64,000 nt of DNA from Janthinobacterium tructae (lineage in GTDB: Bacteria; Pseudomonadota; Gammaproteobacteria; Burkholderiales; Burkholderiaceae_D), in the NCBI RefSeq assembly GCF_006517255.1, contig NZ_CP041185.1, positions 1,550,001 to 1,614,000 of the forward strand, given 5' to 3'. Positions 1-64,000 of this stretch are shown here, one piece after another. The notes beneath the pieces are model-generated. The model was not told the origin of the DNA and searched no databases. It saw nothing but the letters and a program-made list of their open reading frames with translations. The position numbers and the translations under genes are program-made. Numbering within the stretch: the stretch's first letter is position 1; every line of letters begins with the position of its first letter.

Positions 1-2
1 CG

Positions 3-1760
3 GTGGCGGCGCTGACGGACAAGGTCTTCGATGATTACCTGATGCGCGACTACAAGCTGGCCGCCGGCGGCCTGGACCCAGCCATCACCTATACCTGCCA
101 ACACAACGAAAGCGACCACAACCTGCTGCACCGCCACTGGGAGCAGCTGGGCTGGCACTACCGCTACGAACACCGCCTTGACGGCCACACCTTGTGGTTA
201 TCCGACGACAGCACGAACGGTAAGGCCATCGATGGTGAACTGAGCGAAATGCCTTTCCAGCACCAGGCCGGTTCGCAAGAAGATGACGGTGTGCACAACT
301 GGGGCACGGTACGGCGCATGGCGCCTAGCCAGATGACGTTGGCCAGCTTCAATTTCAAGAATCCGCGCAGCGCCCGCGCCAGCCGCGCCTCGCTGAACCG
401 GCAAGGCGCCGTGCCGTCCCTGGAAGTGTATGAAAATACGGGCAGCTACGGTTTTAAAAACATCGACGATGGCGAAGCCCTGGCCCAGCGCCGCATGGAA
501 GAGGTTGACGCACTGGGCCAGCTGTTCGAGGCGCAGGGCAACGACCGCACGGCGCAGCCGGGACGCTGGTTCACCCTGAGCGGCCATTTCGACACCGCTT
601 TAACCATCCCACGCAAACCTGTTACCGAATACCTCATTCTCTCGGTGCGCCACCAAGCCAGCAATAACTACCAGCAAGGAAGCCACGCCAACTCTCACTA
701 CAGCAACACGTTTACCTGCATCGAGCGCGCCATCCCCTGGCGCCCCGGCCGCAATTTTCATAGCCGCGAGCCGAAGATCTACGGCGTGCAGACGGCCACC
801 GTCGTCGGGCCACCCGGCGAGGAAATCCATACGGACGGTTATGGAAGAGTGAAAGTGCAATTCCACTGGGACCGCCTGGGCACCTTCGACGACAAGAGTT
901 CGCCGTGGATACGGGTGATATCGACCTGGGCCGGCCCGAATTTCGGCCACATTAGCCTGCCCAGGGTGGGAATGGAAGTGGCCGTGCAATTTCTCGACGG
1001 GAACGTCGCCATGCCCCTCATCATCGGCTGCGTCTACAACGCGCGCAACATGCCGCCGTGGGACTTGCCGGCCAACAAGACGCAAAGCGGCATGCTGAGT
1101 CGTTCCTCAAAAAAAGGTTCCGCCGTGCACGCCAATGCCCTGCGTTTCGAGGACCGCAAGGACGCGGAAGAACTGTGGCTGCATGCGGAAAAGGACCAGC
1201 GCATCGAAGTCGAGCATGACGAGTCGCACTGGGTCGGCAACGACCGCCGCAAAACCGTCGACCGCGATGAAACCGTGCACGTCAAGCGCGACCGCACGGA
1301 AACGGTGGGCCACGATGAAGACATCACCGTACATAACAACAGGACGGAGCGGGTCGATCAGCATGAGACGGTCAGTATTGGTGGCAATCGCAGCAAGACT
1401 GTGTTCAAGAACGAAAAGGACCACATCCAGAAGAACTGGTCTGTCCGGGTCAACAAGACCAAGACCGAAACCATCGACATGGCTTACATGCAGAACGTGG
1501 GCATGGCGCGTCTGGAAAACGTTGGGCTCGGCTACAGCCTGAACATCGGTCTGGGCATGCACACAGTCATCGGCGTGAATCAAACCACCCGCGTAGGTAA
1601 AAAGATTCACATCAGCGCAGGCGATGAACTCGGTATTACCGTCGGCAAGGCGACACTGCTCATGAAATCGGATGGCTCGATCTTCCTGAATGGCTCCCAG
1701 ATCAGTATCGAAGCGAGCGGGCCACTCCAGATCCTTGGTCATGACGTGGATGTCAACTAA
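3..1760 (+). CDS. vgrG: Type VI secretion tip protein VgrG, 5' truncated by window edge
   Basis: The reading frame is open to the window edge, so the true start lies upstream. VgrG trimers form the spike at the end of the type VI secretion tube and carry effectors into target cells. Visible are the gp27-like part, then a gp5-like OB region (GYGRVKVQFHWDR, followed by SPWIRVISTWAG and PRVGMEVAVQFLDG), and a C-terminal beta-helix made of short repeats rich in HVKRDRTETVG and NNRTERV units, as in the DUF2345/gp5 needle. The C-terminus ends at the needle with no extra toxin domain, so cargo is probably bound through the adaptor genes downstream. It lies 12 bp from a DUF2169 gene and heads a cargo cluster without core T6SS genes in view, as is typical of orphan vgrG islands. 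Confidence 0.93.
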   Translation: MAALTDKVFDDYLMRDYKLAAGGLDPAITYTCQHNESDHNLLHRHWEQLGWHYRYEHRLDGHTLWLSDDSTNGKAIDGELSEMPFQHQAGSQEDDGVHNWGTVRRMAPSQMTLASFNFKNPRSARASRASLNRQGAVPSLEVYENTGSYGFKNIDDGEALAQRRMEEVDALGQLFEAQGNDRTAQPGRWFTLSGHFDTALTIPRKPVTEYLILSVRHQASNNYQQGSHANSHYSNTFTCIERAIPWRPGRNFHSREPKIYGVQTATVVGPPGEEIHTDGYGRVKVQFHWDRLGTFDDKSSPWIRVISTWAGPNFGHISLPRVGMEVAVQFLDGNVAMPLIIGCVYNARNMPPWDLPANKTQSGMLSRSSKKGSAVHANALRFEDRKDAEELWLHAEKDQRIEVEHDESHWVGNDRRKTVDRDETVHVKRDRTETVGHDEDITVHNNRTERVDQHETVSIGGNRSKTVFKNEKDHIQKNWSVRVNKTKTETIDMAYMQNVGMARLENVGLGYSLNIGLGMHTVIGVNQTTRVGKKIHISAGDELGITVGKATLLMKSDGSIFLNGSQISIEASGPLQILGHDVDVN

Positions 1761-1772
1761 AACAGGTCCGTC

Positions 1773-3185
1773 ATGGAATTTCGTAACCTGACCTCTTTCC
1801 CTGCGATCGCCTTCGATGCGCTCGACCAGCGCGATGTCCGTTTCCACACGGTAGCAATACGCCTTACCTTTACCTTGCAGCCAGATGGCACGCTGGCGTT
1901 TGCCGAAGAACAGACGCCATTGATCACTAGTGACGTACATTACGGCGAACCAAATCAGTCTAGCTCCCGCCAGGAGTCTGACTTTGTGCCATACAAGCCT
2001 TGTACTGACGTCATTATCAATGCGCACGCGCATGCGCCAAAGGGAAAGGTACTCGAACAGTTTTACACGGGCATCGAAATCCAGTCCGCCTCGATTGCGC
2101 CGGATTTTCCTTCGCGCCCTCACGGACTTAACCAGTTTGATGCCCCCTCTGCCGCTCAACTAGCCAGCTGGGCCAAACAATGCGATGCCGCACGCTTGAT
2201 GGCCCGGGCGCATGCCGTAATACTGTCCAAGAATCTGCTCGTCAGCGGTCCGCGCGAATGGAGGCGCAGATCGACTCTGCTACGAGTGTTGTCAGCCTTT
2301 GCTCTGCCGAAATGGCGCCTGTCGCGCGCCACTCCCATCGCCGCCCTGCCATTGCGCTATGAATACGCTTACGGCGGCGAAAACAAAGTACTTTCGAATG
2401 CACCGCATGCACGGCGGGTACCTCGACAAAATCGGTTATCGACATCGCCATCAGTCCCAAAGGCACCGCCGGCAACAGTGGCCATCGCGCACAGCGTACA
2501 TGTCGGCAACCCCATCGGGATCGGGTGGATTGACGCCTGGTTTGCAAAAGCAGCGCGCTGCAAGCGGGTTTCGGCACCTCAAATCATCCATCCCGCTGAG
2601 CAGCTCACGCCCCCGGGAACCTTGAATACCCTGCAGCCAGCAGGCTTTGGCATCGTTTCCCGCGCATGGCAGCCGCGTTTGGCCATGGCAGGAACTTATG
2701 ACCAAGCATGGTTGGAAAAGCGCCACCCCTATCTGCCAGCCGATTTTAATTTTCGCTATTGGAACGGCGCCCCCGAGGATCAGCAGGTGCGTGCGTTCCT
2801 AACGGGCGACGAGACAGTCACTTTATTCAACATGTGTCCGCACACGACACCAGGCGCACGACGGGACGCGAACGGCAACACGTGCCTCTCCTTTCATTTG
2901 CCTGGTCACCTTCCATTTGTGCTGGTGCGCTACGAGGACGGCCAGCTTGCTGAACTTCCCGCGCATCTGGATACCTTGCTAATTGAAGCTGTGCCAGTAA
3001 AACCGGCGCTACCGTTGGCAATACAGGTTATCGGAGTGTGGCGCGCCACCATTGCGGTGACACCCGCGGTACGGATTCTGGAGGCCAGGATGATCTCTAG
3101 AAACGAGGCGGATGCCATGCGCACCGAACAGCAGATCGGCACTGACGCGACAACGGCTACTGTCGCTCTTGCCACCTCATCTTGA
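1773..3185 (+). CDS. DUF2169 family type VI secretion accessory protein
   Basis: 470 residues, starting 12 bp after vgrG. The N-terminus (MEFRNLTSFPAIAFDALDQ, then a beta-rich stretch with FTLQPDGTLAFAEEQTPL and a DFVPYKPCTDVIINAHAHAP segment) is the recognisable DUF2169 signature. Family knowledge: DUF2169 proteins are encoded between vgrG and a PAAR-like DUF4150 gene and help load effectors on the VgrG tip. No signal peptide or membrane segment is seen, so it should act in the cytoplasm. Operon position between vgrG and DUF4150 agrees with this role. Confidence 0.85.
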   Translation: MEFRNLTSFPAIAFDALDQRDVRFHTVAIRLTFTLQPDGTLAFAEEQTPLITSDVHYGEPNQSSSRQESDFVPYKPCTDVIINAHAHAPKGKVLEQFYTGIEIQSASIAPDFPSRPHGLNQFDAPSAAQLASWAKQCDAARLMARAHAVILSKNLLVSGPREWRRRSTLLRVLSAFALPKWRLSRATPIAALPLRYEYAYGGENKVLSNAPHARRVPRQNRLSTSPSVPKAPPATVAIAHSVHVGNPIGIGWIDAWFAKAARCKRVSAPQIIHPAEQLTPPGTLNTLQPAGFGIVSRAWQPRLAMAGTYDQAWLEKRHPYLPADFNFRYWNGAPEDQQVRAFLTGDETVTLFNMCPHTTPGARRDANGNTCLSFHLPGHLPFVLVRYEDGQLAELPAHLDTLLIEAVPVKPALPLAIQVIGVWRATIAVTPAVRILEARMISRNEADAMRTEQQIGTDATTATVALATSS

Positions 3186-3198
3186 CTGGAAATCCCTC

Positions 3199-3552
3199 AT
3201 GCCGACCGGTGCCCGCAAGAACAGCGTCTTTATGGTGGTTAGCCTGGTGCCCGACGTGTGCAAGACACCCATTGGTGCCAGCATGGTGCCCGTACCCTAC
3301 CCCATCGTTGGCGATCTATCCAACAGTGTGCAGGTCGCCAAGCATGTCCGATTCAATGACGATCCCGTTTTCTTGCTCAGCGACAGTGTCGTCACCACGG
3401 TAACTGGGAATGAACCCGGCACCGGTGGCGGTATGAAGTCTGGTGTAAACAAAGGGAAAGTGCGCGCCACCAGCAGTTCCCAATCCGTCAAGGTAGAAAA
3501 AAAATACGTCGTACGGCATGGCGACGACTGTGAAATGAACCTGGCGAGCTAA
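3199..3552 (+). CDS. PAAR-like DUF4150 protein
   Basis: 117 residues from ATG 3199; an in-frame upstream ATG at 3112 would overlap the DUF2169 gene by 74 bp and adds residues unlike the family, so the shorter form is preferred. The sequence MPTGARKNSVFMVVSLVPDVCKT, then PVPYPIVGDLSNS and a late HGDDCEMN, matches DUF4150, a PAAR-related fold that caps the VgrG spike and binds or presents the effector. The stop is 2 bp before a possible small ORF and about 100 bp before the effector gene, which supports a tip-effector pairing. Confidence 0.85.
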   Translation: MPTGARKNSVFMVVSLVPDVCKTPIGASMVPVPYPIVGDLSNSVQVAKHVRFNDDPVFLLSDSVVTTVTGNEPGTGGGMKSGVNKGKVRATSSSQSVKVEKKYVVRHGDDCEMNLAS

Positions 3553-3554
3553 CG

Positions 3555-3662
3555 ATGCGACCCTCGACAAGCGGATCCTACGCTTCTTCCCTTAATGCAC
3601 TACCCAGCATCCTTAAGATGCTGGTTAACATCCCTGATGCGGCCGGCATCGTGCTGCCATGA
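3555..3662 (+). CDS. Possible 35-residue linker ORF before the effector gene
   Basis: A short frame starts 2 bp after the DUF4150 stop. It encodes MRPSTSGSYASSLNALPSIL followed by a hydrophobic tail ending in GIVLP, and its TGA overlaps the effector ATG as ATGA. The overlap and position suggest translational coupling, since the effector itself has no clear ribosome binding site. It has no recognisable homology and could be a chance frame; it may also be the remains of an N-terminal extension of the effector. Confidence 0.35.
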   Translation: MRPSTSGSYASSLNALPSILKMLVNIPDAAGIVLP

Positions 3663-4576
3663 CGACCAAGGGCCAGTTCATCGAAAAGGCTGCCGCATCG
3701 ACGACGCAAGTCAACCTCGATGGAAGTGGTTTCAATCCGGAAGTAATGCCAGAAACCGCTGCAGAAAAAACCATGTGGCAAAAAACCAGCCCTTGGGTAC
3801 ATGGTCTACTGGGAGCGGTCAGTTTCGTGCCTGGTCTGTCAGTGATCTCTGGAGGGCTGGACGCGGCCATTTATGCTGGAGAGGGGGAATTTGTCGAGGC
3901 GGGTCTTGCTGCGGCCAGCATGATCCCTGGCGGGAAAATCGTCACGACAGTAGGAAAAGTAGCCAAGGGAGCGGCAACGATGGCCAAAGGGGCAGGTACA
4001 GCTGCCAGGATCGCCAAGGGCGCACACGAATCCGCAGAAATGGTCAAGGCTGCCAAGCTGGCGAAGGAAGCGGCCGAATCGGGAAAGTTGGCCAAAGAAG
4101 CAGGCAAGGTGGCCGATGCAGGAAAAGCAACCGGGAAAGGCGGGAAAAATACGACCGTCAAAGGCAGAAAAAAAGGACCATGCGATCACCTGCGCCAGGG
4201 TAATGGAACCGGGCCCTATCGTGGCGGCGCTCATAGCAAGACAAGCAAGCCGAGCAATGACGGCAAGGATTCCCACCACATGCCGGCGGATGTGGTCAGT
4301 CCTTTAAAGCACAATGACGGGCCGGCCATTCAGATGGATCCACTCGACCACGCAGATACCTCCAGTAACGGTCAAAATGGTGTCTTAGGAAAAAAATACA
4401 GAGCAGAGATTGAGGCTATGCTACTAGATAAGAAATGGCGGGCAGCGATGCTAAAAGAAGTGCAAGATATCCGTCGTGTTGCACAAAGCGCTGGCACGCC
4501 CCGAAAGTACAATGAGGCGATGCTTGAAATGCTGGAGTATTTCAAGTGTCTGGAAAAAAACCGTCTCCTACCATAG
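3659..4576 (+). CDS. Type VI effector with C-terminal DSHHMP nuclease-like toxin domain
   Basis: 305 residues. Residues about 45-85 hold two hydrophobic, glycine-rich stretches (LLGAVSFVPGLSVISGG and AAASMIPGGKIVTTVGKVAK) as in the pre-toxin regions of Rhs and PAAR-type polymorphic toxins. Next comes a low-complexity Ala/Lys/Gly helix (about 95-170). The C-terminal third carries GPYRGGAHSKT, DGKDSHHMPAD, GPAIQMDPLDHADTSSNG, a histidine-rich module of the type found in HNH/SHH-like nuclease toxins. It follows the DUF4150 tip gene and is followed by a small gene in the immunity position. Nuclease activity is inferred from the motif only. Translation is probably coupled to the preceding ORF through an ATGA overlap. 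Confidence 0.7.
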   Translation: MTTKGQFIEKAAASTTQVNLDGSGFNPEVMPETAAEKTMWQKTSPWVHGLLGAVSFVPGLSVISGGLDAAIYAGEGEFVEAGLAAASMIPGGKIVTTVGKVAKGAATMAKGAGTAARIAKGAHESAEMVKAAKLAKEAAESGKLAKEAGKVADAGKATGKGGKNTTVKGRKKGPCDHLRQGNGTGPYRGGAHSKTSKPSNDGKDSHHMPADVVSPLKHNDGPAIQMDPLDHADTSSNGQNGVLGKKYRAEIEAMLLDKKWRAAMLKEVQDIRRVAQSAGTPRKYNEAMLEMLEYFKCLEKNRLLP

Positions 4577-4584
4577 AGGGAAGC

Positions 4585-5031
4585 ATGGAATTCAATATTG
4601 AAATTTACAGAAATGTGGGACCGCTTTTTTTTGGGATGAACCAACAACAGGTCATTCAAGTATTAGGGCATGTTGATCGAACAAATAATTCCGATCCAGA
4701 CATTGTAAAAATACACTGTCTGCCCTATTCTCTCCTGGCACATATCCGACGAGACACTGATCAGCTTTGTGAGGTCGGATTCGGGCACCGCGCATCCAAT
4801 GTGAGGCTCGATGGAATCCATTTCTTCGAACATCCCCCTCTTCAGGTTATTCAGAACCTCTTGGCGCGGGATTCGACTGCCAAGGCTGGCTCCGGCTCTA
4901 TCGTTTTTCCAATGCTTGGCATCTCTTTGACAGGATTTCAAACTGGCGATGACAATTCGAGAACCATGACGGTTTTTGTAGAAGGTTATTGGGACAGCGT
5001 TTTACCAGGAATGGCCCCCTTAAAAATGTAA
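4585..5031 (+). CDS. Probable immunity protein to the preceding effector
   Basis: 148 residues from ATG 4585, chosen because GAGGG lies just upstream; an ATG at 4546 would overlap the effector. Soluble, without signal peptide or membrane segment, and noticeably more AT-rich than vgrG. It contains FFGMNQQQVIQVLG, a short motif resembling those in several small immunity-like proteins (GMSxxEVxxxLG). Its role as the antitoxin of the 3659-4576 effector is inferred from position: directly after the toxin, same strand, 8 bp gap. Confidence 0.55.
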   Translation: MEFNIEIYRNVGPLFFGMNQQQVIQVLGHVDRTNNSDPDIVKIHCLPYSLLAHIRRDTDQLCEVGFGHRASNVRLDGIHFFEHPPLQVIQNLLARDSTAKAGSGSIVFPMLGISLTGFQTGDDNSRTMTVFVEGYWDSVLPGMAPLKM

Positions 5032-5049
5032 GGCACGACAGCATGGCAC

Positions 5050-5793
5050 TTGATCCCTCTTCCACGTGCGGCATGTCATGACAACGTATCGCTTGTGCGT
5101 GATGCAATATTACTAACCATTCTTTCTGGCAAGCGTTCAATCGCACTGCGATGGATCAATGAACTCAAAAATTTACCGGTATCTGACCTTGATCCAGGTC
5201 CTGACTTTCTCCAAGGGGTCGCGTATTGTGAACTCGGTGACCCGGACCGGGCGTTTGAACACTTCCAATGCTCGTTTACGATATCCAAAGGTATATCTTT
5301 TTTAGATGAAGATCCCAAATATCTGGCGTTTTATAGAGAACACGCAACAAACGGGAAATGCATGGACTTACCTTCCAATGTAAACAAGCAGATCGATTTG
5401 CTATCAGAAATGGGCAATGATCTGGCCGATCAAGGCGAATTCTCCCAAGCAGCGGAGAGATGGAAGCAGGCCCTTGAACTGCTCCCTGCACCACAGACTA
5501 ACTGGGAAGCATATACCTGGCTGAAGGCGTCGATTGGCGATGCGCTCTATCAACTTGCGGACTTTTCTGCGGCGCGTGAGGCATTGTTCGACGCGCTCAA
5601 TGGTCCTGACGGCCAGGAGAACCCGTTTGTGCATTATCGCCTTGGACAGTCGGAACTGGCCTTGAAAAACGAAGAAGCTGGTATCGCGGAGTTGCTCAAG
5701 GCCTACATGCTCGACGGTGAGGAAATCTTTACCGAGGAAGAGGATGGGCACATCTTTTTGCAAAAACTTCGGGATGCCGGGCTGGCCAGCTAG
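5050..5793 (+). CDS. Tetratricopeptide-repeat protein of the T6SS cargo operon
   Basis: 247 residues with TPR-like helices: YCELGDPDRAFEHFQCSFTI near the N-terminus, then LADQGEFSQAAERWKQALEL, LADFSAAREALFDALNG and VHYRLGQSELALKNEEAGIA. TPR proteins of this kind often follow toxin/immunity pairs and may be a second immunity or a chaperone. The start is uncertain: the open frame begins at a TTG (5050), whereas an ATG at 5043 with MALDPSS lies in another frame and meets a stop after 12 codons. A start at GTG about 5095 or an N-terminal frameshift are both possible. Confidence 0.6.
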   Translation: MIPLPRAACHDNVSLVRDAILLTILSGKRSIALRWINELKNLPVSDLDPGPDFLQGVAYCELGDPDRAFEHFQCSFTISKGISFLDEDPKYLAFYREHATNGKCMDLPSNVNKQIDLLSEMGNDLADQGEFSQAAERWKQALELLPAPQTNWEAYTWLKASIGDALYQLADFSAAREALFDALNGPDGQENPFVHYRLGQSELALKNEEAGIAELLKAYMLDGEEIFTEEEDGHIFLQKLRDAGLAS

Positions 5794-5823
5794 CAAACAT
5801 GGTGGATTGTGTCGAGGTGCTCA

Positions 5824-5955
5824 ATGCGTAAAATTCTCATGATCGTCGTCGTCATCCTACTCGCGAGTATCGCAGGATTGTTGGCGATGGACAGATACGA
5901 CAAGCATGTGGAAAAAAAAAGGCAAAAAGCGTTCAACGAGAAGTTTTTTAAATAG
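5824..5955 (+). CDS. Small single-pass membrane protein (43 aa)
   Basis: The frame encodes MRKILMIVVVILLASIAGLL followed by a basic tail (DKHVEKKRQKAFNEKFFK). One N-terminal transmembrane helix and a charged C-terminus are clear. GAGGT lies 5 bases before the ATG, a good ribosome binding site. It is 30 bp downstream of the TPR gene on the same strand and is probably the last gene of the cargo operon. Function unknown. Confidence 0.55.
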   Translation: MRKILMIVVVILLASIAGLLAMDRYDKHVEKKRQKAFNEKFFK

Positions 5956-6070
5956 CAAGTCGGCGCGATGTGGGATGTAGCCATGATCGATGAACTTCAG
6001 CCAGATCAGTTCCAAGGCCGCAAGACCGCGCAGAAAATTTCAGGCCAAACCTCCGCAGAATCCGACAAGA

Positions 6071-6517
6071 TCAGCGCTTCCCTAGCTCGTCTCTTAGTTC
6101 CTGTAACGAAGCATACTGGCGGTACTGGCCCTTCGTAAGGTAGTCTATGGCACGAGGGTCCCCTGCGCGCACAGCTTCTTGGATGGCAAGGTACGTCGCT
6201 AATGCCCATTTTTGGTTGGCTTCGGATTCAGACTTCCACACTCGCGCCCAAGCATTGGGATCGACGCCGTCGGAAAGTTGGGTGAATCGTTGCCAAGGAT
6301 CAGCCACTTTTTCAGCGTGCAGTATCTTCTGCTCATATTCTCTATCCGACGACGATGAGTGTGACCAATACCACGCAGCACCAAAAAGCGCACAAAGAAA
6401 AAGAGGGAAACCCATATTACGGGCGACGTTTTTGAGTTTCAACCGGTACCATTTGCGTAGAATGGCTAATTTTTCCTTGACTAGTCTGCTCAAGGACTGA
6501 GTAGAATCGCTTTGCAT
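6071..6517 (-). CDS. Hypothetical single-pass membrane protein
   Basis: 148 residues. A GGAGG ribosome binding site stands at the right distance before ATG 6517. The N-terminus is basic (VKEKLAILRKWYRLKLKN), followed by one transmembrane helix (FPLFLCALFGAAWYW, about residues 37-51) and a soluble helical region (DPWQRFTQLSDGVDPNAWARV to ELRDELGKR). No family recognised. It is convergent with the T6SS cargo operon, and their ends nearly meet. Confidence 0.6.
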   Translation of the reverse strand: MQSDSTQSLSRLVKEKLAILRKWYRLKLKNVARNMGFPLFLCALFGAAWYWSHSSSSDREYEQKILHAEKVADPWQRFTQLSDGVDPNAWARVWKSESEANQKWALATYLAIQEAVRAGDPRAIDYLTKGQYRQYASLQELRDELGKR

Positions 6518-6906
6518 GATTTTTCCTCCTCTTCATCGTTGGCGAATCGTTTGGCCACCTAGCACGACAGAGGTGCAGCAAGTTTTTGACTACTGCTCGC
6601 TCAAAAAGTTCCTGCAAAAATATGCCGTTGCATGTTCCTCCCCATTGATATTTAGCAAGCGCTGCCGGACGATTGAAGTCCATACTAAAGATAATCATAA
6701 TGTCATCGCTGTTAGATAATATCGAGCCCAGGGAATATTTCACAGAAGTGGCGATCTAACGCAATTTCCTGCAATTAAGAATAGAAGCGCGGAAAATGCA
6801 TGCGAGGAAAATTCACTTTTTGACTATGGCAAATACCTAGACCATCGAACCAAGAATATCGTTCACCTTGAAGTGAAAATTTTACTACCCTGAATAGGGA
6901 AATAAT
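6518..6906. other. Intergenic region without recognised gene
   Basis: About 390 bp between divergent genes (6071-6517 minus and 6907-7464 plus). It becomes AT-rich toward 6700-6900 and should hold both promoters. No convincing coding frame or repeat was found. Confidence 0.5.
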
Positions 6907-7464
6907 GTGAAATTCATCAATATTGCACGGATTGGATTCATCGCACTGAATATCTCTGCTTGCGCCGACTTTTATCCATCACTCAATGGCTTGTTAAAGA
7001 TCGATACTGACATAGCTGCGCCGTCCCACATACGTCCAGGTAATATATATCCCGATAGAATTTCAGCCACTACTTATTCCAGAGAATCGGGATGCACTGT
7101 ACTGCCAATTCATAAAAGTAAGGTTGATGTTGATACGCTTTATGGCCGCGCAATGGCCCGTTTCGGATTTAAGTCACCTGAGCAAATCACGTTTTACCGA
7201 AAAATGGTTGATCGAACTTACTTGGTTGATCAGGGATACAAGCATGTAAAGCAAAGCGGCGCTTTTTACCATTTAGCTCAAACTGTCTCGTCTGGTACGC
7301 CTGGAAAATCAGGGGCAATGTGGCTCGAACTGTCATTTTCTAAGAGTGGTTCTGGCAGTGACGTTACCGCCGAATTTTGCATCGATCCAGATGATCCAGT
7401 AATGTCCAGCGACAACATTCGCCAACACATAAGCGCTCGAATCCAAGAGATTTTCGGCACCTAA
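6907..7464 (+). CDS. Putative secreted or lipoprotein of unknown function
   Basis: 185 residues from a GTG start with AGGGA just upstream. The N-terminus (MKFINIARIGFIALNISAC) is a signal sequence ending in a lipobox-like ISAC, so the mature protein is probably a lipoprotein anchored in the envelope. The rest has a conserved-looking CTVLPIHKSKVDVDTLYGRAM segment and a beta-rich C-terminal half. No family recognised; not obviously linked to neighbours. Confidence 0.6.
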   Translation: MKFINIARIGFIALNISACADFYPSLNGLLKIDTDIAAPSHIRPGNIYPDRISATTYSRESGCTVLPIHKSKVDVDTLYGRAMARFGFKSPEQITFYRKMVDRTYLVDQGYKHVKQSGAFYHLAQTVSSGTPGKSGAMWLELSFSKSGSGSDVTAEFCIDPDDPVMSSDNIRQHISARIQEIFGT

Positions 7465-8029
7465 CAAGGTGCCAGCAGTGTGGAGCTCGCACACACGCAC
7501 GTTCCAAGCTTATGTGCATCGCACAGTTCTGGTTGCGCTGCATTGGCTAGGTCTATGTAGCCGTTGTGCAAGGGGTTTGGGACCGATGTTTCAGCTACAT
7601 GCGCAATGCTGCGACGGTTTCGGTTGCTGCCTATCTGACATACATTCGACTTGTAAGTGCAAGTTTCTACGACTACACCCATACCTTACGACCGATCCGA
7701 ACGCCAAAATATCCGCGCAGAAATGCCAGATATCGGACAATGTCGCCCGACACCCTGCCTACTTCTGCCTATATCAGGACGAACACGACGTGTTTTGTTG
7801 GGAAATGACTGCGTTTTCAAGATCAAGTTCCCATTGTCAGAACGTAGGTAACGAGATACTCACGCAGGAATTGGAAAAATACTACCATGAGATTAATTAC
7901 TTGAAATTTCGATTGATTTTCAACGAGACGTTGAGCTTGATTTTCTCCATAGAGTGACAAAGCCACTTTATTTGAAATTTAATATCATTTTTTTGAAAAT
8001 AACCAATAGATAACAATAAATCAATATAT
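7465..8029. other. Intergenic stretch, no supported gene
   Basis: 565 bp between two plus-strand genes. Frames up to 162 codons exist but are cysteine/arginine-rich, lack ribosome binding sites and show no family motif. The last 70 bp before 8030 are very AT-rich and probably hold the promoter of the next gene. Confidence 0.45.
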
Positions 8030-9145
8030 ATGACTCAATTCGGAAGAAAGCTTTATGCATTTAAATCGTCCCGCATGACAGGAAACGAGGATGATCCAGT
8101 TTTAAACTTTGAACGACTCGCTGAAAATTCAGAAAACAATGTTGACACCATCTTCCTTACAGATAACAATTTAATGATCGAAGTAGACCGTGCATGCGAG
8201 CCAGAATGGCCTGCCACTGATGCAACTTTATCCGAACTGAAACTGCTAGAATGGGTGGATTTCATGCGTCATTGTGACAGAAACAATTTGCAGTATAGCC
8301 TTACCCCTTTTTTTGCCTACGCTGAAATGCCAGCACAATTGGCACAATCGCGCGCATCACGTTTATATAAGTTCGCGGAGAAATTCGGTCTTCAATGGCG
8401 TGACGATGAACTCGCACCGGACCTGTCTGACCTTGGTCGAATTGACGTTTCTTTTGATAGCCTTGACGTTAATCAGCAAATTATTATTTCACTATCGTTT
8501 AGTGTGCTGTTACTAATGCTGATTGTTAAGCGCGATGGCACAGAATTTTCGCCTATTGGAAGATTTCAGAGATTTCTTCGAGAGTACAAGCGGATGATAG
8601 GAACTGTATCACTTCGGGAGATCGCGATAGCTCGATACGTTTTCTCAACGCCTGCTGAATGCCCAGGACCGCTCGATTCAGTTAGAAGTGCAGTAGAAAG
8701 AAATTTTGCGAGGAAGAATGACCGCCACCCTCGATCCACCGATGAAATGCTTGCAGTGGCACTAAATGGAGCTTTTGACCTTCTTCTTTTCAACGCAATG
8801 AATATAGCCGAAACTAAGGGTGTAGACGGTCGCAAGGTCGATTGCTGGTTATTTTCTATGGATGGAAAGCTGAAGGCGTACAACGACTTATGCTTCAACG
8901 CGAGCATGGGGACCGGAGAGGCGGGTTTGTTCACTGTCATTACGACCCATGAAGATGTATCAGAGTATTGGGAGAAAACTGCAGTGTTACTTCAAAAAAT
9001 TGGAATGGAAGGTACCAAGAGAGCTCTCTCACGCATGGTCGAGCGAATAAATGGCACCGAAAATCACGAGGTAATTTTAGAGAGACTTGCAGCACTACCG
9101 AACAAAGCTCGTGCTGTAATTGAAATGGCAAGGAACGGGCTTTAG
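8030..9145 (+). CDS. Hypothetical protein, possibly with a PIN-like domain
   Basis: 371 residues, with codon use clearly more AT-rich than the flanking genes, suggesting transfer. No signal peptide. The segment VDTIFLTDNNLMIEVD (about 38-53) followed by a helical region, and VDCWLFSMDGKLKAYNDL (about 280-297), resemble the acidic strand ends of PIN-like nuclease folds, but this is weak. One hydrophobic stretch (IIISLSFSVLLLMLIV) sits mid-protein. The stop is followed directly by a fragment of the island repeat. Function unknown; the PIN suggestion should be treated as a guess. Confidence 0.5.
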   Translation: MTQFGRKLYAFKSSRMTGNEDDPVLNFERLAENSENNVDTIFLTDNNLMIEVDRACEPEWPATDATLSELKLLEWVDFMRHCDRNNLQYSLTPFFAYAEMPAQLAQSRASRLYKFAEKFGLQWRDDELAPDLSDLGRIDVSFDSLDVNQQIIISLSFSVLLLMLIVKRDGTEFSPIGRFQRFLREYKRMIGTVSLREIAIARYVFSTPAECPGPLDSVRSAVERNFARKNDRHPRSTDEMLAVALNGAFDLLLFNAMNIAETKGVDGRKVDCWLFSMDGKLKAYNDLCFNASMGTGEAGLFTVITTHEDVSEYWEKTAVLLQKIGMEGTKRALSRMVERINGTENHEVILERLAALPNKARAVIEMARNGL

Positions 9146-9240
9146 TTACTGCGGCCTTCCCTCGCAGTATCGGACGGCGAGGGATGTTATAGCCCATCAA
9201 ATCCTCAACAGAGCGCCTGCTTCTGCGCGCTAGAAGTTTC
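9146..9240 (+). repeat. Internal fragment of the TGAATCGCCAC repeat element
   Basis: The stretch GGCCTTCCCTCGC, then CGAGGGATG and CAGAGCGCCTGCTTCTGC matches, in order and spacing, the inner part of the copies at 34779, 42409 and 50946. Neither terminal inverted repeat is present. Same orientation as the other copies. Confidence 0.55.
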
Positions 9241-9371
9241 CGACGATTGATTCTTGATTACGAGCAGCACGTTGACGTATCAGAGAATACGATTTACTTG
9301 GCAATGGGTTCGCTGCTAGTGCATCGTCGACATATCCGCTAAGTTATAAATTGTCTGTAAGACCACGATTT

Positions 9372-9464
9372 TCAGCGCGGGAATTTATACGGTACCAACA
9401 GGCCCTTGCCGCCCGGTGGCGTCAATAGTATCTCGTCACCCGGCAGCACCTCTTCATACATCAT
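9372..9464 (-). CDS. Possible 30-residue ORF or gene remnant
   Basis: The minus strand encodes MMYEEVLPGDEILLTPPGGK followed by GLLVPYKFPR and a stop. The frame stays open a little upstream without another start. The peptide has a protein-like composition (PGDEILLTPPGG), so it is either a very small gene or the 3' end of a lost gene. No ribosome binding site is evident. Confidence 0.3.
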   Translation of the reverse strand: MMYEEVLPGDEILLTPPGGKGLLVPYKFPR

Positions 9465-9610
9465 TTCGGTTCTATTGGCGGCCAGAAATAGACAGAAGCA
9501 ATATCATTGCATAGTCAGCCCCCTAATACAGTCAAGCTTCATGTTCTCACGCAAAGTTACTCGTCCTGTAGAGAGTTAGGATGAGGCCAATCATGTCCTG
9601 AAAGTGAAAA

Positions 9611-9898
9611 ATGAGAAGGCTGTGCTCGCTTATGTTTATCATCCTGACATCGGGATGCGCGGCCAGCGGGGATCTCGCATTGGATAATTTGGTTGGTCAG
9701 AACAGCTTTACTGTCGCCGAACACTACGGCACGCCCGGCAGCTATCGACATGAGGATGACCTTTTGCAGCTCAACTATGGGAGCCAGGCTGCCGGTTGCA
9801 GGATCATGGTGTTGGTGGACCAGGCGCAGCGGGTCGTGGGCTGGGCCAGCATTGGAGCAAGGTGCGCGAAGCTATCGGACAAGCCGAGCATGCCTTGA
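9611..9898 (+). CDS. Small outer-membrane lipoprotein
   Basis: 95 residues. MRRLCSLMFIILTSGCAASG is a lipoprotein signal with lipobox LTSGC, so cleavage and lipidation at Cys16 are expected. The mature part (NSFTVAEHYGTPGSYRHEDD, LLQLNY, CRIMVLVD) looks like small SmpA/BamE-type domains in which a G.P motif is followed by paired strands; this resemblance is only loose. Confidence 0.6.
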   Translation: MRRLCSLMFIILTSGCAASGDLALDNLVGQNSFTVAEHYGTPGSYRHEDDLLQLNYGSQAAGCRIMVLVDQAQRVVGWASIGARCAKLSDKPSMP

Positions 9899-9978
9899 TT
9901 TACCCTGGTCCAGGACCGTTATCGCTGGAAGATCTTAATCCAGTTTTGTTACCTGAAGGTTTTCAACACCATTGGCTA

Positions 9979-10494
9979 ATGGAAGACCTACAGATGTCCC
10001 TCGCATCCGCCAAGATGTCCATTGAGTCGACGCTAAAAATTCTCACGATGATTGGCACAATCGTTGCGTTCTGCTGGGGAGCATATCAATTTACCATCAC
10101 ACAGCGTGGCCAAGCTGAAACACGGCGGATCGAGGCGACCAGGCCATTTCTCGACAGACAATTGAAGCTCTATACCGATGCCACTCAGGCTACAGCCACG
10201 ATGGCGACATCGGCATCGCAGGACGAGATCGCGGCTGCAAGAAGCAAATTCTTTCTACTGTTCTGGGGCGAATTGGTCAAGGTGGAGGACCGTAACGTCG
10301 AATCCGCTATGGTCGAATTTAGGAACGCGCTTAACGCAGGCAAAGAAGGGCCAGAACTCGAGCAATTATCACTCACACTTGCTCGATCATGCCGCAATTC
10401 ACTAGCCAAATCCTGGGGTGTAAAGCAATGGCAGGACCCGCACTCCCCCTTAGAACAACAAAAACACAGTAACCCTAGTACGATACATCCATGA
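9979..10494 (+). CDS. Hypothetical single-pass membrane protein with coiled region
   Basis: 172 residues from ATG 9979. The open frame reaches back to 9796, overlapping the lipoprotein gene, but residues before MEDLQMSLASAKMS look non-coding. One transmembrane helix (ILTMIGTIVAFCWGAYQFTI) is followed by a charged helical domain (RGQAETRRIEATRPFLDRQL, then DATQATATMATSASQDEIAA). This layout is common in small inner-membrane proteins of unknown role. Probably co-transcribed with the lipoprotein gene upstream. Confidence 0.55.
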   Translation: MEDLQMSLASAKMSIESTLKILTMIGTIVAFCWGAYQFTITQRGQAETRRIEATRPFLDRQLKLYTDATQATATMATSASQDEIAAARSKFFLLFWGELVKVEDRNVESAMVEFRNALNAGKEGPELEQLSLTLARSCRNSLAKSWGVKQWQDPHSPLEQQKHSNPSTIHP

Positions 10495-10639
10495 GAGTTC
10501 AGGCACTAACTCAGTGGCACATGCTGCCTCATCCTAGTCCGGTCATGGTCCGGGAAATCGGGTTACCACACATGAGTTTTTAATAGCTAAAAGTGCTGCG
10601 ATTGAACCAACTGCGCAGGTACAAAAAATTTACCCATCA

Positions 10640-10846
10640 TTATTCTTCGTCGTCGAATGGCAGGGTCTGACCAGCCGCCAACTCGGCTAGCAGGTGCGCG
10701 CGCTTCCGGTTCAAGTTACGAACATCTTCATGACGGCAACGGCCTAGCTCGAAGTCAATTTGTTTGATCCCTTCCTCGATTGCTGCTTGGTGTTCTTCCG
10801 TCAGGATCGTACCGGGGCCATTGTCTTGGTCAAAATGTACTGTCAT
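10640..10846 (-). CDS. Small acidic hypothetical protein (68 aa)
   Basis: The sequence MTVHFDQDNGPGTILTEEHQ, with a helical middle and a C-terminal TLPFDDEE, is fully soluble. An AAGGAAAAG ribosome binding site precedes ATG 10846. Length and charge pattern fit a small two-helix protein; no family recognised. Confidence 0.5.
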   Translation of the reverse strand: MTVHFDQDNGPGTILTEEHQAAIEEGIKQIDFELGRCRHEDVRNLNRKRAHLLAELAAGQTLPFDDEE

Positions 10847-11420
10847 GTCTTTTCCTTGCGCTGACGGCCGGCCAGCATGCGGGCGCTCAGGGCGCGTTTT
10901 CCTTTACGCCCTATTGCATGTTGTCGACCATGCCCCCCGAAACCGTGTCGATAAAGGTTCTGTCCTGAAATGTCAATCCTGAACATGGTGCCGAATCGCT
11001 AGTCGTTTTTTTAGTGTATCACCGCATGCTTCCTCACGTCCTCTGAAAAACCCTTCACGACGGTTCTCAAAACCCTCAGGGCATTTTCAAAAAGCACTAC
11101 TGCAGCGATCACTGGTAAGCGTGCACATGCCCGCCGCTTCGGCTATGGCCAGGCTGCCGACATGCAGTGCACCCAAGTGCTGCAACTGGCGGACTCATAG
11201 TCGTCGGCGACACGGTGCTTCGCCTGCGATAAAAATTCCCAAAGTCATGACTGTGCCTGGGACAGACATGGCGAAAGGAATGGTGTGAGCCTCCAATAAG
11301 ACATACGCACAAAAATGTGCCCAGAATGAAGCTTCTCTATTGACTCTTTTGCATCATTGCAACTATTAGTTTCAATTCAAGAAATTCATGGACCTTGCAG
11401 TTTTTGACGCCCTCAGCATA
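10847..11420. other. Intergenic region, nothing recognised
   Basis: About 570 bp between a small minus-strand gene and the SOS operator. Short frames on both strands have no family signal and no ribosome binding sites. The right part is AT-rich and should carry the imuA promoter. Confidence 0.45.
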
Positions 11421-11440
11421 TACTGTGTTTATATACAGTA
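11421..11440 (+). promoter_or_regulatory. LexA operator (SOS box) upstream of imuA
   Basis: The 20 bp TACTGTGTTTATATACAGTA is a perfect palindrome at its arms and fits the CTG-N10-CAG LexA box. It lies 36 bp before the imuA start, where it would block the promoter until SOS induction. Known for this family: imuA-imuB-dnaE2 cassettes are LexA-regulated. Confidence 0.9.
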
Positions 11441-11476
11441 ATTTTGAGAACGATCAACGACCTCTAGCCAGACGCC

Positions 11477-12220
11477 ATGCTTTCACCCTCCCTTCAACAT
11501 AGCAGCCCTATCACACTGGCCAATAGCGCCCTGCTGCGTGACGTCTGGCGGGCAAGTGAACTGAGTCGAGGTACAACCAGCACGGTTACTACCGGTCATA
11601 GCATCTTGGATCGTGAGCTTCCTGGCAACGGTTGGCCGCAATCGACCTTCACAGAGTTGCTAGTTCAGCAAGCGGGTATCGGGGAAATGCACTTGTTGCG
11701 GCCAGCGCTGGCACAACTGTCGCAACAACGTCGGATCGCCCTGGTGCAGCCGCCGTACTTGCCCAACTCCGCTGCCTGCAAATTCATGGACCTGAGCTGC
11801 CCGAACCTGCTCTGGATACGTGCCCCCAGCACCGCCGATGCTCTCTGGTCCACCGAGCAGATCCTGCGCAACGGCAGTTGCGGTGCGGTATTGCTGTGGC
11901 AGACGAATATTCGCGACGAAGCACTGCGGCGCCTCAATCTGGCGGCGCAGACAACCGAAACGTTCTTCTGGCTGGTCCGGCCGATGAGCGCAGCGGCCGA
12001 TGCTTCACCGGCGCCATTGCGCCTGGCTTTGCGCCCCGCCGCCGGCGGTATTTCCACTCACATCATTAAACGGCGTGGCCCACATCATGAGGCGCCACTC
12101 TTTATCCCGCTGGCTGACATGCCGGCACGTCAACGATTTTTGGACGATCAAAATGCGGTTCTGGTTCAGCGTACACCTCCCACTGTTGCCTCTCGAATGC
12201 CTCAGGCCGCGCTGGTGTGA
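11477..12220 (+). CDS. imuA: Translesion synthesis-associated protein ImuA
   Basis: 247 residues, RecA/SulA-related. Seen: the N-terminal VWRASELSRGTTSTVTTGHS, ILDRELPGNGWPQSTFTELL typical of ImuA, and a RecA-like core without an intact Walker A. ImuA is required for SOS mutagenesis together with ImuB and DnaE2, probably acting on RecA filaments or at the replisome. It overlaps the imuB start by 68 bp and stands behind a LexA box, so the three genes form one SOS operon. Confidence 0.92.
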   Translation: MLSPSLQHSSPITLANSALLRDVWRASELSRGTTSTVTTGHSILDRELPGNGWPQSTFTELLVQQAGIGEMHLLRPALAQLSQQRRIALVQPPYLPNSAACKFMDLSCPNLLWIRAPSTADALWSTEQILRNGSCGAVLLWQTNIRDEALRRLNLAAQTTETFFWLVRPMSAAADASPAPLRLALRPAAGGISTHIIKRRGPHHEAPLFIPLADMPARQRFLDDQNAVLVQRTPPTVASRMPQAALV

Positions 12221-13622
12221 GCCGGGGCCGTATGCGGTGGTCGAGAAAGGCCGCATCATCGCGGTCTCGCAGCACGCCTTTGCCGAAGGCGTGCGTGTCG
12301 GCATGCGCCCCGGCGGTGTAGCGGCCGTCTCGCCGGATACCGTGATCCTGGAGCGCAGCCTTGAGCGCGAACAGATTGCCAGCAATGCCATCGCGCTCGC
12401 CCTCCTCCAGTTCACTCCGGAAGTGGCGCATGCCGGCGACTTCAGCCTGCTGCTGGACGTGACCGCCAGCTTGCGCCTATTTAACGGGCGAGCCGCTATC
12501 AGCCGGCGCATTCGCGCTGCCCTACAAGCGCTTGGGGTGACCTCGCAGCTCGGCACGGCGCCAACGGCCATGGGGGCCTGGCTGCTGTCGCGCTGGCAGC
12601 CGGCCAAACGCCAGATCATTCTGCGGCGCACCGTGCACATGCGCTCACTGGAGCGCCAGCTCGACCGCATGCCCTGCGCCTATCTGCCCAGCACGGCGAA
12701 TCACCTGGAGTGGCTAACGGATATTGGCGCGGATCATCTGGCGGCACTCCGGCGCCTGCCCCGCCCGGGCATCCAGCGCAGGATGAACAAGCACGTGCTC
12801 GATGAGCTCGACCGTGCCTATGGGCTCGCTCCTGAATTGTTTGAATGGATCGCCATTCCCGAAACTTTTTCAGCGCGCATCGAAACCTTTGACCGGATCG
12901 AACACGCCGATGCCCTGCTGGACGGCGCCACTGGCCTGCTGCAGCAATTTGTCGGATGGTTGGTCGCGCGTCAGCAGGCCGTGAGTGTTTTTGTTCTGCT
13001 GCTGGAGCACGAACGCGGCAAGACTGCGACCCCGCCCACGCCGATCGAGATCGGATTGGCAGAGCCGACCTGGCGCGATGAACATCTGATTCGGCTACTA
13101 AAGGAGCGCCTGGCGCGCACGGAACTGGTTGCCCCGGTCATCGCCCTGCGCCTGGAGGCGCGCCTTCTCACGGCGATGGCGCCCCCGACACAAGACCTGT
13201 TTCCCGAGCCGGGCGGCAGTCCCGCCGACTACAGGCGCCTACTGGAATTACTCAGTGCCCGTCTTGGCAGCGACAACGTCCTCTCGCCTGTCGAGCATCA
13301 CGACCATCGGCCGGAGGAAAGCAATGCCTGGGCTTCCGCCACCGAGAAGCGCAAGGCGGTCAACGCCGAAGATGAGGCTTTTGAGCGCCCGTTCTGGCTG
13401 CTACCTAAACCTATCCCGCTGCTGCTGCGCGGCGAACGTCCCTTCTATGGTTCCCCCCTAAAAATGCTCAAGGGGCCGGAACGCATTGAGGCCGGCTGGT
13501 GGAACGATCAAATCGCGGCCCGCGACTATTACATCGCGCAAGGAAGCGATGCGACTTGCTACTGGATCTACCTGGAGCGCGTCGTTGACGGCCGCTGGTA
13601 TCTGCACGGGATGTTCGGCTGA
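12153..13622 (+). CDS. imuB: Y-family polymerase-like protein ImuB
   Basis: 489 residues from ATG 12153, chosen because MRFWFSVHLPLLPLE is the usual ImuB opening; the upstream part of the frame overlaps imuA and is not family-like. ImuB has the Y-family fold but lacks polymerase activity and works as the hub that binds the beta clamp, ImuA and DnaE2. Seen: ARG-type finger region VVEKGRIIAVSQHAFAEGVR, a little-finger region and a long C-terminal tail. The stop is 2 bp before dnaE2. Confidence 0.92.
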   Translation: MRFWFSVHLPLLPLECLRPRWCEPGPYAVVEKGRIIAVSQHAFAEGVRVGMRPGGVAAVSPDTVILERSLEREQIASNAIALALLQFTPEVAHAGDFSLLLDVTASLRLFNGRAAISRRIRAALQALGVTSQLGTAPTAMGAWLLSRWQPAKRQIILRRTVHMRSLERQLDRMPCAYLPSTANHLEWLTDIGADHLAALRRLPRPGIQRRMNKHVLDELDRAYGLAPELFEWIAIPETFSARIETFDRIEHADALLDGATGLLQQFVGWLVARQQAVSVFVLLLEHERGKTATPPTPIEIGLAEPTWRDEHLIRLLKERLARTELVAPVIALRLEARLLTAMAPPTQDLFPEPGGSPADYRRLLELLSARLGSDNVLSPVEHHDHRPEESNAWASATEKRKAVNAEDEAFERPFWLLPKPIPLLLRGERPFYGSPLKMLKGPERIEAGWWNDQIAARDYYIAQGSDATCYWIYLERVVDGRWYLHGMFG

Positions 13623-13624
13623 TC

Positions 13625-16600
13625 ATGGACCAGCCGCCAATTTCCACGCTGCCGGACTATGCCGAGCTGCAGTGCATGAGTCATTACTCCTTTCTGCACG
13701 GCGCCTCTCCGCCCGATCAATTGGTGGCGCGCGCGGCGCAGCTGGGCTACGAGGCCGTCGCCATGGCCGACGAATGTTCCCTGGCCGGCGTGGTCAAGGC
13801 GCATGTGGCCGCGCGGGAGTGGAACATTCATCTCATCATTGGCAGCCAGATGAGGGTGACACCGGAGGACGGCACCCCGCCCTTCACTGTGCTGGTCCTG
13901 GCCATGGATCGCGACGGCTACGGCAACCTGAGCGAACTCATTACCGCTGCGCGCACGCGCGCCGACAAGGGAAGTTACCTAGTCTGGCCACGCGACATCG
14001 CCAACCCCACCGCCCCTCTCGCCCATATAAAAGGGCTGCCGGGCTGCCAACTCATCCTGTGCCCCAAATATAACGCCCCCTATGAAGAGATCGAGCGGCA
14101 AGCCGAATGGCTGGTGCGCAGCGCACCGGGCCGCGCGCGCGTCGCTTTGACGTTGCACCACCGCGCGCAGGATGATCGGCACCGCGCCATGGTCGAAGCC
14201 ATCGGCGCCGAATTCAGCCTGCCGGTGGTGGCCACGGGCGACGTCGTCATGCACCTGCGCTCGATGAAAATCATCCAGGACACCATGACCGCGATTCGTC
14301 TGAATACGCCGGTGGCGCAGTGCGGCTATCAACTGGCCTCGAATGCCGAAGCGCATCTGCGCTCGCGCCTACGGCTGGGCAACCTGTATCCGCGAGATGC
14401 CCTGGATGAAACCCTGCGCGTGGCCCAGCGCTGCACCTTCTCGCTTGATGAACTGCGCTATGAATATCCAGGCGAGATTGTGCCTGAGGGACAGACCCCG
14501 GCCAGCTACCTGCGCGAACAGGCGTATATCGGCGCGCACTGGCGCTACCCGCACGCTATACCCGACAACGTGCAGGCGCAGCTCGAATATGAGCTGGAAC
14601 TGATCGGCGACATGCAGTATGAACCGTATTTTTTGACGGTATTTGACATCGTGCGCTTCGCCCGCTCGCAAAAAATCCTCTGCCAGGGGCGCGGATCGGC
14701 GGCCAATTCGGCGGTGTGCTACTGCCTCGGCATCACCGAAGTCGATCCCTCGCGCGGCACCCTCCTCTTCGAGCGCTTTATCTCGCGCGAGCGCGATGAA
14801 CCGCCCGACATCGATGTCGACTTCGAGCACCAGCGCCGCGAGGAGGTGATCCAGTACATCTACCGCAAGTATGGGCGCATGCGGGCCGCCCTGACTGCCG
14901 TCGTCATTTCCTATCGCCCGCGCAGTGTCCTGCGCGATGTGGGGCGCGCGCTGGGCGTGGATCTATCGGTGGTCGACAAGGTGGCCAAGGCCTCACATAG
15001 CTGGGGTGGACGTGCCGACCTGCAGCAGCGGCTCATTACCTGCGGACTCGATCCAAACTCCCCCATCGCCGAGAAATGGGCGGCAATTGCCGAGCGCCTG
15101 ATGCGTTTCCCGCGTCATCTGTCCCAGCATCCGGGCGGCTTCGTCATTTCACGCGGCCCCCTCTCCCGCCTGGTGCCGATTGAAAACGCCGCCATGCCCG
15201 AGCGCACCGTGATTCAATGGGACAAGGATGACATCGATGAGCTGGGTCTCCTGAAAATCGACATCCTGGCGCTCGGCATGCTGTCGTGTATCGCCCGCAC
15301 CCTCGCCTTGATCTCGGAGCAGCGTGGCGAGCGTTTTGAACTGGGCGATATTCCCCATGAGGATGCCGCCACTTATCAGATGATTTCCAAAGCGGACACC
15401 GTCGGCGTGTTTCAGATCGAATCGCGGGCGCAGATGTCGATGCTGCCGCGCATGCAGCCACGCGAATTCTATGATCTGGTCATCGAGGTGGCCATCATCC
15501 GGCCAGGCCCGATCCAGGGCGGCATGATCAATCCGTATTTGCGCCGGCGCCAGGGACTGGAAGCAGTCACCTATCCGAGTCCCGAGATCGAGGCGGTGCT
15601 GCGGCGCACGCTCGGGGTACCGATCTTTCAGGAGCAGGTCATGTCGATCGCCATGACGGCGGCGGGATTTACGGCCGGTGAAGCCGACCGCCTGCGCCGC
15701 GCCATGGCTGCATGGAAAAGAAAAGGTGGCCTGGAACAGTTCGAAGACCAGCTCATGAGCGGCATGGCCGAGCGTGGCTACAGCCTCGAGTTTGCCACCT
15801 CCATTGTTGGCCAGATACGCGGCTTTGCCGAATACGGTTTTCCGGAATCCCATGCGCACAGCTTTGCCCTGCTGGCCTATGCCAGCAGCTGGCTCAAGTG
15901 CCATCATCCCGCCGAGTTTCTGGCCGCCCTGCTCAACAGCCAGCCCATGGGTTTTTATAGCTGCTCCTCTCTGGTGCAGGACGCGCGCCGGCATGACGTC
16001 GAGGTAAGACCCGTCGATGTCTGTACGAGCGGATGGGAAGCATCCCTGGAGCCGATGGCGGACGGCAGACTGGCAGTACGCCTCGGCTTAAATAATATCA
16101 ATGGGATGGTGAGAGAGGCGGCGTGGCGCATCGAAGAAGCTCGGGCAGCAGCACCATTCAAGAACACACGCGATGTTGCCATGCGCGCGCAACTCGATGC
16201 GGGGGATATGAAGGCGCTGGCGTCGGCCAATGCCCTGGTAACGCTGACGGGCAACCGGCGCATGGCCATGTGGGATGCTGCGGCGAGCGTGCCGGAGCGG
16301 GATTTGATGCGCGCAACGACCATTGCCGAACCCGTGCTGGAGCTGGCGCCGCCCACGGAAGCCGATGACATCGTGGCGGACTACCGGCATCTCGGCCTGA
16401 CACTGGGCCGTCATCCGCTCGCTCTTTTGCGTGAACGGCTCAATAAAATGCGCTTTGTGCCGTCGGATATCCTGAACACCTTCAGCGATGGCCAGCTGGC
16501 CAGGGGCTGCGGCATAGTCACTGTAAGGCAACGGCCGGAGACGGCCAAGGGTGTGATCTTCCTCACCCTGGAAGATGAATTTGGCACCATCAACATCATC

Positions 16601-16774
16601 GTCTGGCCCACGCTGGTGGAAAAGCAACGCGCCGAACTGATGAATGCCTCCCTCTTGGGGGTGTACGGCATCTGGCAATCAAAGAGTGGCGTGCGCAACT
16701 TGATCGCCAAGCGGCTGGTCGATTGCTCGCATCTGCTCGGTCAGCTTGATACGAGGAGCAGGAACTTTCACTAA
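13625..16774 (+). CDS. dnaE2: Error-prone DNA polymerase III alpha subunit DnaE2 (ImuC)
   Basis: 1049 residues, the normal length for DnaE2. Domains in order: PHP domain (CMSHYSFLHGASPPDQLV at about 17-35), polymerase palm with catalytic aspartates in PPDIDVDFEH (about 394-403) and WDKDDIDELGLLKID (about 531-545), helix-hairpin-helix region, and a C-terminal OB fold (GVIFLTLEDEFGTINI). It performs lesion bypass in SOS-induced cells as part of the ImuA-ImuB-DnaE2 mutasome. Start 2 bp after imuB. Confidence 0.95.
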   Translation: MDQPPISTLPDYAELQCMSHYSFLHGASPPDQLVARAAQLGYEAVAMADECSLAGVVKAHVAAREWNIHLIIGSQMRVTPEDGTPPFTVLVLAMDRDGYGNLSELITAARTRADKGSYLVWPRDIANPTAPLAHIKGLPGCQLILCPKYNAPYEEIERQAEWLVRSAPGRARVALTLHHRAQDDRHRAMVEAIGAEFSLPVVATGDVVMHLRSMKIIQDTMTAIRLNTPVAQCGYQLASNAEAHLRSRLRLGNLYPRDALDETLRVAQRCTFSLDELRYEYPGEIVPEGQTPASYLREQAYIGAHWRYPHAIPDNVQAQLEYELELIGDMQYEPYFLTVFDIVRFARSQKILCQGRGSAANSAVCYCLGITEVDPSRGTLLFERFISRERDEPPDIDVDFEHQRREEVIQYIYRKYGRMRAALTAVVISYRPRSVLRDVGRALGVDLSVVDKVAKASHSWGGRADLQQRLITCGLDPNSPIAEKWAAIAERLMRFPRHLSQHPGGFVISRGPLSRLVPIENAAMPERTVIQWDKDDIDELGLLKIDILALGMLSCIARTLALISEQRGERFELGDIPHEDAATYQMISKADTVGVFQIESRAQMSMLPRMQPREFYDLVIEVAIIRPGPIQGGMINPYLRRRQGLEAVTYPSPEIEAVLRRTLGVPIFQEQVMSIAMTAAGFTAGEADRLRRAMAAWKRKGGLEQFEDQLMSGMAERGYSLEFATSIVGQIRGFAEYGFPESHAHSFALLAYASSWLKCHHPAEFLAALLNSQPMGFYSCSSLVQDARRHDVEVRPVDVCTSGWEASLEPMADGRLAVRLGLNNINGMVREAAWRIEEARAAAPFKNTRDVAMRAQLDAGDMKALASANALVTLTGNRRMAMWDAAASVPERDLMRATTIAEPVLELAPPTEADDIVADYRHLGLTLGRHPLALLRERLNKMRFVPSDILNTFSDGQLARGCGIVTVRQRPETAKGVIFLTLEDEFGTINIIVWPTLVEKQRAELMNASLLGVYGIWQSKSGVRNLIAKRLVDCSHLLGQLDTRSRNFH

Positions 16775-16991
16775 CGAGTGTCCTTTCGCAATTAATGATG
16801 GCAACAAAGTGCCTGCAGCAATCGTAGCGATTCAATCCGCATCCTCTGCCTGCGACAGTGAGCAGCCAATTCAAAGCATATTTCCCGGCCACGGACACGT
16901 GCAGTTTGCCAACCGGTATCCCTGGCGGTCACGTCTTAGACTGTGAAGCATGCGTGCAGGGATCTGGGCCGGCATGAGAACAAGGCTCCGG

Positions 16992-18167
16992 TCAGCCAAG
17001 ATTGGCCAAATTGCGAGTGAGATAGTCATTAAACATCGGAACAGTGAATGCGATGTCTCCGTGAGACGGGCTGTAGATCATTCCTTTGCTTATTATCTGG
17101 GCACGGCGCGGCCCTAGGCTTTGCGAGGATTCACCGAGCGCGTCGGCCACATCTGAAGAACGGTATGGCCCGTTCCCTAACCTTGCCATAGCAATGACAT
17201 ACTCGCGCTCTTTCGGCGTTAATCGATCGAAACGCACCTTGAAAAAACCTTCATCCAGACGCTTCAGGGTGGTTGCTTCTGCCTGTCTTGCGTCATGAAG
17301 GGTGATCGTATCCCCGACGGCAAGGTTCCAGGATTGGTGGCCCCATTCCTGTAAAAAGTAAGGGTAGCCTTTGGTTTTAAGGAATATTTCGGTTAGAGCC
17401 CCCTCATCGATAACGGCACCTTCTTCATTTACAGGTTGCCGGATGGCTGCCTTGGCATCGACTTCAGACAGGGCACCGACCTCTGGGAAGTGGAATAATC
17501 TCTCTGCATAGGATTTGGCTTCGCCAGATAATGCTGCTACTTGGGGTAATCCGGCACCGAAAAACAAGACGGGGAGCTCACTCTGGTTGATCTTGTGGAG
17601 CGAAACGATGAGAGCTGCCAGATCCTTCTGGCTAAGGTACTGGAGCTCGTCAATGAGGAGCGTCCAAGCCTTTCCTGCGGCTTTTGCAGCTTCGCCAATA
17701 CGTACGAACAACTCAGGAAGATCGTTCTCCAGGTCGCCACTGTCTGCTACTCCTACTTCGGGATCGACGGAGATTGACATGTCTCCGTATTCAAAATTGA
17801 ACACAGCGGCAAAGGATCGTAGCGCACGCAGTGCCTCGTATGCTTTGCCTTTAGCATTGTCGATAAGAGAGAGCTTGCGTAGCACCTGATGTACACGCGG
17901 CAAAAGCAATTCTCCTAGCGGCTTACTTTCCGGCGCTTCGATGCTGGAAGTTAGATGGCCGCGCTCGTTGGCCATGGTCTCAACAGCATTCAGAAGTACG
18001 GTTTTACCTACACCACGAAGGCCCAGGAACACTTGAGATCGGCTAGGTCTTCCAAGCAAGGCTCGATCAATAGCCACGCGCGCATCATTGATAATCGCCT
18101 GTCGCCCTGCGAGTTCCGGTGGGCGGCTACCTGCGCCGGGTGCGAAAGGGTTTTTTACGGGGTCCAT
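16992..18167 (-). CDS. AAA ATPase with C-terminal winged helix, ORC/Cdc6-like
   Basis: 391 residues. Walker A is GLRGVGKT (about 49-56), Walker B TLLIDELQ (about 170-177), followed by a sensor region (ELPVLFFGAGLPQ) and a C-terminal winged-helix domain (DRLTPKEREYVIAMARLG to GMIYSPSHGDIAFTVPMF). This matches stand-alone AAA_16-type ATPases used in transposition, plasmid or defence contexts; the natural partner is not visible. Upstream lie AT-rich sequence and a gene remnant. Specific role unknown. Confidence 0.75.
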   Translation of the reverse strand: MDPVKNPFAPGAGSRPPELAGRQAIINDARVAIDRALLGRPSRSQVFLGLRGVGKTVLLNAVETMANERGHLTSSIEAPESKPLGELLLPRVHQVLRKLSLIDNAKGKAYEALRALRSFAAVFNFEYGDMSISVDPEVGVADSGDLENDLPELFVRIGEAAKAAGKAWTLLIDELQYLSQKDLAALIVSLHKINQSELPVLFFGAGLPQVAALSGEAKSYAERLFHFPEVGALSEVDAKAAIRQPVNEEGAVIDEGALTEIFLKTKGYPYFLQEWGHQSWNLAVGDTITLHDARQAEATTLKRLDEGFFKVRFDRLTPKEREYVIAMARLGNGPYRSSDVADALGESSQSLGPRRAQIISKGMIYSPSHGDIAFTVPMFNDYLTRNLANLG

Positions 18168-18224
18168 GCAACCTCCATTGATAGGAAATTCTAGTAAAGT
18201 ATAAGGTCTTCACGTTATACATAC

Positions 18225-18432
18225 TTATACTTTAGTAGATTTTGTTAGACTTCTATCCTTGTAGAAAGTTCCAGCGGGCTTCTTTTTTCCACCGGTACGG
18301 ATTAGCCTTATTCGGCCATAAGCGATGGCGAAGATGTCATATCCGACTGATGCAGCCGCAGCCGCAGCGAGCTTGTGTTGCAGGTTCACGTCTTGGAGGT
18401 TGATAACGATGACGTCGTCAACGTCTACATGG
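18225..18432 (-). pseudogene. 5'-truncated gene fragment cut by a repeat element
   Basis: The minus-strand frame ends VDVDDVIVINLQDVNLQHKL, then a run of alanines, SVGYDIFAIAYGRIRLIRTG and a lysine-rich tail. There is no start codon before the frame runs into the left end of the repeat at 18433, so the 5' end of this gene was lost. The peptide has a real-protein character but was not recognised. Confidence 0.45.
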
Positions 18433-18600
18433 TGAATCGCCACTGCTAGTTTAGCCAGTCCTGATCCATAGTTCTTGAAAGATGAAAAGCCGATGGATCG
18501 TGTTGGGCCTGGGTGTCCTGCCAGACTCCTGGTGTGCGATCTCATGGCTGCCTGATCCAGCGATGAGATCGGGTCTTCCCTACCCCTGGCGATCCCTTGA
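18433..18600 (+). repeat. TGAATCGCCAC repeat element, left-end partial copy
   Basis: Starts with TGAATCGCCACTGCTAG, followed by GATCCAT...ATGGATC and GATCTCATGG...GATGAGATC inverted motifs in the same order as in the full copy at 34779. The right end is absent. Plus orientation. Confidence 0.75.
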
Positions 18601-18646
18601 CACGTTGCAAGACAGTGCCGCCAATCCATAAGCGAGAAAGATAATC

Positions 18647-20305
18647 ATGTTGGATAAGAAATGGTGGCATAACGCCGTCGTGTATCAGATCTACCCACGT
18701 AGTTTTCAAGACAGCAATCACGATGGGGTCGGTGATCTGGCCGGCATCATCGGCAGACTAGACTACCTGCAACATCTGGGAATCAACCTGATCTGGCTGT
18801 CGCCAGTGTACCGGTCGCCGATGGACGATAACGGCTATGACATCTCCGACTATCAGGATATCGCCGCTGAATTCGGCACATTGGCCGAGATGGAGCAGTT
18901 GATCGCAGAGGCGGCCAAGCGCGACATCCGTATCCTGATGGATCTTGTGGTCAACCATACCTCTGACGAGCATGCTTGGTTCGTCGAGGCGAAGAAATCC
19001 AAGGATAGCCCCTACCGTGACTACTACATCTGGCGCAATGCAGGCGCAGATGGCTCCCCGCCCGACCAGCAACGTTCGTATTTTGGCGGGAGCGCATGGG
19101 AATACGATGCCGCCAGCGGTGAATATTACTTCCATCTGTTCTCGAAACGACAGCCGGACCTGAACTGGGAAAATCCCCAGGTGCAGGAAGAGGTGCATCG
19201 CATGATGAACTGGTGGTTGGACAAGGGCATCGGCGGCTTCCGCATGGATGTGATCGATCTCATCGGCAAACAGGTCGACCAGCAGATTATCGCCAACGGC
19301 GCACAACTGCACCCGCGGCTGCAGCAAATGCACCAGGCGACCTTGGCGGCACGCGATGTAGTGTCGGTGGGCGAGACCTGGAGCGCCACCCCGGAGACCG
19401 CCAAGCTGTATTCCGACCCGGCGCGTCAGGAGCTGTCGATGGTCTTCCAGTTTGAGCACATCACAATGACCCACGATGCCAAGGAGGGGAAATGGAAGCC
19501 GCGGCCGTTCGATCTGATCGAATTCAAGCAGATCATCAGTAAGTGGCAGACCGCGCTGGCCGATGCCGGCTGGAATTCACTGTTCTGGAATAACCACGAC
19601 CTGCCGCGCGCCGTATCCAAATACGGCGATCCCGGCCGCTATCGGGTCGAGTCGGCCAAGATGCTGGCCACCGCGCTACATTTTCTCAAGGGCACCCCCT
19701 ACGTCTATCAAGGCGAGGAAATAGGCATGACCAATGTACGTTTCGATTCCATCGACGACTATCGCGACATCGAATCGCTCAACCTCTACCACGAACGCAC
19801 GGCCGCCGGCGTGTCACCGGAGACGATGATGGCCGGCATCCACGCCAACGGACGGGACAATGCACGCACCCCAATGCACTGGAACAGCACACACAACGCC
19901 GGCTTCAGTACTGGCACGCCATGGCTAAAGCTGAATCCCAACTACCCTGAGATCAACGTCGCGGCCGCGTTGGAACAACCCGATTCGGTCTTCTTCCACT
20001 ACCAGAAGCTGATCGCACTGCGCAAGCAGTGGGACGTCATGGTGTACGGGAAATACCTGCCGTTGCTGGAGCAGCACCCGCAGGTATTCGCCTACCAGCG
20101 CAGCTTGGGGAGCCAGCAGCTGGTTGTCGTCAACAACTTCTCCGACGAACATGTCGAACTGGATCTGCCGGCATTGCTGCACGGCATTGCCGGGCAAGGC
20201 TTGATCAGCAACTATGCCCAGCGTGACAGCTTGACCGACCACCTCAGCCTGCAGCCATACGAATCGTTTGCCATCGCTTATGTGTGTGAGCCAGGGCGCG
20301 GGTAA
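18647..20305 (+). CDS. GH13 alpha-glucosidase (oligo-1,6-glucosidase type)
   Basis: 552 residues, cytoplasmic (no signal). The GH13 motifs are complete: DLVVNHTSDEHAWF (region I), GFRMDVIDLI with the nucleophile Asp near 200, VGETW with the acid/base Glu near 243, and FWNNHDLPRAVS with the stabilising Asp near 318. The QPDLNWENP segment is characteristic of oligo-1,6-glucosidases, dextran glucosidases and trehalose-6-phosphate hydrolases, which release glucose from short alpha-glucans. Exact substrate cannot be told from sequence. It stands alone between repeat copies at 18433 and 20330. Confidence 0.9.
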   Translation: MLDKKWWHNAVVYQIYPRSFQDSNHDGVGDLAGIIGRLDYLQHLGINLIWLSPVYRSPMDDNGYDISDYQDIAAEFGTLAEMEQLIAEAAKRDIRILMDLVVNHTSDEHAWFVEAKKSKDSPYRDYYIWRNAGADGSPPDQQRSYFGGSAWEYDAASGEYYFHLFSKRQPDLNWENPQVQEEVHRMMNWWLDKGIGGFRMDVIDLIGKQVDQQIIANGAQLHPRLQQMHQATLAARDVVSVGETWSATPETAKLYSDPARQELSMVFQFEHITMTHDAKEGKWKPRPFDLIEFKQIISKWQTALADAGWNSLFWNNHDLPRAVSKYGDPGRYRVESAKMLATALHFLKGTPYVYQGEEIGMTNVRFDSIDDYRDIESLNLYHERTAAGVSPETMMAGIHANGRDNARTPMHWNSTHNAGFSTGTPWLKLNPNYPEINVAAALEQPDSVFFHYQKLIALRKQWDVMVYGKYLPLLEQHPQVFAYQRSLGSQQLVVVNNFSDEHVELDLPALLHGIAGQGLISNYAQRDSLTDHLSLQPYESFAIAYVCEPGRG

Positions 20306-20329
20306 AGCGTTGCTGTGCAATCACTTGGA

Positions 20330-20545
20330 GTCGCGCGACCAGTAGCTAAGGCTCTCGTGATCCATGGTTATCGAAAGAAGAAGAGCCGATGATCGTGTTC
20401 GGGTCTGGGGTCTTGCCAAGCACCTGGCGTGCGATCTCGTAGCCGCCTGATCCAACGACGAGATCGGGGCTGGCCTGCCTATCTCCCCTGCGCTGCAGCG
20501 ACTTCTACCGCGCTCAAGGACAAGCGGCTTGAGCTTCGGCGAGAT
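20330..20545 (+). repeat. TGAATCGCCAC repeat element, degenerate copy
   Basis: Begins with CGCGACCAGTAGCTAAGG and contains TGATCCATGG, the GATCTCGTAGCC...ACGACGAGATC hairpin and the CTGCCTATCTCCCCTGC segment, as in the other copies. It ends with CTCAAGGACAAGCGGCTTGAG, a hairpin also found in the copy at 32712. The first bases of the terminal repeat have decayed. Plus orientation. Confidence 0.65.
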
Positions 20546-20561
20546 CCTGCATTAACGTTCC

Positions 20562-20704
20562 CCATCGCAAAACGGCTTGCGACGACTATCTCGGATTTCG
20601 CGGGGAGCGTTGCAATCGATGCGAGGTCTCTTTCGCATAATTTTTGCTCTGCAATGATGCATTTAAGTTAAAGTATTGCGTTGAACGATTGAGTCTGCAG
20701 CCGC
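20562..20704 (+). repeat. 143-bp repeat, first of two copies
   Basis: Shares ATGATGCATTTAAGTTAAAG, the preceding CGCGGGG segment and a GAGTCTGCAGCCG end with 40566-40707, in the same order and spacing. It sits just upstream of a small membrane-protein gene. Identity as an IS end or a conserved promoter region is not known. Confidence 0.6.
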
Positions 20705-20738
20705 AAGCTGCCTTTCAAATTCATTTAACTTAGACCTG

Positions 20739-21092
20739 ATGGAAACTCTGAGCATAGTGGTACTGGCGTTAATTTTTTTGTCTTTACCTGTCACCATTGC
20801 CTGCGGAATTCTTGTCGCGCGGCTAAAAATAATTCGCGCGGGGGGACATGGAGCGGCAGGATGCGTTCTACGCTATATTGCGCAAGGCTTGGGGTTGCCG
20901 ATAGTCGTTGTTGCTCTGGTTTCTGCCTTTTTGATGCTCCTCTCCATTGGCGGTGGCCCTGCATGGATTTGGCCTATCTTTTTCTATGGTCTCGTCACCT
21001 ACTTTGCCATCGGTTGGGCCCTGGCGTGGATAGCTGTGGGATGTTGGTTTCTTGCGAAGCATTCTCTTGCTATGATGAATCGCCACTCGTAG
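20739..21092 (+). CDS. Small multi-pass membrane protein, 3' end replaced by repeat
   Basis: 117 residues with three transmembrane helices: IVVLALIFLSLPVTIACGIL, a helix at about 46-68 (LGLPIVVVALVSAFLMLLSI) and one at about 75-105 (WPIFFYGLVTYFAIGWALAW). The last five codons and the stop come from the repeat element that starts at 21076, so the natural C-terminus is probably lost. No family recognised. Confidence 0.5.
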   Translation: METLSIVVLALIFLSLPVTIACGILVARLKIIRAGGHGAAGCVLRYIAQGLGLPIVVVALVSAFLMLLSIGGGPAWIWPIFFYGLVTYFAIGWALAWIAVGCWFLAKHSLAMMNRHS

Positions 21093-21494
21093 CTTAGACT
21101 CTCCTGATCCATGGTTCTTGAAAGATAAAAACACGATGGATCGTGTTAGTGACCTGGGTATCCTGCAAAGCACCAGGTGTGCGATCTCGTGGCTGCCTGA
21201 TCCAACGACGAGATCGGGGCTGACGTGCCTATCCCCTGCCCTGCAGAGACTCCTGCCTCGCTCTAGCAAAAGCTGGCCTTCCCTAGCCATAACTTCCGGC
21301 AAAGGATGGCATAGCTGGCTGAGGCAGCATAAAGTGTCTGCCTCAGAGTTCTATAAAGGCACAGTTGGCTGCGACAGCCCGCCGATCATTTTCTTGAAGC
21401 GCTCGATGAGATTGCTGATTTTGTTCACTGTCGGTGGCCTGGTCATCACGGAACTCCTGATCTTGCCCCCGTATAACCAGACACAGCCAATCGT

Positions 21495-22406
21495 TTAGTT
21501 AGCGCCACTTTCCTGAGCCCGGCGCGCCAGCTCCCTCCTGAACATGCGAGGCGATTTCCATTTCAGCGACGAATGCGGATGGACCTCGTTGAAGTGCATA
21601 AAGGCGTCTGGCAATTGAGCCAGAACGATTTCTGCGCTGCTGCGGTCCATCAAGTTCACATAGTCTCGTTTAAACGTGTTCACGAAGCTTTCAGCAATGC
21701 CGTTCGACTGCGGGCTGCATACCGGCGTGTGCACCGGTTCAATCCCAAGTGCGCGCACCAAGGCGTGCGTTTCATGGGCCCGGTAGGCGCCACCGTTGTC
21801 GCTCAAGAATTCCAGCCGGGTCGATCCGACACTGGCCTGGCCAAATCGCGCTTCCACCGCTTCCACCAACATGTCACGTACCGGTTCGCCAGGCAACCCA
21901 CGTTCAGCCCACGCCCGCCACGCGATGATTTCACGATCACAGCAGTCCTTCATGAACACGCCGGTCACCACTTCGCCGTTGTCGCAGGCGATCTCGAAAC
22001 CGTCGGAACACCAGCGTTGGTTCGATTCGGCCACCGACACCACACCGTCGTGCACGCGGCTACTGACGGGCCGTTTAGGTGCTTTGGGCAGCAGTAGAGA
22101 GTTCTGTTTCATCACCCGGTAAAAGCGCTTATGGTTGATCGTTTGCAGCCCCATCAATGCGCGTGTTCGATTGACCAGAGCGCCTGCACGGCGATAGCCA
22201 TACGTTGGCAATGCGGTGATCTCGGCGCGCACCGCGTCGACCAGGATCGCGTCAGCAGGTTGATGGAACGTTTGTACAGTGCGGCCATCGACCCAGTCGG
22301 CCGGCCGAATCAACATTTGCGAAACATGCGAGCGCGCTACACCAAGGGCAGAACAAACCGGCTTCACTGGTCGTCCTTGCCCAACAAGGGCGAGCGCGCA
22401 ATCCAC
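21495..22406 (-). CDS. IS3-family transposase orfB, DDE catalytic part
   Basis: 303 residues with the integrase core: [12 protein letters not shown] (first Asp), [11 protein letters not shown] (second Asp) and [11 protein letters not shown] (Glu), intact. It overlaps orfA by 43 bp, and the overlap contains A7G (minus strand), a slippery site for the programmed -1 frameshift that makes OrfAB in this family. The element may therefore be active. Confidence 0.9.
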
Positions 22407-22759
22407 TTTTTTTCGCGAGCGAACTCGACGGCCTCCTTGAGAATTTCCGCCTCCATCGTCTTCTTGCCAAGCATGCGCTGCAATTGTGCGATCTGGGCGC
22501 GCGCAGCTGCCAGTTCGCTCGCTGGCACGACCGATTCGCCGGCAGTAACCGCCATCAGTGCACCTTCGCGTTCGAGTTTGCGCCAGTTGAACAGCTGGCT
22601 CGCCCCCACGCCGTGCTTGCGAGCGACCAGCGACACGTTCATGCCCGGCTCGTACGTCTCGCGTACCAGTGCCGCCTTTTCCTCGGCTGACCAGCGTCTG
22701 CGACGCTCCTGGCTCACCGTTACCACTTCGATTGTTTGCTTGTTCCTAGTCATATGCAC
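22364..22759 (-). CDS. IS3-family transposase orfA, helix-turn-helix part
   Basis: 131 residues. [20 protein letters not shown] followed by [20 protein letters not shown] is the InsA-like helix-turn-helix that binds the IS ends; the C-terminus has a leucine-zipper-like helix ([20 protein letters not shown]). Acts with orfB by frameshift fusion. Confidence 0.9.
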
Positions 22760-22894
22760 AGTCCTATTACTATCCGTAAGAATAACGCATAGGCTGTGTC
22801 CGGGGAATCAGGGGGCTATCTCACTCCCAGCCCGCCCAATTGCGAAAAGCAGTATTTGGAGCGTCTGAAGAGCGTCTAGCGAACCCATGGCGAT

Positions 22895-23278
22895 TCAGAC
22901 AGTGTTATCGCTGTCAAAAATATCGAAGAATCTCTGAAAGAGCGCGTTATTTACTTGCTGAAAATCATCTTCACTTTCCCCTGCCTCTCGAGTGATAGTG
23001 CCGATGGTTACGTATGGGCGCCCCAATCTATCTTTTACAACTTTGGAACTACTATCAAGTTCCTTACATAGACGTAATGCTACCGCCACTAGGCGCTGTA
23101 GATCAGCACACACTTGAATAGGGCCAAGATCTTCGCTTGCGGTTGCCGTCATAACGGCCCAATGGGGTTCTCCCCCGAGGATTCTTAGAAAACTGACCCC
23201 ATTACGTGCAACGACGTAACTCTCCTCACTATCTAAGCCCACTTTGTTCGATCTAACAATCTGATAGGGATGTGTCAT
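22895..23278 (-). CDS. Hypothetical protein whose stop codon comes from the repeat end
   Basis: 127 residues, soluble. Begins MTHPYQIVRSNKVGLDSEES and has VARNGVSFLRILGG, HWAVMTATASEDLGPIQV and a helix DLQRLVAVALRLCKELD. No family recognised. The TGA stop at 22897-22895 is the first codon of the repeat's TGAATC terminus, so the original C-terminus may be missing. It lies downstream of zorD on the same strand, 136 bp away, and could be part of that operon. Confidence 0.5.
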   Translation of the reverse strand: MTHPYQIVRSNKVGLDSEESYVVARNGVSFLRILGGEPHWAVMTATASEDLGPIQVCADLQRLVAVALRLCKELDSSSKVVKDRLGRPYVTIGTITREAGESEDDFQQVNNALFQRFFDIFDSDNTV

Positions 23279-23414
23279 AGGTATTCCTGTGTATGTCTTG
23301 CCATTAACATATGCAAACTATGCCTGTAGCAATGCAATCTGAGATTTAATCTAAGTGGACGCCCTTGTTGTATTGTCATCCACCATGCTTGCGTATCTGA
23401 AAAGTCGGTACAGA

Positions 23415-26400
23415 TTAAATTTGCTCCCATGTGGCGTACAGCATTCTTTCAATCTCAAGCATTGTGACCGTGTGAGCATTGAGCATCGCTGCAAGGTCCG
23501 TTTGATCGAGCAGTTTGACCCCGTTCAGGGCAGCATTTTCAATCGCGTGAGAGTTGAAGAATTGATTCGTTATACAAACTTTCTGAAATTGCACCTCAAA
23601 GTGCCTGCGTTTGTAGAAAGCTTCACCGGCCACCACCTCTTTCACTGCGTCCCAGCCTAGTCTCGCTCCATCGGTACCACAGGTTTTTGCCTGAACTAAG
23701 ATGCCTGCACTTCCTTCAATTGCGACGATATCAACCCCATAGTCCTTCGCACTAGGCGTTTTATAGCAGGCGTAACCGAGCTTAGTCCAGAGCACGCCTG
23801 TAAGACACTCAAAGTGTTGACCGTTCATGCGTAGCGCAATGTCAAGGTTAATACGCTCATCGATATCGCTTGCATCAGCACTAGATACAACATCGGCTAG
23901 CCTGAAATCTCCAGGCCCAATGTCTCCGGCACCGTTTAGCATGTCTTCGGCCAGTTTTCGCTTGTATGTCAACAGCTGATCCAGTTTTACATCGAAGGTG
24001 GTGAAATCCTGGGCGCTCACAACTGGGTAATACACGTAAACTGGCTTTTCCTGACCAATTCGATAGGCTCTGTCTGTAGCCTGATCTTCCTTTGCTGGAT
24101 TCCAGGTACGGGTGTAGTGAATGACGTGATTGGCTTTCTGAATGTTAACGCCGAATCCAACAGCAACTGGCGAAAGAATGATGACACCAAAGCCAGCTCT
24201 ATCCTGAAAGGACTTGATGCGTTTCTGTCGGCTTTGTGTATGGCTTGCCGATGCACTTACGTCGCCGTTGATGATGTCGGGACGTAAGCCAAACTCCATT
24301 TCGATGTAGTACTGCAACAGGCGCTGAATTTCGCGGAACTCACAAAAGACAATCGCTTTTTCCCCCTTTTCTTTGATGGCCGTCAGTGTCAGAAGAAGCC
24401 AATTGAGTTTCGGGGCTTTAATGCGATATTCTGCAACCGCCTCCGGCTTGAACACACTGAGCCCATAAGGCCGTGGATCGGTACACACGAGTCGAAGGTA
24501 GTGCAAGAGACCAAGGTGGTTTTTGAAGGGGGACTGGCTCGCCTCGTCATTGCGTTTTTTGAAGCTATCTATGGCTTTAGCGTATAGATTCCGTTGTGTC
24601 GTTGATAGTGCTAAAGCTCTGCAGTCTTCAACGATGATCTTTGGCGGTAGCTCCTTGGCAACCACAGACTTCATGCGCCGCAGTACTTGCGGCGCAATTC
24701 GTGCACGGAGCTCGGCGACGCGCTCCTTCTCTTCATCGGTATTTGCCTCAATTGGTCGCCGATAGCGCGTTCCAAAGTCATTCAACGCACCAAGCAGACC
24801 TGGTTGAACAAAGTCAAACAAGCACCATAAATCTGCTAACGTGTTTTCAACGGGCGTACCAGTGCAAGCAATTTTGAAATCGACGTTCTGCTTCTTTGCC
24901 GCGCGCGTAACCATTGCAGCTGGATTCTTTATTTTTTGCGCCTCATCACAAACCATCAGCGACCATTTTTGGGCGGCAAAGGAGAACTCCAAGTCGCGTA
25001 GTGTCTCGTAAGTGGTCAGCACAATTTTGGCTGAGCCGACCCAGTTCGGGATTAGAAATTTTATTAATCTATCATCAGTTTGTAGTCGCTGCTCAATTTG
25101 GCTCCTGGGCACCTTGAGGCCGTCCAGTCCCGATCCGTATGCTGTGAGTAGTGGTAGCGAACCTGGTATGAAAAATTTTCCAGCTTCTTCAACCCAGTTT
25201 TCGAGCAGAGAAACCGGCGCGACTACCAGCATCGGTGCTATCGATGCATCGCGCTCAATCAGGCCAGCCATCAATGCGAGTAATTGAAAGGTCTTCCCTA
25301 GCCCCATGTCATCGGCGAGAATTGCTCCACGTACTTGGTATTCAGTCTGGAGGCTATACAAGTGCTGCATCCAAGCCAGTCCTTCGACTTGGTGCGGTAA
25401 CAATGCCGCAGTCGCTCGAATCGCTCGCGGTATCAAGGGGATGTGAGGTACAGCCTCCAATGCCTCGCGGCGAAGTTCTTCGTATTCAACCTTCTGTATG
25501 TTCGCCCGTAAGATCAATTGCGTCGGCGCCTCACCTTGAAGATTCTTCGTTTTTCCTTCACTTGGTGATATAGAAGACCCGCCTGCGTCGATCTCTTGGA
25601 AAATACTTTTGAATGTTTCGACAATGCTGGTTGCCTCGGTGACAGCGATGGCTTCAGGCAGCCAAGACACGCTTACCGAGGACTTACCGGCATGCCGTGC
25701 GGATTCAATCTCGCGCTCGAGCGATTCGATGGCTAGCTTTGTAGTGGGTATAGCAATTGGTTCCCCACCATCCTCGGGCCTGTAGACTACTAAGGGAACG
25801 ACATTGTCAGGGAACCAACCATCGCCTGCAGTCTTCTTCGCAATGTATGGGGAATAGTAGGGCTTTTCGACTCCAATTCCTTCGATACGCGCAGAATAGC
25901 CACTGAGGTCGTGAACTTGAGCATAAGAGACCAGTGTTGACGCTCCTTGCCAGCGCTCGTGCGCAGCCTTCAACTCGTCCACATAGCGTTGTGTTTCACC
26001 TTGTAGCTCCAGGTCAAACCCCCTCCATGCTACTAGTTGATGTCCTACTCGCAGAGCTTTTTCTACTGTGCCAATGAACGCTGGAAGTGCCGCCTTATCG
26101 AACCACTCGGATTCTGAGGAGGCTAGACCGTTGACATCGGCGGTCTCAATTAATAGCCCCACTCGTACAGGAAAACCGAGCGCATCATGTTCGACTATGG
26201 CTGAAAACCTCTCATAGGTCAGGCCGGCCTCGGCACGCGCATTCTCGAACTGTGCCTCGTCAATGACATCTACTGCGTCCGGGCCAAGGGCGGAGTAAGG
26301 ATTCAGGATGAACGCTTGAGCACGTGAGCCTGCGATACGGCGATGATCGAGGCGCTTCACCTCCTGTAATACAGTTCGTACCTTTGGCTCAATCAGTACT

Positions 26401-27167
26401 TGGACGATGCCCTCATCGGTGACGATGTCGTAACGGTCCCTCACGTCCTTGCTGCTATCGAAAGTCTCTAACCAACCCTTGGGAGCGTCGGTGAACATGG
26501 GCATGATTTCGACAACGCGATCTCCCACAACAACATCAGATTTTCGCATCTCTAACTGTAAAGAGTGCGGAGTTAATACTGTTGAGCGGATGAGAAAATC
26601 GTCGAGTATGGCATTGGCCTGTATAGCAAGCGTCCTGATGCGGCCCCATGCCTGTCTATGAAAGAGATCGTCACGTTGTTCGGGGGGGCGCCGGGAAAAA
26701 GCAACCACTGACTGAAAAAGATGCCACTGCGCCGGCAGCATGAGGTGCTCTTGCTCGCCCTCCTGTAAGACCGGCCCAATTAGCTTGACCTGCATCCTTG
26801 ATCCATCAGAGCGATGCCAAGCGCCTATTGCAATCGAGAAATCCTGATCCGCTAATGAACCAGTGCTGCGCAATGCAATCCTGGCGCCACAGAAGCTGGG
26901 CATGTCGAGCGACTGCAGCAAGCCGTCGAAGTTAGATTGTGCGACTGCAGTATAGAAATCATCCCAACGAATTGCTATGCCATCAGGTACCTCATTGGCT
27001 AGGCCCTCATCGAGAAGTTGAGAAGCGTAGCCATGAAAAACACTGCCCTCGACTTTGCGGCCGATCTCCTGACGCTCCGAGGATACCAAGATGCCAGATG
27101 TTGTAATGGCCCTGAAAATCTGAGGCAACTCGATAGTAAGTTTTTCTTTTTTGAAGAATCTGAACAT
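23415..27167 (-). CDS. zorD: Zorya type I ZorD: SNF2-family helicase with Mrr-like nuclease end
   Basis: 1250 residues. The SNF2 core has Walker A DDMGLGKTFQ (about 620), DEAQ box (VCDEAQKIKNP, about 740), ACTGTPVENTLADLW motif III and the C-terminal lobe with YTRTWNPAKEDQATDRAYRIGQ. The last 130 residues have YGVDIVAIEGSAGILVQAKT, the D-X-QAK arrangement of Mrr-type PD-(D/E)XK nucleases. Family knowledge: in type I Zorya, ZorD degrades phage DNA after the ZorAB motor senses infection. It is the last gene of zorABCD, touching zorC without gap. Confidence 0.92.
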   Translation of the reverse strand: MFRFFKKEKLTIELPQIFRAITTSGILVSSERQEIGRKVEGSVFHGYASQLLDEGLANEVPDGIAIRWDDFYTAVAQSNFDGLLQSLDMPSFCGARIALRSTGSLADQDFSIAIGAWHRSDGSRMQVKLIGPVLQEGEQEHLMLPAQWHLFQSVVAFSRRPPEQRDDLFHRQAWGRIRTLAIQANAILDDFLIRSTVLTPHSLQLEMRKSDVVVGDRVVEIMPMFTDAPKGWLETFDSSKDVRDRYDIVTDEGIVQVLIEPKVRTVLQEVKRLDHRRIAGSRAQAFILNPYSALGPDAVDVIDEAQFENARAEAGLTYERFSAIVEHDALGFPVRVGLLIETADVNGLASSESEWFDKAALPAFIGTVEKALRVGHQLVAWRGFDLELQGETQRYVDELKAAHERWQGASTLVSYAQVHDLSGYSARIEGIGVEKPYYSPYIAKKTAGDGWFPDNVVPLVVYRPEDGGEPIAIPTTKLAIESLEREIESARHAGKSSVSVSWLPEAIAVTEATSIVETFKSIFQEIDAGGSSISPSEGKTKNLQGEAPTQLILRANIQKVEYEELRREALEAVPHIPLIPRAIRATAALLPHQVEGLAWMQHLYSLQTEYQVRGAILADDMGLGKTFQLLALMAGLIERDASIAPMLVVAPVSLLENWVEEAGKFFIPGSLPLLTAYGSGLDGLKVPRSQIEQRLQTDDRLIKFLIPNWVGSAKIVLTTYETLRDLEFSFAAQKWSLMVCDEAQKIKNPAAMVTRAAKKQNVDFKIACTGTPVENTLADLWCLFDFVQPGLLGALNDFGTRYRRPIEANTDEEKERVAELRARIAPQVLRRMKSVVAKELPPKIIVEDCRALALSTTQRNLYAKAIDSFKKRNDEASQSPFKNHLGLLHYLRLVCTDPRPYGLSVFKPEAVAEYRIKAPKLNWLLLTLTAIKEKGEKAIVFCEFREIQRLLQYYIEMEFGLRPDIINGDVSASASHTQSRQKRIKSFQDRAGFGVIILSPVAVGFGVNIQKANHVIHYTRTWNPAKEDQATDRAYRIGQEKPVYVYYPVVSAQDFTTFDVKLDQLLTYKRKLAEDMLNGAGDIGPGDFRLADVVSSADASDIDERINLDIALRMNGQHFECLTGVLWTKLGYACYKTPSAKDYGVDIVAIEGSAGILVQAKTCGTDGARLGWDAVKEVVAGEAFYKRRHFEVQFQKVCITNQFFNSHAIENAALNGVKLLDQTDLAAMLNAHTVTMLEIERMLYATWEQI

Positions 27168-28853
27168 CTATTTCCACCACCCTTTACCTGGCTTGTGACT
27201 AAATCCCCAGCTCGTCAGTGTCTGTGTCACATCCTCGTTTGCCATATCTGTACGTGCCCACAGACTTCCGCCGAGAGCAGAGTTATCCTGTATTTCAAAC
27301 CCATTGTGCTTGCCCAATGCTTTCAATCCATCGAGCGAGTAATGCCGTTTCACCGTTGGAGATATCGGCTTACTTACTTCCGTGATCGGTGTTGTGACGG
27401 GGGACCTACGGACTTTCTTTGCAGGGGCAGGAATAGCTTGCTGAGGTTCTATTCCGAAGTGTCGACGCAGAATTGTTTCGAAGTTATTCTCCCATTTCGA
27501 CCAGGTTCCGACACCATCCTTGTGAGACTCCCAGAGAACACTGCGTGCTTTCTGTTTAAGGGAATTGTCTGCATCTGTGGGGAGTCGAAGAACCTTTTTA
27601 GAGTCGAAAGGCAATCCTTTGCGTACGTCGTATCCGTAGAGGGCGTTTCCCATACCGCTGAACTCAACGACGACAAGGTTTCCCATCTTCATGATAAATG
27701 CGTTATTTGCACCAGAAGTGTCTAGATGGCAGGTTAATCCGTGCATTTTTTTACGTAGAGCCACGAAGTCGGGTTCGGCGGAATTGCGTGCCGTGGAGCC
27801 AAGCGCAAACTCCATACTATCGATTGAGTTGACATATCTCTTCCAGAACTGCATGCGGCGTGGGTCAGCAGAGCCATCCTCTGCCAGCTTGGTAAAGAAT
27901 GTCTCGATAATTGCTGCCTTGAGCCAATTCGATACCATTGTTCGGGCATCTGAAGTGACACCGCCCCACCGGGTTTCATTCGATGGCAGCCACGGATTTC
28001 CCCACCAGTTGACTGATACGTCTTGCAGTTGTGCATGCAGGGGTAAAGCTGGGATATCGACATAGCGATTCAGCAGCCGTATAAGGCCTGCGTCTCGGAG
28101 GACCTCATTATCAGCAAGGACATTGAGTAACCTGGGCAGGATGCTTAAGTAATTTTCATCTTCCATCTGGGTAGCCCGCTTCACTTGAGCCATGACCAAA
28201 CGCTTCAGGAACCAAGAGGCCTTCCCAATGTGAAGCCGTTCGCATAGCTCTTCGAGAATCGAAGAATCTCCCCAAAGTAATGCATCAACATAGGGGGCAT
28301 ACGGCTCGCTGGTGAAAAGATGCTTGTTATCGATAGCAGTGCGTACCCAGTCAGGAACGACTACCTGCTTGCCAATACTGTCGTTCCGCTCGAAAAGATA
28401 GTCACGCAGGTAGCGCCAGTTGCTGTAACGGACCTCCATTTCTTCTGCGACAACAGGAGCGTAGCTGAAATAACTCCGGACCAGTCCCTGATAGCAACGG
28501 CGGTATGCTGTTGGCTTCTTCATCCAGTCATCTGCGCCGGCTAAGACACGTTCGAGCCGCGGTCGATTATCGAGGACACAATCGCCATCTGGACGATGGG
28601 GAAGACACAGGCCCCACGATAACAGATACGTATCCCGGAAACTCGAGATTTGTTGTGTCTGCCAGAAACGGCGTACTGCTTCCAGTTGTTGGTCATCCGA
28701 TATACGCGGACGCATACCAGTACTCGCCCGAGACCGAAGTTCTGCCAGGACGGCATCAATGCGAGGGCTCGCGGCCATCGGTCTGGTACCCTCCTGGGTC
28801 CCAGCTGCTAGGAGGTTCGCAAGGTGGGCAAGCGCATTCATGTAAGCGCACAT
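27168..28853 (-). CDS. zorC: Zorya type I ZorC
   Basis: 561 residues, soluble and helical. The EH-signature region is visible near 435-466 (LWESHKDGVGTWSKWENNFE, then TILRRHFGIEP). ZorC is a DNA-binding cytoplasmic effector that works with ZorD in type I systems. Its start overlaps zorB by 16 bp, showing translational coupling. A further small domain lies at the C-terminus (HYSLDGLKALGKHNGFEIQD). Confidence 0.88.
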   Translation of the reverse strand: MCAYMNALAHLANLLAAGTQEGTRPMAASPRIDAVLAELRSRASTGMRPRISDDQQLEAVRRFWQTQQISSFRDTYLLSWGLCLPHRPDGDCVLDNRPRLERVLAGADDWMKKPTAYRRCYQGLVRSYFSYAPVVAEEMEVRYSNWRYLRDYLFERNDSIGKQVVVPDWVRTAIDNKHLFTSEPYAPYVDALLWGDSSILEELCERLHIGKASWFLKRLVMAQVKRATQMEDENYLSILPRLLNVLADNEVLRDAGLIRLLNRYVDIPALPLHAQLQDVSVNWWGNPWLPSNETRWGGVTSDARTMVSNWLKAAIIETFFTKLAEDGSADPRRMQFWKRYVNSIDSMEFALGSTARNSAEPDFVALRKKMHGLTCHLDTSGANNAFIMKMGNLVVVEFSGMGNALYGYDVRKGLPFDSKKVLRLPTDADNSLKQKARSVLWESHKDGVGTWSKWENNFETILRRHFGIEPQQAIPAPAKKVRRSPVTTPITEVSKPISPTVKRHYSLDGLKALGKHNGFEIQDNSALGGSLWARTDMANEDVTQTLTSWGFSHKPGKGWWK

Positions 28854-29554
28854 TCGCCAAAATTGCCTGGTTGTTGAGCAACCTCCTGCCTGTGTTCATC
28901 TACACCGAGGAATTCCAGGCGCATTTCGACGCGGCGGCTTTCTTCATCCTTATCTTTTGCTGCATTAAAGGAGTAGCCCCCTACCAGAAAAAGGCTTCTC
29001 ACTTGCTCTTTCTCAGCGTCTGATAGTAGGGAGGTACCTCTGACAGCGAACATTGAGCAGAGCACACGCTGGCTACGTTGCAAGCTTAGGTTCAGATTGC
29101 TGAGGTAGGTTCCCTTTTTATCGGTGTACCCTTCGACCACTAACCTCTTGAGCACCCGTTTTCCCAGGTCGTCGTTGGATAGTTGGAGGATTTCTGGCAC
29201 GAACCTGCGCAACACCTCCTCTTGGTTCTTTTCGAGGCTTGACCTACCGAAGGCGAAGAGTGCACGTTGCCCGAAATCGATGACCTGGCGTTGTCGATCG
29301 ATTTTGATGCCATCATCTTCGTGTTTTTTTGCCGCCGCCTCAAAGCGGTCAAGAATAATTTCAATTTCCTTGCGATGTTGGGCTTCTTTTTTTTCTCTTT
29401 CTGTCACGTTCTTGGTGACGGCTAGGAGGGCTACGCCCATCACCACTAAAAACAACACCATCAATGCAGTCATCAGATCGGCGAACGAAATCCAAAAAGG
29501 CTTTTCAGCTTCGTCTTTGCTGCCACGTTTTAAGTATATTTTGGTGCCGGTCAT
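28838..29554 (-). CDS. zorB: Zorya ZorB: MotB/OmpA-like peptidoglycan-binding protein
   Basis: 238 residues. One transmembrane helix (FADLMTALMVLFLVVMGVAL, about 24-43) carries the MotB-type aspartate D26 needed for proton flow. After a coiled segment comes an OmpA-like domain (VVEGYTDKKGTYLSNLNLSL, about 148-167) that binds peptidoglycan. It forms the proton-driven ZorA5B2 motor with ZorA and overlaps zorA by 4 bp. Confidence 0.92.
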   Translation of the reverse strand: MTGTKIYLKRGSKDEAEKPFWISFADLMTALMVLFLVVMGVALLAVTKNVTEREKKEAQHRKEIEIILDRFEAAAKKHEDDGIKIDRQRQVIDFGQRALFAFGRSSLEKNQEEVLRRFVPEILQLSNDDLGKRVLKRLVVEGYTDKKGTYLSNLNLSLQRSQRVLCSMFAVRGTSLLSDAEKEQVRSLFLVGGYSFNAAKDKDEESRRVEMRLEFLGVDEHRQEVAQQPGNFGECALT

Positions 29555-31719
29555 GCGATTTTCCTAGCCGGAGTCATGGTGCCCATTGAGGCGAGTGTGA
29601 CTTCAAGCTCGCCAACTGCCGATGACAATAAAGCGACCGCCGAGCCTAGCTTTGTGTGAAACTCGGTATTTGCCTTGTCTAGGGTTCGCTTCACCTCAGT
29701 AGCAAACGCGGTGTGCGCCGTACCCAGCACCTCGCTGACGCCGGCTAAGTATTCGTCTGCCTGCCTTTGAGCGGTTCCGAGTTTTTGTGCGGACTCCTCG
29801 ATGCGTGCAAGGATGTCGCTGGTCAGACTAGCCTCTCTGCGTGCCAAGTCCACAGTCGTACGCAATTCGGTGACTAAGTTGGAAACGGCTGTGCGCTGCA
29901 TGCCGTAGTCCCGGAGTAGGTCCTGAATTGCCGTTGCCCCGCTTGTTAGTGCCCCCGAGGTCTCTGAAAACTTGGCCGATACCGTCGCCGCCTGCCCCAT
30001 GATTCCGGAGACACGCTCGCCTGCCGAAGCGAAGTCTCTTGACGCTGCGCCTAACTTTTCTGCTCCTGCGTACATTTTGTCGACAGAGGTTGATGTTACT
30101 TGGGTAAGGGACGATACGCTTCTCGCAATTTCACTGATAGCTGAGTTGAGTTCCCCAATCACAGACTCCACCGATGCAGACATTGCGCTAACGACTTGGC
30201 TAGAACGGTCCGACATCGCCTGTTCCCGCGCCTGATTGCTATCGAATACTTGTTTCTGCGTATCGTTGAGTTTGCCAAGCATGGTCTCAACTTGAGTGCC
30301 CATGTTATCCAGTGTCGACTGCAGCTTATTGCTGGTTTCAGTCTGGGATGTCGCTACAAGCTGACGAATCTGGTCAATGAACTCAGTAGAAGTGGCGTTG
30401 ATAGATTCTTGGCGAAGTTCCATTTTTTCGATGGCTTCGGCCATCCGTGTTGCCATGGTGTCAGTTGAGCGCTGGCTAGAATCCTCTATGTTAGAAACAA
30501 GTGTCTGAAGGGTCGTGACCGCATCCTGCATGCTACGTGCAGTCTGCTGGTTAAGATCGCTAAGTCCGGAGATTTGTCCGCCAAATAAGTCATTCAGACG
30601 CTGACTGAAGCTTGTCATCACATCTTGGAGCATACGGGAAGCAGTTGAGCTCTGGTCCCCACTGGCTGCCTTGACTGTTTCCGCAATATCCTTCATTGGA
30701 CCTTCTAAGCTGAGTTTTATGCTTTCAGCGATGGTTGCACCAAGTGCCTGATTATCTTGTCTGGAAAGCTCGGCTTGCTCCTTGGCTGTGCTTGTCAAAC
30801 GACTGGCGAGTGCATCTTGTTGCTCCTTGGCAGCTGCAATTTGCGATGCGGTTAACTCGCGCAGCAGCTGGCTCATATCCTTTACAAGCGCATCCTTTAG
30901 AATTTTCGCCTGGCTTGCTGACTCTTCAGATGCCTTCACTAACCGTGAGAGATACTCTTCGCCTGCGCCGGATTCAAAATAGGAGTCGATTGCGCGAACG
31001 ATGTCCTCAGTCTGCTCATACAGAGCAGCCAACAACAGTTTCTCGAGGAGCGTGACCAGCATGGCGGCAAAAATTGCTGTAGCCGAAATGAGAAATGCCT
31101 CGCCGACAGAATGCATTAATGACTCTAGTCCCGCGCGGACGATGGCAGCATTTTCGCTTACCTTGAATGCCTCTAGCCCTGTAATCAGTCCACTAAACGT
31201 TCCGATGATGCCGATGCCCGTGAAGAGCCCTGGAACGTGTTTGAAAAATTCTGTCCGCAATCTGCCGTCAACAACTGCCTGGGTGCTGAAATACACTTCA
31301 GCTGGCACCGTTGCGCGTGAAGCGACAACCATCATCTGGCCATCGCGCTCTTCTTCTTGGTCATGCAGTGATTCACGGAACTCAGTCCATAAATGCAGCA
31401 GGCGCTTGTCCGCTGAAAATGCCGCGGAAAATAGTCCGACAGCGTCGTTTTTCCCAAAGCCTGCAATCTGTTTTTTTATATTGCGTAACCGAATGAAATG
31501 CAATACACCTGGTATCAAAAATACGGTGAGGAATGCGATGCTCAGGATCACAATTAGTGCCCCGGTTATCAAAACGGATGTGGGAGTACTGACAAAAAAT
31601 TCCTGAATGCTCACGTTTAGGTCTTTAACAAGATCCGAAGCGATATCGAACGTGCCTTGTGGAGCTAAGCGCGATATCCCTTCTGAGGGGATTGCCCTGG
31701 TCGGGGAAGGGAGGACCAT
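29551..31719 (-). CDS. zorA: Zorya ZorA: MotA/TolQ/ExbB-like motor with long cytoplasmic tail
   Basis: 722 residues. Three clear transmembrane helices: about 48-76 (VLITGALIVILSIAFLTVFL), 162-182 (GLFTGIGIIGTFSGLITGL) and 205-233. The MotA/ExbB pore signature is in the second. Residues from about 240 to the end form a nearly continuous alpha-helical coiled tail with many Ala/Gln/Ser heptads, the ZorA tail thought to transmit infection signals to the effectors. First gene of the operon; its promoter must lie in 31720-32072. Confidence 0.92.
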   Translation of the reverse strand: MVLPSPTRAIPSEGISRLAPQGTFDIASDLVKDLNVSIQEFFVSTPTSVLITGALIVILSIAFLTVFLIPGVLHFIRLRNIKKQIAGFGKNDAVGLFSAAFSADKRLLHLWTEFRESLHDQEEERDGQMMVVASRATVPAEVYFSTQAVVDGRLRTEFFKHVPGLFTGIGIIGTFSGLITGLEAFKVSENAAIVRAGLESLMHSVGEAFLISATAIFAAMLVTLLEKLLLAALYEQTEDIVRAIDSYFESGAGEEYLSRLVKASEESASQAKILKDALVKDMSQLLRELTASQIAAAKEQQDALASRLTSTAKEQAELSRQDNQALGATIAESIKLSLEGPMKDIAETVKAASGDQSSTASRMLQDVMTSFSQRLNDLFGGQISGLSDLNQQTARSMQDAVTTLQTLVSNIEDSSQRSTDTMATRMAEAIEKMELRQESINATSTEFIDQIRQLVATSQTETSNKLQSTLDNMGTQVETMLGKLNDTQKQVFDSNQAREQAMSDRSSQVVSAMSASVESVIGELNSAISEIARSVSSLTQVTSTSVDKMYAGAEKLGAASRDFASAGERVSGIMGQAATVSAKFSETSGALTSGATAIQDLLRDYGMQRTAVSNLVTELRTTVDLARREASLTSDILARIEESAQKLGTAQRQADEYLAGVSEVLGTAHTAFATEVKRTLDKANTEFHTKLGSAVALLSSAVGELEVTLASMGTMTPARKIA

Positions 31720-32072
31720 AGGTTGAAAATGGCCGAGAGCAGTCTTAAACCGCAGAGGTCGCTTAATGTAACCAAGATACCTTTATTGCATAAGTGCAGC
31801 AAGTCAGATAGTCTGATATTTATGATTTTTGGACACCAAATCGGTAAATTGTGGATTTTCGACATGGTGTTGTTGCGAAAAAACCTAATTTTCCTTCCAG
31901 TGACGCGCAGGGAGGATATCAACGTTATCTAGCCGACGCCGCCTCCGTATAACGCATGCATCTTGCGCTATAGTCATACTTAGGACTGAAAAGTGCTGGC
32001 TTGTGAATTTGCTTCAGAAATGAGTTTATTGGGCACCAGCATCGGAATTGACTGTTCGTACAGGAGCATCAG
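31720..32072. promoter_or_regulatory. Divergent intergenic region between zorA and a zinc-ribbon gene
   Basis: 353 bp, AT-rich, between zorA (minus) and the 32073 gene (plus). It should contain both promoters; no unambiguous -35/-10 pair or operator could be fixed by eye. ACAGGAG precedes the plus-strand gene as ribosome binding site. Confidence 0.5.
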
Positions 32073-32708
32073 ATGTCAAATTGGAGTGAACACGCAGCTG
32101 CGAACATGATAAAACTATCTCAAGGCAATTCCCTGCGTGAGGCCATGCGTGAGTGGGGAACAACTGGGGGATATGAAGACACACATTCTGTTGGTGAAGT
32201 GTGTGAGTTATGTGAGCATGAGGGACTGCGCTATCAGTACGAGATAGAGAACCGCCTGACTCGTCATGCTCTTTGGGTCGGGTCTACCTGCATCACCAAA
32301 TTTGTTCCTCTTTATGAAAACGGCTTTGAAGTGGTTGGTGAGGAAGAGAAATCCAAATTTTTACGGCGTACTCAGGCAGCGCATGAAGCGAGATCTCGTG
32401 AGGAGCGAGCATTTGGTGTCCTGGAGGCGCTCGCGACCGCTCAACCCGATCAATTTGAGCAGTCTAGTTGGCGAGAAAAGTGGAAAATGGGTTACAGTGC
32501 CCGCCAGCTCATCCTGATCTCGGCCGTTTGCAACGCACACAAAATTGCATTTAATGCCGCAGATTTTCGTATCAATACACGGCGTGATAATGTCGTCTCT
32601 CAAGTGAGAACACTCCAACCGTGGCAATATCGTAGATTACGCGCGGCACTTCCAAAAACGCGCATTGCGGAGTTTGATGCATTCTTCGGGCTGAATCGCC
32701 GTAAGTAG
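32073..32708 (+). CDS. Zinc-ribbon-like hypothetical protein divergent from Zorya
   Basis: 211 residues, soluble. Residues about 45-75 have CELCEHEG, then NRLTRHALWVGSTCITKFVP, a C-x2-C...C pattern with the phrase N-x-T-x-x-x-L-x-VGS-x-C seen in small zinc-binding proteins of phages and genomic islands. The second part is helical and basic (QVRTLQPWQYRRLRAALPKT). Function unknown; a nucleic-acid-binding or regulatory role is only a guess. It shares the intergenic promoter region with zorA. Confidence 0.6.
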   Translation: MSNWSEHAAANMIKLSQGNSLREAMREWGTTGGYEDTHSVGEVCELCEHEGLRYQYEIENRLTRHALWVGSTCITKFVPLYENGFEVVGEEEKSKFLRRTQAAHEARSREERAFGVLEALATAQPDQFEQSSWREKWKMGYSARQLILISAVCNAHKIAFNAADFRINTRRDNVVSQVRTLQPWQYRRLRAALPKTRIAEFDAFFGLNRRK

Positions 32709-32711
32709 GTG

Positions 32712-32920
32712 CGGTGTTCTTGATTCATGTTTCTTGGCGAATGCGAACCCAACGGATCGTGTTAAGCCTGGAGCTCACTGCCCGGCCATAGGTGGGTGCT
32801 GTGTCGTCGATGATTCCACGATGCGATCTCGCATGCCTAACCCCTCCCCCTGTCCTGCTGATAGAGACTTTTCCGCGCTCAAGCAAGAGCTGCTTGAGCT
32901 TGGGTGGATTTCGCATCCAC
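32712..32920 (+). repeat. TGAATCGCCAC repeat element, strongly diverged copy
   Basis: Keeps GATTCATGTTTCTTGG, ACGGATCGTGTTAAG, GATGCGATCTCGCATGCC and CCTGTCCTGCTGATAGAGAC in the order of other copies, and a GCTCAAGCAAGAGCTGCTTG hairpin found in the 20330 copy. Terminal repeats are not recognisable. It closes the Zorya segment on the right. Confidence 0.55.
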
Positions 32921-33067
32921 CATGCATGGTTACTTACGAGAAGCAACCATCTGAGCGGCTCACGGCGGGTCATGAACACGAACTGAAAGGCCGCCATCTG
33001 AGCAAGACCTACAATCGACCAGATGCGAGCTAAAATAGCAACATTTTATTGCTAAGGGAAAAATTTA

Positions 33068-33601
33068 GTGTACCCAAATTTAGTTGCTGTATCGGCATTT
33101 TTGTTATTGCTGCTGGCCGGTTGCGGCAAGGAAGTGGTAACAGAGGTGCGGGGCGTCAGCGCATCCGAGGTGGTTTCGACGTCCATATGTGAGCACAAAA
33201 ACGCTTTGCAGGAAGGAGTGACAGGAATTTCATCGCAGGATGCCGAGTTCGTTTGTCGAGCTATGAATGCGAAGCTAGGGCGTGAACCTTCGCCGCAGCT
33301 GCTCGCGACCATGCAAAAATTCCTCTTCGGACTCCGTGCAAACTATGGAATGCGAGACTCGGCCAAGGACTTCACTGAGCAAGCTATGGCCATTGTCGAA
33401 GCACGGCGCCAACTTGAACGCGCAGACGCAGATATCATCCAGACGCTCAACGTTGCTGCCAAGTGCTACTCAGGATCGGACGGCCGCGTCTCGCTGGTGG
33501 ACATTGCTTCTGCGTTACACGCATCAGGGGATGCTGCTGCGACCATAAGCGAGGATGGTATTTACTCGATGTGTGCAACGATTAAAGTAATGAAAAAATA
33601 A
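33068..33601 (+). CDS. Putative lipoprotein
   Basis: 177 residues from a GTG start preceded by TAAGGGAAA. Signal MYPNLVAVSAFLLLLLAGCG with lipobox LAGC; the mature protein is mostly helical with cysteines (ICEHKNALQ, FVCRAMNAK, AAKCYSGSD, SMCATIKV). Role unknown. It lies between two repeat copies with an HNH nuclease gene and need not be part of a defence system. Confidence 0.6.
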   Translation: MYPNLVAVSAFLLLLLAGCGKEVVTEVRGVSASEVVSTSICEHKNALQEGVTGISSQDAEFVCRAMNAKLGREPSPQLLATMQKFLFGLRANYGMRDSAKDFTEQAMAIVEARRQLERADADIIQTLNVAAKCYSGSDGRVSLVDIASALHASGDAAATISEDGIYSMCATIKVMKK

Positions 33602-33638
33602 CCGTCATTCAACATCCCTGCAAGATAAGGAAATTAGG

Positions 33639-33737
33639 ATGCCAGAGGAAGCGACGAGCAACGGACGACATGTCGATGAGTACAGTGCGAAAGCGACTCA
33701 AGCGCAGGACGTTGAGCGGCTCGCAAGCATCTGGTGA
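33639..33737 (+). CDS. Possible 32-residue ORF
   Basis: Encodes MPEEATSNGRHVDEYSAKAT then QAQDVERLASIW. AAGGAAATTAGG stands before the ATG as ribosome binding site. No homology recognised; could also be the start of a truncated gene. Confidence 0.25.
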   Translation: MPEEATSNGRHVDEYSAKATQAQDVERLASIW

Positions 33738-33785
33738 TTTCGTGGCGATTCATTATTTCAACAAACGACTTAGAAAATCTAACCC

Positions 33786-34724
33786 ATGGAAACGATCCGG
33801 CGACAAACAAAAGAATGTGCAGATAAGCTATTGCCACATGCAAGAGAGGCCGGCACCGCCGAACTGTTCGAGGGATGTATCAATATGGTCGTTGTTTTAG
33901 CAAACGCGCTCAACTGTAATCAAGCGCGCACTACTGGGAGCCCAGGGTACGGAATTTTGTTTGAAATAACAGGGAGAAGTAACCCTGGACAGTTCACGCT
34001 CTTCGCCAGGCGCAAGAAAACGGGTGCTGGAGTCGTCGCGCTTGCGATAAGTGATGCAGCAATAGGGGCACGTGCCTCTGAATTGCTCGCTTTAGTCCAT
34101 GATCTTTGCCGAGATCCAGGTGTCGCTGTTGTTAAGGAAGGCAAAAACAGATGGCCAGCAATCGGTTTCAAGACGGTCGCCGCTGGCAAGCAGATCATTC
34201 AAGCGGTTTCCACCTTCATACTAGACAAGCCTCTAAACATTCAACCTATTTTAAAAGTGCGCGACTCATTCGCAGATCTTGTTGATCCAGGAGACGATCC
34301 GGCCTTTCGTGCATACGTTGCTACTTTAAGTGAAACTGAGCGAGAGATCATCATCAAGGCCCGGGTTGGTCAAGGACCGTTTCGAGATGGTCTAATAGAC
34401 CGTTGGGCCGGTTGCTCGGTAACCGGGTGCGGCCTCACAGAAGTGCTAATCGCCAGTCACATCAAGCCTTGGAGCAAATGCGAGACTCCGATAGAGCGGC
34501 TAGGAGCCGCTAATGGATTGCTTTTGACCCCAAACTTAGACAAGTTGTTTGATAGGGGCCTGATTAGCTTTGACGATAACTTCCGAATTATATTTAGTCC
34601 GGGGCTGAAAGACGGATTTGCACAAATGCTAAACGTCGACAAGCATATGCGCCTCAAAAGCAGCAAGCATACCGACATGCTACCTTTCTTGGAGTGGCAT
34701 CGGCAACATGTTTTCAGAAGCTAG
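33786..34724 (+). CDS. HNH_2 family endonuclease
   Basis: 312 residues. The C-terminal part has the HNH_2 module: RVGQGPFRDGLIDRWAGCSV, TGCGLTEVLIASHIKPWSKC, and NGLLLTPNLDKLFDRGLISF. The conserved phrase ASHIKPW...NGLLLTPNLDKLFD is diagnostic. Residues 1-160 form an uncharacterised N-terminal domain that probably gives target specificity. Such proteins occur as solitary, sometimes modification-dependent, restriction enzymes. Single gene between repeat copies at 32712 and 34779. Confidence 0.8.
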   Translation: METIRRQTKECADKLLPHAREAGTAELFEGCINMVVVLANALNCNQARTTGSPGYGILFEITGRSNPGQFTLFARRKKTGAGVVALAISDAAIGARASELLALVHDLCRDPGVAVVKEGKNRWPAIGFKTVAAGKQIIQAVSTFILDKPLNIQPILKVRDSFADLVDPGDDPAFRAYVATLSETEREIIIKARVGQGPFRDGLIDRWAGCSVTGCGLTEVLIASHIKPWSKCETPIERLGAANGLLLTPNLDKLFDRGLISFDDNFRIIFSPGLKDGFAQMLNVDKHMRLKSSKHTDMLPFLEWHRQHVFRS

Positions 34725-34732
34725 AGCTCGAA

Positions 34733-34778
34733 CTATGGAATGACCTTCCCTCGCCATAGCGGACAGTGGAAGATGACA
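34733..34778 (+). repeat. Short internal fragment of the repeat element
   Basis: TGACCTTCCCTCGCCATAG followed by GGACAGTGGAAGATGACA matches the inner CCTTCCCT..CCATA part of the element and directly precedes the full copy, in the same orientation. Confidence 0.45.
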
Positions 34779-35224
34779 TGAATCGCCACCAATAGCTTAG
34801 ACTCTTCTGATCCATGGTACTCGGACGATGAAAACCGATGGATCGTGTTGGAGGCTCGGTGTCCTGCCAGGGTCCTGGCGTGCGATCTCGCAGCCGCCTG
34901 ATCCAACGACGAGAGCGGGTCTGGGTCTATCTCCCCTGCCCCGCAGAGACTCCTATCGCGACCTAGTAAAAGCAGGCTTTCCTTGGCTATAGCTGCCGGC
35001 GAAGGATGGTTTATCCGATCGAGGCAGCAGCAGTGCGCCTGCTTTTGCGCGCGATAGCGGCACAGTTGGCTACGATAATCTCGCCCGTCTTCTGCTTCGG
35101 GCGCTCGACCACGCTCCGGTGGTGGAAGGCCAGGACTGGTCATCATGAGCCTCCGAGCCCGACCAATTGCGAAAAGCAGTATTTTGAGCGTCTGAAGAGC
35201 GTTTGGCTAACTCGTGGCGATTCA
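34779..35224 (+). mobile_element. Complete 446-bp TGAATCGCCAC repeat element (reference copy)
   Basis: Left end TGAATCGCCACCAATAGC and right end (reversed) TGAATCGCCACGAGTTAGC are imperfect terminal inverted repeats of about 28 bp, both followed by CTCTTC. Internally it has two inverted motifs, GATCCAT...ATGGATC (34812-34844) and a GCGATCTCG...CGACGAGAGCGGG pair. No coding frame. The size, ends and lack of genes fit a MITE-like non-autonomous transposon; no clear target duplication was seen, so the mobilising transposase is unknown. Confidence 0.75.
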
Positions 35225-35248
35225 CAACATGGAATTTGAATATGCCAA

Positions 35249-38200
35249 TTAGATCCCTCGTCTATGCAAATAGTCTTTGAGCCGACGGTAGTTCGTGCGT
35301 TGAACAAATTGTGGTGCGGCTTGTGCTATCTCGGTTAGACATGGGTCCAACTCTTGAGGGACCCACTGTTGGTCCGAAATCACAGCATTTAGTAGCTGCA
35401 TCGCCTCCTCTGGAAACCGTTTGCAAAGTCCAGATCTTTGCAATAGAGAGACTGTGAAGTTAGGATACTCAATTGGTATTAGCCAGTCCTTAACTGTGGC
35501 CAAGGCTGCTGGGAACTCACCTCTGGCAGCAATGACTAGCCGGCTCAACGATTCGGCAATTCGCGGCGTAGCCAAGTCGCGAGATTTAGGCCATATTTGG
35601 AGCCAGAACGGCTGCGCTCGGTTCTTCCAATAGGCCTCACGCTGCTCGGCCGCACCATCAAGAGCTTGGTACAGCGCCTGTGCGCATTTCTCCAATCCAG
35701 ATGGCGGCAAAATACCAAACGCAGATCGGAAGTCCTCGATTGAGTATCCATCTGTCGGCCCCAACGCCGCAAACGTCAAGAATACAGCATATTGCTGACG
35801 ACGTTCGCCAAGATCCGCGTAGTGTTTCGCGGCATCTAAGAACTGATTTTTAAAAGCGGTCATCAAGGGTTGATACAACCGTGGTGATAAGAGGAAACCT
35901 TCCCAAATAGGTCTTGCATCGTCTAAATTATTCCAATTAAACAGCGGCAACAGAAATTGATCTGTCCAAGCCCTATCTACACGAAAAAAAGCAATCAGCT
36001 GCGATGCCAGCAATACGCGGCCGTGGCGGAAACGATCTACACCCACGTCGCATATGGTACCGAACAAGGGGCCAATGTCGGCTGGAAGCAAATCGTCGTC
36101 GTTGGGGTTCCGTTTGAACCAAAGATTAATCAGGGTCTGAGTAACATGGCCGATCGGGTGGTTGAACGCTGAACCCACCGGATCGTAAGTTTTGACGCCA
36201 TTTCTCGTGATATGAGAATCCGTCCCAACTTCTAGTGGTAGCTTCAGCACACGATGGCACAGCTCAAGCATAATATCCTCGTGGAGATTGCTCGACTTGG
36301 AGGCGGACTTTATCCACCAAGAAACTGAATGCGCTATCTCTTGGAGAACTGAATCTGGCATCGTCTGTACTAGGTGTGCGGCAAAATGCCAAGAACGTGA
36401 AACCGTAGCCTCCTCTGCCCAAGTCTGCAGAGCATCGCGCCACCTGCCTTTCGGCCAGATGCCATCCCGTGCCAGATCGCAGAGTGCGGCTAAACTTGGA
36501 AAGAAGCGAGTGCGGCAAACGTCATGCCAGTTATCCTCGTCAAACGGTAGCCGTACCGAAGCTGGCTTTATCAACCATTCAACGATATCGCGCCGCTTCC
36601 GAGGCGCGATATCAACGGCACGGCTGTCTTCATAATCTGGATCGCCGGTACCACTCATCCAATGCGCGAACTCGTCGCGCTCATTCGCCGCTAGGTGCCA
36701 TTCTGGGTAGGTTTCGGACAGTTCCCTCAGGCGAGCTGCTGCAAGCGCCCCCAACGCGACACCGGACATGTTCAGTTTGGCCAAATGCAGCCATACGGAG
36801 TGAGACACTGTGCTAATCCAGCGATCCTGCCCACGGTCCTCCTCCTCCCCTTCCCGCTGCGGACCTATAAGGATCGCAGCCTCAAGACGCTCTTGAGCAG
36901 CGCCCTTCAACTTTCGCCCCTGCAGAACAAACAATCTGTACACCTCCCGTCTGGTGTTTGAGGACCATAGCCACCACGTGCCATCGGCCAGCAGCCAATC
37001 CACCCACTGCTCGGGCGGGATACACTCATCCTGGCTGGCGGCAAAAAGGGCCAAGCGTTTAAAGGAAGGGTATGGCAACTCGAACCAAGCAAGAGCAATT
37101 CGCTTCGCGCGCACACTGTCATTCACACGGACGGCATTCCATGCATCCCGCAGCATTTCAATCAGACTTACCCAATCATGAAACCCTTGGTTTTGCCAGT
37201 GCGGCGTGATTGAGGGAAGATCCCAGTCTGAACGATCACTGCGGTCATCGGCCCCGCCTAACTCCCGCGAAAGGTCCAGCGCATCGCGCAGCAATTGCTG
37301 TAAGTCCTCGATCAGCAGTGGCAAGGCAGCCACCCAGGTTTCGTCGGTAAGGTCATCTAGAGCGGAATGCACATTGTCAGAAGAAAGTACAAGTTCCCAG
37401 TCCACTAGCTGCCAAATCTGGGTTGGTTCGGCAGAACTCGAGTCGTCATCGGCCCAGCGAAATGGTTTCTTCAAGGTCACCTTGGGAGCAAGTAATTCGC
37501 GCAACTCCAGCCGCAGCGTAGTGGTTAGCCCCTCGCGTTTAAGTCGATTTTTCCAACGATACAGATCTGGATCGCGCCACTGAGACTTTACCCTTCCACT
37601 CAGCATAAGGCGCCATAACGTGCGCATCAAGGCCCCAGGAACAGACATAGGCGCATAGAGGCGGATTTCATCCAATTCTGATATTTTCCCTTCTTGCTCC
37701 AGTGCAGCAATGCGATCTAAACCCTGCTCGATCAGAAAAAGCCACCTGTCGTGTAACTTCCCGCCCCGCTCCGCGATCCATATGATTAGTCTCGCGTCAT
37801 TGAGATGACGCACTAGCCAGCGGGCTAGGTGAAACATCGCGTCATCCCAATGGCTACCTGTGACGCCTCCAGAAGCCAGCAACATTGGCTGCGCGCAGTC
37901 ATAAGGTGCAGGTCGGCGAATCAGGCTGAAGCGCAGTTTCGCATCAGCCTCAAAGAGGGGTGGGACACCAAATCGCGCCAGATCAGCATACCCGAAGCGC
38001 TCGTCCGCGAAGGACTCTAGTAACCAATCCAGTGACGGGACGGGGTTAAGATCTGCAAATCGCTTAGCTGGCAACCCTGACTTGTCTGACAAGGCCCAGA
38101 GCATCCGGCCTACGAAGTTATCTGACAGGGTACTGTCTTGTGGACGAGCTAGGGCATGTTTGACGATGATCGCCTCTTTACCCTGCACTCCGTCGCGGTG

Positions 38201-39079
38201 AGTGTTTGACCAAGCGACCAAGGTTTGGTGCAGCATTGAGTGGTTGTAACTACCTGCTGGGACGTTATAAAGAATAGGTGTTACGCCTTTGGCTTCCCAC
38301 TCGAGTGTCGTCCGAAGTTCCTGTCCTGGTTCACAATCGCCCAACGCCCACGCCTGCGGTGTGACTTCACCTAGCAACCGATCAGCTGCCAATGCGTCCA
38401 TCATGTAGCGCAGAATTGGGTCATTGATGCTATAGCCCACGAAGCAAACGACGTAGTTCCGAAACAATTCGCTCACAAAGCGTGCCGCCCAGCGCTCAGT
38501 GAGATAAGCAGAGCCGAAATCACCACTAGTAACCACCAGACGATTCAGGACCGTTTCGTTCATCTTTTCGGGTAACAGCCCGTGCAAATAGACCACCCCA
38601 TTCCAGCGACTATTTTTTGGGACCGGCAGCATTGGTGCTGCGTAAGCTTCGAAGGCTTGGCCCGTGCGTCTGGCCGCCACATGAAAGACGCGATCGAAAT
38701 TAGTAGTAACCAACCGCAGCGCATCGTTGCGGCCACGCGCTAGGCGCAACAGTGCTACATGCGTGTCAGTGGCGCCCTTACGGCGGAGCTTCGGTTTTAG
38801 CGCCCGCGCCAATGCGGTGCGGACAGCCAGACGCTGTCCAGGCAAGCGACGCTCAAGTAGTTCGAGGGTAGCGTCGAAATGCCCAGCCTCGAACGCCGCG
38901 CACTCAATCTCCGAACACTCCGTGCCATTCAGACGGTATATCTCTTTTACCAATCCATTGAAGCCCGGCAGGCCAGCGGGATAGGAAATGCCAGCTCCGC
39001 AAAAAAAAACTACGCGACCCTCTTCGTGGGCTTGCAGCAACGCATCAGGTATGTCGGGGCCATGATTAATGAACTGCAC
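35249..39079 (-). CDS. Large SIR2-domain defence protein
   Basis: 1276 residues. The N-terminal 300 residues form a SIR2_2-type NADase fold: VVFFCGAGISYPAGLPGF (GAGIS at 28-32), VTTNFDRVFH (about 125), VVYLHGLL with the catalytic-type histidine (about 165), and a FVGYSINDPILRYMMD helix. The remaining about 950 residues are helical, without P-loop, and resemble the DUF4020-type C-terminal regions that follow SIR2 in some anti-phage proteins. Expected action: sense infection, then deplete NAD+ and stop growth. Single gene, flanked by repeat copies. SIR2 assignment is firm; the phage-sensor role is inferred. Confidence 0.82.
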   Translation of the reverse strand: MQFINHGPDIPDALLQAHEEGRVVFFCGAGISYPAGLPGFNGLVKEIYRLNGTECSEIECAAFEAGHFDATLELLERRLPGQRLAVRTALARALKPKLRRKGATDTHVALLRLARGRNDALRLVTTNFDRVFHVAARRTGQAFEAYAAPMLPVPKNSRWNGVVYLHGLLPEKMNETVLNRLVVTSGDFGSAYLTERWAARFVSELFRNYVVCFVGYSINDPILRYMMDALAADRLLGEVTPQAWALGDCEPGQELRTTLEWEAKGVTPILYNVPAGSYNHSMLHQTLVAWSNTHRDGVQGKEAIIVKHALARPQDSTLSDNFVGRMLWALSDKSGLPAKRFADLNPVPSLDWLLESFADERFGYADLARFGVPPLFEADAKLRFSLIRRPAPYDCAQPMLLASGGVTGSHWDDAMFHLARWLVRHLNDARLIIWIAERGGKLHDRWLFLIEQGLDRIAALEQEGKISELDEIRLYAPMSVPGALMRTLWRLMLSGRVKSQWRDPDLYRWKNRLKREGLTTTLRLELRELLAPKVTLKKPFRWADDDSSSAEPTQIWQLVDWELVLSSDNVHSALDDLTDETWVAALPLLIEDLQQLLRDALDLSRELGGADDRSDRSDWDLPSITPHWQNQGFHDWVSLIEMLRDAWNAVRVNDSVRAKRIALAWFELPYPSFKRLALFAASQDECIPPEQWVDWLLADGTWWLWSSNTRREVYRLFVLQGRKLKGAAQERLEAAILIGPQREGEEEDRGQDRWISTVSHSVWLHLAKLNMSGVALGALAAARLRELSETYPEWHLAANERDEFAHWMSGTGDPDYEDSRAVDIAPRKRRDIVEWLIKPASVRLPFDEDNWHDVCRTRFFPSLAALCDLARDGIWPKGRWRDALQTWAEEATVSRSWHFAAHLVQTMPDSVLQEIAHSVSWWIKSASKSSNLHEDIMLELCHRVLKLPLEVGTDSHITRNGVKTYDPVGSAFNHPIGHVTQTLINLWFKRNPNDDDLLPADIGPLFGTICDVGVDRFRHGRVLLASQLIAFFRVDRAWTDQFLLPLFNWNNLDDARPIWEGFLLSPRLYQPLMTAFKNQFLDAAKHYADLGERRQQYAVFLTFAALGPTDGYSIEDFRSAFGILPPSGLEKCAQALYQALDGAAEQREAYWKNRAQPFWLQIWPKSRDLATPRIAESLSRLVIAARGEFPAALATVKDWLIPIEYPNFTVSLLQRSGLCKRFPEEAMQLLNAVISDQQWVPQELDPCLTEIAQAAPQFVQRTNYRRLKDYLHRRGI

Positions 39080-39562
39080 TCAGACTCCTTGGTTGATACC
39101 AAATCCAGGACGCTCGGAAATGTCGCAGGTAAAACGTTAAGTTCACAAATTTCGTTAATTCATTGACGTTAATACGTCATAAATTTTAAGGAAATAATAA
39201 CATTATGATAGAGTGTCGGCAATATCATATGTAAACGTCCTAGGCATGCATACCTAATCGAAGGATACGGACAAATTCTCACCATTTTAGTTACGTGGAT
39301 CCTCCGGTAAGGAGGTGAATCGCCACCAGTTCACTAGACACTCACGAATCTCGCAAAATGCGGCTTTTCGTAAGGCCGGGAGCAACTTGTTGTTGAAGCG
39401 GTGGCGTACGCGCCGTCACTGCCCCTCCTATCCCTGGTCCGGGTGATCTTGCGTTAACGATCCGCGACGAACGCAGGGGCGATATTTTTTCACGTTGTCT
39501 TTTTGCTTACCTGCAGACTCATTTACCAGCGATACATTCAGAAGTGGTGTCGGGCACTTTGT
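39080..39562. other. Intergenic region with an isolated repeat end
   Basis: Contains one terminal repeat (TGAATCGCCACCAGTTCAC, 39317-39335) followed by unrelated sequence, and a CCTCCGGTAAGGAGG hairpin just before it. AT-rich left half probably holds the promoter of the SIR2 gene. No coding frame supported. Confidence 0.5.
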
Positions 39563-40336
39563 TTACTGGCAATGCGCTGGAGATATCTGAACGCCTTCAT
39601 ACTGTGCATAGTCGGGATACACGTTTGTTGCTAGTCTTACCTTGCAGTCTTCGTCGAACCACAGCAAATTATTATCGTACAGCGCATGTAAGTCTTTCCT
39701 AATCATGAAACCATCGCCTGCACTATTTTGTCCAGAACGCCAATTTCTTCCAGTTTTATGCGCTGCGTCCAAAACTTGTCTAATTTTGCAGCCACTTACA
39801 ATGCAACGGCCTTCACACGCAATAAAAACACTCTTACTAAATGCTTGTTGATCAGGCCGTACTTGGACTTCTGCGAACTTGGCAGCCCTAGTTTCTAATT
39901 GCTCTTTTTCAATATCACGAGAACGCGATTCTATTAATTCCAATATTTCTTCTTTTCCTTTATTGAAGCGCCGAAGTCGCCCATTGGGATCTGTTCCATG
40001 AAGCTTGCTAAATTCCGTAGCTGTGATCGGATTTTTCCTCAAATCGGCATACCAATCTACTTTTCGGTGAAACTCTCGGACTTCCTTTTTGCTTACTATG
40101 TCCTCAGTGCGAGTGACTCTCAGTACATCATTATCAGAAAATTTTCCTGCGGCAACCCCTCCGATTCCGTTTTCCCACATCAAAACTATTGCGCCAATAG
40201 CTGGTTGAGCAAGTTTTTCAAGGTCGTCTTCGTCCCTACTAAGTACAGCAATCCCACGCTCCAACCATCTATTATGCAGACTTTCGCCGGGATTTGTCAC
40301 CTGATCAGTATTAATGGTGTAGGTATCTGGTAGCAA
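39563..40336 (-). CDS. HNH_2 family endonuclease (second copy in the island)
   Basis: 257 residues. C-terminal module: FIACEGRCIVSGCKIRQVLD, AAHKTGRNW, and GFMIRKDLHALYDNNLLWFD. N-terminal 120 residues (VLMWENGIGGVAAGKFSDND, VRVTRTEDIV) look like a PUA/EVE-style beta barrel, the kind that reads modified bases, but this is only suggestive. Single gene; low similarity to the 33786 protein outside the HNH core. Confidence 0.78.
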   Translation of the reverse strand: MLPDTYTINTDQVTNPGESLHNRWLERGIAVLSRDEDDLEKLAQPAIGAIVLMWENGIGGVAAGKFSDNDVLRVTRTEDIVSKKEVREFHRKVDWYADLRKNPITATEFSKLHGTDPNGRLRRFNKGKEEILELIESRSRDIEKEQLETRAAKFAEVQVRPDQQAFSKSVFIACEGRCIVSGCKIRQVLDAAHKTGRNWRSGQNSAGDGFMIRKDLHALYDNNLLWFDEDCKVRLATNVYPDYAQYEGVQISPAHCQ

Positions 40337-40565
40337 TTAAATTTCCTCTCAAGATTTTATTGAAATAAGTAAATCAAAGATAAAAATACGATTCTACTAT
40401 GTTTTTTTGAGATTTATTAATTTTCGATATTGAAAAATTCCGATAGTTGATATCGTTCTTTTGGGTTATTCTGAGTGAAAAAATGAAATGATCTGCTGGT
40501 TGTGTAGTTATTTAGTTTCGTGCGATCATATTCCTCGTCTTAGCATGGCCCTGTTCCGTGCCTTC

Positions 40566-40707
40566 CCATAGCAAAACGCCTTGTGACGTTAATCTTAGGA
40601 TTCGCGGGGCGCGGCGCAATCGATTCGAATCGTCTTTCGTATTATTTCCGTTCTACAATGATGCATTTAAGTTAAAGTGTTGCGTTGATCGAGTGAGTCC
40701 GCAGCCG
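40566..40707 (+). repeat. 143-bp repeat, second copy
   Basis: Matches 20562-20704 over its length (GCAAAACGCCTTGTGACG, then CGCGGGGCGC, ATGATGCATTTAAGTTAAAG, GAGTCCGCAGCCG). Here it lies upstream of a transposase remnant, so the repeat may be an IS end. Confidence 0.6.
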
Positions 40708-40837
40708 TTAACCGCCCAAGAGCATAACAAGTTGCCAATCGAAAAACTCACACATTGTCACATGCTTGTACGAAAGTCCGCTTGGGGGGAAAGCCATCTG
40801 TCAGAATCAAGTCGCTGCAGCCATCAACTCTGGTGGC

Positions 40838-41033
40838 GATAGCCAGGCCGATCTGGAGACGACCTTGTTCAACTATTTAAAGCTTTACAACCACCACATT
40901 CCACAACGGGTCATCGGTGCAAAAAACACCCATCCAGGCGCTCAAAGAATGGCAGCAAAAGAAGCCGGACCTATTGGTAAAGCGCGTTTATGATCAAATG
41001 GGACTGGACAGCCAAGTTCAAAATATCGACAGC
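40838..41033 (+). pseudogene. Frameshifted IS481-type transposase remnant
   Basis: DLETTLFNYLKLYNHHIPQR in one frame continues as KTPIQALKEWQQKKPDLLVK and RVYDQMGLDS in another. The shift falls in an A6 run near 40920, one base too long. The phrase is the C-terminus of IS481/IS3-like transposases. Only the last about 65 codons remain. Confidence 0.7.
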
Positions 41034-41217
41034 GAAGCTTGGCTTTGCCATGTGCTGGTGCACATCTCAGAGCACCCGGTCAACCAGATCGACGTCATCT
41101 AACAATACGACGACGAGCTCACGATGGTTCAGGCAGGAGACTTACGATGTAGCCAACTTAAGCTGGTGACATAATGAACATAGCTCAGCAACTAACAATG
41201 TAAGGTATGGAAATTCA

Positions 41218-42057
41218 ATGACAAATACTGGCTTTATAGAAATACATATTTCTTCTTGGGAGGAGTTTCGTAAAATCGTGACTGGCGAGGACTACCAAAG
41301 TTGGGCGTTTAGAGGGCAAGCGGACAAAAATTGGCCGCTTTTTAGCTCACTGTCTCGATACCTTACCGCCCACCTTGTGCATAGAGACGCTTGGCCGCAA
41401 CAGGAGGCTCGCATACTTCGAATTTTTAAACGGAAGGCACATCTCCTACTTCAAAATATCCCTGCTGCAGACGACTCTTTCGAGTGGTTATCAATCATGC
41501 AGCATCACGGGGCGCCAACTAGACTGTTGGATTTTTCTTGGTCCCCTTTTGTCGCGGCCTTTTTTGCACTTGAGCAGGCAACCAAAGACGCAGCGGTGTG
41601 GGCAGCTTTCCCTCCTGCCCTAAACTTGGAGGGAAATCGGACTGTTCGGCCCAGTCAAACAACAAGAACCGATGAAATCGGGCCATGGCTAAAGGGTGCA
41701 TACGAGGAACACTTTCTTCCTAATACGAAATCCGTAGCTGTTATTGGGGAACCTCACAACATGAACCAGCGACTGATTGCTCAGGGAGGAACCTTCATAA
41801 TGCCGGGGATGCTTGATAAACCGGTCGAGGAAATAGCTCCCCTTGGTAGTATTGTTAAATTTGTGCTCGATACAGGGAAGATGAGAAGAGAGGCGATGCA
41901 AGATCTCTATCGTATGAATATCAATAACGCCACGTTGTTTCCTGGTCTTGACGGGCTTGCAAGATCATTAGCTTTTGAACTGGAAAATCACTGGGCATTT
42001 GACCCTATAACGATGATCGACCGTAAAGGTTACGAAAACGACTCTTGCAACCAATAG
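41218..42057 (+). CDS. FRG-domain protein
   Basis: 279 residues. The FRG motif set is complete: SWAFRGQADKNWPLFSSLSR near 30, WLSIMQHHGAPTRLLDFSWS near 96 with PFVAAFFALEQA, and NATLFPGLDGLARSL near 240. FRG domains are frequent in defence islands and are thought to be nucleotide-modifying or nuclease-like effectors; the reaction is unsettled. No partner gene on the same strand. An IS6 element follows 11 bp after the stop. Confidence 0.85.
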   Translation: MTNTGFIEIHISSWEEFRKIVTGEDYQSWAFRGQADKNWPLFSSLSRYLTAHLVHRDAWPQQEARILRIFKRKAHLLLQNIPAADDSFEWLSIMQHHGAPTRLLDFSWSPFVAAFFALEQATKDAAVWAAFPPALNLEGNRTVRPSQTTRTDEIGPWLKGAYEEHFLPNTKSVAVIGEPHNMNQRLIAQGGTFIMPGMLDKPVEEIAPLGSIVKFVLDTGKMRREAMQDLYRMNINNATLFPGLDGLARSLAFELENHWAFDPITMIDRKGYENDSCNQ

Positions 42058-42138
42058 ATGATTCGGCAGGTTCTGTCGCATTGACGACGAAGTAGCTACC
42101 TCGGGTAAGCTGCGGAATCGAAACTTTGGCGACACGAC

Positions 42139-42408
42139 ATGCCCAACTTCCAAGGAGTGCGTTTCCCGATCAAAGTCATCTTGGCCTGTATCCGCTGGTA
42201 TGCGGCTTATCCGCTGAGCTACTCGCACATCGAGGAAATGATGGGAGAGCGCGGAGTTTCGGTCGACCATTCGTCGATGAATCGATGGGCGATCCGTGTC
42301 CTGCGGCTCATCGAGAAGATGGCTCGCAAGCATAAGCTCCCGGTCAGCCGCAACTGGCGGATGGGCGAGACGTACATCAAGGTCAAGGGTGCCTGGACAT
42401 ATCTACAT
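42139..42408 (+). pseudogene. IS6 transposase, N-terminal fragment
   Basis: 90 codons: MPNFQGVRFPIKVILACIRW, EEMMGERGVSVDHSSMNRWA, MGETYIKVKGAWTYLH. Matches the start of IS6/IS26 transposases up to the first catalytic Asp region and stops exactly at the repeat's TGAATC. Confidence 0.85.
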
Positions 42409-42700
42409 TGAATCTCCACCAGTAGCTTAGACTCTCTTGATCTATGGTTCTTGAAAGATAAAAGACCCATGGACTGTGTTGGACATGCGCGGTCCTGCCA
42501 AGCACCTGGTGTACGATTTCGCAACTGCCTGATACAACGACGAAATCGGGTCGGGCCTATCTATCCCCTGCCCTGCAGAGACTCCTGCCGTGCTCTAGCA
42601 AAAGCAGGCCTTCCCTAGCAATAACTGCCGGCGAAAGCTGGCATAGCTGAACGGGGCAACAGCAGAGCGCCTGCTTCTTAACGCAGTAAGGGCATAGTTA
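42409..42700 (+). repeat. TGAATCGCCAC repeat element, left part, inside the IS6 element
   Basis: Begins TGAATCTCCACCAGTAGC, one base different from the usual end, and carries TGATCTATGG...CCATGGAC, CGATTTCGCAACTG...ACGACGAAATCGGG and CCCTGCCCTGCAGAGAC. The second inverted pair has matching changes in both arms (GATTTCG / CGAAATC), keeping the hairpin. Right end missing. Plus orientation. Confidence 0.75.
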
Positions 42701-42705
42701 CGTGT

Positions 42706-42816
42706 GTCGAACTCATGCACATGATCCGCAAGGGCCAGTTCGCAATGGCTCGCACAGTGATGACGTCGTTCGCCGACCAATTTTATACGCTGGCAGGACA
42801 GGTTTGTCCAATTTGA
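42706..42816 (+). pseudogene. IS6 transposase, C-terminal fragment
   Basis: VELMHMIRKGQFAMARTVMT then SFADQFYTLAG and a stop; this is the standard C-terminus of IS6 transposases and precedes the element's right inverted repeat. Confidence 0.75.
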
Positions 42817-43030
42817 GGGGAGAAGTGCCGTGCTGGGATAACTTCGACCTTTGATCAACAACGCGACAGAAACTAGATTTTTTCTTCCCCCTACTTTACA
42901 AAAATTCCCCACCGCCCGTAAGTTGACAGTACCCCGACAATGTGCCGAGGCGGGCGCAGTGCCGCCCCGAGCAGCAGGAGCATCCAATCATGCGCAAGCT
43001 CGGCATGAGCCCAAATGAAAAAAGCGAGAC

Positions 43031-43119
43031 GTGTAGGCATCTACACCATTGACACTCAATGCCGAGCAAGGTATTATTCAAAACATGAGTTCGTGTAGAT
43101 ATCTATACGAACTCATGTT
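43031..43119 (+). promoter_or_regulatory. Strong promoter flanked by two matching palindromes
   Basis: TTGACA (43049-43054), 17 bp spacer, TATTAT (43072-43077): near-consensus sigma70. Just upstream is the palindrome GTGTAGGCATCTACAC (43031-43046); just downstream, inside a 38-bp near-perfect palindrome at 43082-43119, is GTGTAGATATCTATAC (43093-43108). The two 16-mers are centred 62 bp apart, about six helical turns, on either side of the promoter, the usual layout for a looping dimeric repressor. The downstream arm would also form a stem at the very 5' end of the transcript. Confidence 0.75.
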
Positions 43120-43122
43120 GCC

Positions 43123-43146
43123 AACCTTAAGTTAGAGCTTAAGGTT
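43123..43146 (+). promoter_or_regulatory. Leader hairpin before the small membrane-protein gene
   Basis: AACCTTAAG and CTTAAGGTT form a 9-bp stem with a 6-base loop. It lies in the predicted 150-base leader of the transcript; no run of T follows, so it is not a standard terminator. Confidence 0.5.
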
Positions 43147-43236
43147 CAGAAGTGTCCCTCGACAAAAGGAAACCATGTCATCTTACACCATCTTTTCTCA
43201 TTATATCACCCTGCGTATTGCTTCCTTGGAGGTGGT

Positions 43237-43395
43237 ATGAACACGACAACCCTGAGTTCCCTCCTCAGCTCATGGGGTGACTTCATCAAGATTGTTGACG
43301 CCCATCCATTGGGTGGGATTATCTGCATGTTGATGCTTTGCGTAATTTCACTGGGCCGCTACCTTAAAGTAGCAAGTCGTCGACGTAGTCGCTAA
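43237..43395 (+). CDS. Small membrane protein (52 aa) heading an HsdS/HsdM operon
   Basis: MNTTTLSSLLSSWGDFIKIV, then a transmembrane helix (GGIICMLMLCVISLG, about 26-40) and a basic tail (RYLKVASRRRSR). TTGGAGG precedes the ATG at good distance. The size, single helix and basic end are those of small membrane-active peptides, including toxins, but nothing in sequence proves this. It is expressed from the palindrome-flanked promoter and followed after 52 bp by the HsdS-like gene. Confidence 0.6.
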   Translation: MNTTTLSSLLSSWGDFIKIVDAHPLGGIICMLMLCVISLGRYLKVASRRRSR

Positions 43396-43447
43396 CTCAA
43401 GTTGCCACGCTGCACATAAAAGCAGCGTGGCATGAAAAACAAATTCG

Positions 43448-44047
43448 ATGAAAAATAAATTAGAACCATTAAGCTCTGTAGCGGACCTTCATACAGTTCA
43501 GGTTTTTCGCGATAGCTCGCCGGAAATCGACATTGAAGGTAACGCGTATTCAATTTCCATTCGAGATATTGTCGGTCCTTGGCCGCTCTTTGTAAACGAG
43601 CTAACCAAAATTTTACTCACACCAGAGCAAAAGCAGCATTGTATTAAAAACGAAGATATTCTTATGCCTGGTCGTGGCGATCGCTATCCAGCTAGAATCA
43701 TACAAGAGAATGAAAAGAATATAATTCCGGTTGGCCACATCACTGTTATTAGATCTACGGAACGTATAAATCCGAATTATCTAGCGTGGTATCTGAATCG
43801 AAATGAAACTCAGCAAGAGTTAGCAAAACTTTTGACTGGAACCAACATAAAATCACTAAATAAAAGCAAGCTAATGTCCATACCTATATATATGCCGGAA
43901 CGACATGTGCAAGAATCCATATCTGAAATACAAAAACTATACTTCCAAAAAATTATCCTTCAGAAAAAACTGGCTATATTAGACGAAATTGAAGTCAAGG
44001 CCGTGTGTGAGAATATTTTCTCCAAAAAAGAGGATCTCCATGGATAG
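43448..44047 (+). CDS. Half-size type I restriction specificity-like protein
   Basis: 199 residues, AT-rich. It has one target-recognition domain (VFRDSSPEIDIEGNAYSISI, then IKNEDILMPGRGDRYPARII, GHITVIRSTERINPNYLAWY, LTGTNIKSLNKSKLMSIPIY) and one conserved helix at the C-terminus. Normal HsdS has two such units; single-unit proteins can dimerise. It overlaps hsdM by 8 bp. The role should be to guide the HsdM-like methylase. Confidence 0.78.
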   Translation: MKNKLEPLSSVADLHTVQVFRDSSPEIDIEGNAYSISIRDIVGPWPLFVNELTKILLTPEQKQHCIKNEDILMPGRGDRYPARIIQENEKNIIPVGHITVIRSTERINPNYLAWYLNRNETQQELAKLLTGTNIKSLNKSKLMSIPIYMPERHVQESISEIQKLYFQKIILQKKLAILDEIEVKAVCENIFSKKEDLHG

Positions 44048-45521
44048 AAATAAAAATATCGGGGATGCAATAATTACTGCTAGCGATTCCTTAGATTCAC
44101 TAATCCCCAGCAGTGAACATAAATATTACATATTGCCGATAATTTTTTTGCGACTTCTTTATGACTATATAGAGATTTTAAAAAATAGCGAAATGTCAAA
44201 AGATAACTATGAAACAGTAATCGACAAAGAAAAAATCAAAGATGTTCAGTCCAGAATATTTGCCTTCTTTAATGACAATAAAAAAGAAACACTATATGGA
44301 ATTTTAGATGCAGTTGAAAACTGCTTTCCTGATAAGTTATCTTCAGTATTTTCTACTTTTAAATTTTCAACTAATCGTCTTGGCTCGAAAGAGCAGCAAA
44401 GTCTTGCGCTGGAAAATATAGTTAAAACGTTCGCACTTCCACCATTTAGCTTCAGCTCTTTTTTTGAATCAAAGAAGTCGCTAGGGGAGATATTTAAGAG
44501 CTCGATAGCATTATTAGCATTGCATTCAAAGGGAGATGTTGAATACATTACTCCACCTGAAATATCGATTTTGATTTCAAAAATTGTTTCACATAGCAAA
44601 GAACTGAAAAAAAACAGAAAATATTATGACCCTGCTTGTGGATCCGGCTCCCTGCTTTCGACTTGCGCAACAATGGAAAAAGAGCGCGGTAATGAAGTCG
44701 AAATATTTGGCCAAGAAAAAAATGGTGCCGCTTGGGCAATCGCTAAGTTAAATTTATTCTTGAGCGAAGCAGATAAAGTAACCGTCACTCTAAGTGACTC
44801 ATTGCGCTCCCCGCCAGTTGACAATCATGGAAATTTAAGAAAATTCGATGTATCCGTGTCAAATCCACCATGGAATATGAAAAAATGGGGCGATGACATC
44901 TTAGACACGGACCCCTTCCAACGGTTTATTCTTGGAGCGCCAAAATCAAGTGCTGATTACGCTTTTATACTGCACATGCTGGCGATGTTAAATCCGCGAG
45001 GCGTTATGGCAACAGTAAGTCCGAACGGCTTACTATTTAGATCAGGAGGTGACGGTTTAATTAGAAGAAATCTGGTCGAGCATAACCTCATCGAGGCCAT
45101 TATTACACTTCCTCAAAAGCTTTTTTACAATACAACGATTCCTGCAAACATCTTATTATTCAAAAAAGACAGAAAGGAAAGCGATATTTTTTTCATCAAT
45201 TGGAATGAATCTGAATTTTTCTCCAAAGGAGTTAGCAGGCTGTCGCCTGCAGCAATCGATAAAATATCAGATTTATATATCCATAAAATTGAACTTGACG
45301 GCATTTCGCGTTTGGTTAGCATCGCCGAAATTCGTGGAAATGAGTACAACTTATCATCAAATAGATATATACAAAACGAAAGTACGAGGCAAGTGGTTGA
45401 CTTAATTTCTTTGCGCAAAGAAAAACATGGGATTGAGCTCGCCCTTGAGGAAATATCCAAGAGACTAAATCAGGCGATTATCGATAGCGATGAAAGGAAC
45501 AAATATCTTAACTTTGAGTGA
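44040..45521 (+). CDS. HsdM-like N6-adenine DNA methyltransferase without HsdR partner
   Basis: 493 residues from ATG 44040, AT-rich. N-terminal HsdM helices (IITASDSLDSLIPSSEHKYY), then motif I YYDPACGSGSLL (about 195-206) and motif IV SNPPWNMKKWG (about 276; NPPW in place of NPPF). Further AdoMet-MTase motifs VATVSPNGLLFRSGG and LIEAIITLPQKLFYNTTIPA are intact. Methylates adenine at the site chosen by the HsdS-like subunit. No hsdR is present nearby; an IS follows 9 bp downstream and may have removed it. Confidence 0.85.
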   Translation: MDRNKNIGDAIITASDSLDSLIPSSEHKYYILPIIFLRLLYDYIEILKNSEMSKDNYETVIDKEKIKDVQSRIFAFFNDNKKETLYGILDAVENCFPDKLSSVFSTFKFSTNRLGSKEQQSLALENIVKTFALPPFSFSSFFESKKSLGEIFKSSIALLALHSKGDVEYITPPEISILISKIVSHSKELKKNRKYYDPACGSGSLLSTCATMEKERGNEVEIFGQEKNGAAWAIAKLNLFLSEADKVTVTLSDSLRSPPVDNHGNLRKFDVSVSNPPWNMKKWGDDILDTDPFQRFILGAPKSSADYAFILHMLAMLNPRGVMATVSPNGLLFRSGGDGLIRRNLVEHNLIEAIITLPQKLFYNTTIPANILLFKKDRKESDIFFINWNESEFFSKGVSRLSPAAIDKISDLYIHKIELDGISRLVSIAEIRGNEYNLSSNRYIQNESTRQVVDLISLRKEKHGIELALEEISKRLNQAIIDSDERNKYLNFE

Positions 45522-45531
45522 AATGCGGTGA

Positions 45532-46721
<1,190 letters not shown>

Positions 46722-46889
46722 TCAGATGGTGGATTTTCCACCTATTGAGGTGTCCGGGCAAATTAAACCACTACAGAAAGATTACATACGCGGACAGCCC
46801 CCTAGTTTCTATCCTATCTGACTTGGCCCAGCACCAGTCATCAGTCACATACGATGCGCCCAGATCTTCCACTTATAGCTCACCGATAT

Positions 46890-47867
46890 TTACCTTGGCA
46901 CCATCTCAAGTAGATGTTCAAGTATGCTATTCAGGCAAATTCCAAGTGCCCTCTCCTCACGGTCTACCTCTTTAAACCCTAAGACCATATTCCGCAGCGC
47001 CGGCTCCAATGGGCTATCCGCATCAACATAGCTTCGGTAATTGTTGTGCATATCCTGCACCTCATGGGCGTACCACTGATAGCGCTCAGGTAAAGCAAAG
47101 AAGTCAACGTGCCTACGCACCACCTCCCTTCTCGCTTCAACATTAATCTTAATATCCCCCAATGCAACTGGCCTATCATAAGCCAAAATATTATCCAATC
47201 TAAATTTTACTGCTTTTTCCGGAAATTTAAATGGATGAGGCAATTTTTCAGATAAAGGATCATCTTGCAGCTTAACCCCCGAATTACACTGATGGCACGA
47301 TGGAATCAAATTATGAATAGATATTCCCAAATAGGGATATTTTGCACGCGGGTAGTAATGATCAAGTGGAGGCCGCATTTCCAATTTCCTCACGCTGCTT
47401 TTTTTCTTCGGAAGTACATCATAATGGAAATTCACATGATTGATATTACAATAGGGGCAAAGGCGAATATCATAAGCTTTCACCAAAAGATACGCGCTCC
47501 ATTGCGATCGAGATTTGGAGAAGTCATCATAATCGAACGATTTCCTAACTGCATGGAGAATATAGGTTTTATCATGATCATAATTTTTACTTCTCGCAGA
47601 TGGATTTTTTTGCGCATAAGAATGAAAAATAGGAAATTTATCTTCAATTTCTCGAATACATCTTCTTATTTCCGCGACACTTCCGGCAAGTAGTGATGAA
47701 ATGTTGTCTTCCAGATAAATCTTTAATTCGAGAGTGGTGTTATTTATTCCCAACGGAATGATCGGAATATTTGCAAATTCCGTGTCGATATTTTCTAAAG
47801 TTAATTTTTCAAGCGCCGCAAGATGCTTGCTAAGGATAGTCGCATTAATTCGCTTCAATCTAATCAA
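46890..47867 (-). CDS. HNH nuclease of a Septu-like pair
   Basis: 325 residues. The nuclease module lies at about 137-200: CPYC (137-140), PPLDHYYPRAKYPYL with Asp169-His170, GISIHNLIPSCHQCNSGVK with Asn186 and Cys191/194. The arrangement CxxC...DHxxP...NLIPSCxxCN is that of PtuB-like HNH proteins. It starts 2 bp after the upstream ATPase stop. Family knowledge: Septu uses an ATPase and an HNH nuclease against phage. Confidence 0.75.
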   Translation of the reverse strand: MIRLKRINATILSKHLAALEKLTLENIDTEFANIPIIPLGINNTTLELKIYLEDNISSLLAGSVAEIRRCIREIEDKFPIFHSYAQKNPSARSKNYDHDKTYILHAVRKSFDYDDFSKSRSQWSAYLLVKAYDIRLCPYCNINHVNFHYDVLPKKKSSVRKLEMRPPLDHYYPRAKYPYLGISIHNLIPSCHQCNSGVKLQDDPLSEKLPHPFKFPEKAVKFRLDNILAYDRPVALGDIKINVEARREVVRRHVDFFALPERYQWYAHEVQDMHNNYRSYVDADSPLEPALRNMVLGFKEVDREERALGICLNSILEHLLEMVPR

Positions 47868-47869
47868 AA

Positions 47870-49501
47870 TTATTTCCCCTGTTTGATTCGTTCGGTAAGA
47901 TATTGGCGAACTTTATCATCCGCCAGTGCTGCAGCAGTTAGCAAGGCTTCAGATTTGCTAATTTTTCCCTCACCATCACCAAAATAGGAAGTTAATTTAA
48001 CAAGTGCAGGATTTGTAATTTCTCCCGACAAATCCACAACGTCGTATACCTTTTCCAATAAACTCTTTGGACCTAATCCAAAACCATTGATGGTTCTGGA
48101 TTTGTCGATATCGATCAGGGAATTGGGAGGAGTATCGGCAGCAATTATGAGTGAATGAGAAGACACAACAATGTGAGCACGAGCAGCCAAGCCGGGGAAC
48201 GCTTTAACCAGTCTCAATATCCTTCCGATGTATTCACGTTGCCACTTGGGATGAAGAAACATTTCTCCCTCATCGATGAGCAGAAAAAAAGGGGCGATCG
48301 ATTTCTTATTTATACTGAGCTCTTTCAACGCACCATGTAGTGCTGCACTAAATACTGCCAGCGCCGATTCTCCTGAACTCAGGTTTGCAATTGAGAACAC
48401 CGCTAACCCTAGCCTACTGCAACGCCCAAGTGCATCCCGATCCGGCAGAAATTTTTCAAGATTAGTTTCGAATATTCTTGGTGTTGCCTGAATCGCCCCG
48501 CGCTTGCGCGATGTCAGCCATTCAGTTAATGCCCGCATAGTTTTCAAGATTGGCTGCAATTTTGGGTAGTCCAGCTCCACCCTAGATTGAAACTGAAGCG
48601 TAATTTCGTTGAGGAGAAATTTCCTTCGCTGGAGCGACAATCTTCTTGCAGAGAATTCTTCAAAATTTTTGAATGCACGATCCAATTCCGTATGGATCAG
48701 TTCGAAGATAATCTTTGCCAAGTGATTTATCCAAGTATTCGGTAGCCGATTAGATTCTCCCCTTGACTCAGCAATACTGCAAAGTACTCGTAGCTCCAGC
48801 GTCTGGCTCCTAAGTGAGTTTCGACCGCTCTTCCACAACAAGTCCCTCAAAAACCTGCCAGCGTCAATCTTTGAGAAGACATCCGAAAGTCGCTCGCATA
48901 TTTCTTGGATTGACAGCAAGTTATGGGTGATGCCCATTTTTGCACGTCGAACAACGCTATCGGGAAGATCTCTTTGTAGCTCTAGCAAAGCCAACCCATC
49001 AAGCTGGTTGAGCTCACCATATCGGGGTGACACATCACGACATTCTTCAACAGAAAGCATTGCTGTTCGACGCGCAGATTCAAAAGGAGAACTTGTATAG
49101 AAGATCGAGTGCAACACTATTTGCGCGTCATCAACACGCGTCACAGCGGCTCCCACAATTTCATGGTCATTCACTCCTGGTGAGGCGTAGAAAAAAAGCT
49201 GTTTCCTATGAGAGTAAAGAACCGAGACTTCACCGGCACCGGTTTTACTTGCAAATCCGGCAGCAATACGAAGAAGAATATCTGTCTTTCCCGATCCATT
49301 CACTCCAAACAATGTATGAAAGGATGCGATACCCTGCTCCAAGCTACGAGGCATCTTTTGCCCATCCATAGAAGTGATGGTGATACGCTGATCTGACACT
49401 GAAACGTCATAGTCGTTGCTAAGAAAAATGGGCAGCGGGCCATTTTCGGAGGGGACGATTAGCAAATGAAGGACTGCTTGAGATGGAATTTTTTTCAGCA
49501 T
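47870..49501 (-). CDS. SMC/ABC-type ATPase of a Septu-like pair
   Basis: 543 residues. Walker A GVNGSGKT (66-73), ABC signature LSSGES (about 369-374), Walker B APFFLLIDEGE (about 398-408) and H-loop VVSSHS (about 445). The middle is helical, shorter than in true SMC proteins. This is the PtuA-type architecture; together with the HNH gene it looks like a type I Septu. A retron or OLD-type system is less likely because no reverse transcriptase or TOPRIM is present. Confidence 0.75.
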   Translation of the reverse strand: MLKKIPSQAVLHLLIVPSENGPLPIFLSNDYDVSVSDQRITITSMDGQKMPRSLEQGIASFHTLFGVNGSGKTDILLRIAAGFASKTGAGEVSVLYSHRKQLFFYASPGVNDHEIVGAAVTRVDDAQIVLHSIFYTSSPFESARRTAMLSVEECRDVSPRYGELNQLDGLALLELQRDLPDSVVRRAKMGITHNLLSIQEICERLSDVFSKIDAGRFLRDLLWKSGRNSLRSQTLELRVLCSIAESRGESNRLPNTWINHLAKIIFELIHTELDRAFKNFEEFSARRLSLQRRKFLLNEITLQFQSRVELDYPKLQPILKTMRALTEWLTSRKRGAIQATPRIFETNLEKFLPDRDALGRCSRLGLAVFSIANLSSGESALAVFSAALHGALKELSINKKSIAPFFLLIDEGEMFLHPKWQREYIGRILRLVKAFPGLAARAHIVVSSHSLIIAADTPPNSLIDIDKSRTINGFGLGPKSLLEKVYDVVDLSGEITNPALVKLTSYFGDGEGKISKSEALLTAAALADDKVRQYLTERIKQGK

Positions 49502-49663
49502 AATTTAAGTGGATTGGTGAATGTAATATTGCCAAATACACATTTCCATCAATAGTAGTTGCGCAGGAGCACGACAATAAACTATTATTACCTAAAAAGA
49601 AATCCCATTACCAGCGCCGATCCGACTGATCCACGTCGTTCAACTACCTATTGAGGTCTACTC

Positions 49664-49849
49664 ATGGCACATCTGGCCGCCTCAACTTGGGAAAAATTGG
49701 ACCTGCACGTCCATACGGCAGCTTCAATTGCCCATAACGATTAAGGCCGCGACGACGAAACGTGGGAGCGATTTCTCAACGACTTGGAGAGAATTAATAC
49801 CGAATTCAAAGTCATTCTGAGCAATGACTATTTGCCACTATCCCTCTAA
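49664..49849 (+). pseudogene. Decayed N-terminus of a TrlF-type PHP/ATPase gene
   Basis: After TTGAGG the frame reads MAHLAASTWEKLDLHVHTAA, SIAHND, a TAA stop, then GRDDETWERFLNDLERINTE and FKVILSNDYLPLSL. The LDLHVHTAAS phrase is the metal-binding start of a PHP domain and DETWERFLxDLE..xxEFKVI matches TrlF-family ATPases. About 60 codons remain, with one internal stop. Confidence 0.65.
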
Positions 49850-49861
49850 CATGAAACAGAA

Positions 49862-50686
49862 ATGACTCATCCAGAACCAGTCCAAAAAGGTAACCCTCAT
49901 AAATTGTCGCTTGACCAGCACACATTCCCAACCAAGAGTATTATAAGATTTTCCGAGGGCGGTGGGGTTGAAGTCCACGAAAAACGAGTCGGCCGCACAT
50001 TACGCCGTCTTCCAAAAGACGTCTTGTTTTGTGCGAGACGCTTATGGGATCACAAGTCCGAAATCGGATACATGCGAGATATTGAAAATCCATTCCAGTC
50101 ATTGATCGACAACCTATTAGGAGGGAAACGGAACCTATCTGCAGACAACCATTCACTAATTACAGATTTTTATTTTCTTTGGAATCTTCGTCAAAGAGTC
50201 CGGATGGAAGAGCCAATACATTCACAACTTCCTGGTTGGACGCCAGAGAGAGTAATTAGGAAGAAAGACACTCAAGAAAAGTTGGAAGGAAAGGGCATTC
50301 TTTTTTGGGATGAAAACGGTGAGATCCCCAATCGAATACTCACTGGAACTAGCTTGCAAATGCAGTTGTGGGCCGAGCGCGAGCGGATGCCGGTTACCAG
50401 GTGGGGTGTCATAGAAACCCTGCCTGGACAGGGCGAGTTCCTAGTTCCCGATAACCTCTGTCAGCACACACTCATACCAATCTCTCCGAACGTCTGTCTT
50501 GCGGCTAACAATCCGGATCAATTTGTCGATATGTCGTTTGTAGCATGGTACAACGGTTTGGCGGTCGAAAACTCCGATAACTACTATTTCGCACGAAACA
50601 TAAAGGATTGCCCAATTTTGAAACATACGACTCTACGAACTGAACTTAAGGATGTAGGGCTGCTCAAATCTGCGCGAAGGGCTTAG
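49862..50686 (+). CDS. DUF4238-like hypothetical protein
   Basis: 274 residues, soluble. Visible: HKLSLDQHTFPTKSIIRFSE near the N-terminus, RLWDHKSEIGYMRDIENPFQ and LIPISPNVCLAANNPDQFVD near the C-terminus. The pattern (conserved start, helical middle, P-x-SP-x-x-C-L end) resembles DUF4238-type proteins that occur in defence islands. Role not known. It begins 12 bp after the TrlF fragment. Confidence 0.5.
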   Translation: MTHPEPVQKGNPHKLSLDQHTFPTKSIIRFSEGGGVEVHEKRVGRTLRRLPKDVLFCARRLWDHKSEIGYMRDIENPFQSLIDNLLGGKRNLSADNHSLITDFYFLWNLRQRVRMEEPIHSQLPGWTPERVIRKKDTQEKLEGKGILFWDENGEIPNRILTGTSLQMQLWAERERMPVTRWGVIETLPGQGEFLVPDNLCQHTLIPISPNVCLAANNPDQFVDMSFVAWYNGLAVENSDNYYFARNIKDCPILKHTTLRTELKDVGLLKSARRA

Positions 50687-50701
50687 AGGGTGTAGACAAA
50701 A

Positions 50702-50945
50702 TCAACGCTTAAAAGCGAGTCTGTTGAGTAGCATACGTGCTTCAGCCAACCACACCCAAGCTGCCGAAACAGTGAATTTGCGGTCGTGATGCGTCACTCT
50801 GCGGCACCAGCGTTCCATCCACGCGTGTGTCCGTTCGGCGACCCAACGCATGGGCAGGACCCTGAACCCGGCATGCGCAACCGCAGCATCTTCAGGGGGC
50901 GTCTTGGGTTCGTGCAGCGTTCGGTCGTCCCATTGGCTGGATGAC
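50702..50945 (-). pseudogene. IS5-family transposase C-terminal fragment
   Basis: GFRVLPMRWVAERTHAWMER, then WCRRVTHHDRKFTVSAAWVW and LAEARMLLNRLAFKR is the end of an IS5-group transposase (the RWV-ERT-AW-xR signature). Its 5' part is cut off by the repeat element beginning at 50946. Confidence 0.75.
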
Positions 50946-51230
50946 TGAATCGCCACCAGTAGCTTAGACTTTCCTGATCCATGGTTCTCGGACGATGAGA
51001 ATCACGGATCGTGTCCGAGGTCTGGGTTTCGTGCCAGGCACCAGGTGTGCGATCTCGTAGCTGCCTAATCCAACGACGAGATCGGGTCTGGCCAGTCTAT
51101 CTCCCCTGCCCTGCAGAGACTCCTGCAGCACTCAAGTAAAAGCTTGCCTGCCCTCGCCATAATGGACAACGAAGGATGTCATATCCAGCAGGGTGAGCAG
51201 ATTTGCTGCATCGGCCAGCTCCTCCTCTAA
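50946..51230 (+). repeat. TGAATCGCCAC repeat element, left part
   Basis: TGAATCGCCACCAGTAGC is an exact left end; it continues with GATCCATGGTTCTCGG, the GATCTCGTAGCTG...ACGACGAGATCGGG hairpin and CCTGCCCTGCAGAGACTCC. Right end not found. Plus orientation. Confidence 0.75.
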
Positions 51231-51278
51231 CCGAATAATGCGCTTTTGAGTGCGCCGTCACGACAATCTGACTGATCA

Positions 51279-51755
51279 TTACGCTTCGCTTCCAGGCGGA
51301 TTGACTGTTGGAGCGACGACTGTGAAGCCGTGATGTTCGAGAACAGCCCGGCACACGGCGAGGAAGGCTGGTACATCCAAGTCGTGTTTGGCATCGTTGA
51401 CGCGCCAGCCACAGATTTTGAAGTCAGCCGGGCCGAGGCCGTCGCCGACGTGGTCGACCGTTGGCAGCAGGGCGAAGTCGTGTTTGTAGGTCCGGCCGCC
51501 CTCTGCAGAGTCGGCGTTATCGTAGGTGCCTAATAACGTCCAGTCGAGCGGCTCGCCGCTATAGGCGTCACACCCACTGCTTGCCCCCACTGCCGCGTGA
51601 ATAGCGATCCGGTAAGCTTCGCCGATCGCAGTGGCATTGCCACGCTTGCGGTCGCGCTTTACATGGGCCTGCGCCTTGTGTACCAACCAGCGCTGGTAGG
51701 CCGTTGGTTCGACGACGCCGACAAGGAAGGTGGGAAGCGCGTATTTTCTTGGCAC
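51279..51755 (-). CDS. Small HNH-nuclease-like hypothetical protein
   Basis: 158 residues: MPRKYALPTFLVGVVEPTAY, CDAYSGEPLDWTLLGTYDNA, FALLPTVDHVGDGLGPADFK and ICGWRVNDAKHDL. The C-x-YSGEPLDW...PTVDH...CxWRxNxAK pattern is that of HNH-related small proteins, with H-bearing DH and an N-x-K end. Nuclease function not certain. Single gene next to a repeat copy. Confidence 0.6.
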   Translation of the reverse strand: MPRKYALPTFLVGVVEPTAYQRWLVHKAQAHVKRDRKRGNATAIGEAYRIAIHAAVGASSGCDAYSGEPLDWTLLGTYDNADSAEGGRTYKHDFALLPTVDHVGDGLGPADFKICGWRVNDAKHDLDVPAFLAVCRAVLEHHGFTVVAPTVNPPGSEA

Positions 51756-52011
51756 GGTATCTCCATCATGTTTCTTGAGGACATGATACCCGACTGCCCC
51801 GCATAAATATAATGCTGGTTCGGCAACACGGTCCTAAGGACTGCGCGACCTTGGCCCAGTCCGACTATGCACCAGACCGGATCTGCCATGCATCAAAAAA
51901 AATCCATTTTCGGAATCAAGGCTTACCTAAGGGCTCGATGGCACCTCGTCTGTCGGCGTGGGTAGCCGCAGAGCCATTGGGCAGCACACATTTCGGACCA
52001 GATTTAGGACA

Positions 52012-52779
52012 TCAGACCAACTTGAAACCACTCCAAGCCGCTGCCACGACGCCGACAACCGCGATAGCGACCCCAGCAGGGCGATTCCTTAGCCACGCAC
52101 GGGCAATCCACCTGACGGGATGGCGCTCGGCAAAACGCAGTTCGCCGTAAAGCTCTTTGAAATCCCGAACTTGTATACGCGCTGTGACTGCCATTTTCTC
52201 TGCGTCCGAGAGCGCCGCGCGCAGATAGCGAGGTAGATCATGCTCGGTGATTGTTTGAGCCCAGGTCGTCACTTCCTTGAGGTTGCCTGCAAGGATGGAA
52301 CGCGATACGCCAGCTGACTTGTCCTTGTCCGTAAAGTCAAATTCCAATCCAAACCTTTCATAGAATCGATTTCGTCGGATCCTGTTTTGCGGATCGCCAG
52401 CATCACCGGCCAATAGAGTCACTTCCCGCACGGGGGTATCAGGCCATTGTTTCGCCCATGCTACAATTTCATTCATCAAATAGGTCCCCAGCCGCCCTCC
52501 CCTCAACCGTGGCGGGTCTACTCTGACATATCCGCCTGTGCTCAGGCTCGAGGAGGTGATCGAAATACCGTCGAAGCCCTTGTCGTAAAAGCCCAAGAAT
52601 TCGCCATCCGGGATATCGGAAGCAGTTCCGGCGCTTAGATCCCAATAGAAAACGCTGATCTTGCCGCGATGGATTTCATTGGTGCGTGGATCCCGCTCCA
52701 GCTCCTCCTTCCTTTCGATAAGTATCCAGTCGACGCGCCCAGCATCTGTGGAGTCAGCGACGCGCTTGATCTCAAGCAT
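52012..52779 (-). CDS. GNAT-type acetyltransferase-like protein with C-terminal membrane anchor
   Basis: 255 residues from ATG 52779 (preceded by AGGAAG); the frame reaches a TTG at 52842 but the extra residues look non-coding. GNAT core: YVRVDPPRLRGGRLGTYLMN, NEIVAWAKQWPDTPVREVTL, NRFYERFGLEFDF. The end is a hydrophobic helix (GVAIAVVGVVAAAWSGFKLV), so the protein is probably tail-anchored, unusual for a GNAT. Lies 203 bp downstream of the 1251-residue gene on the same strand. Confidence 0.7.
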   Translation of the reverse strand: MLEIKRVADSTDAGRVDWILIERKEELERDPRTNEIHRGKISVFYWDLSAGTASDIPDGEFLGFYDKGFDGISITSSSLSTGGYVRVDPPRLRGGRLGTYLMNEIVAWAKQWPDTPVREVTLLAGDAGDPQNRIRRNRFYERFGLEFDFTDKDKSAGVSRSILAGNLKEVTTWAQTITEHDLPRYLRAALSDAEKMAVTARIQVRDFKELYGELRFAERHPVRWIARAWLRNRPAGVAIAVVGVVAAAWSGFKLV

Positions 52780-52981
52780 GCGGACATCAGGCTTCCTGCG
52801 AGTTTGTCCATGGCCCTGGGGCCGAAATGATGAAGTGATCAAGGTTATTCCAAATAGGTTGTTTCCATCAACGACCGACCGCTAAAAATCGATCCTCGCG
52901 GTCGTGAGATTCAGTTTCAGTTGAAAGTTGACGCGGCCAGCCGCCACAAAGCTTCATCGCAAGCGGCTGCCTGTATCGGCT

Positions 52982-55900
52982 TTACCTCTTCAACTTGCTC
53001 TTTTCCGCCTCGACGTCCGCTCGCTCCGCACTTCGAGTCCAATCCTCTGAGATTGCTATCAGCATCGCTGATGTTCGGCGGTACTTCAGCGTCGCGTCCG
53101 CCCATGCTTTGTAACGCGTCGCAAGTTGGTACTCCTGCTCTCCGCCCTCGTTGATGCCCTTACTATATGCGCCACGCTTATTAAAGCACTCGATCATCAG
53201 TCCACTTTCGATCTGCACAGACGCCTCCGCTTCGATCACTTTGCATACTGCTGAAGGAGGCCAGAAGTGTTCGTCGACGTCTTGAGGAGCATAAGCCAGA
53301 ACGAAACCAATCCGGTTATCCCCAATATCAACGAGATCCTTGGCTGCAGCCAGAACTCTTACAGTCTTCACCCAATCGGATAGCATATTCGCGTCGATCT
53401 TCCCGTCAAGCAAACCGGGCACAATCTTGAATTCCGAAAGCAAGTCGTACGATGTATTTGCCCGCGCCTTCGCCTCCTCAGTGAGAATTTGATCGGCGGG
53501 CGCGCTTTTGCCCCTGAAAACATGGGACAGCACATCGACGAACATCTCAGGGTCTGATGCCAACAAATCGTAGATGACCAATGGTTCTCGCTCTTGACGC
53601 AACAGTGGCAAGTAGGCGTATTCCGCATTGGCGATCTGCCTCTTTTCGACATCAGTGCGCGTTCGCAGTTCCTTCAATGCCAGTCCGATGTAATAGGGAA
53701 GCATGTTCCCCATGCGCTCGAATCCCTCGGCCGCCTGGCCAACACCCGAGGCAAGCATGTCCATCAGCAGGCCCGACGGTACGTCTTTACTTCTCCTCTG
53801 CATCCAGCCCAGTACTTCAATGTCCCGACCAACGCTTCGGTATTGGTCGATCGCAAACAGAAGATCGTCCACGGATCCTTCGATGGGCAACATGCTCAGG
53901 TGATGCCAATATTGTTCCCGCACCTCGCCGCCGAGGACTTCGACATAGGCCCAAGTCTCCCGAGTGCTTGGCCAACCTAGTAGGAGTTTGGCCTTTGCCG
54001 TGTTATCCGGGACTTGCGACAGAACACGATCCTGGAAGCGGTTCATCCATTGGTCGCCGAATCTGTTGAAACCATGTGTCGAGACGTAATATGAAAGGCT
54101 CGGTGGTGCGTTAGGGTCCAGAGCGCCCTCCATCAACTCGAACATTTGCTCGAGTGAACACGGAATCTGACCCAAGGTTTGGCCGAGAAGTTCCGGCAAT
54201 TTAACCATCTTCGAGAGCTTCAGAATGCCAGGCACGCCGTCTCGCCCAAGCACGCGCTGGAGGACGTCCTTGCGCAAGTTTTGTGAGTCGTCGAGCACTT
54301 CTGCACCCGGGATGTACTTGCCAACATGCGGCGTCCAGTCATCAAAAGCATGGCGGTCAGACACAAGAGGATCGGTAGGACGATGACGTTCGACCAGATC
54401 TTTCATAGCGGTAAGCTCCTCGCCTCTCAACGCCCAGTCAGAACCACCGAAGTATTCATTGCGCGTCGCCTCATCTTTGAGGGCATGCCAAATCGCATTG
54501 CCTTCAGCAACGCTGTGTGCAACGAGATAGATGTCGATGTGGGCGAGCACCTTCGCCCGATTTAACGGCTGTAATTTGCCGATCTTGTTGACAAAGGTTC
54601 CTAGACGGTCCTCGTCGTCGCCAGCTGCGCCAAGGGCTCGCTCGACGACCGCGGTTTCAAAGTCCCACACCAATCCGTAAGTAATCTCTTCGAGCTTTTC
54701 CGGCGCCAGGTCGCGTAGCTTTGGATGCTGGGTAGGAGTGGTCGAGTCCATACTTGAGGGTAGAAGCTTTTTTAGCAGTTGCCACCCGACCTCGGGACAT
54801 TCCGCCAAGACTGAATCAAGGCATGCGATGCGCTGAGGCTGCAATGCATATGTGTTGGGCGCCCACCCCAATAAAATGTCGCGCAGGCTGTTGATGGGTC
54901 GGTTGACGTGATTCGATTCCGGTTCCGGATCCAGTTGTCCAAGCTTGGCCAAGACCACTGCGGCACGGTTTAGATATCGGGGGTCCCAGGCTATAGTCTC
55001 CAACGCCCAAAGAAAACGTACATGTGGACTAGACGGGCCGAAAAAGTGCTTTTCCTCTGACTCAAAGATCTGTGCCAACTGCTCCGGGGCGCCCGCGAGC
55101 ATAGACTCGAGGGCCTGCAAAAAAGGGTTTGGGGCGGCCTCCGCGATCAACGCGGTCTGGTCGCCAAGGCATACTATCGAATGGTGCAGTCTCCCCCATT
55201 CGGGCAACGCATTAATCACATCGTCGACGTACCTCTGCGGCGACTTACCCTTGACGTACAGGTCTGCCACCTCATGCATTGACGCGATGATCAGCAGTGT
55301 CAACGCAAGACCATCGCGTAACCATTGACTATAGTCTGACGACGCAAGTCTAGCCTGATTGAATTTTTGCTCTCGAGACGGCTGTTCGGGCTGTGTGCCG
55401 AAGACCTTGATAATGGCATCGCGTAGCCGCGTCAGGTCGTCATCGGTAAGCTGCCGGCCGTAGAAATAGAAGGCGTCCACCGGAGCGCGTACCTGCCACA
55501 CCTCAGCCTCTCTGTCGACAGGGCGATCTGGCATGCCGAGCGTGGGCATTAGGATCCCCTCAAGCATGCCATAGGTGGCATAGCCGCCAAGCTCTTTGAG
55601 CACATCGCAGTCGGCGGGGACGTCGCTAGACCAACCACCGGCGAGAAGCGCTGGTTTAAGTGCAGTCGCATGCCCCACCCATACGGGATCGGCAACGGGC
55701 GCGTTTTTGATGAGGCGTTTCAGGATAGTCAGGCTGCGTCCACAGCGATGCGCCAGCTCGTAGCCCTGCCCATGATCAAGCCCCATATCGATGAAGCCGG
55801 GCACCATGCCTGAAGCCGTCGGCCGTTTTAGCACGGGGCCGCGTCTGGCCTGTGCGCCCGTTGCAGCGGACAAGGTGGGGCAATTCTTGGAGAGCATTCC

Positions 55901-56737
55901 TGCTAGTGATTCGGCAGTGCCCGTAGCGATGACGACCAAATTGGATTTCATCGCTAAGAAGCGGGCGGCGGCATCGGTGCGAACGATCAACGTCCTGGAC
56001 TCCAGCGATTCACGCACGCTAGGCTCCGCACGGCGGATCGCCGCAACCGCGAAAGCTATAACCTCCTCGGACGTCTCGGCGCCAAGCATGAAGGATTCGG
56101 GTTGCCCGAGAAGTTTGGCAATCAGCGCGTCGGCCTCCTGCTGTCTATCAGCGATGACAAGTTTCTCACTGAGCTGCGGCTTATACTGTGTACTGAATTC
56201 CTCCCAATACTCGTCGGTGCTCAAGGCATCGTGTTTCGGAGCTAACTTAAGGACATCGCGAGCGTAACGAGCAGCAATGGCCGGATGATCGTCGAGCCAG
56301 TGGACCAAAGACGAACCGTCAAGGTATCGGACATCCTTCCACTTCCCTTCGTTACGGCGCTCATCCTCCCATTCGGGGATCTTTTTAGCGGGCGTGTCCC
56401 AACATTCCAGATTGACTAGGACGAGCGTATTCTCGGCCATCTCGGCATCCGAGGTTTGGCCGGTCCGCTTGTTATAGTCGTTGTCGGCCTTCTTAGCACC
56501 AGGACCGGTACCAAATTCCCATTTGGACTTACCCTCTGGAACAAGGCCCTTCGCCATTTCCGTTTCCAGGTCGCCATCCCACCCGCGAACCTGACTGGCC
56601 TCGCCATTTGGGAAGCGAAATCGCGACGCATCGACGATCGTAGCGCGGATCAGGTCTGACACCATGGCCGGCAACTTCTCGCGAGCGTTCAGGAAGCTTG
56701 CCCAATTATCTAGGGCGATTGTGTCGATCCATTGCAT
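52982..56737 (-). CDS. Large (1251 aa) putative defence protein with nuclease-like N-terminus
   Basis: The first 170 residues contain RGWDGDLETEMAKGLVPEGK, SKWEFGTGPGAKKADNDYNK RTGQT and LVLVNLECWDTPAKKIPEWE, then KDVRYLDGSSLVHWLDDHPA. This is a compact alpha/beta unit with G-W-D-G, acidic and Lys residues, seen at the start of large defence-type proteins and probably of the PD-(D/E)XK class. Residues about 200-330 look like a degenerate NTPase-related region without P-loop (FMLGAETSEEVIAFAVAAIR). The rest, about 900 residues, is helical repeat material, suitable for sensing. No known named system was recognised. Confidence 0.6.
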   Translation of the reverse strand: MQWIDTIALDNWASFLNAREKLPAMVSDLIRATIVDASRFRFPNGEASQVRGWDGDLETEMAKGLVPEGKSKWEFGTGPGAKKADNDYNKRTGQTSDAEMAENTLVLVNLECWDTPAKKIPEWEDERRNEGKWKDVRYLDGSSLVHWLDDHPAIAARYARDVLKLAPKHDALSTDEYWEEFSTQYKPQLSEKLVIADRQQEADALIAKLLGQPESFMLGAETSEEVIAFAVAAIRRAEPSVRESLESRTLIVRTDAAARFLAMKSNLVVIATGTAESLAGMLSKNCPTLSAATGAQARRGPVLKRPTASGMVPGFIDMGLDHGQGYELAHRCGRSLTILKRLIKNAPVADPVWVGHATALKPALLAGGWSSDVPADCDVLKELGGYATYGMLEGILMPTLGMPDRPVDREAEVWQVRAPVDAFYFYGRQLTDDDLTRLRDAIIKVFGTQPEQPSREQKFNQARLASSDYSQWLRDGLALTLLIIASMHEVADLYVKGKSPQRYVDDVINALPEWGRLHHSIVCLGDQTALIAEAAPNPFLQALESMLAGAPEQLAQIFESEEKHFFGPSSPHVRFLWALETIAWDPRYLNRAAVVLAKLGQLDPEPESNHVNRPINSLRDILLGWAPNTYALQPQRIACLDSVLAECPEVGWQLLKKLLPSSMDSTTPTQHPKLRDLAPEKLEEITYGLVWDFETAVVERALGAAGDDEDRLGTFVNKIGKLQPLNRAKVLAHIDIYLVAHSVAEGNAIWHALKDEATRNEYFGGSDWALRGEELTAMKDLVERHRPTDPLVSDRHAFDDWTPHVGKYIPGAEVLDDSQNLRKDVLQRVLGRDGVPGILKLSKMVKLPELLGQTLGQIPCSLEQMFELMEGALDPNAPPSLSYYVSTHGFNRFGDQWMNRFQDRVLSQVPDNTAKAKLLLGWPSTRETWAYVEVLGGEVREQYWHHLSMLPIEGSVDDLLFAIDQYRSVGRDIEVLGWMQRRSKDVPSGLLMDMLASGVGQAAEGFERMGNMLPYYIGLALKELRTRTDVEKRQIANAEYAYLPLLRQEREPLVIYDLLASDPEMFVDVLSHVFRGKSAPADQILTEEAKARANTSYDLLSEFKIVPGLLDGKIDANMLSDWVKTVRVLAAAKDLVDIGDNRIGFVLAYAPQDVDEHFWPPSAVCKVIEAEASVQIESGLMIECFNKRGAYSKGINEGGEQEYQLATRYKAWADATLKYRRTSAMLIAISEDWTRSAERADVEAEKSKLKR

Positions 56738-56892
56738 GCCGCTCTCTCTCTTCTCTTATGGCGCGTAGCGCCTTCGATATTAATTGATTAACGCGCGTTG
56801 AGAACTCTGAATCCACCTCGATGCGTCAGCCACTTATTTGACCGCGCAATCGTACACCGTCGAGGTTCTCTGCAACAGAGTTTTCTATGACT

Positions 56893-57050
56893 TGAATCGC
56901 CATCTTTAGCTTAGGCCCTCTTGAGTCATAGTTTTAAAGCTATGAAAAACCGATCGATCGTGTTAGTGGCCAGTGTGTCCTTCCAATCTCGTAGCGGCCT
57001 GATTCAACGACAAGATCGGGTACGAGCCGTCTGTCCCCCGGTACGCCGTC
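56893..57050 (+). repeat. TGAATCGCCAC repeat element, diverged left part
   Basis: TGAATCGCCATCTTTAGC, then TTGAGTCATAG, CGATCGATCGTGTTAGTG, CAATCTCGTAGCGGCC and ACGACAAGATCGGG in the usual order. Plus orientation. It separates the 1251-residue gene from the caspase pair. Confidence 0.65.
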
Positions 57051-57309
57051 GCAATAAGAGCGTGATGTTGCAGTGAAACGGAAAACTACGGGGGGTTCCC
57101 AACTCTCTTTTCCAATTAGGGACGCCCACACAATACTGAAAAAATAATACGCTAAGGATTTCCGCCGGTCCGAAGCGGACGGAATTTTCGTTCTTCAAAG
57201 TTCCGACTCCGCTCCCAAACATAGTCACCGGTTACATTGATATGTTACCTGGGAACTATTCGTGTCAGCTTAGTGTTAAGCTATGACAATCAAAACTATA
57301 GGGGGAATT

Positions 57310-58011
57310 ATGAAACGTAGAGCACTGCTTATCGGAAATACCGGGGGACTTGATGGTATCGGCGTTGATATTAAACACACGGCTAGATTCTTGATGAGTA
57401 GCCGCGGTGGTCAGTGGTATTCGTCTGAGATAACAACACTAATGGACCCGTCTAAGAAGCTCGCTACTGAGACAATCGCCCGAATCCGCGCCGAGAAGCC
57501 CGATTACACGTTTTTCCTTTTCACCGGGCACGGAAGCCACTACGGCCAAACCGAACTCTGCGTGAACGACAAAGAAACGATTCTGGAATCAGATCTGAAC
57601 GGTATGGGTGATCGTCAGTTGAGCATATTTGACTGCTGCAGGGTTGAACGCCCACTTGTAAAGGCCACAAACGAATCGTACCGGTCTATCGCCATGGATT
57701 CCATGGATGCCACGCGAGATCGGTATGGCATGCGAATTATGCAGGCCGCGAAGTACCATGCAAAACTCTACGCATGCTCTGTTAATGAATTCTCTTATGA
57801 CACACCAGATGGAGCGATGTACCTTTCGAATCTTCTGCGCGCGGCGGCTTCTTTCCCGGTAGGTTACTCGACCGTGTCCGTTGAGGAAGCCCATGCAACT
57901 GCGCGAGAAAAGACGATCGCGGCCGCCGCTCGTGACGGTAAAAAACAGACGCCGGCCGCATCGCAGGCAAAACTGCCACGCGACATGCAACTGATTCTGT
58001 CTATTAAATGA
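57310..58011 (+). CDS. Caspase-like cysteine protease
   Basis: 233 residues from ATG 57310, which has GGGGGAATT before it; a 9-codon longer form is less likely. MKRRALLIGNTGGLDGIGVD opens the caspase fold, FFLFTGHGSH carries the catalytic His (His74) and LSIFDCCR the Cys (109/110). Residues LACS-like KLYACSVNEFSYD form the specificity loop. Prokaryotic caspase-like proteases (metacaspase/orthocaspase class) act in abortive-infection systems. The stop overlaps the next start as ATGA, so the two proteins are produced together. No other sensor is encoded in the pair. Confidence 0.85.
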   Translation: MKRRALLIGNTGGLDGIGVDIKHTARFLMSSRGGQWYSSEITTLMDPSKKLATETIARIRAEKPDYTFFLFTGHGSHYGQTELCVNDKETILESDLNGMGDRQLSIFDCCRVERPLVKATNESYRSIAMDSMDATRDRYGMRIMQAAKYHAKLYACSVNEFSYDTPDGAMYLSNLLRAAASFPVGYSTVSVEEAHATAREKTIAAAARDGKKQTPAASQAKLPRDMQLILSIK

Positions 58012-58907
58012 TTGCCGTTTCGGAGACGATTCCATTGCCTAATTCAAACTGCACCGCTGCGCTACCAGAGGCCCAAGTCACGGAGAAAAATTTACCCAAA
58101 CATTTTTCCCTTACGGCCGGGGCACACGATCCAGAATTAGGGAAGACAATCAAGGACATTGTTATGTGTTCTGAATTGTTCATAGTTTACGTGGATACCG
58201 AACTCAATATTCAGTGGTTCACACTGGATGCACATACCTCGCCAGACTACTGTGGTGACGTCCTCAATTTAGTGGCAAAACTTGAGGCCGAATCGAACTT
58301 CATTACCGACAAGCAGATGTTGTTCAATTACCGAAAAAGGATCGGTGAAGGCTTGGCGAGATGTCTTTCATGTTACCCAAAAGAAACTGCGCTCGCTGCA
58401 CTCAAGGAAGTCGCAGCTGAATTGAAGGCGCGAAACAAGGAGGTCTCTTGGGGTTGGTATTTCCAAGCGTCTTACTGGGTCACTCTTGTCTTGGCAATGG
58501 TTTTCGTCCTTTTTTGGTTTGCGCGCGACAGTCTTCGTGCAGCCATCACACCGATAGCTTTTGAGGTTGTCCTCGGCGCGATTTGCGGAACTTTCGGGTC
58601 GTTGTTTTCTGTAACGGCCCGGAGCAATCGCCTCACGTTTGACGCAAATGCAGGCAAAACACTTCACATGCTCGAAGGTTTAGCGCGAGTGGCCGCCGGC
58701 TTCATCGGAGCGTTGTTAATGGCTTTAGCAATCAAGGCTGGCCTAATCCTTGGGGGGACAACATTTTCGGGCAATCAACTAGCACTGCTGCTGTGCATTT
58801 GCATTGCAGCAGGTGCTAGCGAGCGTATTGTTCCATCGTTGATATCCTCCGTGGAGAAGGCAACTTCGCGTTCAGACGGCGAACGTAAAGAAGAAGACGG
58901 GAAATAA
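58008..58907 (+). CDS. Four-helix membrane protein partner of the caspase-like protease
   Basis: 299 residues. The N-terminal 160 residues are soluble (SELFIVYVDTELNIQWFTLD, CLSCYPKETALAALKEVAAE). Then four transmembrane helices: about 165-185 (YWVTLVLAMVFVLFWFA), 190-213 (FEVVLGAICGTFGSLFSV), 225-250 (RVAAGFIGALLMALAIKAGL) and 256-280 (LLLCICIAAGASERIVPSLI). GSLFSV...AGFIGAL...AGASERIVPSLI is a recurring motif of membrane effector domains in conflict systems. Suggested role: membrane effector cleaved or released by the protease. Function unproven. Confidence 0.75.
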   Translation: MIAVSETIPLPNSNCTAALPEAQVTEKNLPKHFSLTAGAHDPELGKTIKDIVMCSELFIVYVDTELNIQWFTLDAHTSPDYCGDVLNLVAKLEAESNFITDKQMLFNYRKRIGEGLARCLSCYPKETALAALKEVAAELKARNKEVSWGWYFQASYWVTLVLAMVFVLFWFARDSLRAAITPIAFEVVLGAICGTFGSLFSVTARSNRLTFDANAGKTLHMLEGLARVAAGFIGALLMALAIKAGLILGGTTFSGNQLALLLCICIAAGASERIVPSLISSVEKATSRSDGERKEEDGK

Positions 58908-58915
58908 ACCATCCT

Positions 58916-58983
58916 TTACCAGGGTGTTGAGCTAATCGCCGTGCCCGTTAAGCGGTACGGCGATTAGTTCAAGACCCTGGTAA
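58916..58983 (+). terminator. Large imperfect palindrome after the caspase operon
   Basis: TTACCAGGGT (58916-58925) pairs with ACCCTGGTAA (58974-58983), and AGCTAATCGCCGTGCC inside pairs with GGTACGGCGATTAGT. TATTTTT follows after five bases. A bidirectional terminator fits the position 9 bp after the stop; the length is more than a terminator needs. Confidence 0.55.
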
Positions 58984-59157
58984 CGTAGTATTTTTCAGTA
59001 ACGTAGCCAAGATCAGCCCTCCAATTACCACCGTGGCAAGCGGTCGCTGCACTTCGGCGTCAGCACCGTTAGCCAATGCCATCGGGACAGATCCATGCAA
59101 CGCGACCAATACAATCAAAAGTATTGGCCGAAGACGCCGCAAAACACCTGTTTGGCG
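58969..59157 (-). pseudogene. RND-family metal efflux transporter fragment (CzcA/CusA type)
   Basis: RRLRPILLIVLVALHGSVPM then ALANGADAEVQRPLATVVIG and GLILATLLKNTT matches the well-known 4th-repeat region (P-x-A-x-x-x-G-AEVQRPLATVVIGG) of heavy-metal RND pumps. It is cut at both sides, so only about 60 codons survive. Confidence 0.7.
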
Positions 59158-59208
59158 TCAGGTTACCTGCGAAACTGGTAGTTAGAAATAAAATTCTTTG
59201 CTTAGCAA

Positions 59209-59400
59209 TCAAATTCCAATAGTGTTCGCCCAATACAGTAAGTCGGCAAGCTTACTGTTCATCGCTGCGAAATACATATGATCTTCTCCGATTGGATTTA
59301 CCAAATTTAATCGATTCAGCTTCTGGAGGATCGCGAACTTTCTATTGTTTTCGGGATCAGGGGTGATGCTTTGATTCGGAGCTGGTGGTTGAGGCTCAAA
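59209..59400 (-). pseudogene. C-terminal fragment of an unrecognised gene
   Basis: FEPQPPAPNQSITPDPENNR, KFAILQKLNRLNLVNPIGED and HMYFAAMNSKLADLLYWANT, then a stop. The composition and the NPIGEDHMYFAAMN phrase look like a real protein end, but no start or upstream part remains. Confidence 0.45.
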
Positions 59401-59572
59401 CTAGGATCAAGCGGAAACTCATAGCTAGCCGTCTTAAACAGAGCCTTAATTTGTTTTAGATTTCGTAACTGGATGGGTGGCGCAACTTTACGCGATGATG
59501 TAAACGCCTTGACGTTTGTTTTGAAAATAGTCCGCTATTCCCACTCCCCTAGTGATTGGTCGATATGTGCAT

Positions 59573-59632
59573 AAATGCTCAGGAAAGTGGCGCTAACTAA
59601 ACGATTGGCTGTGTCTGGTTATGGGGAGGGAA
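59573..59632 (+). repeat. Solitary end of the 21463 IS3-family element
   Basis: GCTCAGGAAAGTGGCGCTAA and CTAAACGATTGGCTGTGTCT GG are the reverse complement of the left end of the IS at 21463 (from about 21474 to 21525). The rest of the IS is missing. Confidence 0.75.
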
Positions 59633-59654
59633 GGTCAAGGGTGATTAAACAGAT

Positions 59655-60404
59655 TCAAAATCCAGGCCATGAAATGGGGGCACTTGTACTGCCGATATTG
59701 GGAGTCGATTCCGCTGCGCTGTAGGAGCCAATACTTACAAATTGCAAATCAGCACACCAGCGACTACCCACTGGACCGAAAGGGCCCCATCCGTACCAAA
59801 AAGTGAAGATTAGCCACCTGTAGAAGTAGGCGGAAGCATAGCATGAATGTCTGACATTACTGACGATGAGGTTCCCGGTTTGAAGCTTGGCCTGCTCTGC
59901 CGCAGGTTTGAGTATCTCATCTTCGTTCACAGCAATGCAAACGTTTAGTGCGGTCTCGAAAATCTCTGTATTCATCACCGCTATAATGTCTGGAGGAACT
60001 TGTCGTCCCACCCCGGAAATTTTGCAGCCAAGAGTCTTTGCGAAGTATTTAAAAAGATTTACCTGTTCAATTCTCCAGTTATCTCCGTAGACGGATTCGA
60101 AATCGATTTGCCGTCGAATTAACAAATCAGCCTGGTGAGCATCCACATATTGAATAAATTTTTCGTATGCGCGATCAATCGGCTGTGTCTTGTGGTTATT
60201 GCACGGAGCGCAGAGGTTATTAGGCCATTTTACCAACTTCGAGTCCGGTCCTTGAAGGATGACGACAGTGTCATCACTACGAAGATAGTTAAGCGATGCC
60301 GACGTAAAGGAATCACCTCGGCCGTGTACTCGCACGAGGTCTGATTTCTTGATCTTGTGTTCGGCTGTTGTCGCGGGGTTTCCACATATCCAGCAAGCAC
60401 CCAT
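59655..60404 (-). CDS. HNH-family protein
   Basis: 249 residues. CWICGNPATTAEHKIKKSDL (Cys4-Cys7, EH) and NNLCAPCNNHKTQPIDRAYE make an HNH/zinc-finger nuclease head at residues 4-100. The remainder (DFESVYGDNWRIEQVNLFKY, HSCYASAYFYRWLIFTFWYG) is of unknown fold. Similar small HNH proteins occur singly in genomic islands. Surrounded by gene remnants. Confidence 0.7.
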   Translation of the reverse strand: MGACWICGNPATTAEHKIKKSDLVRVHGRGDSFTSASLNYLRSDDTVVILQGPDSKLVKWPNNLCAPCNNHKTQPIDRAYEKFIQYVDAHQADLLIRRQIDFESVYGDNWRIEQVNLFKYFAKTLGCKISGVGRQVPPDIIAVMNTEIFETALNVCIAVNEDEILKPAAEQAKLQTGNLIVSNVRHSCYASAYFYRWLIFTFWYGWGPFGPVGSRWCADLQFVSIGSYSAAESTPNIGSTSAPISWPGF

Positions 60405-60883
60405 TTCTAATCCAACGTAAATAAGATGTCATATCCAATAGGTATTTCAAAGAAATTTCACCTAATGTCGAGCTTTCGGTTCAAGCCTCGATGGTAGAAA
60501 GTAAGATCGATGTAATAACCTCCAACGCAAAACAAAGGCCTGCAAGGTTCTTGCCGGTCAAATTTATTTGACTGTACATGGCGCCGATATACCCGCGATG
60601 CTGGCAACTTACGAACGACCACTCTTGGTGATAATTCGGCTACTATGCGCGAAGCATTTATCAGTATCCCCTTATACCTGTTGGATAGTGCCTGATAGTT
60701 CACTATTGTACAAGAAATCTTCACAAAGACCCGTCGCTGAAGTACCTTCGCCTCTTCCACATGGAGCTACATGTGGAATGCTTTTTGGCTGAGACCTGCC
60801 CGATTGAATCGATACCTCATGTAACCGGTGATGTTGTCTTCATGGGAAGAAATCAATAATTACCTATCTGATAATTCACACCT
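60405..60883. other. Intergenic region, no gene recognised
   Basis: No supported coding frame on either strand. A hairpin CCACATGGAGCTACATGTGG lies at 60759-60778. The 5' side should hold the promoter for the HNH gene. Confidence 0.45.
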
Positions 60884-61028
60884 TCACAAGTCGGTTAGCG
60901 ATGCCATATTAATTTCATCCAGCGATTGTGCAGGGTCATCAATTAGCACGAAGGCACTTTCTGCACATATCCAATTTAGCGACAATAAGAATGATAGACT
61001 TAACGCAGAAAGCCGCCCAGAACTCATT
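60884..61028 (-). pseudogene. Fragment of an SMC/RecF-type ATPase
   Basis: MSSGRLSALSLSFLLSLNWI then CAESAFVLIDDPAQSLDEIN and a stop. The signature (S-G-x-x-x-ALSLSFLLSL) and Walker B with D-loop (VLIDDPAQSLDE) are those of ABC-type ATPases in DNA repair or defence. No Walker A part is left. Confidence 0.65.
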
Positions 61029-61072
61029 GCTCGTGTCCCATCAAGCGCAAGACCTATTAAACCAGGGATGAC

Positions 61073-61228
61073 GCCAAACAGGACATCTTCAACGACATCG
61101 AGATGTTCTACAATCCCAAGCGTCGTCACGGGTTTAATGACAGGCTTTCGCCAACAGAGATTAAGCGAAGGTACTTTGAACGGCTCGCGGGTGCCTATCA
61201 GACTAGTGGTGATTCAACTGTTAGTTAA
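61073..61228 (+). pseudogene. IS3-family transposase C-terminal fragment
   Basis: AKQDIFNDIEMFYNPKRRHG then FNDRLSPTEIKRRYFERLAG and a stop; typical end of IS3 orfB. It abuts the ATPase fragment. Confidence 0.75.
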
Positions 61229-61390
61229 ATTCTAGCAATCTCCCTGTATAATCCGACCACAACTTCGATTTGGCTGAAGAGAGACGTATTGCCCTGCGCC
61301 GCCGCGCTGGCGTAACTGCATCGTCCGCAAGAAGCCAAGTTCGCATAGACATCATTGTGCAAGCTAAATACCACGTTCAGAAGGCTAAGG

Positions 61391-62704
61391 ATGGGACAAG
61401 AATTTTTGCTGCAATTTCTTGAAGTCGGCGTCATCGACCTCGGTAGCGACGATAGCAAACTAGAAAAACTTCGAGAGACGGCTAAAGACCTGTCTGCAGC
61501 CCTACGGCAAGCTCCCCCGAAAACGTCGAGCTTCACGATGGCTGCAGCCGACCCAGTAATTGCATCGACCGATCCAACGATCGTCGAAGCCATGGAGGCT
61601 CTCAAGAAGCAGTGGCAGACGATTTCCAATACCCACCGTAGTCCGCCGGTCGCCATCCTTCGTGCCATCCTGCTCGACGCCATCATGCAGGCCGCGCGGG
61701 CGGATGATGCGATCGCCGTAGCGTTTGTCAATACTGCGCGTAATGCCCTCGCTCACGCCTCGGTCGCCGATGAAGCGGACATCTGGCGCACTGCTGTCAG
61801 CGAAATTGAAACTAAGGTAGATTCACGCGCTGAAGCCGAATGGGCAACGCCCGAGATGATTTCGGTCAAGCCGTTGAAATATGTCCCGCCGAATCCCAAG
61901 GGAGTGGACTACGAAGTAGCCAGTATTGATAAAGAAAAGCTGCAGGCGCACATTCTCTCCGCCTCTGGCCCTTGGGGCGGTGGGAAGCAAAACCGGTATT
62001 GGATACATAACAATCCTCAAGAATGGGGCCAAGACTTTGCAGGGCTGATGTCCGCGGCAATAGCTGAAGCAGTCGATGCTGTGACCTCCCAACTTAAACC
62101 GCCTTCAGTAGACATCAAGTCGCCCCTTTCGGCCCTGGCGAATGCGGTTTCTAGCCATGTTAGCGACGCGCTAGATGGCTTCAGTGGCGCGACCACGGGG
62201 CTGCAGCGCCGCACAAACCTCCTATGGTGGAAAGAGGCGATGTATTCCCCCAGCGCCCACGAGAGTTATCAGGACCTGCCGCTGTTTGAAGCAGCCGCTC
62301 TCATGGCGTTGGACCTGCACGAACAGGTGCCGACATATTCGCCAGCGAGTGTCTCAGCCCTGCTACGACAGACGATTCAGGCGCTTCCCGTAGGAGACGG
62401 CGGTCAGGACGCCAGCCCACGCGGATTTGCGAGCCTGGTACAAGGCGCAATCAGCTCCACACACATGGAACCATTCCGAGCGCTGGCAGCAGCGTATGCA
62501 CCTGCTCCCGAGGGCCGTGGACCTTTGCTGTCGCTCATTGGGAATCCTCGGGAAGCTAAAGCTATCGAGTCGGAAAACCTCCGCGATTATGTCGGCGTGG
62601 ACGCGTCAACGGTCATGAGCCCATCCGAGTGGGGCACGCACCTGTTCCGAGAGCTGCAGGCCGCGCGCGCCACCAGCCCAACCAATCGCGCCGCGAAGAA
62701 ATAG
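61391..62704 (+). CDS. All-helical GASH protein of a GTPase-associated conflict system
   Basis: 437 residues from ATG 61391 (AAGG nearby); the frame is open a bit upstream. MGQEFLLQFLEVGVIDLGSD, SKLEKLRETAKDLSAALRQA opens, and nearly all predicted structure is helical: LLWWKEAMYSPSAHESYQDL, FEAAALMALDLHEQVPTYSP. Matches the family named GTPase-associated system all-helical protein (GASH). It is encoded with two TRAFAC GTPases in NTP-dependent conflict systems described by comparative genomics. Next gene is 7 bp away. Confidence 0.75.
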   Translation: MGQEFLLQFLEVGVIDLGSDDSKLEKLRETAKDLSAALRQAPPKTSSFTMAAADPVIASTDPTIVEAMEALKKQWQTISNTHRSPPVAILRAILLDAIMQAARADDAIAVAFVNTARNALAHASVADEADIWRTAVSEIETKVDSRAEAEWATPEMISVKPLKYVPPNPKGVDYEVASIDKEKLQAHILSASGPWGGGKQNRYWIHNNPQEWGQDFAGLMSAAIAEAVDAVTSQLKPPSVDIKSPLSALANAVSSHVSDALDGFSGATTGLQRRTNLLWWKEAMYSPSAHESYQDLPLFEAAALMALDLHEQVPTYSPASVSALLRQTIQALPVGDGGQDASPRGFASLVQGAISSTHMEPFRALAAAYAPAPEGRGPLLSLIGNPREAKAIESENLRDYVGVDASTVMSPSEWGTHLFRELQAARATSPTNRAAKK

Positions 62705-62711
62705 GTGGCTC

Positions 62712-63662
62712 ATGGACGGCTGCCGACACCTGCATTGTTTTGCGGACGACAACATCACCTGCACGCTTGGCCACCTCAGGAAGGATCAGTGCCCTGAGTG
62801 GCAAGGCTCGAATGACGCTCCAGCTTCCGCCTTGCCGGAAGCTGGCCAAACGCTCCTTCCATGGAGTGGTTCGGCCATGGGGCCAAAAGACCTCAACTTT
62901 CTGAGCGGGGTTGGGAAGCCAATTACTGTTGCCATCGTCGGCCCGGAGAGTGCCGGCAAGACCACGATCTTGGGTGCGTTCTACCAGCTCCTTTGGCAAG
63001 GCAAACTGACCACCGACGCGCACAGCTTCAGCAATTCCTATACCCTTAATGGCTGGGAAGCCGTTGCGTCCGCACTGCGCTGGAAGCCAGATACCCCCCC
63101 AAGCTTCCCGCCACACACGCCCAGCAGCGAAGCGCGCGCACCCGGCATGCTGCATCTCGGTTTCCGTCTCGAGAATGGTTCTCTTCGCGATTTCATTTTC
63201 GCCGATGCCCCTGGCGAATGGTTCCAGAAATGGGCAATCGACGAGCGGGCCGCCGACGCCCAAGGCGCCGCCTGGATCGCGCGAAACGCTGACATCACCC
63301 TGCTGGTGGCCGACAGTGAAGCGCTCTCTGGCCCCAAGCTTGGCACCGCGCGCAACGACTTTCAATTGCTCGCGCAACGTGCGATCGCGAACGCCCATGG
63401 TCGCCCCATCGCGTTGGTTTGGACTAAGGGTGACCTTCCAGTCCCCCCCGTCTTGGAAGCTAAGATCCGCAGTATGTTAGCCTCGGTGTCGCCGGTGGTT
63501 CCAGAGTTCACTGTAAGCGTGCACGGGGCTGACGACGAAGCCGTTGTTGACGGCTTCCGCCAGCTGTTCGGGTGGATTCTTGAAGCGAAGCGGCCGGGCT
63601 TAAATTTGCCAGCGACCGACGCACCAGGGCACGACCCACTTTTCCGAATTGGCAGGAGATAG
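62712..63662 (+). CDS. TRAFAC GTPase of the GASH system (double-GTPase type 1)
   Basis: 316 residues. P-loop VGPESAGKTT (77-86), switch II-like IFADAPGEWF (about 157-166), and LVWTKGDLP as the base-specificity NKxD-type motif (about 235-243). The first 30 residues (CRHLHCFADDNITCTLGHLR, KDQCPEW) have four Cys/His clusters, a probable metal site. ATG 62712 has TAGGTGG before it. Acts with the GASH protein and the next GTPase. Confidence 0.78.
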   Translation: MDGCRHLHCFADDNITCTLGHLRKDQCPEWQGSNDAPASALPEAGQTLLPWSGSAMGPKDLNFLSGVGKPITVAIVGPESAGKTTILGAFYQLLWQGKLTTDAHSFSNSYTLNGWEAVASALRWKPDTPPSFPPHTPSSEARAPGMLHLGFRLENGSLRDFIFADAPGEWFQKWAIDERAADAQGAAWIARNADITLLVADSEALSGPKLGTARNDFQLLAQRAIANAHGRPIALVWTKGDLPVPPVLEAKIRSMLASVSPVVPEFTVSVHGADDEAVVDGFRQLFGWILEAKRPGLNLPATDAPGHDPLFRIGRR

Positions 63663-63665
63663 GCA

Positions 63666-64000
63666 TTGGGAGAACAACACACCATCTTGCTAGTCGGTGA
63701 ATCCGGCGTAGGTAAAACTCACTACGGCGCCCAGTTCTTGAAGCGCCTGTCGGTCCAGACCTGCGCTCTCAAGGCAGCCGTTGCTCCGTCGAACGTGACG
63801 CCATTTGCTACGGCGCTGAGTTGCTTGACCGAGGGACTGGCAACCCACCATACGCCAGCGGATTCTTACGTTGAGAGCGTATGGCCAATTCGTGATGATG
63901 CCGGCCGCGTCGCAGATCTGGTGTGGCCCGATTATGGTGGGGAACAAGTGCGCAATCTTGCCGTCCAGCGTCAAATTCCAGAGGCCTGGCGGGAACGCGT
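63666..64000 (+). CDS. Second GTPase of the GASH system, 3' truncated by window edge
   Basis: The frame from TTG 63666 is open through the end of the window (111 codons). LGEQHTILLVGESGVGKTHY has a clear P-loop (GESGVGKT) and DLVWPDYGGEQVRN a switch II-like DYGGEQ. It is 3 bp from the first GTPase stop, so translation should be coupled. Likely the second of the double-GTPase pair. Confidence 0.72.
   Translation, partial: MGEQHTILLVGESGVGKTHYGAQFLKRLSVQTCALKAAVAPSNVTPFATALSCLTEGLATHHTPADSYVESVWPIRDDAGRVADLVWPDYGGEQVRNLAVQRQIPEAWRER

Follow-up and report, generated by a model that had tools for sequence, protein, structure and literature searches.

A caspase-like protease gene and a gene for a four-helix membrane protein form a pair in the Janthinobacterium tructae genome that is real, conserved, inherited together and horizontally scattered. 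All the intact close relatives that were compared have the same pairing, and so the two proteins probably work together. As judged from sequence, the pair would most likely serve as an infection-triggered self-killing (abortive infection) switch, and it would extend the known conflict systems that join a caspase to a partner, its own function being putative. We tentatively regard it, with somewhat less than even confidence, as a mobile two-gene caspase-membrane conflict module in which a caspase-gated membrane bundle would be the effector.

The window analysed is a stretch of 64,000 nt, positions 1550001-1614000 of a 6.31 Mb genome in one contig, and the coordinates of the features are given in Table 1. 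A sequence-only reading had described a caspase-like protease with an intact His/Cys dyad, whose gene overlaps by ATGA the gene of a membrane protein with a soluble N-terminal domain and four helices ending in an ASER motif. It had placed the pair alone between a repeat copy and a terminator-like palindrome in a defence island. The dyad, the overlap, the topology, the motif and the island setting all held up, as shown in Table 1 and below. The degraded repeat copy and the inverted repeat were also found at the two sides of the pair; however, the pair is not quite alone, because a weak HNH-like ORF and the GASH/DO-GTPase system precede the next repeat copy (68623). The HNH match of this ORF, which lies 3' of the pair, is below the cut-off. 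A second caspase, of the EAD1 type, lies about 9 kb downstream of the pair, beyond the window end. The 46 nt of 59577-59622 occur again, inverted and without mismatch, at the end of an rve-transposase gene (21473-21518), and are possibly the remnant of an insertion-sequence end.

The caspase ORF has a further in-frame ATG upstream, at 57283. Most of the 32 aligned caspases start with MKR, and GGGGG stands at 57301-57305, directly 5' of the caspase start at 57310. In the inverted repeat 3' of the pair, the T run begins about 8 bases past the stem, and therefore the repeat was absent from the output of the terminator scan. A genome search found no second copy of it in its own genome. An integron attC site was considered and rejected, the expected core motifs being missing by eye. 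No Rfam family matched the window at gathering thresholds, and neither the window nor the surrounding 51 kb contained a tRNA attachment site.

Table 1. Coordinates of the features of the window and of the compared loci (positions without a locus label are those of the window)
Feature	Position	Strand	Description
Zorya ZorC/ZorD	23415-28853		PADLOC
Dsr1	35249-39079		PADLOC
PDC-M62/Septu-like genes	46890-49501		PADLOC
Copies of the ~144-nt direct repeat, window	18464-18584, 20360-20502, 21107-21250, 34810-34950, 42440-42582, 50977-51120, 56927-57050
Copies of the ~144-nt direct repeat, L033	4623-4767, 6793-6936, 9680-9825
Degraded copy of the ~144-nt direct repeat	56927-57050	+	5' of the pair
Single-domain caspase (C14)	57310-58011	+	233 aa; PF00656 match
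ATGA stop/start overlap, caspase to membrane gene	58008-58011	+
Four-helix membrane protein	58008-58907	+	299 aa; hydropathy, structure model
Membrane protein segments (residues)	1-29; 30-148; 270-276		variable tail; soluble N-domain; ASERxVP motif (the protein also has four TM helices and a variable C-tail)
Inverted repeat, terminator-like	58916-58983		30-nt arms, 90% complementary, 8 nt between; 3' of the pair
GASH / DO-GTPase2 / DO-GTPase1 / GAP1-N1-EAD1 / EAD1-caspase	61355-63662 and L033:50-4165		runs past the window end
Caspase-membrane pair, phage contig	L017:3198-4747
Broken membrane gene	L057:1498-2460	-	one stop codon
Weak membrane-domain relative	L008:1468-2241	-	E about 1e-13
Weak membrane-domain relative	L059:1024-1839	+	E about 1e-13
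Weak membrane-domain relative	L020:1489-2850	-	E 4.6e-4
Caspase and one-helix pairs	L018:5546-6723; L019:1264-2426; L027 upstream of 4001

The caspase belongs to family C14 by its Pfam score (PF00656, E 7.9e-10, 39.2 bits against a gathering cut-off of 21.4, the match spanning residues 2-226), its His/Cys dyad and its caspase fold. H74, C110, D20 and D108 were kept in 32/32 sequences of the caspase alignment A2, which holds the window caspase and 31 of the 87 caspases found, the other 56 being left out. D20 and D108 point to Arg/Lys as the probable P1 specificity. Over the 18 pairs described below, the mean pairwise identity was 54% for the whole caspase and 59% for its core (1-112). The linker (113-131) was 28% identical, with no aligned basic residue kept throughout, and therefore autoprocessing at a conserved linker site is unsupported. 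NCBI lists some of the caspases as 'caspase family protein' and, among the partners, some as 'hypothetical protein'.

The membrane protein gave four hydropathy peaks (154-172, 178-196, 230-248 and 258-276); at the same threshold, three peaks were counted in L006 and L017, and five in L004. In the AlphaFold model (mean pLDDT 84, pTM 0.67), strands at 46-72 and then helices make up the N-domain, and a long helix runs into TM1, followed by three more TM helices. The distribution of basic residues speaks for a cytosolic location of both termini and of the TM2-TM3 loop. As seen in an alignment of 35 membrane-protein sequences (A1), S271, E272, R273 and P276 of the ASER..P motif were invariant in 35/35, and the invariant charges near the membrane boundary were R173, R205, E223, R227, E272 and R273. 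The mean pairwise identity by segment (18 pairs) was 71% for the TM2-TM3 loop, 71% for TM3, 69% for TM4, 66% for TM2, 65% for the ASER helix, 61% for the N-domain, 50% for TM1 and 40% for the TM1-TM2 loop. The TM bundle overall reached 63%, against 19% and 15% for the disordered tails. Taken as a whole, the bundle is conserved no less than the protease. Searches with the membrane protein in Pfam and PADLOC (each to E<=1) and in NCBIfam (to E<=0.1) gave nothing, and a comparison with the PDB gave no clear match to a solved fold and no fold match showing a channel.

A caspase of the same family adjoins the membrane gene in 8/8 intact strong loci (the window, L002-L006, L017 and L058), where strong means a membrane-profile match of E <1e-40 or, for L017, a tblastn match of E 3e-86. 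The co-occurrence elsewhere for which the sequence-only reading had proposed to look was thus observed. Five of these loci (L002-L006) came from a profile search of genome contigs with A1, and in 5/5 the gene directly before the membrane gene encodes an A2-family caspase. The ATGA overlap was kept in 6/7 caspase-first loci (the window, L002, L003, L005, L006 and L017), a count that takes an internal ATG as the start in L003, L005, L006 and L017; in L004, a 12-nt gap separates the two genes. In L058 the order is reversed, the caspase following the membrane gene at a distance of 6 nt; this arrangement speaks for functional linkage and not a frozen segment. Directly upstream of the L058 membrane gene, a recombinase/integrase-like ORF was seen by eye. 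In one more strong match, L057, which like L058 came from the search of 368 genomes of the family, the membrane gene is broken, and no caspase was found within the 3.8 kb stretch examined.

The distances among the caspases and those among the membrane proteins were correlated, with r = 0.94 over 18 pairs (7 loci and 11 pairs from the protein collection) and 0/10,000 permutations as high, a value to which common descent of the hosts contributes. In the protein collection, 11/60 membrane relatives matched a caspase relative exactly in longest-contig size, counted by eye, which suggests that these 11 and their caspases are on the same contig. The other 49/60 were without a caspase by that test, which may only reflect the listing of each cluster's longest contig.

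The unit is rare, scattered and mobile. In the genome profile searches, whose first pass was loose and may miss relatives, two of the 369 genomes of the class matched the membrane profile, namely the own genome and, weakly, L008. Eight of them matched the caspase profile, strongly in the own genome only and at E 2.7e-8 or weaker in the others. Among the 399 genomes of the order, the membrane profile found its own genome and the weak L020, the own genome giving the only strong match, and the caspase profile found its own genome only at E<=1e-10. The 40 genomes of the genus gave the own genome and one match of E 1.1e-4 (L032), which did not reach the E 0.01 threshold against the A1 profile; the 368 genomes of the family gave four matches at E<=1e-10, including the weak L059 and the broken L057. 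No membrane-protein match was found in plasmids, where caspase matches were found only in 5 Leptospira plasmids (30-31% identity), and no caspase match was found in phage records. In the viral contigs, single-sequence searches with the membrane protein or the caspase found nothing, and profile searches led to L017-L019 and to more stretches of these three contigs. The pair in the phage contig L017 lies between the terminase large subunit and portal genes and is cargo in a phage late operon.

The setting of the pair in the window is a defence island, in which PADLOC matched Zorya, Dsr1 and PDC-M62/Septu-like genes. Beside ZorC/ZorD there are an OmpA/MotB-like gene and a gene just under the MotA/ExbB cut-off (Pfam), and the island further holds an FRG-domain gene and an N6 methylase. 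Also within the island, and divergent from the pair, 52982-56737 (-) encodes a 1251-aa protein, which was likewise unmatched in Pfam and PADLOC (each to E<=1) and in NCBIfam (to E<=0.1). Ten same-strand copies of the direct repeat occur between window coordinates 18464 and 73825. They part unrelated blocks, namely an amylase, Zorya, Dsr1, the methylase with the Septu-like genes, a GNAT-like gene with the 1251-aa protein, and the caspase-membrane pair with the GAP1 system. The repeat was found in 21/40 genomes of the genus, its own included (E<=0.001), and two Janthinobacterium lividum plasmids carry it at 23 and 22 places, respectively; on one inspected J. lividum plasmid, it again stands between gene blocks. 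A match was found on the J. lividum plasmid NZ_CP139977.1. The array looks like a cassette-type one, and a literature search found no description of the repeat.

The neighbours of the pair were compared as non-overlapping ORFs of at least 90 aa in L002-L006, the L006 stretch being only 4 kb, and in the window from 49801 to 64000. Only the caspase and the membrane protein matched across all six. Since no third gene common to all the compared loci was found, the earlier description of the unit as self-contained is supported. The GASH and DO-GTPase2 genes matched between the window and L002 alone. That the pair belongs to a larger system together with the EAD1-caspase/GAP1/DO-GTPase genes near it is highly improbable. 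Genes for GASH, DO-GTPase2, DO-GTPase1, GAP1-N1-EAD1 and the EAD1-caspase do lie near the pair in both the window and L002; however, the set has the opposite orientation relative to the pair in L002 compared with the window, a transposase-like gene (L002) or the weakly HNH-like gene (window) intervenes, and L003-L005 gave no blastp match to the set within 8 kb on each side.

Among the ORFs scanned, recognised conflict neighbours of the four-helix pairing were found in the window and L002 (GAP1 system) only. L005 has an integrase near the pair and a group II intron, and L006 has a transposase beside the pair. The pair is surrounded by signalling genes in L003 and by aminotransferase and transporter genes in L004. 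Such two-component, GGDEF/EAL, aminotransferase and transporter surroundings would suit a regulated proteolysis or signalling unit that has no phage-defence role and travels as cargo on mobile DNA. The distant relatives L008, L059 and L020 would suit it as well, since no caspase was found in the stretches examined (for L020 by ORF list only). Nevertheless, the scattered distribution, the copy in a phage late operon and the defence island fit conflict better, and we consider such a signalling unit unlikely. The motif AGFSERFVP occurs in L059 and L020, two four-helix relatives, and the wider four-helix family may be a general uncharacterised membrane domain.

For the conflict module, we speculate that the quiescent caspase would be held near the membrane via the cytosolic N-domain of its partner. 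An infection signal would activate the caspase, and the activated caspase would cut the partner, with Arg/Lys as the probable P1 residue. The freed four-helix bundle would then perturb the inner membrane, and growth would stop before phage release. Position 125, which is K/R in 17/18 pairs and lies in the loop between the N-domain and the helix into TM1, is a possible cut site; K125 is missing or shifted in some distant membrane-protein relatives of A1. No conserved basic residue was found in any disordered, plainly cleavable segment, which speaks against this model.

The best reading of the membrane bundle is that of a functional partner, either substrate or effector, and not an anchor. The TM2-TM3 loop and TM3 are its most conserved parts, which is unlike a mere anchor, and the conservation of the bundle favours a gated effector over a membrane sensor with a killing caspase. 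However, TM1 and the TM1-TM2 loop are less conserved than the caspase. Distant membrane-domain relatives occur without a caspase, L003 and L004 lie among ordinary genes, and no PDB channel fold was matched; these observations also count against a gated effector.

In three other loci (L018, L019 and L027), a related caspase adjoins a different, one-helix membrane protein. The L018 and L019 caspases are 35-36% identical to the window caspase. Their upstream partners, of 149 and 142 aa with one N-terminal hydrophobic segment by eye, are 40% identical to each other and have QYPYLE in common, and both loci are on viral contigs, at most about 2 kb from an integrase gene. The L027 caspase, on a Leptospira mayottensis plasmid, matched at 30.9% identity over 76% of the query. 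By eye, the ORF before this caspase also has QYPYLE, and a helicase gene comes after the caspase. These pairs, which lie on prophage-like contigs or a plasmid, resemble the four-helix pairs in that a related caspase adjoins a membrane protein; they differ in their small upstream partner with one hydrophobic segment, which we do not claim to be akin to the four-helix protein. About 4 kb away on the Leptospira plasmid is a gene annotated as Shedu nuclease. At L018:7483-8614, near the prophage caspase, a SocA/Panacea-domain gene overlaps an ORF that, by eye, may encode a multi-helix membrane protein.

In a caspase tree of 95 rows, which leaves out two caspases of <200 aa, the 18 caspases known to be four-helix-paired fell on one side of a branch with support 98/79, just below the tool's star, and the three one-helix-paired caspases fell on the other. 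Since 74/95 rows lack a known partner and long branches meet, the tree is not proof of one origin.

The one-helix partners bear on another explanation, which is possible though somewhat unlikely. The membrane protein would be a sensor or holdfast that keeps the caspase inactive and releases it upon phage membrane disturbance, and the caspase would kill by cutting many host or phage proteins. That caspases of the same family stand elsewhere with a one-helix QYPYLE protein (L018 and L019 aligned, L027 by eye) favours such a sensor. A one-helix partner is no obvious pore, which suits a tether or sensor role better, and the common property of the four-helix and one-helix partners would be membrane tethering. 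A comparable proposal was made by Kaur et al. 2020 (PMC7159879) for the TM helix of EACC1, which would sense and activate its caspase. Nevertheless, conservation exceeds that of the protease over most of the bundle, and most clearly in the TM2-TM3 loop and TM3; a tether would not need so much, although a sensor could.

Caspase control of membrane integrity in bacteria is known through gasdermins, which are soluble, beta-rich pore formers. The sequence-only reading had noted that gasdermin is absent, and this agrees with the predicted fold of the partner, mainly helical with four TM helices; a bacterial gasdermin system was therefore rejected. Bacterial gasdermin-protease systems are named in PMC12799240. 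Their likeness to the present pair, a caspase-like protease beside a membrane-acting protein, provides a working analogy, whereas the four-helix partner is predicted to be a constitutive membrane protein.

Caspase pairs with EACC1, EACC2 or nucleases are described in PMC7159879, PMC8195603 (Kaur et al. 2021) and PMC12799240. In EACC1-caspase systems, as PMC7159879 presents them, a 5' partner with one TM helix is followed by a 3' caspase with C-terminal effector domains. These systems resemble the present pair in having two genes, for a membrane protein and a caspase, and a proposed conflict role. In contrast to EACC1 so described, the Janthinobacterium partner is 3', has four TM segments and has no Pfam match, and the window caspase is single-domain. 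Moreover, the window caspase scored 22.4 bits against the EACC1-associated caspase model NF047832, whose cut-off is 140. An EACC1-caspase identity was rejected on this score, on the partner topology and on the lack of a fused effector. In Canu, according to PMC12799240, the partner is a gated nuclease and the caspase carries an Ig-like domain; the likeness lies in a caspase encoded beside its target and in a MALT1-like caspase fold. Identity with Canu was rejected, since the present partner has no Pfam match (E<=1) and is predicted to be membrane-embedded, and its single-domain caspase has no Ig-like domain.

No CD-NTase cyclase (CBASS) was named among the scanned window ORFs, which are a subset of the ORFs of the window. 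In PADLOC-DB 2.0.0, no system was matched by both genes, and the caspase gave a weak match to the generic 'caspase' model (E 5.8e-4, 17.2 bits). The earlier statement that the pair matches no named system thus stands, the partner being unmatched in the three profile collections and the caspase matches to system models being weak or below cut-off. In the openly licensed papers searched, most subscription journals and preprints being outside that scope, no description or experimental test of the pair was found, and it is apparently undescribed.

With appreciable doubt, the four-helix protein could be a caspase-gated effector unrelated to gasdermins, unlocked by the cutting of its cytosolic domain, within a wider undescribed arrangement in bacteria, in which a single caspase lineage is combined with membrane partners of exchangeable type (four-helix or one-helix). 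With two genes in 1.6 kb, a direct test in a laboratory strain is feasible, and the alternative one-helix partner provides a natural comparison between sensing and killing as the role of the partner. If a second membrane protein, unrelated to gasdermins, were indeed tied to a caspase by the conserved pairing of their genes, bacteria would have more than one route to protease-triggered membrane killing.
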